A stretch of DNA of 40,634 nt from Paenirhodobacter populi (GTDB lineage: Bacteria; Pseudomonadota; Alphaproteobacteria; Rhodobacterales; Rhodobacteraceae): NCBI RefSeq assembly GCF_004022215.1, contig NZ_SAUZ01000033.1, positions 1-40,634 on the forward strand, read 5' to 3'. The notes below the pieces were generated by a model. That model saw nothing but the letters and a program-made list of their open reading frames with translations. It was not told the origin of the DNA and ran no database searches. The position numbers and the translations under genes were made by a program. Positions 1-40,634 of this stretch are shown here, piece by piece (within the stretch, counting starts at the first letter, position 1; every line of letters begins with the position of its first letter).

Positions 1-48
1 AAACACATTCTTCGCCAGATCGAGCCCGACCGTGATAATCTCCGACAT
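1..48 (-). CDS. IS110-family transposase, N-terminal fragment (runs off window)
   Basis: Reading leftward from the ATG at 46-48, the 16 visible residues are MSEIITVGLDLAKNVF. This is the usual opening of an IS110-family DEDD transposase, and the Asp in GLDLAK is the first catalytic acidic residue of the RuvC-like domain. A GGGAGG ribosome-binding site lies just upstream (about 52-60 on the complementary strand). The rest of the gene lies outside the window, so intactness cannot be judged. IS110 elements encode RNA-guided recombinases whose bridge RNA lies in a noncoding end. The family call rests on a short but characteristic stretch. Confidence 0.75.
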   Translation of the reverse strand, partial: MSEIITVGLDLAKNVF

Positions 49-628
49 GACCGCCTCCCAAAGTGGATTGTTGCGATCCCACCATGGCACACAGATGCCG
101 TCGGGGGGCGGTTACACCATCAACGCCGCATGACAACAAGATTGCGATCAAATGCGGCAACCATGCCTATCGCGAGCGGACGCGGGAACTTCAGGATCAG
201 CATCACCGCAAGGTCGGCTGAACATCTGGTCTGACACGCACCGGACCCAAGCTGGTGCGTCTGTCTCGACAGCAGTGGCGGCGGAAGGGTGAGGCGACCC
301 CAAAAGGGCTGCATACCGCCCGCGGGCGATGGTCGTACGTTTCCACGCTCTACTTCGGTCAAGGAAAACGAGGTCGGTCGTACAGCGATTGGCCGCCCCT
401 CTCCTCCTGTGACGGCATTACAGCCCCGGCACCTTGTGTTATACAGCGCTTACAAGGGACTTCATCCTCGCCAGAAAAGTCGGGATCATACGCCGCTCCA
501 CCTCCTGCATATCGGCGACATGGCAGAAAATGCGGCGGTTCGCATCCACGTCCGTGCGATCAGACGGTAACTCTGTGGCATCCGCAGATCGGCGCGGGCA
601 TCGCAAGACCCGCGGTCCCGGCCTGCCG
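49..628. other. Intergenic stretch next to an IS110 end; no convincing gene
   Basis: About 580 bases carry no gene I can support. Roughly the first 70 bases should be the 5' noncoding end of the IS110 element whose transposase starts at 48, but the exact boundary cannot be fixed from one end. A short rightward frame ending in TGA at 222-224 and a leftward frame at 439-636 have no recognisable start context. The last residues of the leftward frame faintly resemble an Lrp/AsnC C-terminus. I read both as decayed remnants or chance frames. Confidence 0.4.
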
Positions 629-2101
629 TCAGGCATCGGCGCCCGGACGGTGCGCCGCGAGGCGGCTCATCGAGATCAGCGCGGCAAGCAGCGCGAACCC
701 CGCGCCAAGAAGCAACGCCGCCGTAAGCCCCGGATCCCCCATCCGCCCCAGCAGCAGCGAAACCAGCGCCGCCCCGAGCGACTGTCCCGTCAGCCGCGCC
801 GTGCCCAGCATGCCTCCCGCCGCGCCGGAGCGGTTCATCGGCGCCGCCTCAAGCATGGCGCGGTTGTTCGGGGACTGGAACATCCCGAAGCCGAAACCGC
901 ACAGCGCCATCCGCCAGCAGATATCCCACGCCGGGGCATCCGCCCGCATCAGGCCAAGCGCCAGCATCCCCGCCGCAAGGCATATGAGGCCGATACCGCC
1001 CAAAATCGCCGGCGGATACCTGTCCGACATCCGGCCCGCGAAGGGCGCGATCACCGCGACGCCGAGCGGCCAGGCCATCATCAGCAGGCCGACCTCGGTC
1101 GGGTCGTGCCCCATCACCCCCTGAAGCAGGAAGGGCAGCGCGACAAAGGCCAGAAGCTGCGTCGTGAACGAGGCGACGGAGGTGCAGACCGACAGCGTGA
1201 ACACCGGGATGCGCAGCAGATCGACCGGCAGCATCGGCCGGTCCGAACCACGCTCATGCCGGATCTGCGCCACGAAGCACAGCACCGCCGCCACCACCTG
1301 CCCCAACGTCACCAGGGGCGGAACTCCCGCGCCGACGCCATCGACCGCGACGATCATCAGGCAGATGCCAAGCGCGCTGAGCACCGCCGAAAGCCAGTCG
1401 AAGCGGCGCGGCACGCGCAGGCTTTCCGGCAGGCTGAACCAGCCGAACAGCAGCGTCGCGATCCCAAGCGGAATGTTGATCGCGAACAGCCAGTGCCAGC
1501 CCGCGACCGACAGCACCATCCCCGCGAAGGCCGGCCCCACCGTCGAGCAGACCGCGACGACCAGCGCATTGAGACCCACCGCGGCACCGAGCTTTTCCCT
1601 CGGCACGGTGAAGCGCAGGATCGACATGTTCACCGCCATGATCCCCGCCGCGCCGAACCCCTGCACGATGCGCGCCACCGTCAGCGCCCCGATCGAACCG
1701 GCCAGAATGCAGCCAAGAGACGCCAGCGTGAACAACGCGATACCGCCGAGGTAGACATTGCGATAGCCGTGAATGTCGGCCACCGTCGCCAGCGGCAGCA
1801 TGGTCATCACGATGGCAAGCTGATAGCCGTTGACGATCCAGATCGAGGCCGCAGGCTCGGTATGGAAATGCGCGGCGATGGTAGGCAGCGCGACATTGGC
1901 GATGGTCCCGTCGAGCACGGCGAGCGCCAGCCCCAGCATGATCGTGATCCAGGCGAAATGGCGGCGCGGCGCGGGCAGCCCCCTGCCTTCCGCCGATCTC
2001 TGCGCCAGCGCGTGCCGGGCATCCTCGTCAACGGATATGGCGTCTTTCAGGAAGGTCACGGCGGAGTCCGGAACTGGGGAGGTGGCATTTCCGATAGGCA
2101 T
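629..2101 (-). CDS. MFS transporter, DHA2 (EmrB/QacA-like) drug-efflux type
   Basis: 490 residues from the ATG at 2101; an upstream TTG at 2119 is also in frame but has no better ribosome-binding site. The protein has a polar N-terminus of about 50 residues and then many hydrophobic segments, consistent with the 14-helix DHA2 family. The first helix carries the typical LDGTIANVALPTI motif. A later helix has the GPAFAG...GWHWLFAINIPLG pattern (motif C and following loop) that marks EmrB/QacA-type proton-driven exporters. The substrate cannot be read from sequence. It is divergent from the oxidoreductase at 2318, with about 215 bp between them and no neighbouring fusion protein, so it probably acts alone in the inner membrane. 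Confidence 0.85.
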   Translation of the reverse strand: MPIGNATSPVPDSAVTFLKDAISVDEDARHALAQRSAEGRGLPAPRRHFAWITIMLGLALAVLDGTIANVALPTIAAHFHTEPAASIWIVNGYQLAIVMTMLPLATVADIHGYRNVYLGGIALFTLASLGCILAGSIGALTVARIVQGFGAAGIMAVNMSILRFTVPREKLGAAVGLNALVVAVCSTVGPAFAGMVLSVAGWHWLFAINIPLGIATLLFGWFSLPESLRVPRRFDWLSAVLSALGICLMIVAVDGVGAGVPPLVTLGQVVAAVLCFVAQIRHERGSDRPMLPVDLLRIPVFTLSVCTSVASFTTQLLAFVALPFLLQGVMGHDPTEVGLLMMAWPLGVAVIAPFAGRMSDRYPPAILGGIGLICLAAGMLALGLMRADAPAWDICWRMALCGFGFGMFQSPNNRAMLEAAPMNRSGAAGGMLGTARLTGQSLGAALVSLLLGRMGDPGLTAALLLGAGFALLAALISMSRLAAHRPGADA

Positions 2102-2317
2102 CCAGAGCCCGGTTTGCAATCGCCCGCCGCAAGAAATCCGCGCCCCGGACCTGAGCGGGGGTTATCCGCCGACTCCGGTTTATCTGTCCCCCGCCAGAAG
2201 CCGGAACCTAGATCGGCGGTCCGAATTCATATAAACTGGATGTGTTATTCCGCATACCGCCGGGACGGGACATCTGTCCGCTGCCCGCCGGTCTGCAAGC
2301 GCGGGACGTCGAACCAC

Positions 2318-4609
2318 ATGCCCAAGGATGAGTTCATCGGCAAGACATCCAAGGCGGCCGGAGGCTGGGGCGCGCTGAAAAGCTGCGGCAGGCAGCTTCT
2401 TGAAACGCGCAGACCCCTCGCCGGCGCCCGGACCATGCTGAAGGCGAACCAGCCCGATGGTTTCGACTGCCCGGGTTGCGCATGGGGCGATCCCGAGCAT
2501 GGATCCTCGTTCGAATTCTGCGAAAACGGCGTCAAGGCGGTCTCGTGGGAGGCGACGAAGCTGCGCGCTCCGCCAGAGTTCTTCGCGGCGCACAGCGTCA
2601 CCGAACTGCGCGGATGGAGCGATTACGACCTCGAACATCAGGGCCGTCTGACCCATCCGCTGCGCTACAATGCAGGCACCGATCATTACGAGGCGGCGAA
2701 CTGGGACGAGATATTCGCCGAGATCGGCCAGCGCCTGAAGGCGATCGCGCCGGATGCGGTCGAATTCTACACCTCGGGCCGGGCCTCGAACGAGGCGGCT
2801 TTCCTGTATCAGACCTTCGTGCGGCTTTACGGGACGAACAACTTCCCCGACTGTTCCAACATGTGCCACGAGGCCTCGGGCGTCGCGCTGACCGATGCGA
2901 TCGGCATCGGCAAGGGCACGGTCCTCTTGGAGGATTTCGAGCAGGCCGATGCGATCTTCGTCTTCGGCCAGAACCCCGGCACCAACCATCCGCGCATGCT
3001 GGCCGATCTGCGCAACGCCACCCTGCGCGGGGCGCAGGTCGTGGTGTTCAACACGCTGAAGGAAAAGGGCCTGACCCGATTCGCCGATCCGCAGAACAAG
3101 GTCGAGATGCTGACGGGCGGCTCCGAGGCGACCTCGACCCTGTATTTCCAGCCGAGGCTGGGCGGCGACATGGCGGCGGTGCGCGGCATGGCGAAGCTGG
3201 TCTTCGCCGCCGATGACGCGGCGCGCGCGAAGGGCCTGCCCCCGGTTCTGGACGATGCCTTTCTGTCCGAACACACCGCTGGCATCGCCGAATGGCGCAA
3301 GCTGGTCGAGGCGACGCCCTGGGACCAGATCGAGGAGCAATCCGGCCTGACGCGCGAAAACCTTGCCCGTGCGGCCGGGGTCTACATGGCCTCCGACCGG
3401 GTGATCGCGACATGGGCCATGGGCGTGACCCAGCACCGCCATTCGGTGCAAACGATCCGGGAAATCGCCAATTTCATGTTCCTGCGCGGCAATATCGGGC
3501 GCAAGGGAGCGGGCCTTTGCCCGGTGCGGGGCCATTCCAACGTGCAGGGCGACCGCACCGTCGGCATCAACGAAAAGGCGCCCAAGGCGCTGCTGGACGC
3601 GATGGAGCGCGAGCTTGGCGTGCCGATGCCGCGCAATCCCGGCCACAATGTGCTGGAAGCCATCGGCGCGATGCTCGCGGGCACGGCGAAGGCTTTTTTC
3701 GGGCTTGGCGGCAACTTTGCCCGCGCGACACCGGACAGCGCCCTGATCGCCGCCGCGATGGACCGGCTGGATCTGGTCGTCCATATCGGCACCAAGCTCA
3801 ACCATTGCCATCTGCTGCACGGCAAGGCGGGGTTCATCCTGCCCTGCCTTGGCCGGACCGAGATCGATCGCAATTCAAAGGGCATCCGCCAGATCGTCAC
3901 GGTCGAGGATTCGATGTCGATGGTGCATGGGTCCGGCGGGATCAACCTGCCGGCCTCGCCGCACCTGAAATCCGAGGTCGGGATCGTCGCCGGCATCGCC
4001 CGGGCCACTTTGGGCAGCAAGATCGTCGACTGGCAGGCGCTGGCCGACGACAACGACCTGATCCGCGAGATGATGTCGCGCGTCCTGCCGGGGTTCGGGG
4101 ATTACAACGCCCGCGTGCGGGTGCCGCGCGGCTTCTGGCTGCGCAACCCGGCCGCGGAACGCGAATGGCGCACCCCCACGGCCCGGGCGAATTTCGGCGC
4201 CTTCGATCTGCCGCAGCAGACCGAATGGCAGATGCGCACCGAACAGCCGGGGATCTTCGTGCTGCAGACGCTGCGCTCGCATGACCAGTACAACACCACG
4301 ATCTATGCGATGGATGACCGCTACCGCGGTGTCTATGGCGAACGCGAGGTGGTCTTCATCAACCCCGCCGACATGGCGGGCGCGGGCGTCGCCGCGGGCG
4401 ACAGGATCACGATGGAGACGCTGAGCGACGACGGGATCGACCGGCGGATCAGCGGTTTTCGCGTCGTGCCCTACGACATCCCGCCGGGGTGCATCGCCGG
4501 CTATTATCCCGAACTGAACGCGCTGGTGCCGCACGGCTCTTTCGGCGACCGCAGCTTTACCCCCACGTCGAAATCCGTTCTTGTGAGGATGTCGCGGGAT
4601 GCCGCCTGA
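2318..4609 (+). CDS. FdhF/YdeP-family molybdopterin oxidoreductase
   Basis: 763 residues from the ATG at 2318, close to E. coli YdeP (about 760). The reading frame stays open far upstream, but only this Met precedes the conserved sequence. An N-terminal DCPGC pair with a further Cys about 14 residues on (residues ~50-70) replaces the full four-Cys iron-sulfur motif of true formate dehydrogenases. NMCHEASG (~residue 188) supplies the probable Cys ligand to molybdenum. Further on are NPGTNHPRM, an RGHSNVQGDRT segment and a C-terminal molydopterin-dinucleotide-binding domain ending in YYPELNALVPHGSFGD. No Tat signal is seen, so it is probably cytoplasmic. YdeP is linked to acid resistance in E. 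coli, but the reaction is not established. It overlaps the next gene by 11 bp, suggesting coupled translation. Confidence 0.87.
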   Translation: MPKDEFIGKTSKAAGGWGALKSCGRQLLETRRPLAGARTMLKANQPDGFDCPGCAWGDPEHGSSFEFCENGVKAVSWEATKLRAPPEFFAAHSVTELRGWSDYDLEHQGRLTHPLRYNAGTDHYEAANWDEIFAEIGQRLKAIAPDAVEFYTSGRASNEAAFLYQTFVRLYGTNNFPDCSNMCHEASGVALTDAIGIGKGTVLLEDFEQADAIFVFGQNPGTNHPRMLADLRNATLRGAQVVVFNTLKEKGLTRFADPQNKVEMLTGGSEATSTLYFQPRLGGDMAAVRGMAKLVFAADDAARAKGLPPVLDDAFLSEHTAGIAEWRKLVEATPWDQIEEQSGLTRENLARAAGVYMASDRVIATWAMGVTQHRHSVQTIREIANFMFLRGNIGRKGAGLCPVRGHSNVQGDRTVGINEKAPKALLDAMERELGVPMPRNPGHNVLEAIGAMLAGTAKAFFGLGGNFARATPDSALIAAAMDRLDLVVHIGTKLNHCHLLHGKAGFILPCLGRTEIDRNSKGIRQIVTVEDSMSMVHGSGGINLPASPHLKSEVGIVAGIARATLGSKIVDWQALADDNDLIREMMSRVLPGFGDYNARVRVPRGFWLRNPAAEREWRTPTARANFGAFDLPQQTEWQMRTEQPGIFVLQTLRSHDQYNTTIYAMDDRYRGVYGEREVVFINPADMAGAGVAAGDRITMETLSDDGIDRRISGFRVVPYDIPPGCIAGYYPELNALVPHGSFGDRSFTPTSKSVLVRMSRDAA

Positions 4610-4913
4610 TGATGCGGCGCTGATCGCGGACTGGACCGCGCTTTGCGCCGCGCTCGAAAACGACGACAGCCTTTCGTGCGGCCCTCTTGCCTGCGGATTG
4701 CTGGCCGCGGTCGCACTCGGCCTCAGCGGCGACAGCCGCGGCTTCGCCCGCGACTTCGGGATCGCACATGCGCTGGTGCTGCGCGAGGTGAACATCCTGT
4801 CCGGGGACCTCGGCCTGCTCACGGTCAACCGGAACGACGAAAGAACCCAGCGGCGTTTTCTGACGCTGAGCCCCGCCGGGAAGGACCTGACCGATCGTCT
4901 GACGCGCGCCTGA
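4599..4913 (+). CDS. Small winged-helix-like protein coupled to the oxidoreductase gene
   Basis: 104 residues. The ATG at 4599 lies inside the last codons of the molybdopterin oxidoreductase, so the two genes are almost certainly translationally coupled. After an acidic N-terminus comes a helical region rich in Ala and Leu. The second half (~residues 45-103: SRGFARDFGIAHALVLREVNIL ... FLTLSPAGKDL) reads like a MarR-type winged helix, ending in the 'LTxxGxxL' wing pattern. I infer a small DNA-binding or regulatory protein for the YdeP-like enzyme. There is no dimerisation helix of normal MarR length, so a non-regulatory role cannot be excluded. Confidence 0.6.
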   Translation: MPPDDAALIADWTALCAALENDDSLSCGPLACGLLAAVALGLSGDSRGFARDFGIAHALVLREVNILSGDLGLLTVNRNDERTQRRFLTLSPAGKDLTDRLTRA

Positions 4914-4943
4914 ACGATATTCCGGCCTCAACAGCGCACCGCT

Positions 4944-6017
4944 TCAGCGGTTCACGGCACGGCGGGCGGCTATCTTCTGATACCACCGTGTGATCGCCAC
5001 GCGCATCCGGGCATCCACCGGCACGGCGAACCGCGCAAGCAGGACGCTGGCGACCGTTCCGACCGAGATCATCGCGACGACACCAAGGCTTTGCGTGCCG
5101 ACATCCAACCGGCTGGCCAGCCTCGCGACCAGCCGGCACAGCGGCAGATGCAGGATATAAAGCGGAAACGACAAGGCACCGAGCCACAGGCACAGCGCGT
5201 GCAGCCGGCCGCGCAAGGCCACCTGCGCCCCGGCAAGGATCAGCGGCGGATAGACCATGATGACGATCAGCGCATCCCAGCTGCGCGTCTGACCCGGCTC
5301 CGGCAGCACGAATGTCAGCACCAGCACCGCGCTCAGCACCCCTGCCAGCCCCAATGCGCCCGGATGCGAAAGCTGCCCGCGGATGCGCCACAGGAGCACG
5401 CCTGTGCAGAACCCGAAGGCGGTCCGCGACGATCCTCCCCACAGCTCACCGCCATTGGCCCCGACATCGAGCCCGCCATACCACAGGGAACAGGCGACAA
5501 GGTTCAGCGCCCCGACAGCGACCAACCCGGCCAGCAACCGGGTGGACAGACGCGGGGCGACAAGGACGAAGACGGCATTGGCGATGAACTCGTAGAACAG
5601 CGACCAGGCGACCCCGTTTGCCGGAAACAGGTTCGGGTCGCCATCGACTCCGGGGGTCGGCACAAGCAGCAGGTTGAGCAGGAATGAATCGACGATCGTC
5701 CAGACCTCGACACCCGGCTCGACGAAGACCTTGGCGAACTTCACCGCAAAGCCGAAAACCATCCCCGCGAAAAACAGCGGGTAGAGACGGATGATCCGCC
5801 GGACAAGGAACTCCTTCGCGCCGAGCTGCCCCTGACGCAGCCGTTCGTCATAAGCGCCGGTCAGCACGAAGCCCGAGAGAATGAAGAAGAAGTCGACGGC
5901 CAGATAGCTTCCGACAGGTATCCCCGGAAGGCCGAGCCGGTCGGACTGGTGGAAAAGGACAACGGCGAGCGCCGCGATTCCGCGCAGACTGTCCAGAAAA
6001 TCGAACCGGCGGGGCAT
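4944..6017 (-). CDS. Acyltransferase 3 family membrane protein
   Basis: 357 residues from the ATG at 6017, with an AGGAAG ribosome-binding site about six bases upstream. The N-terminus (FDFLDSLRGIAALAVVLFHQSD) is the standard opening of acyltransferase-3 proteins, and the His in VVLFHQ is the conserved catalytic-site residue. VDFFFILSGFVL (~residues 41-52) and RRIIRLYPLFF follow in the expected order. About ten hydrophobic segments are spaced along the rest. Family members O-acylate exported sugars, lipids or peptidoglycan at the inner membrane. The acceptor is unknown because no polysaccharide genes are adjacent. It faces the oxidoreductase operon tail-to-tail, 30 bp apart. Confidence 0.85.
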   Translation of the reverse strand: MPRRFDFLDSLRGIAALAVVLFHQSDRLGLPGIPVGSYLAVDFFFILSGFVLTGAYDERLRQGQLGAKEFLVRRIIRLYPLFFAGMVFGFAVKFAKVFVEPGVEVWTIVDSFLLNLLLVPTPGVDGDPNLFPANGVAWSLFYEFIANAVFVLVAPRLSTRLLAGLVAVGALNLVACSLWYGGLDVGANGGELWGGSSRTAFGFCTGVLLWRIRGQLSHPGALGLAGVLSAVLVLTFVLPEPGQTRSWDALIVIMVYPPLILAGAQVALRGRLHALCLWLGALSFPLYILHLPLCRLVARLASRLDVGTQSLGVVAMISVGTVASVLLARFAVPVDARMRVAITRWYQKIAARRAVNR

Positions 6018-6214
6018 GAAGGTCTTCCTGTCGGAATGGAAAGGCCGTTGGATCTGATGAAAGGATGTGTCCGGGGTCGAATGGCGTCGGCAGTTCGGGA
6101 AACGTCGCGTCGGTATCGATCGTCGGCAGCCATATCCGGCTGCCCGGTTCCTTATCTAGGCGGGTCCCCGCAAACCTCAAGGCCGGGAAAGCCGGCGCCG
6201 GACGCGGCGGCTGT

Positions 6215-7258
6215 TCAGTCCTCTGATGCCGCGGTGATCTGGCGAACCGGGACCTCGGTGCAGTGACGGTCCTGCGCGCGCTCCGCCATCATGTCGAACA
6301 GGATATCGAGCATCGTTTCCACATCCTGCCGCGCCATCAGGATACGCGAATCGATCAGCGCGGCGAAAGGGTCCCAGTCGAAGCTGCCGATATGCGGTAT
6401 CGTCGCCTCCGGATGATGGGACCGCAGCCAGCGCATCACCCCTTCAAGCGCGCTCGTCGAATTCACGAATATCCCCGCCGGAAGGGTGGGCATCGCCGCA
6501 GCCAACTGCGTGACGGCCTGTTCCGCGCGTTCGGCGGCATAGCCCGTGGTCAGGATCATGTCCTCGCGCGGGGCGATCCCGGCCTGCGCATGGGCATCGC
6601 GGAAGGCGCGCAGGCGTTCGAGCGTGTTGTGGTCCGTGGACCGGCCGCCGATGAAGGCCAAGGGCTCGGGGCGGCCCGCCTCGGCCGCACAGGCCGCGAG
6701 CACCCGCGACGTCAGCACCAGCGCCCCGCCGTAATTGTCGGAAATCACCGACGGTGCCCGGCTGCCGGGCAGATCAAGGTTATAGTTGAGCACACCCGAG
6801 GCCCGGCAGATGTCCGAGATCAGGTCCGGGTTCGTCGCCCCGGTCGCGATGACGCAATCGACCTTGTAGGAAAGCAGGGTGCGCGCGGCCTGAAGCTCAA
6901 GCTCCGGATCGCGCGACGTGCAGGTGATGATCGGAAACAGGCCGCGGATCCGGGCCCGGTGCTCGAACTGTTCGGCGATCGAGCTGAAATAGCGGTTGTC
7001 GTATTTCGGCATGATCATGCCGATCAGATTCGACCTCTGCCGCCGCAGCGCGCGGGCCTGCTGGTTCAGCGCGAACCCCTGACGGTCGGCCACAAGGCGG
7101 ATGCGCTCGGCCGTCTTCTCGCTGATCCGGCGCGATTTCCAGTTGCCGTTCAGCACGGCGCTGACCGTGGAGGCGGACAGCCCCACCTGCCGGGCGATGT
7201 CGTAGATCGTCGTTTGACGTGGCGTTTCGGGCTTTGCTGACACTTCGTCCTCCTGCAT
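6215..7258 (-). CDS. LacI-family transcriptional regulator of the ribitol locus
   Basis: 347 residues from the ATG at 7258. The LacI helix-turn-helix is clear at about residues 16-40 (TTIYDIARQVGLSASTVSAVLNG), followed by the hinge region (ALRRQRSNLIGMIMP) and a periplasmic-binding-protein-like sensor domain. Two features are slightly unusual: an insertion in the HTH (NGNWKSRRISEKT) and a domain ending in the DVETMLDILFDMM helix with no clear tetramerisation tail. It is divergent from the sugar-alcohol transporter operon starting at 7454. I infer that it represses that operon in the absence of ribitol or a derivative. Candidate operator arms lie at 7296-7304 and 7325-7333. Confidence 0.88.
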   Translation of the reverse strand: MQEDEVSAKPETPRQTTIYDIARQVGLSASTVSAVLNGNWKSRRISEKTAERIRLVADRQGFALNQQARALRRQRSNLIGMIMPKYDNRYFSSIAEQFEHRARIRGLFPIITCTSRDPELELQAARTLLSYKVDCVIATGATNPDLISDICRASGVLNYNLDLPGSRAPSVISDNYGGALVLTSRVLAACAAEAGRPEPLAFIGGRSTDHNTLERLRAFRDAHAQAGIAPREDMILTTGYAAERAEQAVTQLAAAMPTLPAGIFVNSTSALEGVMRWLRSHHPEATIPHIGSFDWDPFAALIDSRILMARQDVETMLDILFDMMAERAQDRHCTEVPVRQITAASED

Positions 7259-7295
7259 GCCACCTTGACACTCCGCACGGTTTCAAACAAGCATG

Positions 7296-7333
7296 CACCA
7301 TCGGTTGTGCAATGCGGCACGAACGATGGTGCA
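7296..7333. promoter_or_regulatory. Inverted repeat in the lacI-type/transporter divergent region (candidate operator)
   Basis: Perfect 9-bp arms GCACCATCG (7296-7304) and CGATGGTGC (7325-7333) are separated by 20 bp. The spacer contains a second, weaker dyad (TTGTGC...GCACGA). A TTGACA sequence at 7266-7271 could be a -35 element, although no good -10 follows at 17 bp. The position between a LacI-type gene and its probable target operon fits an operator. Assignment is by position and symmetry only. Confidence 0.45.
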
Positions 7334-7453
7334 GAACAGGACGCGCAATTCGCCGGAGGAAGCCGTCCACCCCTTTCCACTGCCGGAAGGCGATGGACAA
7401 GGATCGGACGACACCTGACCGCACCCGACAGAAACGTGGAGGAGATGACAGAG

Positions 7454-8506
7454 ATGATGAAACAGACCCGATCCGTTGCCTCGGCCGCGGTTGTCATGGC
7501 CGGCCTGCTGAGCAGCGCCGCCTGGGCCGCGCCGAGCGGCACCGTGGCCTTCCTGATGCCCGATCAGGCATCGACCCGCTATGAGGAACACGATTTCCCC
7601 GGCTTCAAGGCCGCGATGGAAAAGCTCTGCCCCGATTGCACGGTGATCTATCAGAACGCCAACGGCGACGTCGCGCTGCAACAACAGCAGTTCAACTCGG
7701 TCCTCGCGCAGGGGGCGAAGGTGATCGTGCTCGATCCCGTCGATTCGGCGGCGGCGAGCGGTCTTGTGAACATCGCGCAGTCGCAGGACGCGAAGGTCAT
7801 CGCCTATGACCGGCCGATCCCGGATACGCCCGCGGATTACTACGTCTCCTTCGACAATGCGGGCATCGGCCAGTCGATCGCCGAATCGCTGGTGAAACAC
7901 ATGAAGGATGCCGGCGTGCCGGAAGGGGCCGGCGTGCTGCAGATCAACGGCTCGCCCACCGATGCCGCCGCCGGCCTGATCCGCGACGGGATCCACAAGG
8001 GGCTGGAGGGATCGGGCTACGAGACGCTGGCCGAATACGACACCCCGGACTGGGCGCCGCCGAGGGCGCAGCAATGGGCGGCCGGGCAGATCACCCGTTT
8101 CGGCGACCAGATCAAGGGCGTGGTCGCGGCGAATGACGGCACCGCGGGCGGGGCCATCGCCGCCTTCAAGGCGGCCGGGGTCGATCCGGTTCCGCCGGTC
8201 ACCGGCAACGATGCCACCATCGCGGCGCTGCAACTGATCGTCTCGGGCGACCAGTACAACACCATCTCGAAACCCTCCGAGATCGTCGCCGAAGCCGCAG
8301 CCAAGATCACGGTGCAATTCCTCAACGGCGAGACGCCCGAGGCGAAGACCACGCTCTACAACACGCCGAGCGAGCTTTTCGTCCCCGCCGTCATCACCGC
8401 CGAGAACATCAAGGCCGAGATCTTCGACAAGGGCATCCAGACCGCCGATCAGGTCTGCACCGGCGAATATGCCGCGGGCTGCAAGACGCTCGGCATCACG
8501 AACTGA
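7454..8506 (+). CDS. Periplasmic sugar/polyol-binding protein of ABC transporter
   Basis: 350 residues from the ATG at 7454, which lies nine bases after a GGAGGAG ribosome-binding site. An in-frame ATG at 7445 is too close to that site. The signal peptide is residues 1-25 with a predicted cut after AWA. The mature domain opens with the beta strand TVAFLMPDQ and contains the family patterns VIVLDPVDS and AKVIAYDRPI, so it belongs to the peripl_BP_4 (ribose/xylose/fructose-binding) group. PEGAGVLQINGSPTDAAAGL and GNDATIAALQLI correspond to the hinge and ligand loops. Together with the dehydrogenase and kinase downstream, the ligand is most simply ribitol or another pentitol. Confidence 0.88.
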   Translation: MMKQTRSVASAAVVMAGLLSSAAWAAPSGTVAFLMPDQASTRYEEHDFPGFKAAMEKLCPDCTVIYQNANGDVALQQQQFNSVLAQGAKVIVLDPVDSAAASGLVNIAQSQDAKVIAYDRPIPDTPADYYVSFDNAGIGQSIAESLVKHMKDAGVPEGAGVLQINGSPTDAAAGLIRDGIHKGLEGSGYETLAEYDTPDWAPPRAQQWAAGQITRFGDQIKGVVAANDGTAGGAIAAFKAAGVDPVPPVTGNDATIAALQLIVSGDQYNTISKPSEIVAEAAAKITVQFLNGETPEAKTTLYNTPSELFVPAVITAENIKAEIFDKGIQTADQVCTGEYAAGCKTLGITN

Positions 8507-8556
8507 TCTGCAATCCGGCGCCCGGCACACCCGGGCGCCCCATCGGACATGGCGCC

Positions 8557-9381
8557 ATGAACGTAACCTCTCCGGCGGCCGAGGCCGCACCCCCCGCGAC
8601 GGGCGAAACCATCCTGCGCCTTCGCGGCATTTCCAAGAAATTCGGCGCGGTCTCCGCCCTGACGGATATCGCGCTTGACGTCCATGCGGGCGAAGTCGTC
8701 GCGCTGGTCGGCGACAACGGCGCGGGCAAATCGACGCTGGTCAAGGTTCTGGCCGGTGTGCATCAGCCGACCTCGGGCACGATCGAGTTCTGCGGCCAAG
8801 AGGTCACCCTGCCCGATCCCGGCGCGGCGCTGCATCTGGGGATCGCGACGGTGTTTCAGGATCTCGCGCTGTGCGAGAACCTCGACGTGGTGGCGAACCT
8901 GTTCCTCGGGCATGAAATGGCGCCCTGGCGACTGGACGAGGTCGGCATGGAAGTGCGCGCCTGGACCCTGCTGCGCGAGCTGGCGGCGCGAATCCCCTCG
9001 GTGCGCGAACCCATAGCCTCGCTTTCGGGCGGTCAGCGGCAGACGGTGGCGATCGCGCGTTCGCTGCTGCTGAACCCCAAGATCATCATGCTCGACGAAC
9101 CCACCGCCGCGCTCGGCGTCGCGCAGACGGCCGAGGTGCTGAACCTGATCGAGCGCGTGCGCGACCGCGGCCTTGGCGTCATCATCATCAGCCACAACAT
9201 GGAAGACGTGCGCGCCGTGGCGGACCGCATCGTGGTGCTGCGCCTCGGCAGGAACAGCGGCGTCTTCACACCCGAGGCGAGCAACAACGAACTCGTCGCC
9301 GCCATCACCGGCGCCACCGAGAACGCCGTTTCCCGCCGCAGCGCCCGCAAGGCCGCCGAACATGGGGAGATCTCCGCATGA
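8557..9381 (+). CDS. Sugar ABC transporter ATP-binding protein (single-NBD, FrcA type)
   Basis: 274 residues. Walker A is GDNGAGKST (~residues 52-60), the Q-loop lies in ATVFQDLAL, the signature is LSGGQRQ, Walker B is IIMLDEPTAALG, and the switch His is in IIISHNMEDV. Only one nucleotide-binding domain is present. This matches FrcA-like proteins rather than the double-domain RbsA/XylG type, so two copies should assemble with the permease. The stop overlaps the permease start as ATGA (9378-9381). The gene lies 50 bp after the binding-protein gene in the same operon. Confidence 0.92.
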   Translation: MNVTSPAAEAAPPATGETILRLRGISKKFGAVSALTDIALDVHAGEVVALVGDNGAGKSTLVKVLAGVHQPTSGTIEFCGQEVTLPDPGAALHLGIATVFQDLALCENLDVVANLFLGHEMAPWRLDEVGMEVRAWTLLRELAARIPSVREPIASLSGGQRQTVAIARSLLLNPKIIMLDEPTAALGVAQTAEVLNLIERVRDRGLGVIIISHNMEDVRAVADRIVVLRLGRNSGVFTPEASNNELVAAITGATENAVSRRSARKAAEHGEISA

Positions 9382-10616
9382 GCCAGAACCAACCCGCCCT
9401 GGATCGCAGTGACGAGCGCGTCCGCCACGAGGAAACCCTGTCCGACAGCCTGCGCGCCTTCTTCGACCGGATCCGATCCGGCGATCTGGGCGTGCTGCCG
9501 GTGATCGTCGGGCTGATCGTGATCTCGGTGGTGTTTTCCTCGCTCAATCCGGTGTTCCTCGCGCCGAACAACCTCGTCAACATGCTGTTCGACTGCGCGA
9601 CCGTGGGGATGATCTCGCTCGGCATCGTCTGCGTGCTGCTTCTGGGCGAGATCGACCTGTCGGTGGGCTCGATGAGCGGCTTTGCCTCGGCCATCGTGGG
9701 TGTGCTCTGGGTGAACATGGGCTGGCCGGTCCCGGCGGCGATCGCGGCGGCGATCCTTGCGGGGGTGGTCGTGGGGGCGCTCTATGCGCTGCTCTACAAC
9801 CGGCTGGGGATGCCCAGCTTCATCGCCTCGCTCTCCGGGCTGCTGGCGATGCTGGGGATGCAGCTCTACATCCTCGGGCCGACCGGGTCGATCAACCTGC
9901 CCTATGCCTCGCCCTTCGTGAAATTCGGCCAGGTGATGATCATGCCGGACTGGTTCGCCTATCTGGCGGCGCTGCTGCCGGGCGCGGGGATCCTGCTCAA
10001 CGGCCTTTCGGCCCGCCGCCGCCGTCTCGCGGCGAACCTGAGCGCGCAGCCGATGACGAACCTCGTGCTCAAGGCCGGGGCGCTGACGGCTGGGCTGCTG
10101 TTCGCGGTCTGGTATCTGAACCTCGGCCGCGGCGTGCCGTGGATGTTCGGGCTCTTCGTGCTGCTGGTGGTGGTGATGAACTACGCGCTCACCCGCACGA
10201 AATGGGGCCGTTCGATGTTCGCCGTCGGCGGCAACCGCGAGGCGGCGCGCCGGTCGGGCATCAACGTGCGGCGGATCTACCTGTCGGCCTTCGTGCTGTG
10301 CTCGACCCTCGCCGCGCTTGGCGGGGTGCTGTCGGCATCGCGGCTGGCATCGTCCAGCCAGCAGGCGGGGACCGGCGACGTGAACCTCAATGCGATCGCG
10401 GCGGCGGTGATCGGCGGCACCAGCCTCTTTGGCGGGCGCGGCAGCGCATGGGCCGCATTGCTGGGGATCATCGTGATCCAGGCGATCTCGAACGGCCTGA
10501 CGCTGCTGAACCTGTCTTCGTCGCTGCGCTACATGATCACGGGTGGGGTTCTTGCCATTGCCGTGATCGTCGACTCGCTGGCCCGCCGCTCGCGCATGAG
10601 CCACGGCCGCGCTTGA
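9378..10616 (+). CDS. Sugar ABC transporter permease (RbsC/XylH/FrcC family)
   Basis: 412 residues. The cytoplasmic N-terminus of about 35 residues precedes roughly ten hydrophobic segments. Family landmarks are NLVNMLFDCATVGMISLGIVCVLLLGEIDLSVGS, the GMPSFIASL...GLL helix, and the EAA-like cytoplasmic loop NREAARRSGINVRRI, which couples to the ATPase. DVNLNAIAAAVIGGTSLFGGRG near the C-terminus is highly typical of pentose permeases. It is translationally coupled to the ATPase gene by a 4-bp overlap, and it is followed after 14 bp by the dehydrogenase gene. Confidence 0.92.
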   Translation: MSQNQPALDRSDERVRHEETLSDSLRAFFDRIRSGDLGVLPVIVGLIVISVVFSSLNPVFLAPNNLVNMLFDCATVGMISLGIVCVLLLGEIDLSVGSMSGFASAIVGVLWVNMGWPVPAAIAAAILAGVVVGALYALLYNRLGMPSFIASLSGLLAMLGMQLYILGPTGSINLPYASPFVKFGQVMIMPDWFAYLAALLPGAGILLNGLSARRRRLAANLSAQPMTNLVLKAGALTAGLLFAVWYLNLGRGVPWMFGLFVLLVVVMNYALTRTKWGRSMFAVGGNREAARRSGINVRRIYLSAFVLCSTLAALGGVLSASRLASSSQQAGTGDVNLNAIAAAVIGGTSLFGGRGSAWAALLGIIVIQAISNGLTLLNLSSSLRYMITGGVLAIAVIVDSLARRSRMSHGRA

Positions 10617-10630
10617 GAATGGAGTGAAAA

Positions 10631-11359
10631 ATGGCTGAATCACTACAAGGCAAGGTTGCCGCCATCACCGGCGCCGCATCCGGGATCGGGCTGGAATGTG
10701 CCCGCCATCTGGTCGCCGCCGGCGCCAGGGTCGTGCTGATCGACCGCGCCGAGGACCGGCTGAAGGCGCTCTGCGCCGAGATCGGGCCGAATGCCCTGCC
10801 GCTGATGGTGGACCTGCTCGACGGGCCGCAGGTCTCGGGCATGCTGCCGCGGATCCTCGACCTCGCGGGCGGGCTCGACATCTTCCACGCCAATGCCGGC
10901 GCCTATATCGGCGGCCCGGCGGCGGAGGGGAACCCCGATGCCTGGGACAGGATGCTGAACCTGAACATCAATGCCGCCTTCCGCTGCGTGAACGCCGTCC
11001 TGCCCCACATGATCGAACAGAAGTCGGGCGACATCCTCTTCACCAGCTCGATCGCGGGCGTGGTGCCGGTGATCTGGGAACCGATCTACACCGCCTCGAA
11101 ATTCGCGGTGCAGGCCTTCCTGCACACCACCCGGCGGCAGGTTTCGCAATACGGCATCCGCATGGGCGCGGTGCTGCCCGGCCCGGTGGTGACGGCATTG
11201 CTCGACGACTGGCCGAAGGCCAAGATGGAGGAGGCGCTGGCCAACGGCAGCCTGATGCAACCGAAGGAAGTGGCCGAGGCGGTGGTCTTCATGCTGACCC
11301 GTCCGCGCAACGTGGTGATCCGCGATCTGGTGATCCTGCCCAACAGCGTCGATCTGTAA
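10631..11359 (+). CDS. rbtD: Ribitol 2-dehydrogenase (short-chain dehydrogenase)
   Basis: 242 residues after a GGAG site seven bases upstream. Cofactor motif TGAASGIG is at residues ~14-21, with D37 in VLIDRA indicating NAD preference, NAG in the [11 protein letters not shown] segment, and the catalytic Ser...YTASK near residues 139-155. The sequence closely resembles my recollection of Klebsiella ribitol dehydrogenase over its full length, including [11 protein letters not shown] and the terminal VILPNSVDL. It is expected to oxidise ribitol to D-ribulose with NAD in the cytoplasm. The pentulose kinase three bases downstream would phosphorylate that product, supporting the substrate call. Confidence 0.9.
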
Positions 11360-11362
11360 GCC

Positions 11363-12958
11363 ATGAGCACCAGCGAATTCCTGATCGGTGTCGATGTCGG
11401 CACGGGCAGCGCCCGCGCCGGGGTCTTCGACACCAACGGCCGGATGCACGGCACCGCGCGGCGCGAGATCACCATCTGGCGCGCGCCGGGCGGCATCGTC
11501 GAACAATCCGGCGCGCAGATATGGGAGGCGGTCTGCGCCTCGGTGCGCGAGGCCGTCGCAGAGGCAGGCATCGACCCCGGGGCGGTGAAGGGCATCGGCT
11601 TCGACGCCACCTGCTCGCTCGTCGTGCTGGGGGCGGAGGGGCAGCCGCTGCGCGTCGGCCCCTCCGAAGACCCCGAGCGCAACATCATCGTCTGGATGGA
11701 TCACCGCGCGGTTGGTCAGGCGGAACGGATCAATGCCACCGGCGAAATGGTGCTGAAATATGTCGGCGGCCGGATCTCGCCCGAGATGGAAACGCCGAAG
11801 CTCCTCTGGCTCGCCGAAAACCGCCCCGAGGTCTTCGCGCAGGCCCGGGATTTCTTTGACCTTGCGGATTTCCTGACCTGGAAGGCCACGGGAAGCCGCG
11901 CGCGCTCGACCTGCACGGTGACCTGCAAATGGACCTATCTCGCGCATGAAAACCGCTGGGATCCGGGCTATTTCCATCGCATCGGGCTGGGCGTTCTGGC
12001 AGACGAGGGCTTCGCGCGCATCGGCACCGAGGTCGTCGCCCCGGGGACCCCGCTGGCCGGCGGGCTGACGGCCGGGGCGGCGAAGGCGCTTGGCCTGCGG
12101 CCGGGCACCGCGGTGGGTGCGGGGATGATCGACGCCCATGCGGGCGGCATCGGCACCGTGGGCATCGACGATCCGACCCGGGTGATGGCCTATGTCTTCG
12201 GCACCTCCTCCTGCACGATGACGAGCACCCGTGCTCCGGTCTTCGTGCCGGGTGTCTGGGGGCCCTACTATTCGGCGATGGTGCCTGGCCTGTGGCTGAA
12301 CGAGGGCGGCCAGTCCGCCGCCGGGGCCGCGATCGACCGGCTTCTGTCGATGCACCCCGCCGCGACCGAGGCCAGCACCCTTGCCGCCGGAGCGGGGCAG
12401 TCCCTGCCGGTCTGGCTCGCCGCGAAGGCCTGTGCCGGCATCGCCCCCTCCGAGGCGATCCGCCTCGCCGGTCGGCTCCATGTCGTGCCCGAATTCCTCG
12501 GCAACCGCGCCCCGCATGCCGATCCGCACGCCCGCGCGCTGATCGCCGGGCTGGGGATGGAGACCGATATCGACAGTCTGGTTTCCCTCTACATCGCCGG
12601 TCTCGCCGGGGTGGCCTATGGCCTGCGCCAGATCATCGAGGCCCAGACCGCGGCGGGCGCCCCGATCGACGCCATCGCGATCAGCGGCGGCGCCGGGCAG
12701 CTCGACCTCGTGCGGCAGATCCTCGCGGATGCGACGGGCAAACCCGTCGTGGTGACCGCGGCCGATGAGCCGGTGTTGCTTGGGGCATCGATCCTCGGCG
12801 GCGTGGCCTCGGGCCTGTTCGCCGGCATGGAGGAGGCGATGGCCGCGATGACCCGTGCCGTCCGGCGCCATGAACCGCAGGAGGGCGCGATCGCGGCACT
12901 GCACGAGGGGCGCTACGAAGCGTTCCTGAAACTGCAACGCATCGGAACCGAACTCTGA
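11363..12958 (+). CDS. FGGY-family pentulose kinase, probable D-ribulokinase
   Basis: 531 residues. The N-terminal DVGTGSARAGVFD is the phosphate-1 motif of the actin-like FGGY fold, and WMDHRA (~residues 112-117) lies in the sugar-binding region. GAGMIDAHAGGIGTVG corresponds to the catalytic-Asp/phosphate segment, and SGGAGQLDLVRQILAD is the adenosine motif. The pattern fits the 5-carbon (YpCarbK-like, TIGR01315) branch rather than xylulose or glycerol kinase. It starts three bases after the ribitol dehydrogenase stop, so the likely reaction is D-ribulose + ATP to D-ribulose 5-phosphate, which enters the pentose phosphate pathway. Exact substrate specificity is inferred from context. Confidence 0.85.
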   Translation: MSTSEFLIGVDVGTGSARAGVFDTNGRMHGTARREITIWRAPGGIVEQSGAQIWEAVCASVREAVAEAGIDPGAVKGIGFDATCSLVVLGAEGQPLRVGPSEDPERNIIVWMDHRAVGQAERINATGEMVLKYVGGRISPEMETPKLLWLAENRPEVFAQARDFFDLADFLTWKATGSRARSTCTVTCKWTYLAHENRWDPGYFHRIGLGVLADEGFARIGTEVVAPGTPLAGGLTAGAAKALGLRPGTAVGAGMIDAHAGGIGTVGIDDPTRVMAYVFGTSSCTMTSTRAPVFVPGVWGPYYSAMVPGLWLNEGGQSAAGAAIDRLLSMHPAATEASTLAAGAGQSLPVWLAAKACAGIAPSEAIRLAGRLHVVPEFLGNRAPHADPHARALIAGLGMETDIDSLVSLYIAGLAGVAYGLRQIIEAQTAAGAPIDAIAISGGAGQLDLVRQILADATGKPVVVTAADEPVLLGASILGGVASGLFAGMEEAMAAMTRAVRRHEPQEGAIAALHEGRYEAFLKLQRIGTEL

Positions 12959-13048
12959 CCCATCCCCGGTCCGGGGAGGATATCCGCTGGTTGTGAAAAC
13001 CCGGATGCTCTACACCGGCGCAAGGATCAACCCGCCCCGGACCCTGCG

Positions 13049-13525
13049 ATGCCCCATGACGCGGAAGCGTTTCTCGACCGCCTCGACCGGCATGCGACGG
13101 CAAGCGCCGCGCTGGCCGAGTGGTGCGCCACGCGGTTCCCGGGTTGCGCGGGGCCGCTTGCGGCCGCGGTGATCGAGGACCGGGAGCTGTCCCCCGCCGA
13201 GCCCGCCCCCCTGCCCCGCGATCCGAGCGCGCCGATGCGCTACCGGCGGGTGCGGCTCGACTGGGGCGGCACGATGGTCTCGCAGGCGGAAAACTGGTAT
13301 CTGCCGCGGCGCCTGCCCGCGGGCATCGCGGCGCGCCTGCTGGACAGCACCATCCCCTTCGGCGTGCTGCTCGCCCCGTTCGCGCCGCTGCGCCGGGCTA
13401 TCCGCACCGAAATCCTCGACCGGTCCGATGTCGCGCTGGAGGTTCAGGCCGTCATGGCGCTGCCCGGACGCGGCGATGTGGCGCTGGTGCGCGAGCTGTA
13501 TTCCCGCGCCCTGCTGCCGGAATGA
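13049..13525 (+). CDS. UbiC (chorismate lyase)-like fold protein, function unknown
   Basis: 158 residues from the ATG at 13049, 90 bp after the kinase gene. The second half follows the chorismate-lyase pattern: a strand with YRRVRLDWGG, then SQAENWYLPRRL, a short helix, STIPFGVLLAPF (compare TPLG in UbiC), a charged turn, and a final strand VALVRELYSRALLP, which aligns with the catalytic-Glu strand of UbiC. Residues that retain product in UbiC are not obvious, and no ubiquinone genes are adjacent. I therefore call the fold and not the reaction. It may be an accessory member of the ribitol operon or an independent gene. Confidence 0.6.
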   Translation: MPHDAEAFLDRLDRHATASAALAEWCATRFPGCAGPLAAAVIEDRELSPAEPAPLPRDPSAPMRYRRVRLDWGGTMVSQAENWYLPRRLPAGIAARLLDSTIPFGVLLAPFAPLRRAIRTEILDRSDVALEVQAVMALPGRGDVALVRELYSRALLPE

Positions 13526-13528
13526 CAA

Positions 13529-13550
13529 GGGCCGCCCCGAAGGGCGGCCC
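13529..13550. terminator. Bidirectional hairpin terminator between convergent genes
   Basis: Perfect 9-bp stem GGGCCGCCC / GGGCGGCCC with a CGAA loop lies between the UbiC-like gene (ending 13525) and the leftward RND pump gene (ending 13561). No long T-run follows on the rightward strand. The placement between convergent genes supports a shared terminator. Confidence 0.75.
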
Positions 13551-13560
13551 GATATCAGGC

Positions 13561-16500
13561 TCAGTGCTGCACCGCCGGCTCGGCGTCCTTCGGCTTGCTC
13601 CAGCGGCCAAAGACCCAGTTCACCAGCACGAAGGACAGGGGCACGAACAGGAACACCAGAATCGTCCCCGACAGCGTCCCGAACAGCACCGAATAGCCGA
13701 TCGCCTGCCGCGCCCCGGCGCCCGCGCCCGACGACAGCACCAGCGGCACCACCCCCAGACAGAAGGCCATCGAGGTCATCAGGATCGGCCGGAACCGCAG
13801 CTTGGCCGCGATCACCACCGCCTCGACCGCCGATTTGCCGAAATGCAGCATCTGGTCGCGGGCGAATTCGACGATCAGGATGGCGTTCTTCCCCGTCAGC
13901 CCGACGACGGTCAGCATGCCGACCTGAAAATACACCCCGTTCGACTGCCCGCCGATCCAGGCGCCAAGCAGCGTGCCGATGATCCCCACCGGCATCGCCA
14001 GCATCACCGCGATCGGGATCGACCAGCTTTCATACAACGCCGCAAGACACAGGAACACCACCGCCAGCGACAGGCCGTAAAGCGCCAGCTCCCCGTTGCC
14101 CGCCTCCTGTTCCTCAAGCGACAGCCCCGTCCATTGCAGCGAAAAGCCCGGCGGAAGCTGCGCGGCCAGCCGCTCCATCTCCGCCATCGCCGCGCCCGAG
14201 GATACGCCCGGCGCCGCCGAACCCTGAATCTCCATCGCCGGGATCGCGTCGTAGCGCGTCACCTGCTGCGGACCATAGACCCATTGCTGCGTCGCGAAGG
14301 TCGAGAGCGAAACGAAATCGCCATTCTCGTTCGGCACCCGCCAGAGCGCGAAATCCTCGGGGTTCGAGCGCGCCCAGGGTTCGCCCTGCACATAGACGCG
14401 CTTCACCCGGCCTTCATAAAGGAAGTCGTTCACATAGGACGAGGACCAGACCGTGTTGAGGAAACTGCCCACCTGCGCCGCGGTCAGCCCGACGGCCCCC
14501 GCCTTCGCCCAGTCGATGTCCAGCCGAAACTGCGCCGCATCCTCGACCCCGTTCGGCCGTACGCCGGTCAGCAGATCGCTTTGCGACGCCATGCCCAGCA
14601 ACTGGTTGCGCGCCGCCAGAAGCTGTTCGTGCGACTGGCCGCTGTGCGCCTGCAGGAACGCCTGGAAACCGTTGGAATTGCCCAGTTCGATCACCGCGGG
14701 CGGCACGATCGGCACAACGATCGCTTCCTTGATCCCGCCATAGAGCGGCCCAAAGGCGCGCTGCGCGATCGCGCCGGCCGTGTCCTCCGCGCCCGTGCGT
14801 TCATCCCAGGGCTTCAGCTTGACGAACATCATCGCCATGTTCTGCCCCTGCCCCGCGAAGGAGAACCCGACGACCGAGAAGACCGAGGCGACATTCGCCT
14901 CTTCCTTCTGCCGGTAATACTGCTCGACCTGCTGGACGACCTTCCGGGTCTGTTCGCTCGTCGTGCCCGAGGGCGTCTGGATCACGGTCATCAGGATGCC
15001 CTGATCCTCGTCCGGCAGGAACGAGGTCGGCGTGCGGGTATACATCACCCCCATCGCTGCGACGATCAGCAGATAGACGATGATCCCCTTGATCGGATTC
15101 GCCACCATCCATTTGACGATCCCGCCATAGCCGTTCGTCACCCGGCCGAGCCGCTTGTCGAACCCGTCCGAGAACCGCGCCTGCAAACCGCTGCGGTCAT
15201 GCGAATGCGGTTTCAGGATCGTCGCGCAAAGCGCCGGGGTGAAGATCAGCGCCACGATCACCGACAGCGTCATCGCGGACACGATGGTGATCGAGAACTG
15301 TTTGTACACCTGTCCTGTCGAACCGCCGAAGAACGCCATCGGCACGAACACCGCCGACAGCACCATGGCGATGCCGACCAGCGCGCCCGAGATCTCGCCC
15401 ATCGACTTCTTTGTGGCTTCCTTCGGCGAAAGATGTTCCTCCGCCATGATCCGCTCGACGTTCTCGACCACGACGATGGCGTCGTCGACCAGAAGCCCGA
15501 TGGCCAGAACCATCGCCAGCATGGTCAGCGTGTTGATGGTGAAGCCAAGCGCCGCCATCACCCCGAACGTGCCCAGAAGCACCACCGGCACCGCCAGCGT
15601 CGGGATCAGCGTCGCCCGCAGCTTGTGCAGGAACAGCAGCATCACCAGAACCACCAGCACGATCGCCTCGATCAGCGTATGCACCACCGCGTCGATCGAG
15701 ATCGTCACGAAGGGCGTGGTGTCGTAGGGGATCACATATTCCATCCCCGAGGGGAAATAGGGCTTCAGTTCCTCAAGCCGTGCCTTCACCAGCTCCGCCG
15801 TATCCAGCGCATTGGCGCCCGAAGCCAGCTGGATCGCCATCCCCGCCGAGGGCACGCCATCGTAATAGGCCTGAATCTCATAGGTCTCGGCGCCCAGTTC
15901 GACCCGCGCCACGTCGCGCAGCAGCACAAGGCCGCCATCGGTATCCGCGCGCAGCACGATCCGCTCGAAATCCTCGGGCGTCTGCAACAGCGACTGCGCC
16001 GTGATCGTGGCGTTCAGCAACTGCCCCTCGGGCGCCGGCTGCGCGCCGAAGGCACCGGCCGAGATCTGCGCATTCTGCCCCTGCACGGCCGCGATCACCG
16101 TCGCCGGGCTCATGTCATAGGCGTTCAGCTTGTGGGGATCGAGCCAGATCCGCATCGCATATTCCGACCCGAACACCTGCACCGTGCCGACCCCCGCAAG
16201 GCGCGAGAAGCTCTCGACCATCGAGGAGTTCATGTAGTCGGCCAGCTCGACGTTGGAGCGCGACCTGTCGGGCGAGATCAGCGAGACCACCATCAGGAAG
16301 CCCGATGTGGATTTCCGCACCGTCACGCCCTGCCGCGTCACCGATTCCGGCAACGAGGCCTCGGCCTGACTCAGCTTGTTCTGCACCTGCACCTGCGCGA
16401 TGTCGGCATTGGTGCCCAGCTCGAAGGTCAGGGTGATCTGCGCCGTGCCGTTCGAGGTGGTCGAGGAATTGATGTAGCGCAGCCCGTCAAGGCCGGTCAT

Positions 16501-16704
16501 CTGCTTCTCGATCACCTGCACGACCGTATCGGCGACGGTCTCCGCCGAGGCGCCCGGATAGGTCGCGCTGATCACCACCGAAGGCGAGGCGATCGAGGGA
16601 TATTGCGAAATCGGCAGCCGCAGGACCGACAGGATGCCGATCCCCATGATGACGATGGCGATGACCCATGCAAAGATGGGCCGGTCAATGAAAAAGCGTG
16701 CCAT
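13561..16704 (-). CDS. RND multidrug efflux pump, AcrB/HAE1 type
   Basis: 1047 residues, the normal AcrB length. It opens with MARFFIDRPIFAWVIAIVIM, and the first porter domain has PTxYPGASAETVADTV-type sequence. Helix 4 has GLLVDDAIVVVENVER with the two proton-relay Asp residues, and GLTGKNAILIVEFA carries the matching helix-10 Lys. All key residues are present, so it should be an active inner-membrane proton antiporter. It starts one base after the fusion-protein stop. In this operon the outer-membrane gene comes first and the pump last, unlike the common fusion-pump-channel order. Likely substrates are hydrophobic drugs, but these are not readable from sequence. Confidence 0.95.
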   Translation of the reverse strand: MARFFIDRPIFAWVIAIVIMGIGILSVLRLPISQYPSIASPSVVISATYPGASAETVADTVVQVIEKQMTGLDGLRYINSSTTSNGTAQITLTFELGTNADIAQVQVQNKLSQAEASLPESVTRQGVTVRKSTSGFLMVVSLISPDRSRSNVELADYMNSSMVESFSRLAGVGTVQVFGSEYAMRIWLDPHKLNAYDMSPATVIAAVQGQNAQISAGAFGAQPAPEGQLLNATITAQSLLQTPEDFERIVLRADTDGGLVLLRDVARVELGAETYEIQAYYDGVPSAGMAIQLASGANALDTAELVKARLEELKPYFPSGMEYVIPYDTTPFVTISIDAVVHTLIEAIVLVVLVMLLFLHKLRATLIPTLAVPVVLLGTFGVMAALGFTINTLTMLAMVLAIGLLVDDAIVVVENVERIMAEEHLSPKEATKKSMGEISGALVGIAMVLSAVFVPMAFFGGSTGQVYKQFSITIVSAMTLSVIVALIFTPALCATILKPHSHDRSGLQARFSDGFDKRLGRVTNGYGGIVKWMVANPIKGIIVYLLIVAAMGVMYTRTPTSFLPDEDQGILMTVIQTPSGTTSEQTRKVVQQVEQYYRQKEEANVASVFSVVGFSFAGQGQNMAMMFVKLKPWDERTGAEDTAGAIAQRAFGPLYGGIKEAIVVPIVPPAVIELGNSNGFQAFLQAHSGQSHEQLLAARNQLLGMASQSDLLTGVRPNGVEDAAQFRLDIDWAKAGAVGLTAAQVGSFLNTVWSSSYVNDFLYEGRVKRVYVQGEPWARSNPEDFALWRVPNENGDFVSLSTFATQQWVYGPQQVTRYDAIPAMEIQGSAAPGVSSGAAMAEMERLAAQLPPGFSLQWTGLSLEEQEAGNGELALYGLSLAVVFLCLAALYESWSIPIAVMLAMPVGIIGTLLGAWIGGQSNGVYFQVGMLTVVGLTGKNAILIVEFARDQMLHFGKSAVEAVVIAAKLRFRPILMTSMAFCLGVVPLVLSSGAGAGARQAIGYSVLFGTLSGTILVFLFVPLSFVLVNWVFGRWSKPKDAEPAVQH

Positions 16705-16705
16705 G

Positions 16706-17848
16706 TCAGTTCGATCCAGCCTGTGCCGTCGGGGCGGGCGTATCCGGAACGATCTGCACCGGCGCGCCCACGGCGGTCTTCTGGAAGCCCGAGGTGATGA
16801 CCTGATCGCCCGGCTGCACGCCGTCCGTCAGCACCCAGTCGTTGCCCGAGGCTTTCGCGATATGCACCGGCCGCTGCGCGACCTTGCCATCCGCCACCAC
16901 CCAGACAAAGGCGGCGCCGGAACGGTCCCGCATCACCGTGTTCTGCGGCAGGGTGATCGCGTCATGCGCCACCGATTGCGGCAGGTCCACCTCGACATAC
17001 ATGCCCGGTAACAGGATGTGGTCGGGGTTCGGATAGCTCATCCGCAGCGTCACCATGCCCGTGGTCGGCTCGACCTGCGGTTCCGCGGCCTCCAGCCGGC
17101 CCTTGGCGCCATAGGTGCTGTTGTCGGGCAGGATCAGCGCCGCCTCGCCCAGCTCGCGCATCTGCCGCCCCTCGGGGGTCGAGGTCAGCCGCAGGATGTC
17201 CGTCGCAGATTGCGTGACGTCCACATTCACCGGATCGAGCGTGCGGATCGTCGCCAGAGGCGTCGCCTGCTGCGCCGCGACCAGCGCGCCGGTCGTGGTC
17301 TGCGACAGGCCGATCGCGCCCGAGATCGGCGCCCGGACCGTGGTGCGGTCAAGGTCGATCTCGGCGCTCATCAGTTGCGCCTGCGCCGCCTGAAGCGCCG
17401 CATCCGCCGCCTCGCGCGAGGAAACGGCCGTGTCACGGGCCTGCGCCGAACTGGCGTTTTGCCGGAACAGCTCCACCGCGCGCTTTTCCTGCGTCACCGC
17501 CAGATCGTAATTCGCCTGCGCCTGCGCCACGGCGGCTTTCGCCGCCGCGACGGCAGCGCGGTAGCTGTCATCCTCGATCTTGTAGAGCGGAGCCCCCGCC
17601 TCGACCATCGAGCCTTCCTCGAACAGCCGTTCCCGCAAGATGCCCGACACCTGCGGACGCACCTCGGCCACGGTAGAGGCCTTGATGCGCCCCGGCAGGC
17701 GCGCCGTCATCACCACGTCCGAGGCCTTCGCCTCGATCACCGTCACGGGGGCCGGTTGCCCTGCCCCCTGTGCCCAGACCGGCGCGCCGATCACAAAAAC
17801 TGCGGAAACGGTGCCGAGGCATCGGAAAGTGGCATTCAGAAAAGACAT
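16706..17848 (-). CDS. RND periplasmic membrane-fusion protein (AcrA type)
   Basis: 380 residues from the ATG at 17848, which immediately precedes a signal peptide (MSFLNATFRCLGTVSAVFVIGAPVWAQG). The open frame extends upstream but with low-complexity, non-secretory sequence. The lipoyl half-motifs are LPGRIKASTVAEVRPQVSGILRERLFEEGSMVEAGAPLYKIE and VRAPISGAIGLSQTTTGALV. They flank a coiled-coil hairpin rich in Ala, Gln and Arg (~residues 85-165). A beta-barrel and membrane-proximal domain follow (LLPGMYVEVDLP). No lipobox Cys is evident after the signal. It bridges the pump to the outer-membrane channel. Confidence 0.92.
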   Translation of the reverse strand: MSFLNATFRCLGTVSAVFVIGAPVWAQGAGQPAPVTVIEAKASDVVMTARLPGRIKASTVAEVRPQVSGILRERLFEEGSMVEAGAPLYKIEDDSYRAAVAAAKAAVAQAQANYDLAVTQEKRAVELFRQNASSAQARDTAVSSREAADAALQAAQAQLMSAEIDLDRTTVRAPISGAIGLSQTTTGALVAAQQATPLATIRTLDPVNVDVTQSATDILRLTSTPEGRQMRELGEAALILPDNSTYGAKGRLEAAEPQVEPTTGMVTLRMSYPNPDHILLPGMYVEVDLPQSVAHDAITLPQNTVMRDRSGAAFVWVVADGKVAQRPVHIAKASGNDWVLTDGVQPGDQVITSGFQKTAVGAPVQIVPDTPAPTAQAGSN

Positions 17849-17894
17849 CGGTAACCTGCGTATGCGTGAGGAGGGGGAGGACTCCTTCATCGCC

Positions 17895-19259
17895 TCATCG
17901 CGTTGACCTGCCTGCGGCAGCGACGCTGAGAGCGATGAAATCCGCCGCCCGCTGCCGTTCGGCGGCGGACAACGACTGTTGTGCGGAAAGATAGCTGCGT
18001 TCGGCATCCAGCACGTTCATGAACGTGCCTTCGCCCAGACTGAAATTGGTGCGCGACAGCTCGACCGCCTCGGACGAGGTGGACACGAGCCGCTGCTGCG
18101 CCGCGATGTTGCGGGCGTCGCGGTTGTAGGCCGCAAGACCCGATTCGACTTCCTCGATCGCGTTCAGCACCGATTGTTCCCAGGCGAGCTTCGCCTGCAC
18201 CGCGCGCGATTCGGCGCCCTTGAGATTGGCGATGTTCCCCGCCTGAAAGATCGGCAGGTTGATCGTCGGCCCGATCGCCCAGTAGGTGATGCTGTTGCCG
18301 CCCCGCACCTGCGTCGGCGAGATCGACCCCGACAGGCTGACCGAGGGCCAGAACGCCGCCTGCGCCACGCCGACCTCGAAGGCCGCCGCCGCATACTGGC
18401 GTTCGGCCAGATTCACATCGGGACGTTCGCGCACGACCTCGGCGGGAACACCGACACTGGCGCTGAAACGCGGCCGCGGCTGCGGGCTGCCGCGCCGCAG
18501 CGTCGGGCGCAGATCGGCGATCCGCTGCCCGGTCAGCGTCGCCAGACGCGCCAGCGCCTGATCGAACCCCACCTCATAGGCCGGCAACTGCGCCTCGCCC
18601 TCGGCCACAAGCTGTTCGGCCTGCAACACGTCGAGCCGCGCCGCGCCGCCCAGATCGAACTGCGTCCGCGTCAGATCGAGGCTCCGCCGCCGGCTTTCCA
18701 GCGACCTCTGCGTCAGCGCGATATTCGCCTGATAGTAACGCATGTCGACATAGGCATTGGCGATCCCGCTTTCCATCACCAGCCGCGCGACATCCGCCGA
18801 CAGATAGGCGGCATCGAGCTGCGCCGCCGCCGCCCGCCGGGCGTTGCGGTTCGCGCCGAAGATATCAAGCACCCAGCTCGCGCTCGCGCCGACCGAGCTG
18901 GAGGTCGCCGTCCCGGTCCCGTTGGGGTTGCCGCGCTGCGCACCCGCCGTCGCGTCCACCCCGGGCAGGTCATTCGCGCCGATCGCCTCGGCCGCGGCCC
19001 GCGCCTCGTTCACCGCCTCGACCGCCTGCCGCACGTCGAGGTTGCGGGCATTGCCCGCCGTGATGAGCTGGTCAAGCTGGCTGTCACGGAACGAGGTCCA
19101 CCACATCCGGTTTCCGGTCCGCGCCGGTGCCGTGCCGTCGAACCGCGCGGCAACCGCCGCCGCGGGAGGATCGTAATTCACATCCGCGCATCCGGCCAGC
19201 GCCAGAGTGGCGGCGGACCATTTCAACAAGGAACGCCTGCCGATTGTCATTTGCGTCAT
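17895..19259 (-). CDS. Outer-membrane efflux lipoprotein, NodT/OprM family
   Basis: 454 residues from the ATG at 19259, preceded by a GGGAAG-type site. The N-terminus is GRRSLLKWSAATLALAGC: a lipobox (ALAGC, Cys 24) preceded by a twin-arginine-like RRSLLK. The mature protein shows two TolC-type repeats: DVRQAVEAVNEARAAAE...LPGVDATA, and later RPDVNLAERQYAAAAFEVGVAQAAFWPSVSLSGSI, the classic NodT motif. Coiled-coil stretches with ...RSLDLTRTQFDLGGA and ...VELSRTNFSLGEG follow. It forms the outer-membrane exit duct for the adjacent RND pump. The fusion-protein gene begins 46 bp downstream, and the TetR repressor is divergent. Confidence 0.92.
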   Translation of the reverse strand: MTQMTIGRRSLLKWSAATLALAGCADVNYDPPAAAVAARFDGTAPARTGNRMWWTSFRDSQLDQLITAGNARNLDVRQAVEAVNEARAAAEAIGANDLPGVDATAGAQRGNPNGTGTATSSSVGASASWVLDIFGANRNARRAAAAQLDAAYLSADVARLVMESGIANAYVDMRYYQANIALTQRSLESRRRSLDLTRTQFDLGGAARLDVLQAEQLVAEGEAQLPAYEVGFDQALARLATLTGQRIADLRPTLRRGSPQPRPRFSASVGVPAEVVRERPDVNLAERQYAAAAFEVGVAQAAFWPSVSLSGSISPTQVRGGNSITYWAIGPTINLPIFQAGNIANLKGAESRAVQAKLAWEQSVLNAIEEVESGLAAYNRDARNIAAQQRLVSTSSEAVELSRTNFSLGEGTFMNVLDAERSYLSAQQSLSAAERQRAADFIALSVAAAGRSTR

Positions 19260-19483
19260 TGGACTTCCCTTTCCCATTCGCTTCGCGTTCGGGACTCATA
19301 TGGTCCCTGTTTCTCCGTCCGACCCGGCAGTCGTGTTCCCGTCATTTCCCGCTTAACATGCGGACCATTCACACACCTTTCCGGAACTCGTGCCGGAAAG
19401 ACTAGCATCAAGTCGTCGGATACGCTTGTCCGAATTTTCTCAATCGGTTGGAAAGATTAGACCAGCCTTCTGCGTTATTCTTA

Positions 19484-19509
19484 TTACATACATTCATGTT
19501 TGTTTGTAA
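19484..19509. promoter_or_regulatory. AcrR/TtgR-type operator dyad
   Basis: A 26-bp imperfect palindrome lies between the efflux operon and its divergent TetR gene. The left arm is TTACATACATTCA and the right arm is TGTTTGTTTGTAA, with 10 of 13 positions symmetric. It strongly resembles the remembered operators of E. coli AcrR and Pseudomonas TtgR (TTACAxACA...TGTxTGTAA). It ends 28 bp before the repressor's ATG, placing it in the repressor's own promoter or leader. Confidence 0.75.
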
Positions 19510-19537
19510 AGTGGGATCGACAACGAAAGGACGATTG

Positions 19538-20146
19538 ATGAGACGCAGCAAGGCAGATGCCGAACAGACGCGCACTTCCATTCTGGACGCGGCGGAACGG
19601 CTTTTCTGCGAATGCGGCATCGCCGCCACCCCGCTTGAACGTGTTGCACGTCAGGCGGGCGTGACGCGCGGCGCACTTTACTGGCATTTCAAGGACAAAT
19701 CCGACCTGCTCAAGGCCCTGCGCGAACGCTACCGTCTGCCGCAGGAAGACCTGATCGCCCGCGCCGCGCGCGAAGGCCACGCCGATCCCTTCGGCCTGCT
19801 GCGCGACACCGCCGGCGATCTTCTGGCCACCTTCGAGGCCGAGGAAAGCCGCCAGAACCTTTATATGATGCTCAACGCGATGGTGCCCGACACCGAATCG
19901 GGGCGCTGGCTCTCGGGCTGCAACGCCGAAATGTTCGGCCTGCTCCAGCGCCTGATGGAACAGGCGCGCGAACACCGCATGCTCACCCCCGATCTCGAGC
20001 CGCAGGAGGCGGCGGTGGTCCTGATGATCACGATGAACGGCCTGCTGACCGAATGGATGCGCTCGGGCAAGGCCTTTTCGCTGACCGGCCTCGGGCTGAA
20101 AATCATGTGCCGTCAGATCGACAGCCTGCGCGCCCCCGCCGCCTGA
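19538..20146 (+). CDS. TetR-family repressor of the RND efflux operon (TtgR/AcrR-like)
   Basis: 202 residues from the ATG at 19538, after an AAAGGA site. An in-frame TTG further upstream would add a non-conserved leader and overlap the operator. The helix-turn-helix is residues ~28-55 (TPLERVARQAGVTRGALYWHFKDKSDLLKAL). GALYWHFKDKSDL is the exact style of AcrR/TtgR/MexZ repressors. The C-terminal domain is helical and resembles TetR_C_2 members. It is divergent from the OMF-MFP-RND operon with a recognisable operator between. I infer drug-relieved repression of both transcription units. Confidence 0.9.
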   Translation: MRRSKADAEQTRTSILDAAERLFCECGIAATPLERVARQAGVTRGALYWHFKDKSDLLKALRERYRLPQEDLIARAAREGHADPFGLLRDTAGDLLATFEAEESRQNLYMMLNAMVPDTESGRWLSGCNAEMFGLLQRLMEQAREHRMLTPDLEPQEAAVVLMITMNGLLTEWMRSGKAFSLTGLGLKIMCRQIDSLRAPAA

Positions 20147-20156
20147 CCGATTCGTC

Positions 20157-20289
20157 GCCACGACGGCCACGACGGCCACGACGGCCACGACGGCCACGAC
20201 GGCCACGACGGCCACGACGGCCACGACGGCCACGACGGCCACGACGGCCACGACGGCCACGACGGCCACGACGGCCACGACGGCCACGA
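20157..20289. repeat. 9-bp tandem repeat, about 14.8 units (minisatellite)
   Basis: The unit GCCACGACG is repeated without a single mismatch for 133 bp, starting 10 bp after the TetR stop codon at 20146. Because the unit is a multiple of three, every frame is open across it (Arg-Pro-Arg, Gly-Arg-Arg, Val-Ala-Val types), creating spurious open frames on both strands. Perfect identity suggests recent expansion by slippage. Copy number probably varies between isolates. Confidence 0.97.
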
Positions 20290-20337
20290 ATCATCGGCTG
20301 GCAGGACACCCCCTGCAACTCCTTTCTCCCATCATTC

Positions 20338-20395
20338 TTCCATAAATATCCCGGGGGTGAATTTGCCGTCAGGCAAAGAGGGGGCTGGCCCCCTC
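20338..20395 (+). repeat. REP-like palindromic element, copy 1
   Basis: The element consists of a 23-bp box at 20338-20360 containing AAATATCCCGGGGGTGA, a small hairpin TTTGCC-GTCA-GGCAAA (20362-20377), and a palindrome around GGGGGCTGGCCCCC (20378-20395). The same box, inverted, occurs at 21312-21334 with the same three-part layout but a different middle stem. It lies upstream of the GntR gene. Confidence 0.7.
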
Positions 20396-20517
20396 CACCG
20401 CCACGCACACCCGCGCTTCCGGCTTTTGAACCCGGCCCCCTCAAGCCACCCTCCTCTGGACCCCAGCCGGATTGTGGCCGATGATCCCGCCGCCAGCCGC
20501 AGATCGCAGGACAGACC

Positions 20518-21237
20518 TTGAGCCAGCCGCCCGCCATGCCCGCCATGCCCGCCAGCGCCAAGGCGCTTTTCATCGCCGCCGAGGTCCGCCGCCGGATCGT
20601 CGGTCGCGAATGGCGGCAGGGCGACCGCATCCCCGACGAGGCGGCGCTCGCCGTCACCTTCGGCGTGGCGCGCGCGACGGTGAACAAGGCGCTGCAACTG
20701 CTGGCCGAGGAAGGCCTGCTCGAACGCCGCCGCCGCGCCGGCACCCGCGTCGCGGTGGACCCGGCACGCAAGGCGGTGCTGACCGTGCCGATCGTGCGCG
20801 AACAGATCGAGGCGGCGGGCTTCCCCTACGGCCACCGCATCATCGCCAGCCGCCGCAGCCCCCTGCCCGCCTCGATCGCCCGCCGCATGGGCCTGACGGC
20901 GGGGCTCACGGCGCTCCACCTGCGCGAGGTCCATTATGCCGGCAACCGCCCCTGGCAGCTCGAGGACCGCTGGATCAACCCCCGCGCCGTGCCGGAGATC
21001 GAGGCGGTGGATTTCCGGCAGCTCAATTCCAACGAATGGCTGGTGCGCAACGCACCCTATGTCCGCGCGACGATGGATGTCTCGGCCGCGAATGCCGACC
21101 GGCGCGAGGCGCGGCTGCTGGACATCCGTCAGGGACAGGCGCTGCTGATCGTCAACCGCACGACCTTCAACGATATCGGGCCGATCACCTCGGTCCGGCT
21201 GGCCTTCCAGCCCGGCCATGTGATGGTCGCCGACTGA
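20518..21237 (+). CDS. GntR-family regulator, HutC/UTRA subfamily
   Basis: 239 residues if the TTG at 20518 is used (AGGAC about seven bases upstream). The ATGs at 20536 or 20545 are alternatives that lose only a Pro/Met-rich leader. The winged helix spans ~residues 14-75 (ALFIAAEVRRRIVGREWRQGDRIPDEAALAVTFGVARATVNKALQLLAEEGLLERRRRAGTRV). The UTRA ligand domain follows and ends with the HutC-type FQPGHVMV. In HutC the ligand is urocanate, but no histidine-utilisation genes are in the window, so the target is unknown. It is isolated and flanked on both sides by inverted REP-like elements, which suggests it arrived or is insulated as a unit. Confidence 0.85.
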   Translation: MSQPPAMPAMPASAKALFIAAEVRRRIVGREWRQGDRIPDEAALAVTFGVARATVNKALQLLAEEGLLERRRRAGTRVAVDPARKAVLTVPIVREQIEAAGFPYGHRIIASRRSPLPASIARRMGLTAGLTALHLREVHYAGNRPWQLEDRWINPRAVPEIEAVDFRQLNSNEWLVRNAPYVRATMDVSAANADRREARLLDIRQGQALLIVNRTTFNDIGPITSVRLAFQPGHVMVAD

Positions 21238-21281
21238 TCGGGATCATCTTCCCGAGCCGGCCCGCAGGCGGATGGGAAGAA

Positions 21282-21334
21282 AGGGGGCCAGCCCCCTCGC
21301 CCGTTCCGGGCTCACCCCCGGGATATTTATGGAA
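21282..21334 (-). repeat. REP-like palindromic element, copy 2 (inverted)
   Basis: This has the same architecture as 20338-20395 but inverted: palindrome AGGGGGCCAGCCCCCT (21282-21297), small hairpin GCCCG-TTC-CGGGC (21299-21311), then a 23-bp box (21312-21334) that is the exact reverse complement of 20338-20360. The middle stems differ in sequence but both pair, indicating selection for structure. It could also end transcription of the GntR gene. Confidence 0.7.
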
Positions 21335-21490
21335 ACACGAAAGGCAGAAGGCGTCTTTTGAGGATGCCCTGAAGCGGATTGGACGCAACGGTTTTGACCG
21401 GAGGCGCGCGGTTTTCGGTCGTGCAACATCATGGGATCGGGTTCCGTATCTGCCAAGCCTACCCTGTCACACGGACTTTTTCAGCAGCCG

Positions 21491-22153
21491 CTAGAGGATC
21501 CGCAGCGGCATCTCGGGCGCGACGACCGCCAGCGCCGCCGCGATCCGCCCGATCAGATGCGTCTGCACATAGGCCGCGTGAAAGCCCGAGGGCGCGCGCA
21601 GCACCAGCTCGCCCGCCTCGTCGACGGGTTCCAGCGCCGCGAACCAAACGCGATGGATGCTCGCATCCTCGGCGAGCAACCGGCGGGACACCTGCCCCCA
21701 GAGGCTTTCCCCCGACGGCAGCGCGGCGCCTGGAAACGGGATGACGGTCGAGGCGGCGGGTTCCGGCGCTTCCTCGGTGCGCAGCCGCACGTCCAGATCC
21801 GGTCCGACCCGGATCCAGTCGGCGCGGGTATCCTCGAGGATCTTGGCGATCGCCAGCCCGTATTGCGCCACCCTGCCCCGCGCCGCCGGACGCTTTTCCA
21901 CCAGCCAGCCGCGTTCTCTGAAAGCCGCCATCTCGCGCTTGACGGTGCGCACATCGACCGACCACAGCCGCGCGATCTCTTCTTGTCCGATGGAAAGCAG
22001 ATCGTTCTGCCAGTTGTAGCGCGCCGTCACCAGCGAGATCAGCCGCAAGGCCTGCCGCTGGAAGCCCTTGTCGCGTGCAAGCGCATGCACCGCCAGCACC
22101 GTCAGCAGATCATATTTGCGCGTGCCGCCGCCTCGCCCGACGGCTTTCTTCAT
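21491..22153 (-). CDS. Plasmid replication initiator, Rhodobacterales 'DnaA-like' type
   Basis: 220 residues from the ATG at 22153; a GTG two codons upstream is also possible. Residues ~14-90 form a helical, winged-helix-like DNA-binding region (LLSIGQEEIARLWSVDVRTVKREMAAFRERGWLVEKR). A linker rich in Pro and Glu follows. Residues ~150-215 (LWGQVSRRLLAEDASIHRVWFAALEPVDEAGELVLRAPSGFHAAYVQTHL) match the DnaA domain-I pattern. No AAA+ ATPase or DnaA box-binding domain is present. In DnaA, domain I contacts the replicative helicase, so this protein may bind the origin by its N-terminus and recruit helicase by its C-terminus. It is divergent from parAB across the presumed origin. Confidence 0.8.
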   Translation of the reverse strand: MKKAVGRGGGTRKYDLLTVLAVHALARDKGFQRQALRLISLVTARYNWQNDLLSIGQEEIARLWSVDVRTVKREMAAFRERGWLVEKRPAARGRVAQYGLAIAKILEDTRADWIRVGPDLDVRLRTEEAPEPAASTVIPFPGAALPSGESLWGQVSRRLLAEDASIHRVWFAALEPVDEAGELVLRAPSGFHAAYVQTHLIGRIAAALAVVAPEMPLRIL

Positions 22154-22173
22154 CAACACCGGACTGCCCTTTC

Positions 22174-22190
22174 CATGTCATTGTGACATG
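22174..22190. promoter_or_regulatory. 17-bp palindrome upstream of initiator gene (candidate operator)
   Basis: CATGTCA-TTG-TGACATG is perfectly symmetric and lies 21 bp before the initiator's ATG (leftward gene). Its place in the probable promoter suggests autoregulation by the initiator or control by a partition protein. This is a call by symmetry and position only. Confidence 0.5.
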
Positions 22191-22600
22191 CCGCCTGCTC
22201 ACGCGTTTGCCGCGTCTGTATCATGAGAACGCCGTTCGCGGGATCCCGGCCAAGAACGTTGCCTTCGTTCCCTGCCGCGCCAATCCAACGCTATTCGCCA
22301 TTCTGTGGTTATTAGCGTTGGCATTTACGATTCTGTCAAGTGCCGGGCTGAAACGGCTTTGCCGGATCACGCCAATGGAAAAGAAAAAACGGTTCCATTG
22401 GTATTGGGGGACATCCTGTCTGTCACCCCAAATGCCGGAAATGTCCCCCCAATCCCTCCGAGACCCCCGGGTTTTGTCCCGTCAACCGGACCCTGGCCTG
22501 CGGGTCCGCCACCCGGTCGGGGCGAATCGGGGAAAGCCTTTCCGTGCAGGCATTTGGCCGCTTATCGGCGCTTTCCGGCATTCTGCGCCCCGATCATAAC
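22191..22600. other. Probable replication origin region (oriV)
   Basis: This gene-free stretch between the divergent initiator and parA genes carries several nested inverted repeats. Arms CCAACGCTA (22285-22293) and TAGCGTTGG (22313-22321) are perfect, 19 bp apart, and enclose TGTGGTTAT, which is a 7/9 match to a DnaA box. Arms CCAATGGAA (22372-22380) and TTCCATTGG (22393-22401) are perfect around an A-rich spacer. ATTGGGGGACAT (22403-22414) and ATGTCCCCCCAAT (22441-22453) differ by one extra C, with a related TGTCACCCCAAAT between them (22421-22433), giving iteron-like copies. Position and repeats support an origin; function is inferred. Confidence 0.65.
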
Positions 22601-22607
22601 TTAACTT

Positions 22608-22636
22608 TTGCGATTTGCGCAAATCCATCGTATTTC
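22608..22636 (+). promoter_or_regulatory. parAB promoter with embedded operator palindrome
   Basis: A -35 TTGCGA (22608-22613) and -10 TATTTC (22631-22636) are spaced by 17 bp, about 40 bp before the parA ATG. The perfect 14-bp palindrome GATTTGCGCAAATC (22612-22625) sits over the -35 edge and spacer. ParA has an N-terminal DNA-binding-like region, as in type Ia ParA proteins that repress their own operon, so this palindrome is the best candidate for its operator. Confidence 0.55.
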
Positions 22637-22677
22637 TGTTTCGCATAACAATCTACGTCCAGAAAACGGAAACGAGC

Positions 22678-23985
22678 ATGTTCACCCATGAGGATCTTGC
22701 AGCCCTGCAGGCGCAGTCGCTGAAGATGCAGAGCCATATCCGCCGCCAGACCTTCTCCCCCGAGCATGAAAAGACGCTGCGGCGCTTTTCCTCGTGGGAG
22801 GTGTCCGAGCTGATCTTTCGCATCAACCAGTCGACCTTCCGCGGCCGGCTGGTGTCCGAGCCCGACCTTCCCGGCGGGGAAGTCGAGGAGGACGGCCGCC
22901 AGCGCTGGTTCTCGCTCTCCGAGATCAACGAGCTGCGCCGCAAGATGAAGATCAACCGCCATTCGCTGATGCCGGTGCGCCCGGCGGGCAAGCGCGCGAT
23001 CCGGGTGGCGATCTCGAACTTCAAGGGCGGCGCGGGGAAATCGACCGTCGCGCTGCACATGGCGCATGCGGCGGCGCTGGACGGATATCGGGTGCTGCTG
23101 ATCGATTTCGACCCGCAGGCGACGCTGACCCATTCGATGGGCCTGCATGATGTCAGCGAGGAACTGACCGTCTGGGGCATCATCGCGCGCGACCTCGTGC
23201 ATGAAACCGACCGGATGAACGCCGCGCCGCGCGCCGCCGAAACCGGCACTGCCCTGCCCCAACGCCGCCTGCCTGCCTCGGTCCGCGATCTGGGGCTTGG
23301 GGATCTGCGCGTGGGCGACTTCATCCGTCCGACCGCCTGGCCCACGATCGACATCGTGCCGTCCTGCGCCAATGCCGCCTTCGTCGAATTCGCCTCGGCG
23401 CAGTATCGGCACCTGAACCCGGACTGGTCCTTCTTCGCCGCGGTGTCGCGCTATCTGGACGCCCTGCCCCATGATTCCTACGACCTGATCCTGTTCGATT
23501 GCCCGCCGGCCATCGGCTATCAGTCGATGAACGCCGTCTTTGCGGCAGATGTGCTCTATATCCCCTCGGGCCCCGGCTATTGGGAATACGACTCGACCAC
23601 CTCTTTCATCGGTCAGCTGGCCGAGGCGCTGTCCGACCTTGCCACCGGCTTCGACGGCACCTTCCCCGCGGGGAAGATGACGCTGCCGAAAGCCTTCCTT
23701 GATGTGCGCTTCCTGATGACGCGCTATGAACCGGGGAATGAATTGCATCGCGCGATGTTCGAGGCATTCCGCAAGGTCTTTGGCGATACCGTCGCCAAGG
23801 AACCGATCGAGATGACCCGCGCCGTCGAACAATCCGGGCGCTTCCTCTCTTCGGTCTATGAAATCGACTACCGCACCATGACGCGGGAAACCTGGCGCCG
23901 CGCCCGTGCCTCGTTCGACCGCGCCTATATGGAATTCAAGGACTGCTTCCTGCAAGCATGGGAAAAGGTGGAGGCTGAGGAATGA
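22678..23985 (+). CDS. parA: ParA/RepA-type partition ATPase
   Basis: 435 residues from the ATG at 22678; an upstream TTG in frame would overlap the promoter. Residues ~38-92 look like a MerR-type helix-turn-helix (SSWEVSELIFRINQSTFRGRL ... RWFSLSEINELRRKM), as in type Ia ParA. The deviant Walker A is KGGAGKST (116-123), preceded by VAISNFKGG, then VLLIDFDPQATLT (A' motif) and DLILFDCPPAIG (Walker B region). It should move plasmid-bound ParB over the nucleoid and may repress its own operon. Two copies of the 16-bp palindrome lie within the gene. It overlaps parB as ATGA (23982-23985). Confidence 0.93.
   Translation: MFTHEDLAALQAQSLKMQSHIRRQTFSPEHEKTLRRFSSWEVSELIFRINQSTFRGRLVSEPDLPGGEVEEDGRQRWFSLSEINELRRKMKINRHSLMPVRPAGKRAIRVAISNFKGGAGKSTVALHMAHAAALDGYRVLLIDFDPQATLTHSMGLHDVSEELTVWGIIARDLVHETDRMNAAPRAAETGTALPQRRLPASVRDLGLGDLRVGDFIRPTAWPTIDIVPSCANAAFVEFASAQYRHLNPDWSFFAAVSRYLDALPHDSYDLILFDCPPAIGYQSMNAVFAADVLYIPSGPGYWEYDSTTSFIGQLAEALSDLATGFDGTFPAGKMTLPKAFLDVRFLMTRYEPGNELHRAMFEAFRKVFGDTVAKEPIEMTRAVEQSGRFLSSVYEIDYRTMTRETWRRARASFDRAYMEFKDCFLQAWEKVEAEE
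22867..22882. repeat. parS-like 16-bp palindrome, copy 1 (one mismatch), inside parA
   Basis: CTTCCCGGCGGGGAAG differs from the consensus CTTCCCCGCGGGGAAG at one base. It falls on codons 64-68 of parA, read as Leu-Pro-Gly-Gly-Glu. It is probably a weaker centromere site. Confidence 0.65.
23661..23676. repeat. parS-like 16-bp palindrome, copy 2, inside parA
   Basis: Perfect CTTCCCCGCGGGGAAG at about codons 328-333 of parA, read as Thr-Phe-Pro-Ala-Gly-Lys. Confidence 0.8.
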
Positions 23986-25064
23986 AAAAGCGCCGCATCT
24001 TCGACATCGACCTGCCCGAGGAGGAAGAGACCTTCCCCGCGGGGAAGCCCGAGGAACCCCCCGCGCGCCGGTCGCCGATGGCCGCCGCGATCACCGAAAA
24101 CGCCGAATCCCTGCGCGAACGCCGCGCGGTCGAGGATCAGATCCGCGCCGAGAATGACGCCCTTGCCGCCGAACATGTGCGGATGAAGCGGCTTGGCCTG
24201 ATCGTCGACATGGTGCCGCTCGACGCGGTGGAATGCTGGAAGCTGGTCCGCGACCGGGTGAAGGGCGACGATTACGAATTGACGGAACTTGTCGCCTCGA
24301 TCCGCGATCTGGGCCTGTCGAACCCGATCCGGGTCGAGGCGCGCGAGGATGGCAAATACGAGCTGATCCAAGGCTACCGGCGCCTGTCGGCCTATCGGCA
24401 ATTGCTGGAAGAAACCGGCGATGCCGAGAAATGGGGCCGCATCCCGGCGGGCATTCTTCCCCGCGGGGAAGATCTTGACGGGCTCTATCGCCGCATGGTC
24501 GATGAAAACCTTGTGCGCAAGGACATCTCATTCGCCGAAATGGCGATGCTCGCGCTGAATTACGTCCGCGATCCGCAGACGGCCGAGAACGATCCCGACA
24601 AGGCCGTGGCGTTGCTGTTCCAGTCGGCCGGCTATCAGAAGCGCAGCTACATCCGGCAATTCGTCCGGCTGATGGACCGCATTGGCGAGGATCTGCGCTT
24701 TGCCCAGCATATCCCACGCGCGCTTGGGCTGAAGCTGGTGACGGTGCTGGAAGAACGGCCCGAGCGCGCCGCGCAGATCCGCGCCGTGCTGAAGGACTGG
24801 GACAACCGATCCGTGTCCGATGAAATCGCGGTGCTGCAAAAGGCGGTGGGGGAGGGGGATCCCGAACGTCCCATCCCCGTGGCGACGGTGGCGCCCCGAC
24901 CGGGCAAGGCCAAGACGACGTTTCAGGTCACCTCGCGCGTCGGCACCGCCAAATGCACCGCCGCGAATGGGCGGCTGGAAATCCGGCTGGACCGGGATTT
25001 CTCGGCGCTCGACCGGCACAAGCTGGAGGCGGCGCTGGCGCGGCTTCTGGACGATATCGGCTGA
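23982..25064 (+). CDS. parB: ParB/RepB-type centromere-binding protein
   Basis: 360 residues, start overlapping the parA stop. After an acidic N-terminus, the ParB CTPase-fold boxes appear in order: ELVASIRDLGLSNPIRVE (~103-118), YELIQGYRRLSAYRQL (~125-140, with GYRR in place of the usual GERR), and ENLVRKDIS (~172-180). A helix-turn-helix region follows (FAEMAMLALNYV...GYQKRSYIRQFVRLMDRIG), and a C-terminal dimerisation segment ends in ALARLLDDIG. It presumably binds the repeated 16-bp palindrome, of which two copies lie inside its own gene and one directly after its stop codon. Confidence 0.92.
   Translation: MKKRRIFDIDLPEEEETFPAGKPEEPPARRSPMAAAITENAESLRERRAVEDQIRAENDALAAEHVRMKRLGLIVDMVPLDAVECWKLVRDRVKGDDYELTELVASIRDLGLSNPIRVEAREDGKYELIQGYRRLSAYRQLLEETGDAEKWGRIPAGILPRGEDLDGLYRRMVDENLVRKDISFAEMAMLALNYVRDPQTAENDPDKAVALLFQSAGYQKRSYIRQFVRLMDRIGEDLRFAQHIPRALGLKLVTVLEERPERAAQIRAVLKDWDNRSVSDEIAVLQKAVGEGDPERPIPVATVAPRPGKAKTTFQVTSRVGTAKCTAANGRLEIRLDRDFSALDRHKLEAALARLLDDIG
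24032..24047. repeat. parS-like 16-bp palindrome, copy 3, inside parB
   Basis: Perfect copy at codons 17-22 of parB, read in the same phase as copy 2 (Thr-Phe-Pro-Ala-Gly-Lys). It lies within the poorly conserved acidic N-terminus. Confidence 0.8.
24456..24471. repeat. parS-like 16-bp palindrome, copy 4, inside parB
   Basis: Perfect copy at codons 159-164 of parB, but in a different phase from copies 2 and 3 (Leu-Pro-Arg-Gly-Glu-Asp). The DNA sequence, not the peptide, is therefore what is conserved. Confidence 0.8.
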
Positions 25065-25065
25065 T

Positions 25066-25081
25066 CTTCCCCGCGGGGAAG
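25066..25081. repeat. parS-like 16-bp palindrome, copy 5, after parB
   Basis: Perfect copy starting two bases after the parB stop codon and ending 12 bp before the operon terminator. It is the only noncoding copy. Confidence 0.82.
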
Positions 25082-25093
25082 GGGAGGGGAGGG

Positions 25094-25119
25094 CGCCCGG
25101 GGATTTCCCCGGGCGTTTT
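25094..25119 (+). terminator. Rho-independent terminator of parAB
   Basis: Perfect 9-bp stem CGCCCGGGG / CCCCGGGCG around an ATTT loop, followed by TTTT. The tail touches the last codon of the convergent recombinase gene. Confidence 0.92.
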
Positions 25120-26162
25120 CAGTCCAGCAGGTCCGTTGCGGGGTTCTGCTCGATTTCCACATCGGCATAGTAGCGCCCGGCCTGCTGGACGGAGCGATGC
25201 AGCGACAGCTTCATCGCCGCCTGCAGCGGCGCACCGTCCAGCGCCGCTTGGGTCAGGAAGCCCGATCGCAGCCCGTGCGGCGTGGCGTAATCCTCGGGCA
25301 GGCCCGCGGCCTTCAGCCGGGCGCGCAGGATGATGCGGATCGCGTCCGGGGCAAGCGGGCGGGGCAGGGGGCGCCCGGCCCGGCTGACGGGGCGGAAGAG
25401 GGGGCCAGAGTCGATCCGCGCGGCCTCGATCCAATGCACCAGGGCGCGGGCGGCGCGCCCCTTGACCGGCAGGCGCGGCGCAGCCCCCCGTGCCGTGGTC
25501 TTGGTTTCCAGAAGCCGCAGCCAGATCAACCCGCGCTCGGCAAAGTCGCTCAGGTCGATGTCGTCGCGCTTCAGCCCGGTGATCTCCGAGCGTCGCCGGC
25601 CGCCCGAGGCGAAGCCCAGCATCAGCACTGCCCGGTCGCGGATCCCGCGCAGGCTGTCGTCGCAGGTGGCCAGCAGGGTTTCCAGCACGTCGCGGGTGAC
25701 GGGGCGGGGGGATTTCGGTTTCTCGGGCCGGGCCGCGGCCTTGCGCGCCTTGGCCCGCGCCTGACGCAAAAGCGGCGCCTCGAACGGCGAGGGCAGGTTG
25801 CGGATCCGGTGAAACGCCCGCCACGAGGCGATCCGCCGGTCCAGCGTCGACGGGGCAGGGCAGTCGAGCGACCGCCGCAGCCCCGCCGCGATCAGCTCCA
25901 TCGCCGCCTCATGCGCATTGGTCCCGGGCCGGTCGTTCAGGTCGATGGAATGGTCGAGCACAAAGCGCAACGCAACGCGCTCGTCCTCCGGCCAGACGAG
26001 AGGCTGCCCGAATACCTCCGCCTTCCACGCGGCGATATAGGCCAGGTCCCGTTCCCAGGCCCGAAGCGTATTCGCCGGCGTGCCGCGCCGGTAAAGATCC
26101 GTGAGGGTCTGTTCCTCATCCTTCGACAGGCTGGAAAAGCTGATCGGAACCGGCGCGGTCAT
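25119..26162 (-). CDS. Tyrosine recombinase/integrase (XerC/D-like)
   Basis: 347 residues from the ATG at 26162, with a GGGAG site eight bases upstream. Residues ~12-130 form a core-binding SAM-like domain. The catalytic domain shows Arg in FASGGRRRSEITGL, the beta-hairpin Lys region (LLETKTTARGAAPRLPVKG), HGLRSG (His-x-x-Arg), a second His in LSLHRSVQQAGRYY, and the nucleophilic Tyr in GRYYAD, all in the expected order. It therefore looks active. It is convergent with parAB, and a dif-like inverted repeat lies 56-86 bp upstream of its start. I infer a plasmid multimer-resolution enzyme. A phage or island integrase is the alternative, but no phage genes are present. Confidence 0.88.
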   Translation of the reverse strand: MTAPVPISFSSLSKDEEQTLTDLYRRGTPANTLRAWERDLAYIAAWKAEVFGQPLVWPEDERVALRFVLDHSIDLNDRPGTNAHEAAMELIAAGLRRSLDCPAPSTLDRRIASWRAFHRIRNLPSPFEAPLLRQARAKARKAAARPEKPKSPRPVTRDVLETLLATCDDSLRGIRDRAVLMLGFASGGRRRSEITGLKRDDIDLSDFAERGLIWLRLLETKTTARGAAPRLPVKGRAARALVHWIEAARIDSGPLFRPVSRAGRPLPRPLAPDAIRIILRARLKAAGLPEDYATPHGLRSGFLTQAALDGAPLQAAMKLSLHRSVQQAGRYYADVEIEQNPATDLLD

Positions 26163-26217
26163 GGTGGTTTCTCCCGTGGTTTCGGGGGAGGATGGCGGAT
26201 GGCGGCCAGATTTTCAA

Positions 26218-26248
26218 TACTCACGATAATCAGGATTTATCGTGTGTA
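26218..26248. other. dif-like inverted repeat (candidate recombination site)
   Basis: Twelve-base arms TACTCACGATAA (26218-26229) and TTATCGTGTGTA (26237-26248) flank a 7-bp spacer TCAGGAT. One position is asymmetric, and the inner eight bases of each arm are perfect. Arms of 11-13 bp around a 6-8 bp spacer are the standard layout of XerCD/dif and lox sites, and a tyrosine recombinase gene starts 56 bp away. It could instead be an operator for that gene. Confidence 0.5.
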
Positions 26249-26835
26249 ATACCAAAATAGAGATTTACGATGCAGACCGCATATAAGGATTATATTGCGG
26301 CTTACGCATTACATGTTATATCAATGGAAACCCGATAGCGCGGGCCGCGCGGCATTCACTTATTCCCCCACGATCGGGAGATATGTGCTTGCAGGGTTTC
26401 TGTTGGCAGTGTCGCCGATCGTGCCGCGCATCCCGGCGGCACTAATCTACCGCAGACGGCAACAGCCCGGGAAACCCCGGGCCGTCAGATGTCGTTTGGT
26501 CTGAACAACCACGTCAGGCCGCGACAGGGGATGTGTTCGCCTCTGAGGTTTCGTGGTCGTGATTTCGGTGATCGAGACCGGTTCATGTCTGATCTGAGCA
26601 CACAACGTAGTCATGAAGCCTGACGATCGTGGATGAAGCGGCCAGCCAGATCCTGACCGGCCCGCCGATGTCACCGCCTCATATCCCGAAATCCCTTGGC
26701 GCAGTATGCGTGGAATGCGTAACCGGATCGCACAGGGATATCTCGACGTTGATCCTCATGTGGGACCGTCGAAGCAGAGCTTCCACCGCTTGTCGAGCGC
26801 CCGCGCAAGCTGTCCAGCCACTCGCTTTCCCGGTT
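26249..26835. other. Gene-free stretch with AT-rich dyad and a hairpin
   Basis: The stretch contains an AT-rich dyad at 26277-26300 (CCGCATATAA ... TTATAT-TGCGG, spacer GGA, one-base bulge), possibly a promoter or binding site. A perfect GC hairpin lies at 26466-26483 (GCCCGGG-AAAC-CCCGGGC) without a T-tail. The rest (about 26490-26835) has weak, broken frames and looks like decayed sequence between the replicon module and the heme genes. I see no gene I can defend. Confidence 0.5.
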
Positions 26836-27612
26836 TCAGCCATAGCTCGTCGGCCCTCCGATGGATGCTATGAAGGCGTGCAGGCCGGGGCGGTCGATGA
26901 TGCGTGAGGGGAACCATATACGGCGGGCGGCGCCTTCTGCCGCCAGATCCAATCCGTCGGGGTCAAGCGATGTCACGCGCCATTTCCCCCGGACGCCGCC
27001 CGCCCGGGCGGAAAGCGCGGCCAGCGCCGGACGGCTGTCATTGATCCGGCGGATCTCGTCCACTTCGTGGCGGCACAGATCCTCGGCGCTGGCCAGTTCC
27101 GTGCGCAGGTCTGCCGGCGTCAGGTCGTCGGTGTTGCGGGCCGGGCCGCCGTTCAGGTGAAGGCCCTCGACCGCGACCCGGAACATCCGGGTATCGCGCA
27201 GCCCCAGATAGGCCGCCGATTTCGGAAACCGCCGGCGGTAGCGCTCCCGCGCCCGGTCCAGCATGTCCGGTGGCAGGGGATGCGCCGTGCCGACCAGCGT
27301 CAGCCGACGTTCATTCAGCACGTCGAGGCCCCCGGTCTGCGCGATCGACAGCGACACCCTGGGATCCGCCAGAAGATTGCGCGCATGCAACGACACACCC
27401 GCGGCATAGAACAACGGTGTGCCGTCCGGCTCGATCGAGAGGTTGGTGAAGGTGCTGTAGGGATAGCCGCTGTCGCGATCCAGCGTTGCAAGCGCGGCGA
27501 CGCGACTCGACCGGAACAGGTCGCGCGCGGCGATGCGGGCATCGAACGGCGCTGCGAGGGAGGTGTCGATCGGAATATCGCGCGGCGTGATGACAGGGGT
27601 ATGCGTGGTCAT
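26836..27612 (-). CDS. HugZ-family heme-degrading protein, paralogue 1
   Basis: 258 residues from the ATG at 27612, eight bases after AAGGA. An in-frame ATG at 27687 is less likely. The N-terminal FMN-binding-like split barrel (residues ~20-150: ARDLFRSSRVAALATLDRDSGYPYSTFTNLSIEPDGTPLFYAAG...HARNLLADPRVSLSI) is of the pyridoxamine-phosphate-oxidase type. FRVAVEGLHLNGGPARN follows, and then a DUF2470-like C-terminal domain (LASAEDLCRHEVDEIRRIN...WRVTSLDPDGLDLAAEG). HugZ/ChuZ/HutZ proteins of this layout bind and cleave heme to release iron. It is divergent from the heme receptor gene, and a second paralogue lies at 31847. Activity is inferred. Confidence 0.87.
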   Translation of the reverse strand: MTTHTPVITPRDIPIDTSLAAPFDARIAARDLFRSSRVAALATLDRDSGYPYSTFTNLSIEPDGTPLFYAAGVSLHARNLLADPRVSLSIAQTGGLDVLNERRLTLVGTAHPLPPDMLDRARERYRRRFPKSAAYLGLRDTRMFRVAVEGLHLNGGPARNTDDLTPADLRTELASAEDLCRHEVDEIRRINDSRPALAALSARAGGVRGKWRVTSLDPDGLDLAAEGAARRIWFPSRIIDRPGLHAFIASIGGPTSYG

Positions 27613-27853
27613 GGCCCATCCTTCCAGGTGACGATCGAAGGCTGGCATGGGCTGGCGGATATCCGGCACACATGACGGCAACCGCATCGCAAGGCAAGTC
27701 CTGCGAACACGGAATATTGAACTCGGCGCTGCGGGCCGCTAAGGTCCGCGCGCCCGGGCCTGTTCCGGGCCGGCCGACTCTCCGAGACAGCGGACCTCAG
27801 CGTTCTGCGATCAAGGGCAATGTCGCATTTCCCTGATCGACGAGGAGACAGTC

Positions 27854-30052
27854 ATGTCGCATCACGCGCTAGCGCGTTTTCATACCCTTGGGTTTCTGCT
27901 GGGCAGCAGCATTCTGGCCGGCTTGCCCGGCAGCCTTGCGGCGCAGGAGGCCGCATCCCCGCAAGACGGGCAGACCGCGGCCAGCGGTGCCGTCGTGCTC
28001 GACCCGCTGCTGATCACCGCGCGTGACGGTTCCGGCGGCGGGCAGGGCGACAGCATCTATCGGACGCCCGATGCCGTCAGTTCCACGGATGCGGCTGAGA
28101 TCCAGACCCGCAGCGGCGGTAACCCGCAGGGCGCCCTGCGGATGATGCCCGGGGTCTTTACCCGGCAGCAATCGAGCCAGCCCGGCATCGAGGTCAATAT
28201 CCGCGGCCTCAGCGGTTATGGCCGGGTCAATGCGATGATCGACGGCGTGCCGCAGACCTTCAGGAACATCGCCGGGCACGAGGCTTCGGGTGGGTCCATG
28301 CTGTATGTGCAACCCGAACTGCTTGCCGGGGTCGATGTGGCGCGCGGCGCCGTTGCGGGCGCGGCAGGTTCCGGCACGCTGGCAGGCGCCGCGAATTTCC
28401 GCACTCTCGACATCGATGATGTCGTGTCCGAGGGGCAGAAACAGGGCGTGCTGACCCGGTTGAAGTTCGGCGGCAATGGCTATCACCGCTCCGGCATGGT
28501 CGCGATGGGCCAGCGCTTCGACGGCCTCTGGGGCGGCATGGGCGAGGCCAACTATATCGTCGGCACCGCCTACACGGTGCAGGGCGATTACAAGGGCGGC
28601 CATGATTATGAGATCCCGGGCGGGCAGACGGGCCGCGCATCGGGGAATTCGCCGAAAGGTTCGCTTGCGAAGGTCGAGATCAGTCCGAATGCGGCGCACA
28701 GGTTCTCGATCGGCTGGCGGGACTATGACAACACCTTCCGGAACTCGTCCTATACGTGGAACGTGCGCAACAACACCTGGACGGCGGGCTATGCCTATGA
28801 CCCCGGCAGCCGGTGGATCAACCTCGACATCGAGGCCTATTACAACGACAGCAAGCTCGATTACCTCAACACCACGGGCAGCTATGCGGGGCGCAGGACC
28901 GAGGACAGGACGACCGGCCTCAATGTGACGAACCGTGCCTCGGTGGACTGGATGGGCCATCCGCTCGACCTGCAATATGGCGTGAGCTGGAGCCGGAACG
29001 ACTTCCAGACCCATTATGCGCGCGGCGGCAACTCTCCGGGCAAGCTCGACAAGGCGAGCCTGTTCGGCGAGGCGGCGCTTGACCTTGGACGGTTCGGCCT
29101 GAACGGCGGGCTGCGCTACGATCACTGGAAGATCGACGGGTATCGCGCGCCCTATGCCGCCGGCGTGGGGGATTGTCCGGCCGGTGGTGCGGCTTGCGGC
29201 GACGACTGGGTGACCCGCGATGGCGGCAAGCTGTTGCCGAAAATCGGCCTGACCTTCAAGGCGCGTGAGGATCTGGAGCTTTATGCGAGCTATGCCCATA
29301 CCTTCCGCCCGCCGACGACGCATGAGGCATTCTTCTCGCTTGTGCCCTTTGGCAATGGCACGGGCAGCGGTGTGGCGAACAACCTCGACCTGAGCCCCGA
29401 GACCAGCAAGACTGTGGAAATCGGGGCGAATTTCGTGCGTGACGGGCTGTTCCTGCCGGGCGACAAGGCGCGGCTGAAAGTGGGCGCGTTCCACAGCGAT
29501 ATCAGGAACTACATCGTCAATGACTTCGTCTATGTGCCGGGGCGGGGCACGACGGCGATGTGGGTGAACAGGTCCGGCACCACCGGCATGGACGGGATCG
29601 AGATCGAGGGCGGCTATGATCTGGGCTTCGCCTATCTGAACCTTGCCTTCACGGCCAGCAACACCGACGACCAGCCGCATGGCGACGGGGCCGGATCCGG
29701 CAATGGCGAAGGCTCGGTTCTGCCCGATACGGTCGCCACGCTCGACATCGGCACGCGGCTGATGGACCGGCGGCTGAGCCTTGGCGCGCAGGTCCGCTAT
29801 GTCGGCGAGGGAAAGGAAGCCATCGGTGACTACAGCGGCTCGGGCATCACGAGCCAGTGGACCACGACCGATGCCTATACGCTGGTGGACCTTTACGGCA
29901 GCTACGCGGTCACCGACCGGGTCGAGGCGTTCCTCTCGGTCGAGAACGTGGAGGACAAGAAATACGGTTACGCGGGTTCGGGCTATGGCGGCTACGCGGC
30001 CCAGACGGGCCGGGGCCGGACCTTCATCGTCGGCATGACCGCGCGGTTCTGA
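27854..30052 (+). CDS. TonB-dependent heme/hemoprotein receptor
   Basis: 732 residues after a GAGGAG site. The signal peptide spans about residues 1-33, with a predicted cut near LAAQ. A TonB-box-like region (VVLDPLLITAR) and a plug domain (residues ~60-175: GALRMMPGVFTRQQSSQPGIEVNIRGLSGYGRVNAMIDGVPQTFRN) follow. The 22-stranded barrel ends in the terminal Phe of GMTARF. YASYAHTFRPPTTHEAFFSLVPFG...NNLDLSPETSKTVEIG corresponds to the FRAP...NPNL heme-receptor motif, with the His expected between. Its HugZ neighbours on both sides support heme as substrate. No TonB, ExbBD or HmuTUV genes are in the window, so those must come from elsewhere. Confidence 0.92.
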   Translation: MSHHALARFHTLGFLLGSSILAGLPGSLAAQEAASPQDGQTAASGAVVLDPLLITARDGSGGGQGDSIYRTPDAVSSTDAAEIQTRSGGNPQGALRMMPGVFTRQQSSQPGIEVNIRGLSGYGRVNAMIDGVPQTFRNIAGHEASGGSMLYVQPELLAGVDVARGAVAGAAGSGTLAGAANFRTLDIDDVVSEGQKQGVLTRLKFGGNGYHRSGMVAMGQRFDGLWGGMGEANYIVGTAYTVQGDYKGGHDYEIPGGQTGRASGNSPKGSLAKVEISPNAAHRFSIGWRDYDNTFRNSSYTWNVRNNTWTAGYAYDPGSRWINLDIEAYYNDSKLDYLNTTGSYAGRRTEDRTTGLNVTNRASVDWMGHPLDLQYGVSWSRNDFQTHYARGGNSPGKLDKASLFGEAALDLGRFGLNGGLRYDHWKIDGYRAPYAAGVGDCPAGGAACGDDWVTRDGGKLLPKIGLTFKAREDLELYASYAHTFRPPTTHEAFFSLVPFGNGTGSGVANNLDLSPETSKTVEIGANFVRDGLFLPGDKARLKVGAFHSDIRNYIVNDFVYVPGRGTTAMWVNRSGTTGMDGIEIEGGYDLGFAYLNLAFTASNTDDQPHGDGAGSGNGEGSVLPDTVATLDIGTRLMDRRLSLGAQVRYVGEGKEAIGDYSGSGITSQWTTTDAYTLVDLYGSYAVTDRVEAFLSVENVEDKKYGYAGSGYGGYAAQTGRGRTFIVGMTARF

Positions 30053-30058
30053 CATCGG

Positions 30059-30089
30059 CCGGCCCCCCGCGTGGGGGCCGGTTTTCTTT
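30059..30089 (+). terminator. Rho-independent terminator after heme receptor gene
   Basis: Perfect 9-bp stem CCGGCCCCC / GGGGGCCGG (30059-30081) with a CGCGT loop, followed by TTTTCTTT. It also abuts the end of the convergent ABC gene. Confidence 0.92.
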
Positions 30090-31624
30090 CAGCCGATCTC
30101 CAGTGTCCTGAACGGGCCGAGCGCATCGGGCCTGCGATGCGAGACGCACAGGATCGCCGCATCGGGCAGCGCCTCGCGCAGGTTGCGCAGGACCAGAGCC
30201 TCGGTCTCCGGATCGAGCGCGCTCGTCGCCTCGTCCAACACCACCCAGCCGGGCCGGGCGAGGAAGACCCGCGCAAGGGCGAGCCGCTGCCGCTCGCCGC
30301 CCGACAGGTCCTCGACCCGCGCCTCTTGCGACAACGCGCCGAGGCCGCTTTGCCGCAGGGCATCGGTGATCCGGTCCGGACCATAGGTCTCGGGCGGCTC
30401 CGGATAACTGGCGGAGGCGGCGATCCCTTCGGGCAGCAAGCGCGGCTGCTGCGGCAGGACATGCAGCCCGCCGGGCGCGGTGATCCGCCCCTCGGGCGTG
30501 TGGAGGTGCAGCCCCTGAAGGCGCAGCGATCCGTCATCCGAGGGCAGCCGCGCGATCCGTTGCGGCACCTGTTGCAGCGGCGGCGCTGCCGCTGTGCGGA
30601 ACAACCCGTCGAGACGTTCCGAGACCGCGACGAATTCGGCCAGATCACGATAGGAGAAGATGAACCAGCTCAGCGTCGTCGTGACATTGGAGAAGGCCGA
30701 GGCAAGCTGCATCAGGCCGCCAAGCGTCACCGTTCCGGCGAAATAGGCGGGCAGCGCCAGAAAGGTGGGAATCCGCAGCACCGTCTGAAAGTAGGGCCGC
30801 GCGAACAGGCCGAGCACCAGCTCGCGCCGGATCAGCAGGTTCCAGTTGCCCCGCACGGCGGCGAACAGCCGGTTCAGGCGGCGGGTCTCGGCGGGCTCGC
30901 CGCCCGCGACCGCGATGGCATTGGCATTTTCCCGCAACTGGATCAGCGCGTGGCGGAAATCGGCCTCGCGCTTTTCCTGCGTGAAGATCGCGCTCTTCAG
31001 CGGCCGGCCCAGCAGATGGGTGACGACGGAAGACAGCGCCACATACAGAAACGCCGCCCAGACCATGTAGCGCGGGATCCCGACGCCCCACAGCTGCAGG
31101 GGAAAGGAGGACAGTGCCCATAGCAGCGTGACATAGGACACCAGCGCGACGACATTGGTGATCAGGTCGAGCGACTCGATCAGCAGGCGATTGACGAACA
31201 GCCGGCAATCCTCGGCGACGCGCTGGTCCGGATTGTCGATCGCGCCGGGCGACATGCCGGGGCGAAGATACCAGTAGGCCCGCCCCGACACCCACAGATC
31301 CAGCGCCCGCCGCGTCAGATTGGCGCGCCAGCGCATCAGGAGCCGCTTGCGCAGCCAGTCGCCGGCAAGGAAGGCGGCCGCCGAGGCCGCGATCCACAGC
31401 CCGAATACCCCGATCTGATGCAATGCGCCCGCCGCATCCATCTGTTCCAGCGCGTCATAGAACGCCTTGTTCCAGGCGATCAGCCGGACCGAGATCCAGA
31501 CTCCCAGAAACTGCAACGCCAGAACCACACCATAGACCGCAAGTCCGCCCCACATGCCGGGGCCGGAAACGGCGATCCACGCCAGCCGCATCACGCGGCG
31601 AAACAACTGTCTCATGTCAGCCAT
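30089..31624 (-). CDS. SbmA/BacA-type ABC transporter fused to ATPase, Walker A segment deleted
   Basis: 511 residues from the ATG at 31624; the ATG at 31615 is also possible. Residues ~1-340 form a six-helix ABC-D membrane domain (VLALQFLGVWISVRLIAWNKAFYDALEQMD ... NPDQRVAEDCRLFV, the family signature). The ATPase half keeps the Q-loop (VLPQQPRLLPEG), signature LSGGERQRLALARVF, Walker B WVVLDEATSALD and switch His (CVSHR). Between LHLHTPEGR and ITAPGG (~residue 378, near 30490), however, the roughly 30-40 residues that should hold Walker A (GxSGxGKS) are absent, with the frame preserved. Relatives import peptides, cobalamin or similar molecules. This copy should be unable to hydrolyse ATP. 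It faces the heme receptor gene tail-to-tail. Confidence 0.85.
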   Translation of the reverse strand: MADMRQLFRRVMRLAWIAVSGPGMWGGLAVYGVVLALQFLGVWISVRLIAWNKAFYDALEQMDAAGALHQIGVFGLWIAASAAAFLAGDWLRKRLLMRWRANLTRRALDLWVSGRAYWYLRPGMSPGAIDNPDQRVAEDCRLFVNRLLIESLDLITNVVALVSYVTLLWALSSFPLQLWGVGIPRYMVWAAFLYVALSSVVTHLLGRPLKSAIFTQEKREADFRHALIQLRENANAIAVAGGEPAETRRLNRLFAAVRGNWNLLIRRELVLGLFARPYFQTVLRIPTFLALPAYFAGTVTLGGLMQLASAFSNVTTTLSWFIFSYRDLAEFVAVSERLDGLFRTAAAPPLQQVPQRIARLPSDDGSLRLQGLHLHTPEGRITAPGGLHVLPQQPRLLPEGIAASASYPEPPETYGPDRITDALRQSGLGALSQEARVEDLSGGERQRLALARVFLARPGWVVLDEATSALDPETEALVLRNLREALPDAAILCVSHRRPDALGPFRTLEIG

Positions 31625-31846
31625 CACGATACGCCCCCGCGGGGGCGGTGATCCCTTCGGGGCGCGCGTGTGCCAGGGGCACGGGCTGGCGGCGAGGCTC
31701 GCCTGCGGTATCATTTTTGCCGCCCGGGCATCAATAGCGTCTTTCTATACCCGTCCTGCGACGGTATCTGTCAGGGGCCGCAGCCCGTCATCACGCTTTG
31801 CCTGAGCCAGCGCCGGCAAGAGATCACTCCGACAGAGGAGATGGGC

Positions 31847-32605
31847 ATGGCCCTTTCCGAACAGGCGATCACTCCGCGCGGAATCGAGATCAATACCGCC
31901 GCAGGCGCGCCCTTCGACGCGCGCGGCACGGCGCGCAACCTGCTGCATGAAACCCGCGTCGCGGCCTTGTCCTGCACCGATCCGAGCGGTTTTCCCTATG
32001 GAACGGTGACGAACATCATCGTCGAACCCGATGGCACCCCGGCGTTCTTCGCCGCGGGCCTGACGTTGCATGCGCGCAATCTGCTGGCCGATGACCGGCT
32101 GGCCCTGACGCTTGCGGCGTTCGGGCAGGCGGATGTGCTGACCCGGCCGCGGCTGACGCTGGTCGGTCGCGCCGTCCGTCTTGCGCCGGAAGAGGCGGAG
32201 CCGGTGCGGCGGCGCTATCTTGCGCGGTATCCGAAGGCGAAGCTATATCTGTCGCTGCCGGATGCGCTGATGTTCCGGGTGACGGTATCGGGGGTGCAGA
32301 TCAACGGTGGCCCCGCCCGGAATGCCGCGCAGATCGGCCCCGAGGATCTGCGCATCGACATCGCGGGGGCGGAAGACCTGATATCCGCCGAAGCCGATCT
32401 GCTGGACCGGCTGAACGCCGGACCGGGTCTTGCCAGCCGCGCGGCGGCGCGGGCGGGGCGGTGGCGTTTCGCCGGCATCGACCCGGAGGGTGCGACACTG
32501 GACAGCGGCAAGGAGAGCGTCCGGCTCTGGTTCGGGACACGGGTGACCCGGCCGGACGATGCCTTTTCCGAAATCGAGCGCCTGTCGCACGAGGTGAAGG
32601 CCTGA
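31847..32605 (+). CDS. HugZ-family heme-degrading protein, paralogue 2
   Basis: 252 residues from the ATG at 31847, six bases after GAGGAG; the ATG at 31841 is too close to that site. It has the same layout as 26836-27612: FMN-type split barrel (GTARNLLHETRVAALSCTDPSGFPYGTVTNIIVEPDGTPAFFAAGLTLHARNLLADDRLALTL), FRVTVSGVQINGGPARN, and a DUF2470-like tail (AGAEDLISAEADLLDRLN...WRFAGIDPEGATL). The two paralogues share the ITPR opening and many blocks, so this is an old duplication. It is probably a second heme-binding or heme-cleaving protein serving the adjacent receptor. It is preceded by a 220-bp gap after the divergent ABC gene. Confidence 0.87.
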   Translation: MALSEQAITPRGIEINTAAGAPFDARGTARNLLHETRVAALSCTDPSGFPYGTVTNIIVEPDGTPAFFAAGLTLHARNLLADDRLALTLAAFGQADVLTRPRLTLVGRAVRLAPEEAEPVRRRYLARYPKAKLYLSLPDALMFRVTVSGVQINGGPARNAAQIGPEDLRIDIAGAEDLISAEADLLDRLNAGPGLASRAAARAGRWRFAGIDPEGATLDSGKESVRLWFGTRVTRPDDAFSEIERLSHEVKA

Positions 32606-32795
32606 CGCCTTTGGCGCGTTGAAGACTGCCCCCGTCGGGGAGCCGTGCAAAGTCATCGGATCACGATGCGCATTCCCGGGAGCTGCCCCCATCCTGCGAT
32701 GGGAGGCAATCCCGTTCCCCGCCAGCTCTGTCCGGTTCAGACATAGCTCGCCGCCAATCCCTCTTCCGCCGGTCTGCGGATCCCTGTCCCGATAT

Positions 32796-32835
32796 GTCCA
32801 TATGGTCTTTACTATTGGATCATATGGACTATATT
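32796..32835 (+). promoter_or_regulatory. Promoter and operator dyad of the RES-Xre operon
   Basis: A -35-like TTTACT (32808-32813) and -10 TATATT (32830-32835) are 16 bp apart, about 20 bp before the antitoxin ATG. Perfect arms GTCCATATG (32796-32804) and CATATGGAC (32821-32829) sit just upstream of the -35 and directly before the -10. Each arm itself contains CATATG. This is the expected layout for autorepression by an Xre-type antitoxin. Confidence 0.65.
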
Positions 32836-32855
32836 GGAGCGAACAGGAGATCATC

Positions 32856-33245
32856 ATGCAACTCGCCGTCAAAACCCGCGACCCCGCCGAGATCAATGCC
32901 GTTGCCCTCAAGGCCTATGCCCGGATCGCCGACGCATGGGGTCTCAGCCTGCGCGAGGCGGCCGGGCTCGCCGACATGTCGGAAAGCACCTGGAAACGGG
33001 CGAAGAAGCCCGGGTTCGCCGGCGAGCTCACGAAGGATCAGCTGCTCCGGCTCAGCGCGGTGATCGGGATCTACAAGTCGCTCGATCTCTACTTCTCGGA
33101 TCCGCTCGCCCGGACCTGGTTCACCCGGCCGAACACCGGCCCGCTGTTCGGCGGCGCCCGGCCGGTGGACACCGCGATCGACGGCGGCCTGCCGCAGATC
33201 CTGGCGATCCGGACCTATCTGGACGCGCTGCGGGGCGGTGCATGA
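32856..33245 (+). CDS. Xre/MbcA/ParS-type antitoxin (DUF2384)
   Basis: 129 residues, ATG seven bases after AGGAG. An N-terminal Xre-like helix-turn-helix (AYARIADAWGLSLREAAGLADMSESTWKRAKK, residues ~18-50) precedes the DUF2384 toxin-binding region (LTKDQLLRLSAVIGIYKSLDLYF ... ARTWFTRPNTGPLFGGARPVDTAIDGGLPQILAIRTYLDALRGG). The stop overlaps the toxin ATG by ATGA. It should neutralise the RES toxin by covering its active site and repress the operon. Confidence 0.92.
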   Translation: MQLAVKTRDPAEINAVALKAYARIADAWGLSLREAAGLADMSESTWKRAKKPGFAGELTKDQLLRLSAVIGIYKSLDLYFSDPLARTWFTRPNTGPLFGGARPVDTAIDGGLPQILAIRTYLDALRGGA

Positions 33246-33934
33246 GAAAGGCCGAACTGTCGGACCGCGGCCTGATCCGGCTGCTGCCCGCGACCTATCA
33301 CAAGCCACCCGCGCTGCGGGGGCTGGTCGACACCGACGACGAGATGGAGGTCCTCGCCGAGATCGAGGGGCTGACCAGCGCCCGGCTTCTGGCCGAGCGC
33401 GGCCGCAGCCCGCATCTCGACCCGCGCGAACTGGCATGGCGACGCCGGTCCCGCGATCTGCGGATCTACGGCGACACCCATGTCAACGCGGCCTTCACCT
33501 ACACAAGGACCGGCGGCAACCGCTTCAACGCCGAGGATCGGGGCGCATGGTATTGCACTTGGGACGTCAGGGTCTCGGTGGCGGAGGTCGCCTGGCACCG
33601 GACCCGGGAACTCGGCTTCACCGGCTCGTTTCACGACAGCGCGCGCTATGTCGAGCTGCTCGCGGATTTCATCGGCGAATTCGACGATCTCACCGACGAG
33701 CCCGGGCATCCGGCGCTGAACCCGGACCCCGACATCGGATATCCCGAGGGGCAGGGACTGGCAGCGCGGCTGCGGCGCGACGGATCCCGCGGCCTCGTCT
33801 ATCCGTCCGTCCGCGCACCCGGCGGGAACTGCCTTGTCTGTTTCGAACCGGGGGCGGTCCAGAACGTCCGGCCGGGCGCATCCTGGGATCTGACGTGGAA
33901 CGGAACGCCGGACTATTCCATCGTGGCGGCTTGA
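33242..33934 (+). CDS. RES-domain toxin
   Basis: 230 residues, starting inside the antitoxin stop. The RES core includes an Arg in GNRFNAEDRGAWYCTWD, Glu in VSVAEVAWHR, and Ser in GLVYPSVRAPGGNCLVCF, giving the Arg-Glu-Ser set after which the domain is named. RES toxins such as MbcT degrade cytoplasmic NAD+ and arrest growth. All three residues are present and the partner is adjacent, so the pair looks functional. Its role on this replicon is probably post-segregational stabilisation. Confidence 0.9.
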   Translation: MRKAELSDRGLIRLLPATYHKPPALRGLVDTDDEMEVLAEIEGLTSARLLAERGRSPHLDPRELAWRRRSRDLRIYGDTHVNAAFTYTRTGGNRFNAEDRGAWYCTWDVRVSVAEVAWHRTRELGFTGSFHDSARYVELLADFIGEFDDLTDEPGHPALNPDPDIGYPEGQGLAARLRRDGSRGLVYPSVRAPGGNCLVCFEPGAVQNVRPGASWDLTWNGTPDYSIVAA

Positions 33935-33953
33935 TTGCTGGCGCCCGGCAGGC

Positions 33954-34559
33954 TCAGGCCTCCAGCCCTTCCATCAGGGTCATGAGGGCATTGTCCAGGG
34001 CATCGGCCCCGACCTTTTCGGGAAGCAGGAGGCCGTCGATGGTCAACAGGGCCAGACCATGCATCTGTCCCCAGCAGGCCGCCATCTGGCCGCGAACGTC
34101 ACGCGGGCGCAGCGTGCCTTCGGCCTGGCCACGCATCAGAAGCGCGATCAGGGGTTCGCAGGCGGCCAGCGCCCGTTCGTCCAGATGCACATCCGCAGGT
34201 TGCCTCCCGGCGTCGGCGCTGAACATCAGCCGGTAAAGACCGGGGTTGGCGGTCGCGAAGCGCATGTAAGCCCGCCCCATCCCGAAGAATGCGTCCCGCA
34301 AAGAGCCGGAAGCATCCGGCTTGTCCTGCGACAGGGCCTCGCGGAGCCGGTCAAAGCCGATGAGCGCCATTTCCGCCAAGAGCGATGCCTTGTCCGCGAA
34401 ATGCTTGTAGGGCGCAGCATGGCTGACACCTGCCCGCCGGGCGATCTCCCGCAAAGTGAACTGCCATCCGCGATCCTCATGCAGCATGGCCATGGCGGTG
34501 TCGAGAATGGTGCGTCTGAGGTCGCCATGGTGATAGGGGCGGTCGATGGTGTGTTGCAT
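33954..34559 (-). CDS. TetR-family regulator (TetR_C_13/WHG-type), divergent from aldehyde dehydrogenase
   Basis: 201 residues. The helix-turn-helix is at ~residues 33-56 (QFTLREIARRAGVSHAAPYKHFADKASLLAEMA), and HAAPYKHFADK is typical of the WHG-domain subgroup. The C-terminal domain has GRAYMRFATANPGLYRLMFS and ends in an all-helical dimer region. It is divergent from the aldehyde dehydrogenase at 34663 with a shared 103-bp promoter region, so it probably represses that gene. Confidence 0.9.
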   Translation of the reverse strand: MQHTIDRPYHHGDLRRTILDTAMAMLHEDRGWQFTLREIARRAGVSHAAPYKHFADKASLLAEMALIGFDRLREALSQDKPDASGSLRDAFFGMGRAYMRFATANPGLYRLMFSADAGRQPADVHLDERALAACEPLIALLMRGQAEGTLRPRDVRGQMAACWGQMHGLALLTIDGLLLPEKVGADALDNALMTLMEGLEA

Positions 34560-34584
34560 GGAGGCTTACGAAGTTGTCAGTGAA

Positions 34585-34621
34585 AACATATGTTGACGAT
34601 GGCTACTTGTGGACCATATGT
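34585..34621 (+). promoter_or_regulatory. Promoter of the aldehyde dehydrogenase gene with overlapping palindrome
   Basis: A -35 TTGACG (34593-34598) and -10 ATATGT (34616-34621) are spaced by 17 bp. A perfect palindrome AACATATGTT (34585-34594) overlaps the -35, and GTTGAC/GTCAAC arms (34592-34597 and 34620-34625) enclose the promoter. These are candidate sites for the divergent TetR protein. Confidence 0.5.
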
Positions 34622-34662
34622 CAACAACAGGAAGTTTCCGCCGTCAACTTCAGGGGACAGGC

Positions 34663-36102
34663 ATGGACACCACGGACATGATCCGGACCGCCGGACGTCT
34701 TGAAGACATCCTCGCCCTCCAGCGAGCCGCCTTTCTGCGCGATGGCCCGCCTGCGCTTGACCGGCGCCGGGCGGACCTGAAAACCCTGCGGGCGGCCGTG
34801 CTCGCGCGGCGGAGCGAGATCGAGAACGCGCTGAACGCGGATTTCGGCCATCGCTCCCGCCACGAGACGGCGATCATGGAGATTTTCCCGCTTGCCGCCG
34901 GGATCGACTATCTGCGGCGGAATCTGCGCCGCTTCATGCGCCCTTCGCGTCGGCATGTGGCTTTGACGATGCGCTTCGGCCGCGCCCGCGTCGAATACCA
35001 GCCGCTCGGCGTGATCGGCATCATGGCGCCATGGAACTATCCGCTCCAGCTGGCCCTGATGCCGCTGGCGACCGCGATCGCGGCCGGGAACCGCGCGATG
35101 GTCAAGCCTTCGGAGTTCACCCCCGCTACCGGCGAACTGATGTCGCGGCTGCTCGCCGATGTGTTCCCCCGGGAACAGGTCGCGGTCATCACGGGCGACG
35201 CCGAGGTGGGCGCGGCCTTTTCGGCGCTGCCGTTCGATCATCTGCTTTTCACCGGCAGCACCCCGGTCGGACGCAAGGTGATGAGGGCCGCAAGCGACAA
35301 TCTGGTGCCGGTGACGCTGGAACTGGGCGGCAAATCGCCCGTGATCGTCGCGAAGGGGCACCCGCTGGATCATGCGGCGGCCGGCATCGCCTACGGCAAG
35401 CTCGCGAATGCGGGCCAGACCTGCATAGCGCCCGATTACGCGCTGGTGGATGAGGGCGAAATCGACGCATTCGCGGCGGCCTTCGACAAGGCCGTCGCCG
35501 CCCTCTATCCGGAGGGCCCGGCGAGCCCGGACTACACGGCAATCATCAACGACCATCACCACGCCCGGCTGTCCGCGCTGATTGCCGATGCGCGCGAGAA
35601 AGGTGCGCAGATCAGAACGGTCGGGGGCAACGCCGAACAGGCGGCCGGACCCGCGCGCACCCTCGCGCCGACGCTGGTGCTGAATGCCACGGACGACATG
35701 CGGATCATGCAGGAGGAGATTTTCGGCCCCGTCCTGCCAGTGGTGGGCTACCGCGGGATCGACGCGGCGATTGGCTACGTAAACGCGCGCGCCCGACCGC
35801 TGGCGCTCTATTATTTCGGCCCCGACGGGGAGGACAGGACCAAGGTGCTGACACGCACGACCTCGGGCAACGTCACCGTCAACGGAACCCTCCTGCACAT
35901 CGCGCAGGACGATCTGCCCTTCGGCGGCGTCGGCGCCAGCGGTATGGGCGCCTATCACGGCATCGAGGGCTTCCGCTCGATGAGCCATGCCAAGGGCATT
36001 TTCGAGCAGGGCCGATGGAGCGGCGCCGCGCTGCTGCGCCCGCCCTTCGGAGCGCTCACCGACAGGATACTGGACATGGTCCTTCTACGACAGCGAGACT
36101 GA
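34663..36102 (+). CDS. Aldehyde dehydrogenase, coniferyl-aldehyde dehydrogenase type
   Basis: 479 residues from the ATG at 34663 (GGGGACAGGC upstream). It opens with LALQRAAFLRDGPPALDRRRADLKTL, as in CALDH proteins. NAD-binding is at GVIGIMAPWNYPLQLALMPLATAIAAGN and FTGSTPVGRKVMRAA. The general base Glu is in TLELGGKSP and the catalytic Cys in NAGQTCIAPDYALV. LPFGGVGASGMGAYHG closes the active-site region. It oxidises an aldehyde to an acid with NAD(P) in the cytoplasm. The actual substrate is not certain, since CALDH-like enzymes act on aromatic and aliphatic aldehydes. Single gene, probably controlled by the divergent TetR. Confidence 0.9.
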   Translation: MDTTDMIRTAGRLEDILALQRAAFLRDGPPALDRRRADLKTLRAAVLARRSEIENALNADFGHRSRHETAIMEIFPLAAGIDYLRRNLRRFMRPSRRHVALTMRFGRARVEYQPLGVIGIMAPWNYPLQLALMPLATAIAAGNRAMVKPSEFTPATGELMSRLLADVFPREQVAVITGDAEVGAAFSALPFDHLLFTGSTPVGRKVMRAASDNLVPVTLELGGKSPVIVAKGHPLDHAAAGIAYGKLANAGQTCIAPDYALVDEGEIDAFAAAFDKAVAALYPEGPASPDYTAIINDHHHARLSALIADAREKGAQIRTVGGNAEQAAGPARTLAPTLVLNATDDMRIMQEEIFGPVLPVVGYRGIDAAIGYVNARARPLALYYFGPDGEDRTKVLTRTTSGNVTVNGTLLHIAQDDLPFGGVGASGMGAYHGIEGFRSMSHAKGIFEQGRWSGAALLRPPFGALTDRILDMVLLRQRD

Positions 36103-36156
36103 CCGCTCTCTGGAAAAGGCCGGCCGTCTGCCCCTTCAGGTTGAGCAGACCCTACA

Positions 36157-37296
36157 TCACCGCGAGCGAACTTCCGGGGGGCAGGCCCTGAGCGGTCGGC
36201 CGCGGGCGCGAAGCAGCAAAGCCGCGAGCGTATAGCCCGCAGCCAGGACGAGTTGCCAGACGATGGTGCCGGACACCGCCGCAAGGCCTGACCCCATCTG
36301 ATCCACCCGGACGAAGGCCGTGATCGCCGTCGTCGACGGAATGAGCGCCGCGATGGCCCAGAGTGGCTTCGGCATGCTCTCGACCGGCCAGGATATGCCC
36401 GAAATGAAGAACAGCGGCACCCCCATGACGACAAGGGTGAAAACCATCGCTTCCCGGCTTGGCGCCAGCTGTGCCATGACGAACCCGAGGGCGGTGACGG
36501 CCAGCAGGAACGGAATGGCCAGCGCGTAAAGCTGCTCCCACGATCCCAGACGTTCGATCCCATATGCGAAAGGCAGCAGGATCTGCGTCACGGCGATCCA
36601 CAGGCCATAAAGCAGGATATAGACCAGCGGCGCCGCGATCGCGTCGATCCATCGGTCCGCCCGACGACCCGCGTGCAACACCCCGATGCCCATCAGGAGC
36701 GTCTGTTGCAGGATCAGCACGAAGGCCGCCGGAACGACGTAGCTCGCATAGCCTCCCTGCGGGTTGAAAAGTGCTATGGAACTGATCGCGACCGGACTGA
36801 CCATCGCCATCGCCACGCCGGGATCCACGCCGGCGGCGGTCAGGCGCTCGTATTGCACTTCGGCGCCCAGATCGCCTGCCGCGCTGCTCACGGCGGTCGA
36901 TATCGCGCTGTAGATCAGGAAATAGCCCGCATCTCCGTAGACGGCGATCGGCGATGGATTTCCGTCGAGCAGTTCGCGCTCGAAATCCGGGGGGATGACG
37001 ACGCCGCCGCTCACCTCGCGCGCGAAAAACAGGGCCTGCGCATCGGGGAGCGTCGGAAGCGCCGCAACCACGGCCACACTGTCCGTCGCATCAATGCGCC
37101 GGATCAGGTCCCGGCTGGCCGACGAGCCGTCCTGATCCACGACAGCGACGGGAACATCGCGGACGACCTCCGAAACATAGGGCTGGGGATAGATGCCCGA
37201 ATAAAGGATGATGGACAGGAGCATGGTGGCGCGGGCCGCCTTGTCCGCAAGCAACCGCCGGAACGCCGTCCACATGGCGCGAAACAAGACAGTCAT
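36157..37296 (-). CDS. ABC-2-type permease subunit B (YhhJ-like)
   Basis: 379 residues. The N-terminal helix is followed by a large extracytoplasmic domain (VPVAVVDQDGSSASRDLIRRIDATDSVAVVAALPTLPDAQALFFAREVSGGVVIPPDFERELLDG), typical of YhhJ/YbhR-type permeases. Five C-terminal hydrophobic segments include FTLVVMGVPLFFISGISWPVESMP, the ABC-2 signature. Its start overlaps the end of the upstream permease by 4 bp, so the two are co-translated. No ATPase is encoded nearby. Confidence 0.87.
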   Translation of the reverse strand: MTVLFRAMWTAFRRLLADKAARATMLLSIILYSGIYPQPYVSEVVRDVPVAVVDQDGSSASRDLIRRIDATDSVAVVAALPTLPDAQALFFAREVSGGVVIPPDFERELLDGNPSPIAVYGDAGYFLIYSAISTAVSSAAGDLGAEVQYERLTAAGVDPGVAMAMVSPVAISSIALFNPQGGYASYVVPAAFVLILQQTLLMGIGVLHAGRRADRWIDAIAAPLVYILLYGLWIAVTQILLPFAYGIERLGSWEQLYALAIPFLLAVTALGFVMAQLAPSREAMVFTLVVMGVPLFFISGISWPVESMPKPLWAIAALIPSTTAITAFVRVDQMGSGLAAVSGTIVWQLVLAAGYTLAALLLRARGRPLRACPPEVRSR

Positions 37297-38486
37297 CCGG
37301 AAAGCTCCCCTGCGGAGATTTCATGCGGCCGCGCCTGCCGGCGCACCAGCAACAGCGCGAGGCCGCCGTAAAGACCCCACAGCGCGACCAGCCAGCCGAG
37401 GGCGGGGAGGGACATGGCCGCATCCGCGCCCCGGACCGCCTGATCGATGCGCAATTGCAGATAGGGCGTCAGCGGCAGGGCGGCCCCCCATGCCAGGGCG
37501 AAACCGTTCATGGCCATCCTCGGAAAGCTGATCCCGACGAAACCGAAGGCCGGCGCCGTCAGGATGCCGGCATATCCCAGTCCGATCAGGGGGCTTTCCG
37601 ACACGAGGCCCAGAAACGCCCCGAGCGAGAGGCATGCCGACACGAACAGCAGCGAGCAGAGCAGATACAGCACCGGATCGCCGCGAAACGGGGCGCCGAA
37701 ATAGCCGAAGACGATGGCATCCGCCCCCCAGAGCATGACGAGATAGATCATCCCGTATGGCGCGAGCTTGCCGATCAGCGCCCGCCATGCGCACCCACCA
37801 TCGGCGACGAAACGCGCCATGCCGCCGCGATCGCGGCGTTCGCGCGAGATGGCGAGAACGGCGCTGGCGCAGATGAAGATCTGCAGGACCGACGGCATGC
37901 TGGAGGCCAGCAGGAACTGCGTATAGTCCAGCGCCGGATTGAACAGGGGGCTTTGCCGGACCGGGATCGGGTTCACCCCGGCCTCGGCCTCCTCTGCGGT
38001 TTGCCCCTGGGATTCGCGCAATTCGATGGACACGCCGGCGGCAAAGCTGCCGAGCGCCGCGCCCGCGGCCCGCGCGACGATGCCGCCCACCGTCAGCATC
38101 TGGCTGTTGTGGAAGACGACGATCTCGGGGCGTTTCGACGCCAGCAGATCGCGCTCCATCTCGGGCGGGATCATGACGATCCCATAGACCTCATTGGAAA
38201 CGAGCGCCTTTCGCGCCTCGGACAGATCCGGCAGTTTTGCCACGACGGCCAGATCCGGCGTTTCGTCGATCATCCGGACAATCTGCCGCGACATCGTGCT
38301 GCCATCCTGATCGACGACCGCGACCGGCAGGCCGGTCGGCACCTCCTGATGGAACGTCGCCGTCAGCACGAAAAGCAGCAGCAGGGGATAAGGCACCAGC
38401 AGCACGAACAGCGCGCGGCGCGACGCGATCTGGCGCACCTCCTGGCGGAAAACCCGCCATATCCCCCGGTCGCTCGATGCGGACAT
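37293..38486 (-). CDS. ABC-2-type permease subunit A (YhhJ-like)
   Basis: 397 residues. It has the same architecture as the following gene, with LPVAVVDQDGSTMSRQIVRMIDETPDLAVVAKLPDLSEARKALVSNEVYGIVMIPPEMERDLL in the extracytoplasmic domain, and it is clearly a paralogue of it. A C-terminal membrane domain of about five helices follows (LGLVSESPLIGLGYAGILTAPAFGFVGISFPRMAMN). It starts three bases after the HlyD-type gene stop. It probably pairs with the 36157 gene as a heterodimeric exporter. Confidence 0.87.
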   Translation of the reverse strand: MSASSDRGIWRVFRQEVRQIASRRALFVLLVPYPLLLLFVLTATFHQEVPTGLPVAVVDQDGSTMSRQIVRMIDETPDLAVVAKLPDLSEARKALVSNEVYGIVMIPPEMERDLLASKRPEIVVFHNSQMLTVGGIVARAAGAALGSFAAGVSIELRESQGQTAEEAEAGVNPIPVRQSPLFNPALDYTQFLLASSMPSVLQIFICASAVLAISRERRDRGGMARFVADGGCAWRALIGKLAPYGMIYLVMLWGADAIVFGYFGAPFRGDPVLYLLCSLLFVSACLSLGAFLGLVSESPLIGLGYAGILTAPAFGFVGISFPRMAMNGFALAWGAALPLTPYLQLRIDQAVRGADAAMSLPALGWLVALWGLYGGLALLLVRRQARPHEISAGELSG

Positions 38487-38489
38487 GGC

Positions 38490-39470
38490 TCAGCGCCCCT
38501 TCACGTCGATCAGGGCGCTCATCCCCGGGCGCAACCGCGCATCCTTTTCCAGAGGAACGGCGCGGAGCGAGAACGTGCGCAGATCGAAATCCCCCGTGGC
38601 CTTCGTGGCGCGCCAGTTGGCGTAGCTTCCCAATGCGTTGATGGCCGTGACGCGGCCGCGAAAGACCTTGCCGGCCAGCGCGGGCACGCGGATCTGCAGC
38701 TCGTCGCCGATGGAAAGGTCTCCAAGCAGGTCCTCGCGCAGGTTGAACGTGAACCATGCGTCGTCGACATCCACCACCGAGATCAGCGGCGAGCTGGCGG
38801 CGAAGTTCTTGCCCGGTTCCGCCATGCGGGCGGTGATCTGACCGTCGATCGGGGAGACGACCGTCAGCTCCGCGATATCCGCCTCGGTCTGCCGGACGGT
38901 GGCCTCCGCCTGCCCGACCTGCGCCACGGACACGGCCTTTTCTTCGGGGCTGTTGCCGTTGCGGGCAAGGGCCAGATTGGCCTGTGCCGCCTCTTTCCCC
39001 CGCAGCGCCGCATCCAGCTTGTTCGCCGCGTCGTCCACATTCTGTGCCGATGTCACCGAAGATTCACGCAGCGCCGAGACCCTGTCATAGGTCTTTTGCG
39101 CCAGAACGAGGTCCGCCTCCGACTTGGCCAGTTCGGCTTCGCGGGCGGCGATGGTTTCCGGGCGGGTCGAAAACGCGAGGTCCCGGTTGGCTTGCGCAAC
39201 CGCCAGGGCGGCGCGCCCGGATTCAAGGCTGGCCATGAGCTGCGGACTTTCCAGCCTGACGACGACCTGCCCCCGGCTGACCCGGTCGCCGAAGTCCACC
39301 GGAACATCGGCCACACGACCGGAGACGCGCGAGGCGAGATCGATCCGCGTCGCCTCGACCTCTCCCTGCACGCGCACGGTGGAGGGGCGCTCCCCCGCCC
39401 AAAGGGCATAGCCGCCCGCCAGCAAGACAAGCGCCAGCGGGATCGCCATCAGCATTTTTCGGTTCGGCAT
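38490..39470 (-). CDS. HlyD-family periplasmic adaptor
   Basis: 326 residues from the ATG at 39470, eight bases after GAGG; the ATG at 39476 is also in frame but too close to that site. An N-terminal membrane anchor (MLMAIPLALVLLAGGYALWAG) is followed by the lipoyl half-motif VQGEVEATRIDLASRVSGRVADVPVDFGDRVSRGQVVVRLE. A long coiled coil (~residues 75-185) and the second half-motif LTVVSPIDGQITARMAEPGKNF come next, then a beta-barrel ending in LRPGMSALIDVKG. It resembles YhiI/YbhG and should link the two permeases to an outer-membrane channel encoded elsewhere. Confidence 0.9.
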   Translation of the reverse strand: MPNRKMLMAIPLALVLLAGGYALWAGERPSTVRVQGEVEATRIDLASRVSGRVADVPVDFGDRVSRGQVVVRLESPQLMASLESGRAALAVAQANRDLAFSTRPETIAAREAELAKSEADLVLAQKTYDRVSALRESSVTSAQNVDDAANKLDAALRGKEAAQANLALARNGNSPEEKAVSVAQVGQAEATVRQTEADIAELTVVSPIDGQITARMAEPGKNFAASSPLISVVDVDDAWFTFNLREDLLGDLSIGDELQIRVPALAGKVFRGRVTAINALGSYANWRATKATGDFDLRTFSLRAVPLEKDARLRPGMSALIDVKGR

Positions 39471-39508
39471 GTTCATCGCCTCGTCACGCGCGGGATTGCG
39501 CTTGCGGT

Positions 39509-39536
39509 ATTTAGGAAAACTGGTATTTTCCTAAAT
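39509..39536. promoter_or_regulatory. TetR operator, perfect 11-bp inverted repeat
   Basis: ATTTAGGAAAA (39509-39519) and TTTTCCTAAAT (39526-39536) are exact inverted arms around a 6-bp spacer CTGGTA. The dyad lies between the divergent HlyD operon and the TetR gene and ends 21 bp before the TetR start. AT-rich arms in GC-rich DNA make this a strong operator candidate controlling both units. Confidence 0.8.
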
Positions 39537-39557
39537 ATGATTCAAGGAAGCATGTCA

Positions 39558-40235
39558 ATGGAATCCGAAGAACCCCTTCCCCCGGAGGTCGCGCCTCCGG
39601 CGGCAGAGGCGGCGGGCCAGTCCAGACGTGCTCCGGGACGGCCACCGCTGCGCGAGCAGGAGGAAACCCGGCAGATCATCATCGAGGCCGCCGCGCATGA
39701 ATTCGTCACCGCCGGGTTCGCCCATGCCAGCATGAGCCGCATCGCCCATGCCGCGGGGGTGTCCACCCGCACCCTCTACAGGGTGGCCACCGGCAAGGAC
39801 GATCTGTTCCGCATCGTCGCCGAACAGCGGATCGCGCGGATCGTGGCGGATTTCCTGCGCGTTCGCGGAGAGGGTCTTTCCCCGGCGGAGGAACTCGTCG
39901 AGCTGACGACCGCCTATGCCGGGTTCGTGCTTGGCCCCGAGGTCAGCTCGACGACCCGGATGGTCGGCGAACAGCAGGGGCGCTTCCCCGATCTCGCGAC
40001 CAGTTTCCGGCAAAACGCGCAGCGCCTAGCAAACGCATTCGACATGGCCGTGGCCGAGCTGTTCGCCCGTCGCTTTCCCGGGCGGGACGATGCCGCGTTC
40101 ATCGCCCATTTACTGCGGCTGGTCTTTCTGGGGCAGCAACGCCAGCAGACGGCAGGGATCGCACCGCCCCTGACCGATGCCGAGATCCGCATCTTCGCCC
40201 GGCAGGTGACCGGGTGGATCGCCCGAACCGAATGA
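39558..40235 (+). CDS. TetR-family regulator of the HlyD/ABC-2 operon
   Basis: 225 residues from the ATG at 39558, nine bases after AAGGA; ATGs at 39537 and 39552 are in frame alternatives. An acidic, Pro-rich leader (residues 1-30) precedes the helix-turn-helix (IIIEAAAHEFVTAGFAHASMSRIAHAAGVSTRTLYRVATGKDDLF, ~residues 42-85), which ends in LYRVATGKDDLF where LYxHFxxKxxL is usual. The C-terminal part resembles AefR-like C-terminal domains. It is divergent from the exporter operon with the 39509-39536 dyad between. Confidence 0.88.
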   Translation: MESEEPLPPEVAPPAAEAAGQSRRAPGRPPLREQEETRQIIIEAAAHEFVTAGFAHASMSRIAHAAGVSTRTLYRVATGKDDLFRIVAEQRIARIVADFLRVRGEGLSPAEELVELTTAYAGFVLGPEVSSTTRMVGEQQGRFPDLATSFRQNAQRLANAFDMAVAELFARRFPGRDDAAFIAHLLRLVFLGQQRQQTAGIAPPLTDAEIRIFARQVTGWIARTE

Positions 40236-40293
40236 ACCACCGCCCGGATCGGCCCCGACGCCGACAAGCCCCGACATCAACCAGGAGCTTCGG

Positions 40294-40413
40294 ATGCAGT
40301 TCAATTCCATCAGGTCGCAAACGGCCCCCGGTGGGGAGATCACGTCGCGGGCGGCGCGGCGGCCCTTCCTTGGCGCGGCGGGCCGGCAGGGGCCAGACCA
40401 TGAGCAGCGGTGA
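40294..40413 (+). CDS. Possible small protein upstream of lipid permease gene
   Basis: 39 residues from an ATG six bases after CAGGAG. The sequence is basic and rich in Arg, Gly and Ala (MQFNSIRSQTAPGGEITSRA...), with no recognisable domain. Its stop overlaps the next gene's start by 14 bp, so it could be a leader peptide that couples translation. It may also be chance. Low confidence. Confidence 0.3.
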   Translation: MQFNSIRSQTAPGGEITSRAARRPFLGAAGRQGPDHEQR

Positions 40414-40634
40414 TCCCAACGTTTCGGCCGCCGTCAGCGTCCGGCAGGGACCTAAGGGCACCGGGATCTCGGGCACTGTGAGTGTCTGGACGATCGGCCA
40501 GTTGCCCGCGCCGGAGGCTTTCGCCGGGCGGGTCAGGTTGGACGATGTGGGTTTTCTGGACACGGCGGGGGCGTGGTATCTGCTGCGGCTGCGGGCGGGC
40601 GGGGTTGTGCTGGAGGGGTTGAGTCCCGCGCATG
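40400..40634 (+). CDS. STAS-MlaE-type lipid ABC transporter permease, N-terminal part (runs off window)
   Basis: The first 78 residues are visible, from the ATG at 40400 six bases after GCAGGGG. They match the N-terminal STAS-like domain found in many alphaproteobacterial MlaE permeases: VSVWTIGQLPAPEAFAGRVRLDDVGFLDTAGAWYLLRLRAGGVVLEGLSPAH, with the LDxVxFLDTAGAW strand-helix characteristic of it. The permease body lies beyond the window. Such proteins move phospholipids between membranes with an MlaF-type ATPase and an MlaD-type binding protein, which would be expected just downstream. Confidence 0.72.
   Translation, partial: MSSGDPNVSAAVSVRQGPKGTGISGTVSVWTIGQLPAPEAFAGRVRLDDVGFLDTAGAWYLLRLRAGGVVLEGLSPAH

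Follow-up and report, generated by a model that had tools for sequence, protein, structure and literature searches.

Results

Five palindromes in and beside parAB

The partition genes parA and parB of Paenirhodobacter populi carry, within and directly behind their coding sequence, five copies of a 16-bp palindrome which are very probably ParB-binding parS sites, selected at the DNA level and acting as centromere in the partition system of a DnaA-like-I plasmid. The window (the whole stretch of DNA analysed, 40,634 nucleotides) comes from an unclosed contig without terminal overlap. Its replication-partition module consists of rep, parA and parB (Table 1). Rep matched Pfam DnaA_N over residues 151-211 (24.1 bits, just below the curated cut-off of 24.6), gave a Crp-type HTH match under that model's cut-off, and shared 43.6% identity with the product of a Marinovum pMaD5 (CP010860) gene that is annotated as 'plasmid replication protein DnaA-like-I'. 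ParA was 73-92% identical across relatives with a full parA, excluding the distant set L174-L179, to which identity was 59-62%. Relatives of parB were matched in 603 plasmid records. In Foldseek the ParB AlphaFold model (pTM 0.56) matched structures of Noc, ParB and KorB, the best with an E of 4.9e-08, and a PDB sequence search returned a single weak Noc match. The module has the features of a ParABS system: a ParA-type ATPase gene beside parB, and a ParB N-domain with a GxRRxxA-type motif together with an HTH. The motif residues G131, R133, R134 and A137 showed no variation in 40 sequences, and we take such a motif to be the mark of a CTP-clamp-type ParB. Assignment to the repABC plasmids was rejected on scores below the cut-offs of the RepA and RepB equivalog models (TIGR03453, 201.3 of 348.45 bits; TIGR03454, 37.9 of 201.5).

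Table 1. Coordinates of the module genes, palindromic sites and neighbouring elements in the window
Feature	Position	Strand	Description
rep	21491..22159	-	DnaA-like replication initiator of 222 aa with a GTG start; transcribed divergently to parAB
parA	22678..23985	+	Partition ATPase, 435 aa; AAA_31 2e-25, ParA/MipZ families
Site 1, CTTCCCGGCGGGGAAG	22867..22882	.	parA codons 64-69, LPGGE, phase 0; centre off, arms intact
Site 2, CTTCCCCGCGGGGAAG	23661..23676	.	parA codons 328-333, TFPAGK, phase 2; most widespread slot
parB	23982..25064	+	Putative centromere-binding protein, 360 aa; ParB_N 26.6 bits, cut-off 26.3
Site 3, CTTCCCCGCGGGGAAG	24032..24047	.	parB codons 17-22, TFPAGK, phase 2; predicted disordered N-terminus
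Site 4, CTTCCCCGCGGGGAAG	24456..24471	.	parB codons 159-164, LPRGED, phase 0
ParB codons 218-219, Tyr-Gln	24633..24638	+	Start of the predicted recognition helix (residues 218-237)
Site 5, CTTCCCCGCGGGGAAG	25066..25081	.	Outside coding sequence, 2 bp past the stop of parB
Likely parAB terminator	25089..25120	+	Hairpin, 14-bp stem, T run ending the 3-prime arm; directly after site 5

The preliminary description had listed four exact copies of CTTCCCCGCGGGGAAG and one with a single mismatch, about 370-790 bp apart and read in two phases when coding, and all five were found again where it had put them. Four lie inside parA or parB, two in each phase, and spacings of 794, 371, 424 and 610 bp extend the series over 2.2 kb. 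Around site 3 the ParB model has pLDDT <50 (residues 14-23), and site 4 falls between strand 153-159 and helix 165-178. Dinucleotide shuffling of the window did not reach the observed six matches at <=3 mismatches in any of 100 shuffles (mean 0.65, largest 5). A host genome scattered with further copies would have spoken against a plasmid centromere; none occurred at 0-1 mismatch elsewhere across all 91 contigs (4,777,466 bases) of the assembly, and matches with two mismatches were found at six places, compared with eight at <=2 for a reversed control pattern. A search for a spaced palindrome variant gave one match, equal to chance expectation, and the 3.8 kb covered for a second ParB of the same genome (C14, 34% identity) contained no repeated palindrome.

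Distribution of the sites among relatives

From 148 loci, nine without a full parA and three duplicates were removed to give 136, and leaving out L084 and L176-L179, whose ParB start is unresolved, gave 131. In 124 of these the top-ranking palindrome family belonged to six main types, and the other seven were left out; L100, L115 and L169 had no proper palindrome family. All but one of the 124 loci (123/124) contained an intragenic copy of their own palindrome type, and site density was 1.12/kb in the module versus 0.053/kb in the remaining locus DNA. At the slot of site 2 (slot 2) the arms of the own palindrome were present in 116 loci and absent in eight, a site downstream of parB was found in 94, and a copy upstream of parA in 71. 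Among the 57 loci of the CTTCC type, the site 1 slot kept its arms around a variable central codon in 44, and the site 4 slot was limited to 13, mainly the nearest relatives. Of 394 family genomes, 27 contained the exact 16-mer (1 for the reversed control), and 25 of those 27 encode a ParB relative (E<=1e-40), as against 101 of the 394 overall.

The picture of parS sites spread through the partition genes, as first put forward, is supported in its core, with ParB as the predicted binder. It passes two checks that the preliminary description proposed, the count of copies in the host genome and the persistence of sites in relatives whose neighbouring peptides diverge. It needs one correction: with a non-coding member among the five sites, and with 94 of 124 relatives carrying a site behind parB as well, the centromere would be only mostly intragenic. 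Segregation may, as was also suggested, be coupled to expression. No intragenic sites were found in the DnaA-like-II relatives, so partition can do without embedding; in the two named DnaA-like-II plasmids the sites lie directly downstream of parB. For two named Sulfitobacter type-I plasmids, slot 2 was not among the sites found, which lie upstream and in parB.

The sites might instead be mainly ParB operators that autoregulate parAB, with segregation using only the downstream non-coding copy. The upstream copy in 71 of 124 relatives would fit such a role, as would gene silencing at a distance by the ParB-family protein KorB (PMC11790492). However, neither the window nor its near relatives L005-L014 have an upstream copy, and slot 2 is occupied more often than the upstream or the downstream position. 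We regard this explanation as unlikely, and operator and centromere roles are in any case not mutually exclusive.

ParB residues 218-219 correlate with the palindrome type

Residue 218 of ParB begins the recognition helix in the AlphaFold model, and palindrome bases matched residues 218 and 219 in 121 of 124 loci each. Tyrosine at 218 accompanied CT in 75/75 loci, arginine TG in 31/31, proline TT in 8/9 and lysine GT in 7/9, the exceptions being L134, L160 and L172. Residue 219 was other than glutamine in all 18 loci with A at base 4, and glutamine in 103 of 106 with C. The helix of L188, L190 and L191 was missed by the regular expression used, and their residues 218-219 were left out. Normalised information with site type (118 loci, relatedness only partly corrected) was 0.69 for ParB 218, compared with 0.38 for the next ParB column and 0.32 for the best Rep column. 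Residue 219 ranked third by information over column entropy (0.67) but was not one of the eight highest-scoring ParB columns by the joint measure used on the 118 loci. Site types were clustered on the ParB tree, with 13 changes and few independent switches, and an independent-pairs test yielded at most three pairs for each trait, too few to reach significance, although every informative pair went the way expected. We propose from this covariation that residue 218 may read palindrome bases 1-2 and residue 219 base 4. If residue 218 sets specificity, a ParB Y218R substitution would move preference towards TGTCCCCGCGGGGACA.

The same comparison bears on the possibility that the sites are iterons bound by the DnaA-like replication initiator rather than by ParB. 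A rep gene in the same module, with a divergent relative in 118 of 124 loci, would make such an arrangement conceivable, but the best Rep column carries less than half the information of ParB 218, parA, parB and their flanks hold the sites, and those of the two named DnaA-like-II plasmids directly follow parB. We consider iterons very improbable.

Constraint on DNA within coding sequence

The palindromes are constrained as DNA within coding sequence, as the preliminary description had claimed from the two reading phases. In 117 of 130 loci slot 2 was near-palindromic, with no more than one of its 8 pairs broken, while the next-best of 1287 positions tested reached 47% with an unrelated string. 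The amino acid encoded immediately before slot 2 varies, yet the third base of its codon pairs with the last base of the site in 116 of 130 loci (73/78 for C, 33/38 for T and 10/14 for G). When codons were ranked by how low their third-base entropy is, the fourfold codons of slot 2 took ranks 0-7 of 176 in TGTCC plasmids and 1 and 15 of 169 in CTTCC plasmids. Slot 3, at the parB 5-prime end, held a site in 48 of 57 CTTCC loci, at varying offsets, amid flanks whose ten residues on either side have pairwise identities of 20% and 19%; here the site is kept and the peptide around it is not. A perfect palindrome stood <=300 bp after parB in 66 of 130 loci, and 58 of these 66 agreed with slot 2 at >=15 of 16 bases, against a maximum of 31 in 2000 permutations, relatedness being only partly corrected. 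The correlation with ParB 218-219 points the same way.

Synonymous-codon shuffling of parA and parB did not reproduce the observed pattern in any of 3000 shuffles, ruling out chance or codon bias as its origin. The largest palindrome family had two exact copies (in four shuffles) compared with three observed, and at <=1 mismatch no more than three copies (in two shuffles) compared with four. It is therefore scarcely credible that peptide conservation or GC-rich codon bias produced the palindromes without a DNA-level function. The LPxG and FPAGK peptides and GC-rich codons do favour such strings, and an unrelated near-palindrome stands 22 codons before slot 2; against this are the shuffles, the synonymous constraint, the two phases, the slot 3 site at varying offsets among unconserved peptides, and the agreement of a coding slot with a non-coding copy. 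That near-palindrome, TCGGCCAGCTGGCCGA, was set aside: its sequence does not resemble the sites, no more than 12 of 131 loci have it in perfect form, and the peptide presumably causes it.

RNA hairpins acting as terminators or attenuators inside the operon are equally hard to credit, for although, of the folded intragenic sites 2, 3 and 4, sites 2 and 4 form 6-7-bp stems, folding is only modestly better than in shuffles (z -0.7 to -1.8), T runs are absent behind the sites, a separate strong terminator is present (25050-25120 folds at -40.5 kcal/mol), and the ParB correlation would be left unexplained.

Discussion

If the palindromes are parS, the helix-turn-helix of ParB would bind each of them, and the five sites would serve as loading points from which a CTP-clamp-type ParB spreads to cover its own operon, the resulting ParB-DNA complex being moved by ParA. 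The sites appear to occupy stretches whose peptides can accommodate them (LPxGE, FPAGK, loops or disordered regions), and their arms would be preserved through synonymous constraint. When a lineage changes ParB residues 218-219, the embedded sites may be adjusted accordingly, so that a new specificity arises and, probably, a new compatibility group with it.

A bolder reading, which we hold only tentatively and would put somewhat short of an even chance, is that the partition genes themselves are the centromere and that new compatibility groups arise through two ParB residues (218 for bases 1-2, 219 for base 4), while several embedded, mostly coding, sites are altered to fit, with peptide changes that the proteins can bear. 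Recombination could then not easily separate reader from target, since parS would be embedded in the genes of its reader. Across the relatives, nature has varied one DNA-binding protein together with several binding sites in coding sequence, and it therefore becomes testable how specificity changes without plasmid loss, whether two ParB residues predict compatibility groups, and to what extent DNA-binding sites can shape proteins. FPAGK-like peptides in these ParA and ParB proteins may be by-products of DNA sites, not functional motifs.

Comparison with known systems

By sequence comparison the module would belong to DnaA-like-I: its replicase is DnaA-like, rep and parAB are divergent, and its ParB is nearer type I (53.3% identity to pMaD5 versus 35-38% to the distant set L174-L179, whose palindromes resemble those of named type-II plasmids). 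Gene order is shared with pMaD5, annotated as DnaA-like-I, and rep, parA and parB are homologous; divergent rep followed by parAB is also found on the closed plasmids L182, L184, L190 and L191. The palindromes differ: CTTCCCC in the window, CTTATCC in pMaD5 and GTTCCCC in two Sulfitobacter type-I plasmids. For DnaA-like plasmids of Rhodobacterales, conserved palindromes within the replication module were reportedly proposed as centromeric anchors by Petersen et al. (2011, Mol Biol Evol 28:1229). Single intragenic parS sites are known, and in B. subtilis parS lies within spo0J. The module of the window also shares its gene order and homologous rep, parA and parB with the Sulfitobacter plasmids classed as DnaA-like-I in PMC9025767.

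Rhodobacterales repABC replicons have a parS with the consensus GTTNNNNGCNNNNAAC, and PMC9040568 mentions copies in ORFs such as cas genes, with positive selection hypothesised even there. Both these and the window sites are 16-bp palindromes with a central GC, but the window palindrome starts with CTT and departs from GTTNNNNGCNNNNAAC at base 1, and the usual place of repABC sites is the interval from repB to repC or the region downstream of repC rather than conserved parA/parB slots (PMC9040568). A functional 18-bp inverted-repeat parS is found inside the gene of the centromere-binding protein in ParT-parS of Streptomyces SCP2; as excerpted in PMC12260392, this is one site with a ParT lacking a CTPase domain, whereas the window has four intragenic sites and one outside. 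The Borrelia centromere protein ParZ binds within its own gene (PMC9712426), and mycobacteria have a putative parS in parA (PMC2346475); both cases are chromosomal, and the consulted parts of these papers describe neither a concerted series nor switching. The literature searched, mainly non-subscription papers seen in part, yielded no description of intragenic placement in DnaA-like plasmids.

A parallel for the protein is the ParB/Noc switch, in which R173Q in the DNA-binding domain changes the base-1 preference of a 16-bp palindrome, given permissive residues (PMC7383237). By analogy, ParB 218 may be equivalent to R173. The switch described there is chromosomal, whereas the window family contains several natural types, with Y, R, P or K at 218 and Q, T or S at 219. 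Set beside these systems, the conserved embedding, the in-place switching and the correlation with ParB look new.

Palindrome copies in the window and the host genome

The 16-bp palindrome CTTCCCCGCGGGGAAG occurs in the window in four perfect copies and one with a single mismatch, a scan confirming the positions reported in the preliminary description (Table). Translation of the sites likewise bore out the two reading phases described there, the phase 0 copies being read as LPGGE and LPRGE and the phase 2 copies both as TFPAGK. The 3 exact and 4 near-exact copies in coding sequence were equalled by none of 3000 synonymous-codon shuffles, which preserved both protein sequences and their codon usage. 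Abundance on the main chromosome, named in the preliminary description as evidence against a centromere, was not found: beyond the module the host assembly holds no match to CTTCCCCGCGGGGAAG at ≤1 mismatch and six places at two, and a reversed control pattern gave eight matches at ≤2 mismatches.

Table. Features of the partition module and its surroundings
Feature	Position	Strand	Remarks
rep, protein with DnaA N-terminal-like domain	21491-22159	-	24.1 bits, just under the Pfam cut-off of 24.6
Imperfect inverted repeat (pair I21)	22285-22321		rep-parA intergenic; 16-nt arms, 5-nt gap; may belong to the replication origin or act as an operator
parA	22678-23985		
Site 1	22867		within parA; one mismatch
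Site 2	23661		within parA; perfect
parB	23982-25064		
Site 3	24032		within parB; perfect
Site 4	24456		within parB; perfect
Site 5	25066		begins 2 bp past the parB stop; perfect
Tyrosine recombinase	25119-26162	-	convergent with parB, ends at a terminator; may serve in plasmid dimer resolution or in integration
Cargo (selected ORFs scanned)	434-19277 and 27854-30052		molybdopterin oxidoreductase, TonB receptor; sugar-type transport permease, FGGY kinase and LacI-type regulator; AcrB-type efflux pump with outer-membrane channel
Second, distant ParB (L216)	host contig C14, 13023-13859		34% identity, different helix-turn-helix sequence; no copy of the window palindrome within the 3.8 kb examined

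ParA and ParB of the window are members of the ParA and ParB_N families; RepABC equivalog models match the window proteins, but far under their cut-offs. The divergent arrangement of rep and parA-parB is also found on closed plasmids, among them Marinovum pMaD5, whose rep gene is annotated as 'DnaA-like-I'. Relatives of ParB were found in 603 plasmid records and on 47 named contigs, and 101 of 394 family genomes carry one at E≤1e-40.

Conservation of the sites among relatives

Requiring a full parA and dropping duplicates reduced the 148 loci used to 136, and parB was also resolved in 131 of these. Free detection yielded six palindrome families, named by their first bases, which cover 124 of the 131 (CTTCC, the window type, 57; TGTCC 31; CTTAC 14; GTTCC 9; TTTCC 9; CTTAT 4). 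When each locus was scored for its own palindrome, allowing ≤1 mismatch over the twelve arm bases, the sites proved to be present at equivalent positions in relatives, where their absence would have weakened the preliminary reading: the parA position of site 2 (slot 2) is filled in 116/124 loci, the parB 5′ position of site 3 (slot 3) in 64 and the parA position of site 1 (slot 1) in 49. Further copies lie downstream of parB (94/124), upstream of parA (71/124, unlike the window, which has no upstream copy), elsewhere in parB (25/124), in the middle of parB (17/124) and elsewhere in parA (4/124). Altogether 275 of the 470 sites are intragenic, with at least one such site in 123 loci and at least two in 93, and site density is 1.12 per kb within the module versus 0.053 per kb outside.

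The degree of embedding varies. In two named type-I plasmids of Sulfitobacter the sites lie upstream and within parB, with none found in parA. The copies on a plasmid of Phaeobacter inhibens are all imperfect (1-2 mismatches). Two named DnaA-like-II plasmids carry palindromes downstream of parB only: L189 has three at a spacing of 29 bp and L188 a single one. Intragenic embedding is therefore a feature of the type-I group, varying in degree, and not a requirement. The palindromes of type-II relatives are GTTACCCATGGGTAAC or of GTAACCC type, and loci L174-L179 each have two copies or near-copies, again only downstream of parB. Some relatives have a mixed putative centromere, intragenic plus clustered, among them L150, with five copies after parB whose starts span about 240 bp and two more further on, and L009, with four at 1-2 mismatches, starting over about 220 bp.

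Selection on the DNA of the sites

Comparison of the sequences indicates that selection acts on the DNA of the sites. Slot 2 is palindromic with ≤1 broken pair in 117/130 loci, the runner-up among 1287 codon-phase positions in parA reaching 47%; that runner-up was rejected as a further site, being an unrelated string perfect in just 12/131 loci. Although the codon ahead of slot 2 varies widely in the amino acid it specifies, its third base can pair with the final base of the site in 116/130 loci; the T cases (33/38) are the most telling because third positions are often C in GC-rich DNA. Columns were also ranked by third-base entropy, lowest first: in TGTCC plasmids the fourfold codons of slot 2 (GTC CCC GCG GGG ACA) take ranks 0-7 of 176 columns, and in CTTCC plasmids the two fourfold codons of the slot take ranks 1 and 15 of 169. 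At the parB N-terminus 48 of 57 CTTCC loci have the site, at offsets of 47 to 101 nt but in one shared phase, while the flanking peptides are 20% and 19% identical pairwise; the DNA of the site is 99% identical, partly by construction because rows were chosen for near-matching arms, and 48/57 is the actual result. Residues 14-23 of ParB, around site 3, are disordered in the AlphaFold model. The third-base constraint and the retention of slot 3 among divergent peptides thus uphold the earlier proposal of selection on DNA rather than on peptide.

Agreement of the copies with one another and with ParB

Coding and non-coding copies were compared in the 66 of 130 loci with a perfect palindrome ≤300 bp after parB, the first being used. 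In 58 of the 66, 15 or 16 of the 16 bases equal those of slot 2; the maximum in 2000 permutations was 31.

Site type is matched by the residues opening the predicted recognition helix of ParB. Residue 218 is Tyr in 75/75 CT-type and Arg in 31/31 TG-type loci, Pro in 8/9 TT-type and Lys in 7/9 GT-type, three loci (L134, L160, L172) being exceptions. Where base 4 is A, residue 219 is other than Gln in 18/18 loci; where it is C, residue 219 is Gln in 103/106. Among the seven remaining loci four fit: L148 (TTTACCC) has Pro, L164 (CGTCCCC) Arg, and the distant L174 (GTAACC) and L175 (GTTACC) have Lys and a non-Gln residue at 219. In L100, L115 and L169 no proper palindrome family was found. In the 118 loci where rep could be read, ParB residue 218 shares 0.69 normalised information with site type, against 0.38 for the next ParB column and 0.32 for the best Rep column; in ParA the highest-scoring columns, 329 and 333, are themselves site codons. 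On this scale residue 219 is not one of the eight leading columns, though it ranks third by information over column entropy.

The permutation and information tests correct only in part for relatedness, and the site types are clustered on the ParB tree (13 changes versus a shuffled mean of 60.3). An independent-pairs test had ≤3 pairs per trait, too few for significance, with the informative ones all in the expected direction. The AlphaFold model of ParB (mean pLDDT 82.6, pTM 0.56) resembles Noc, ParB and KorB in fold, and residue 218 opens helix 218-237. A single residue of chromosomal ParB is reported to alter the preference for base 1 of its palindrome, given permissive residues (PMC7383237); reading of palindrome bases by residues 218-219, as suggested by the correlation, is therefore mechanistically plausible.

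In G034, a genome of the family, an orphan plasmid-type ParB with Tyr-Gln at the recognition helix (L180/L197) lies on the 4.15-Mb chromosome, with no parA match across the surrounding 12.9 kb. The genome holds 35 copies of the window palindrome at ≤1 mismatch (33 exact; 34 on the chromosome), and 6 of 15 inspected (L201-L215) lie within a longer AACC...GGTT palindrome; a domesticated, Noc-like role and a family of terminators are both conceivable. In G035, five of seven exact copies are on the largest contig, and the two inspected (L199, L200), flanked by AAAACC...GGTT, look more like terminators than parS.

Comparison with known systems

Palindromes of the DnaA-like module were reportedly proposed as centromeric anchors by Petersen et al. 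in 2011. In the titles, abstract openings and passages searched, we found no conserved series in both partition genes matching the ParB recognition helix type by type. Centromere sites inside genes are already known singly, as in SCP2 parT (PMC12260392), Borrelia parZ (PMC9712426), a putative parS in mycobacterial parA (PMC2346475) and repABC parS inside cas genes (PMC9040568), whereas the window has four putative ones within parA and parB.
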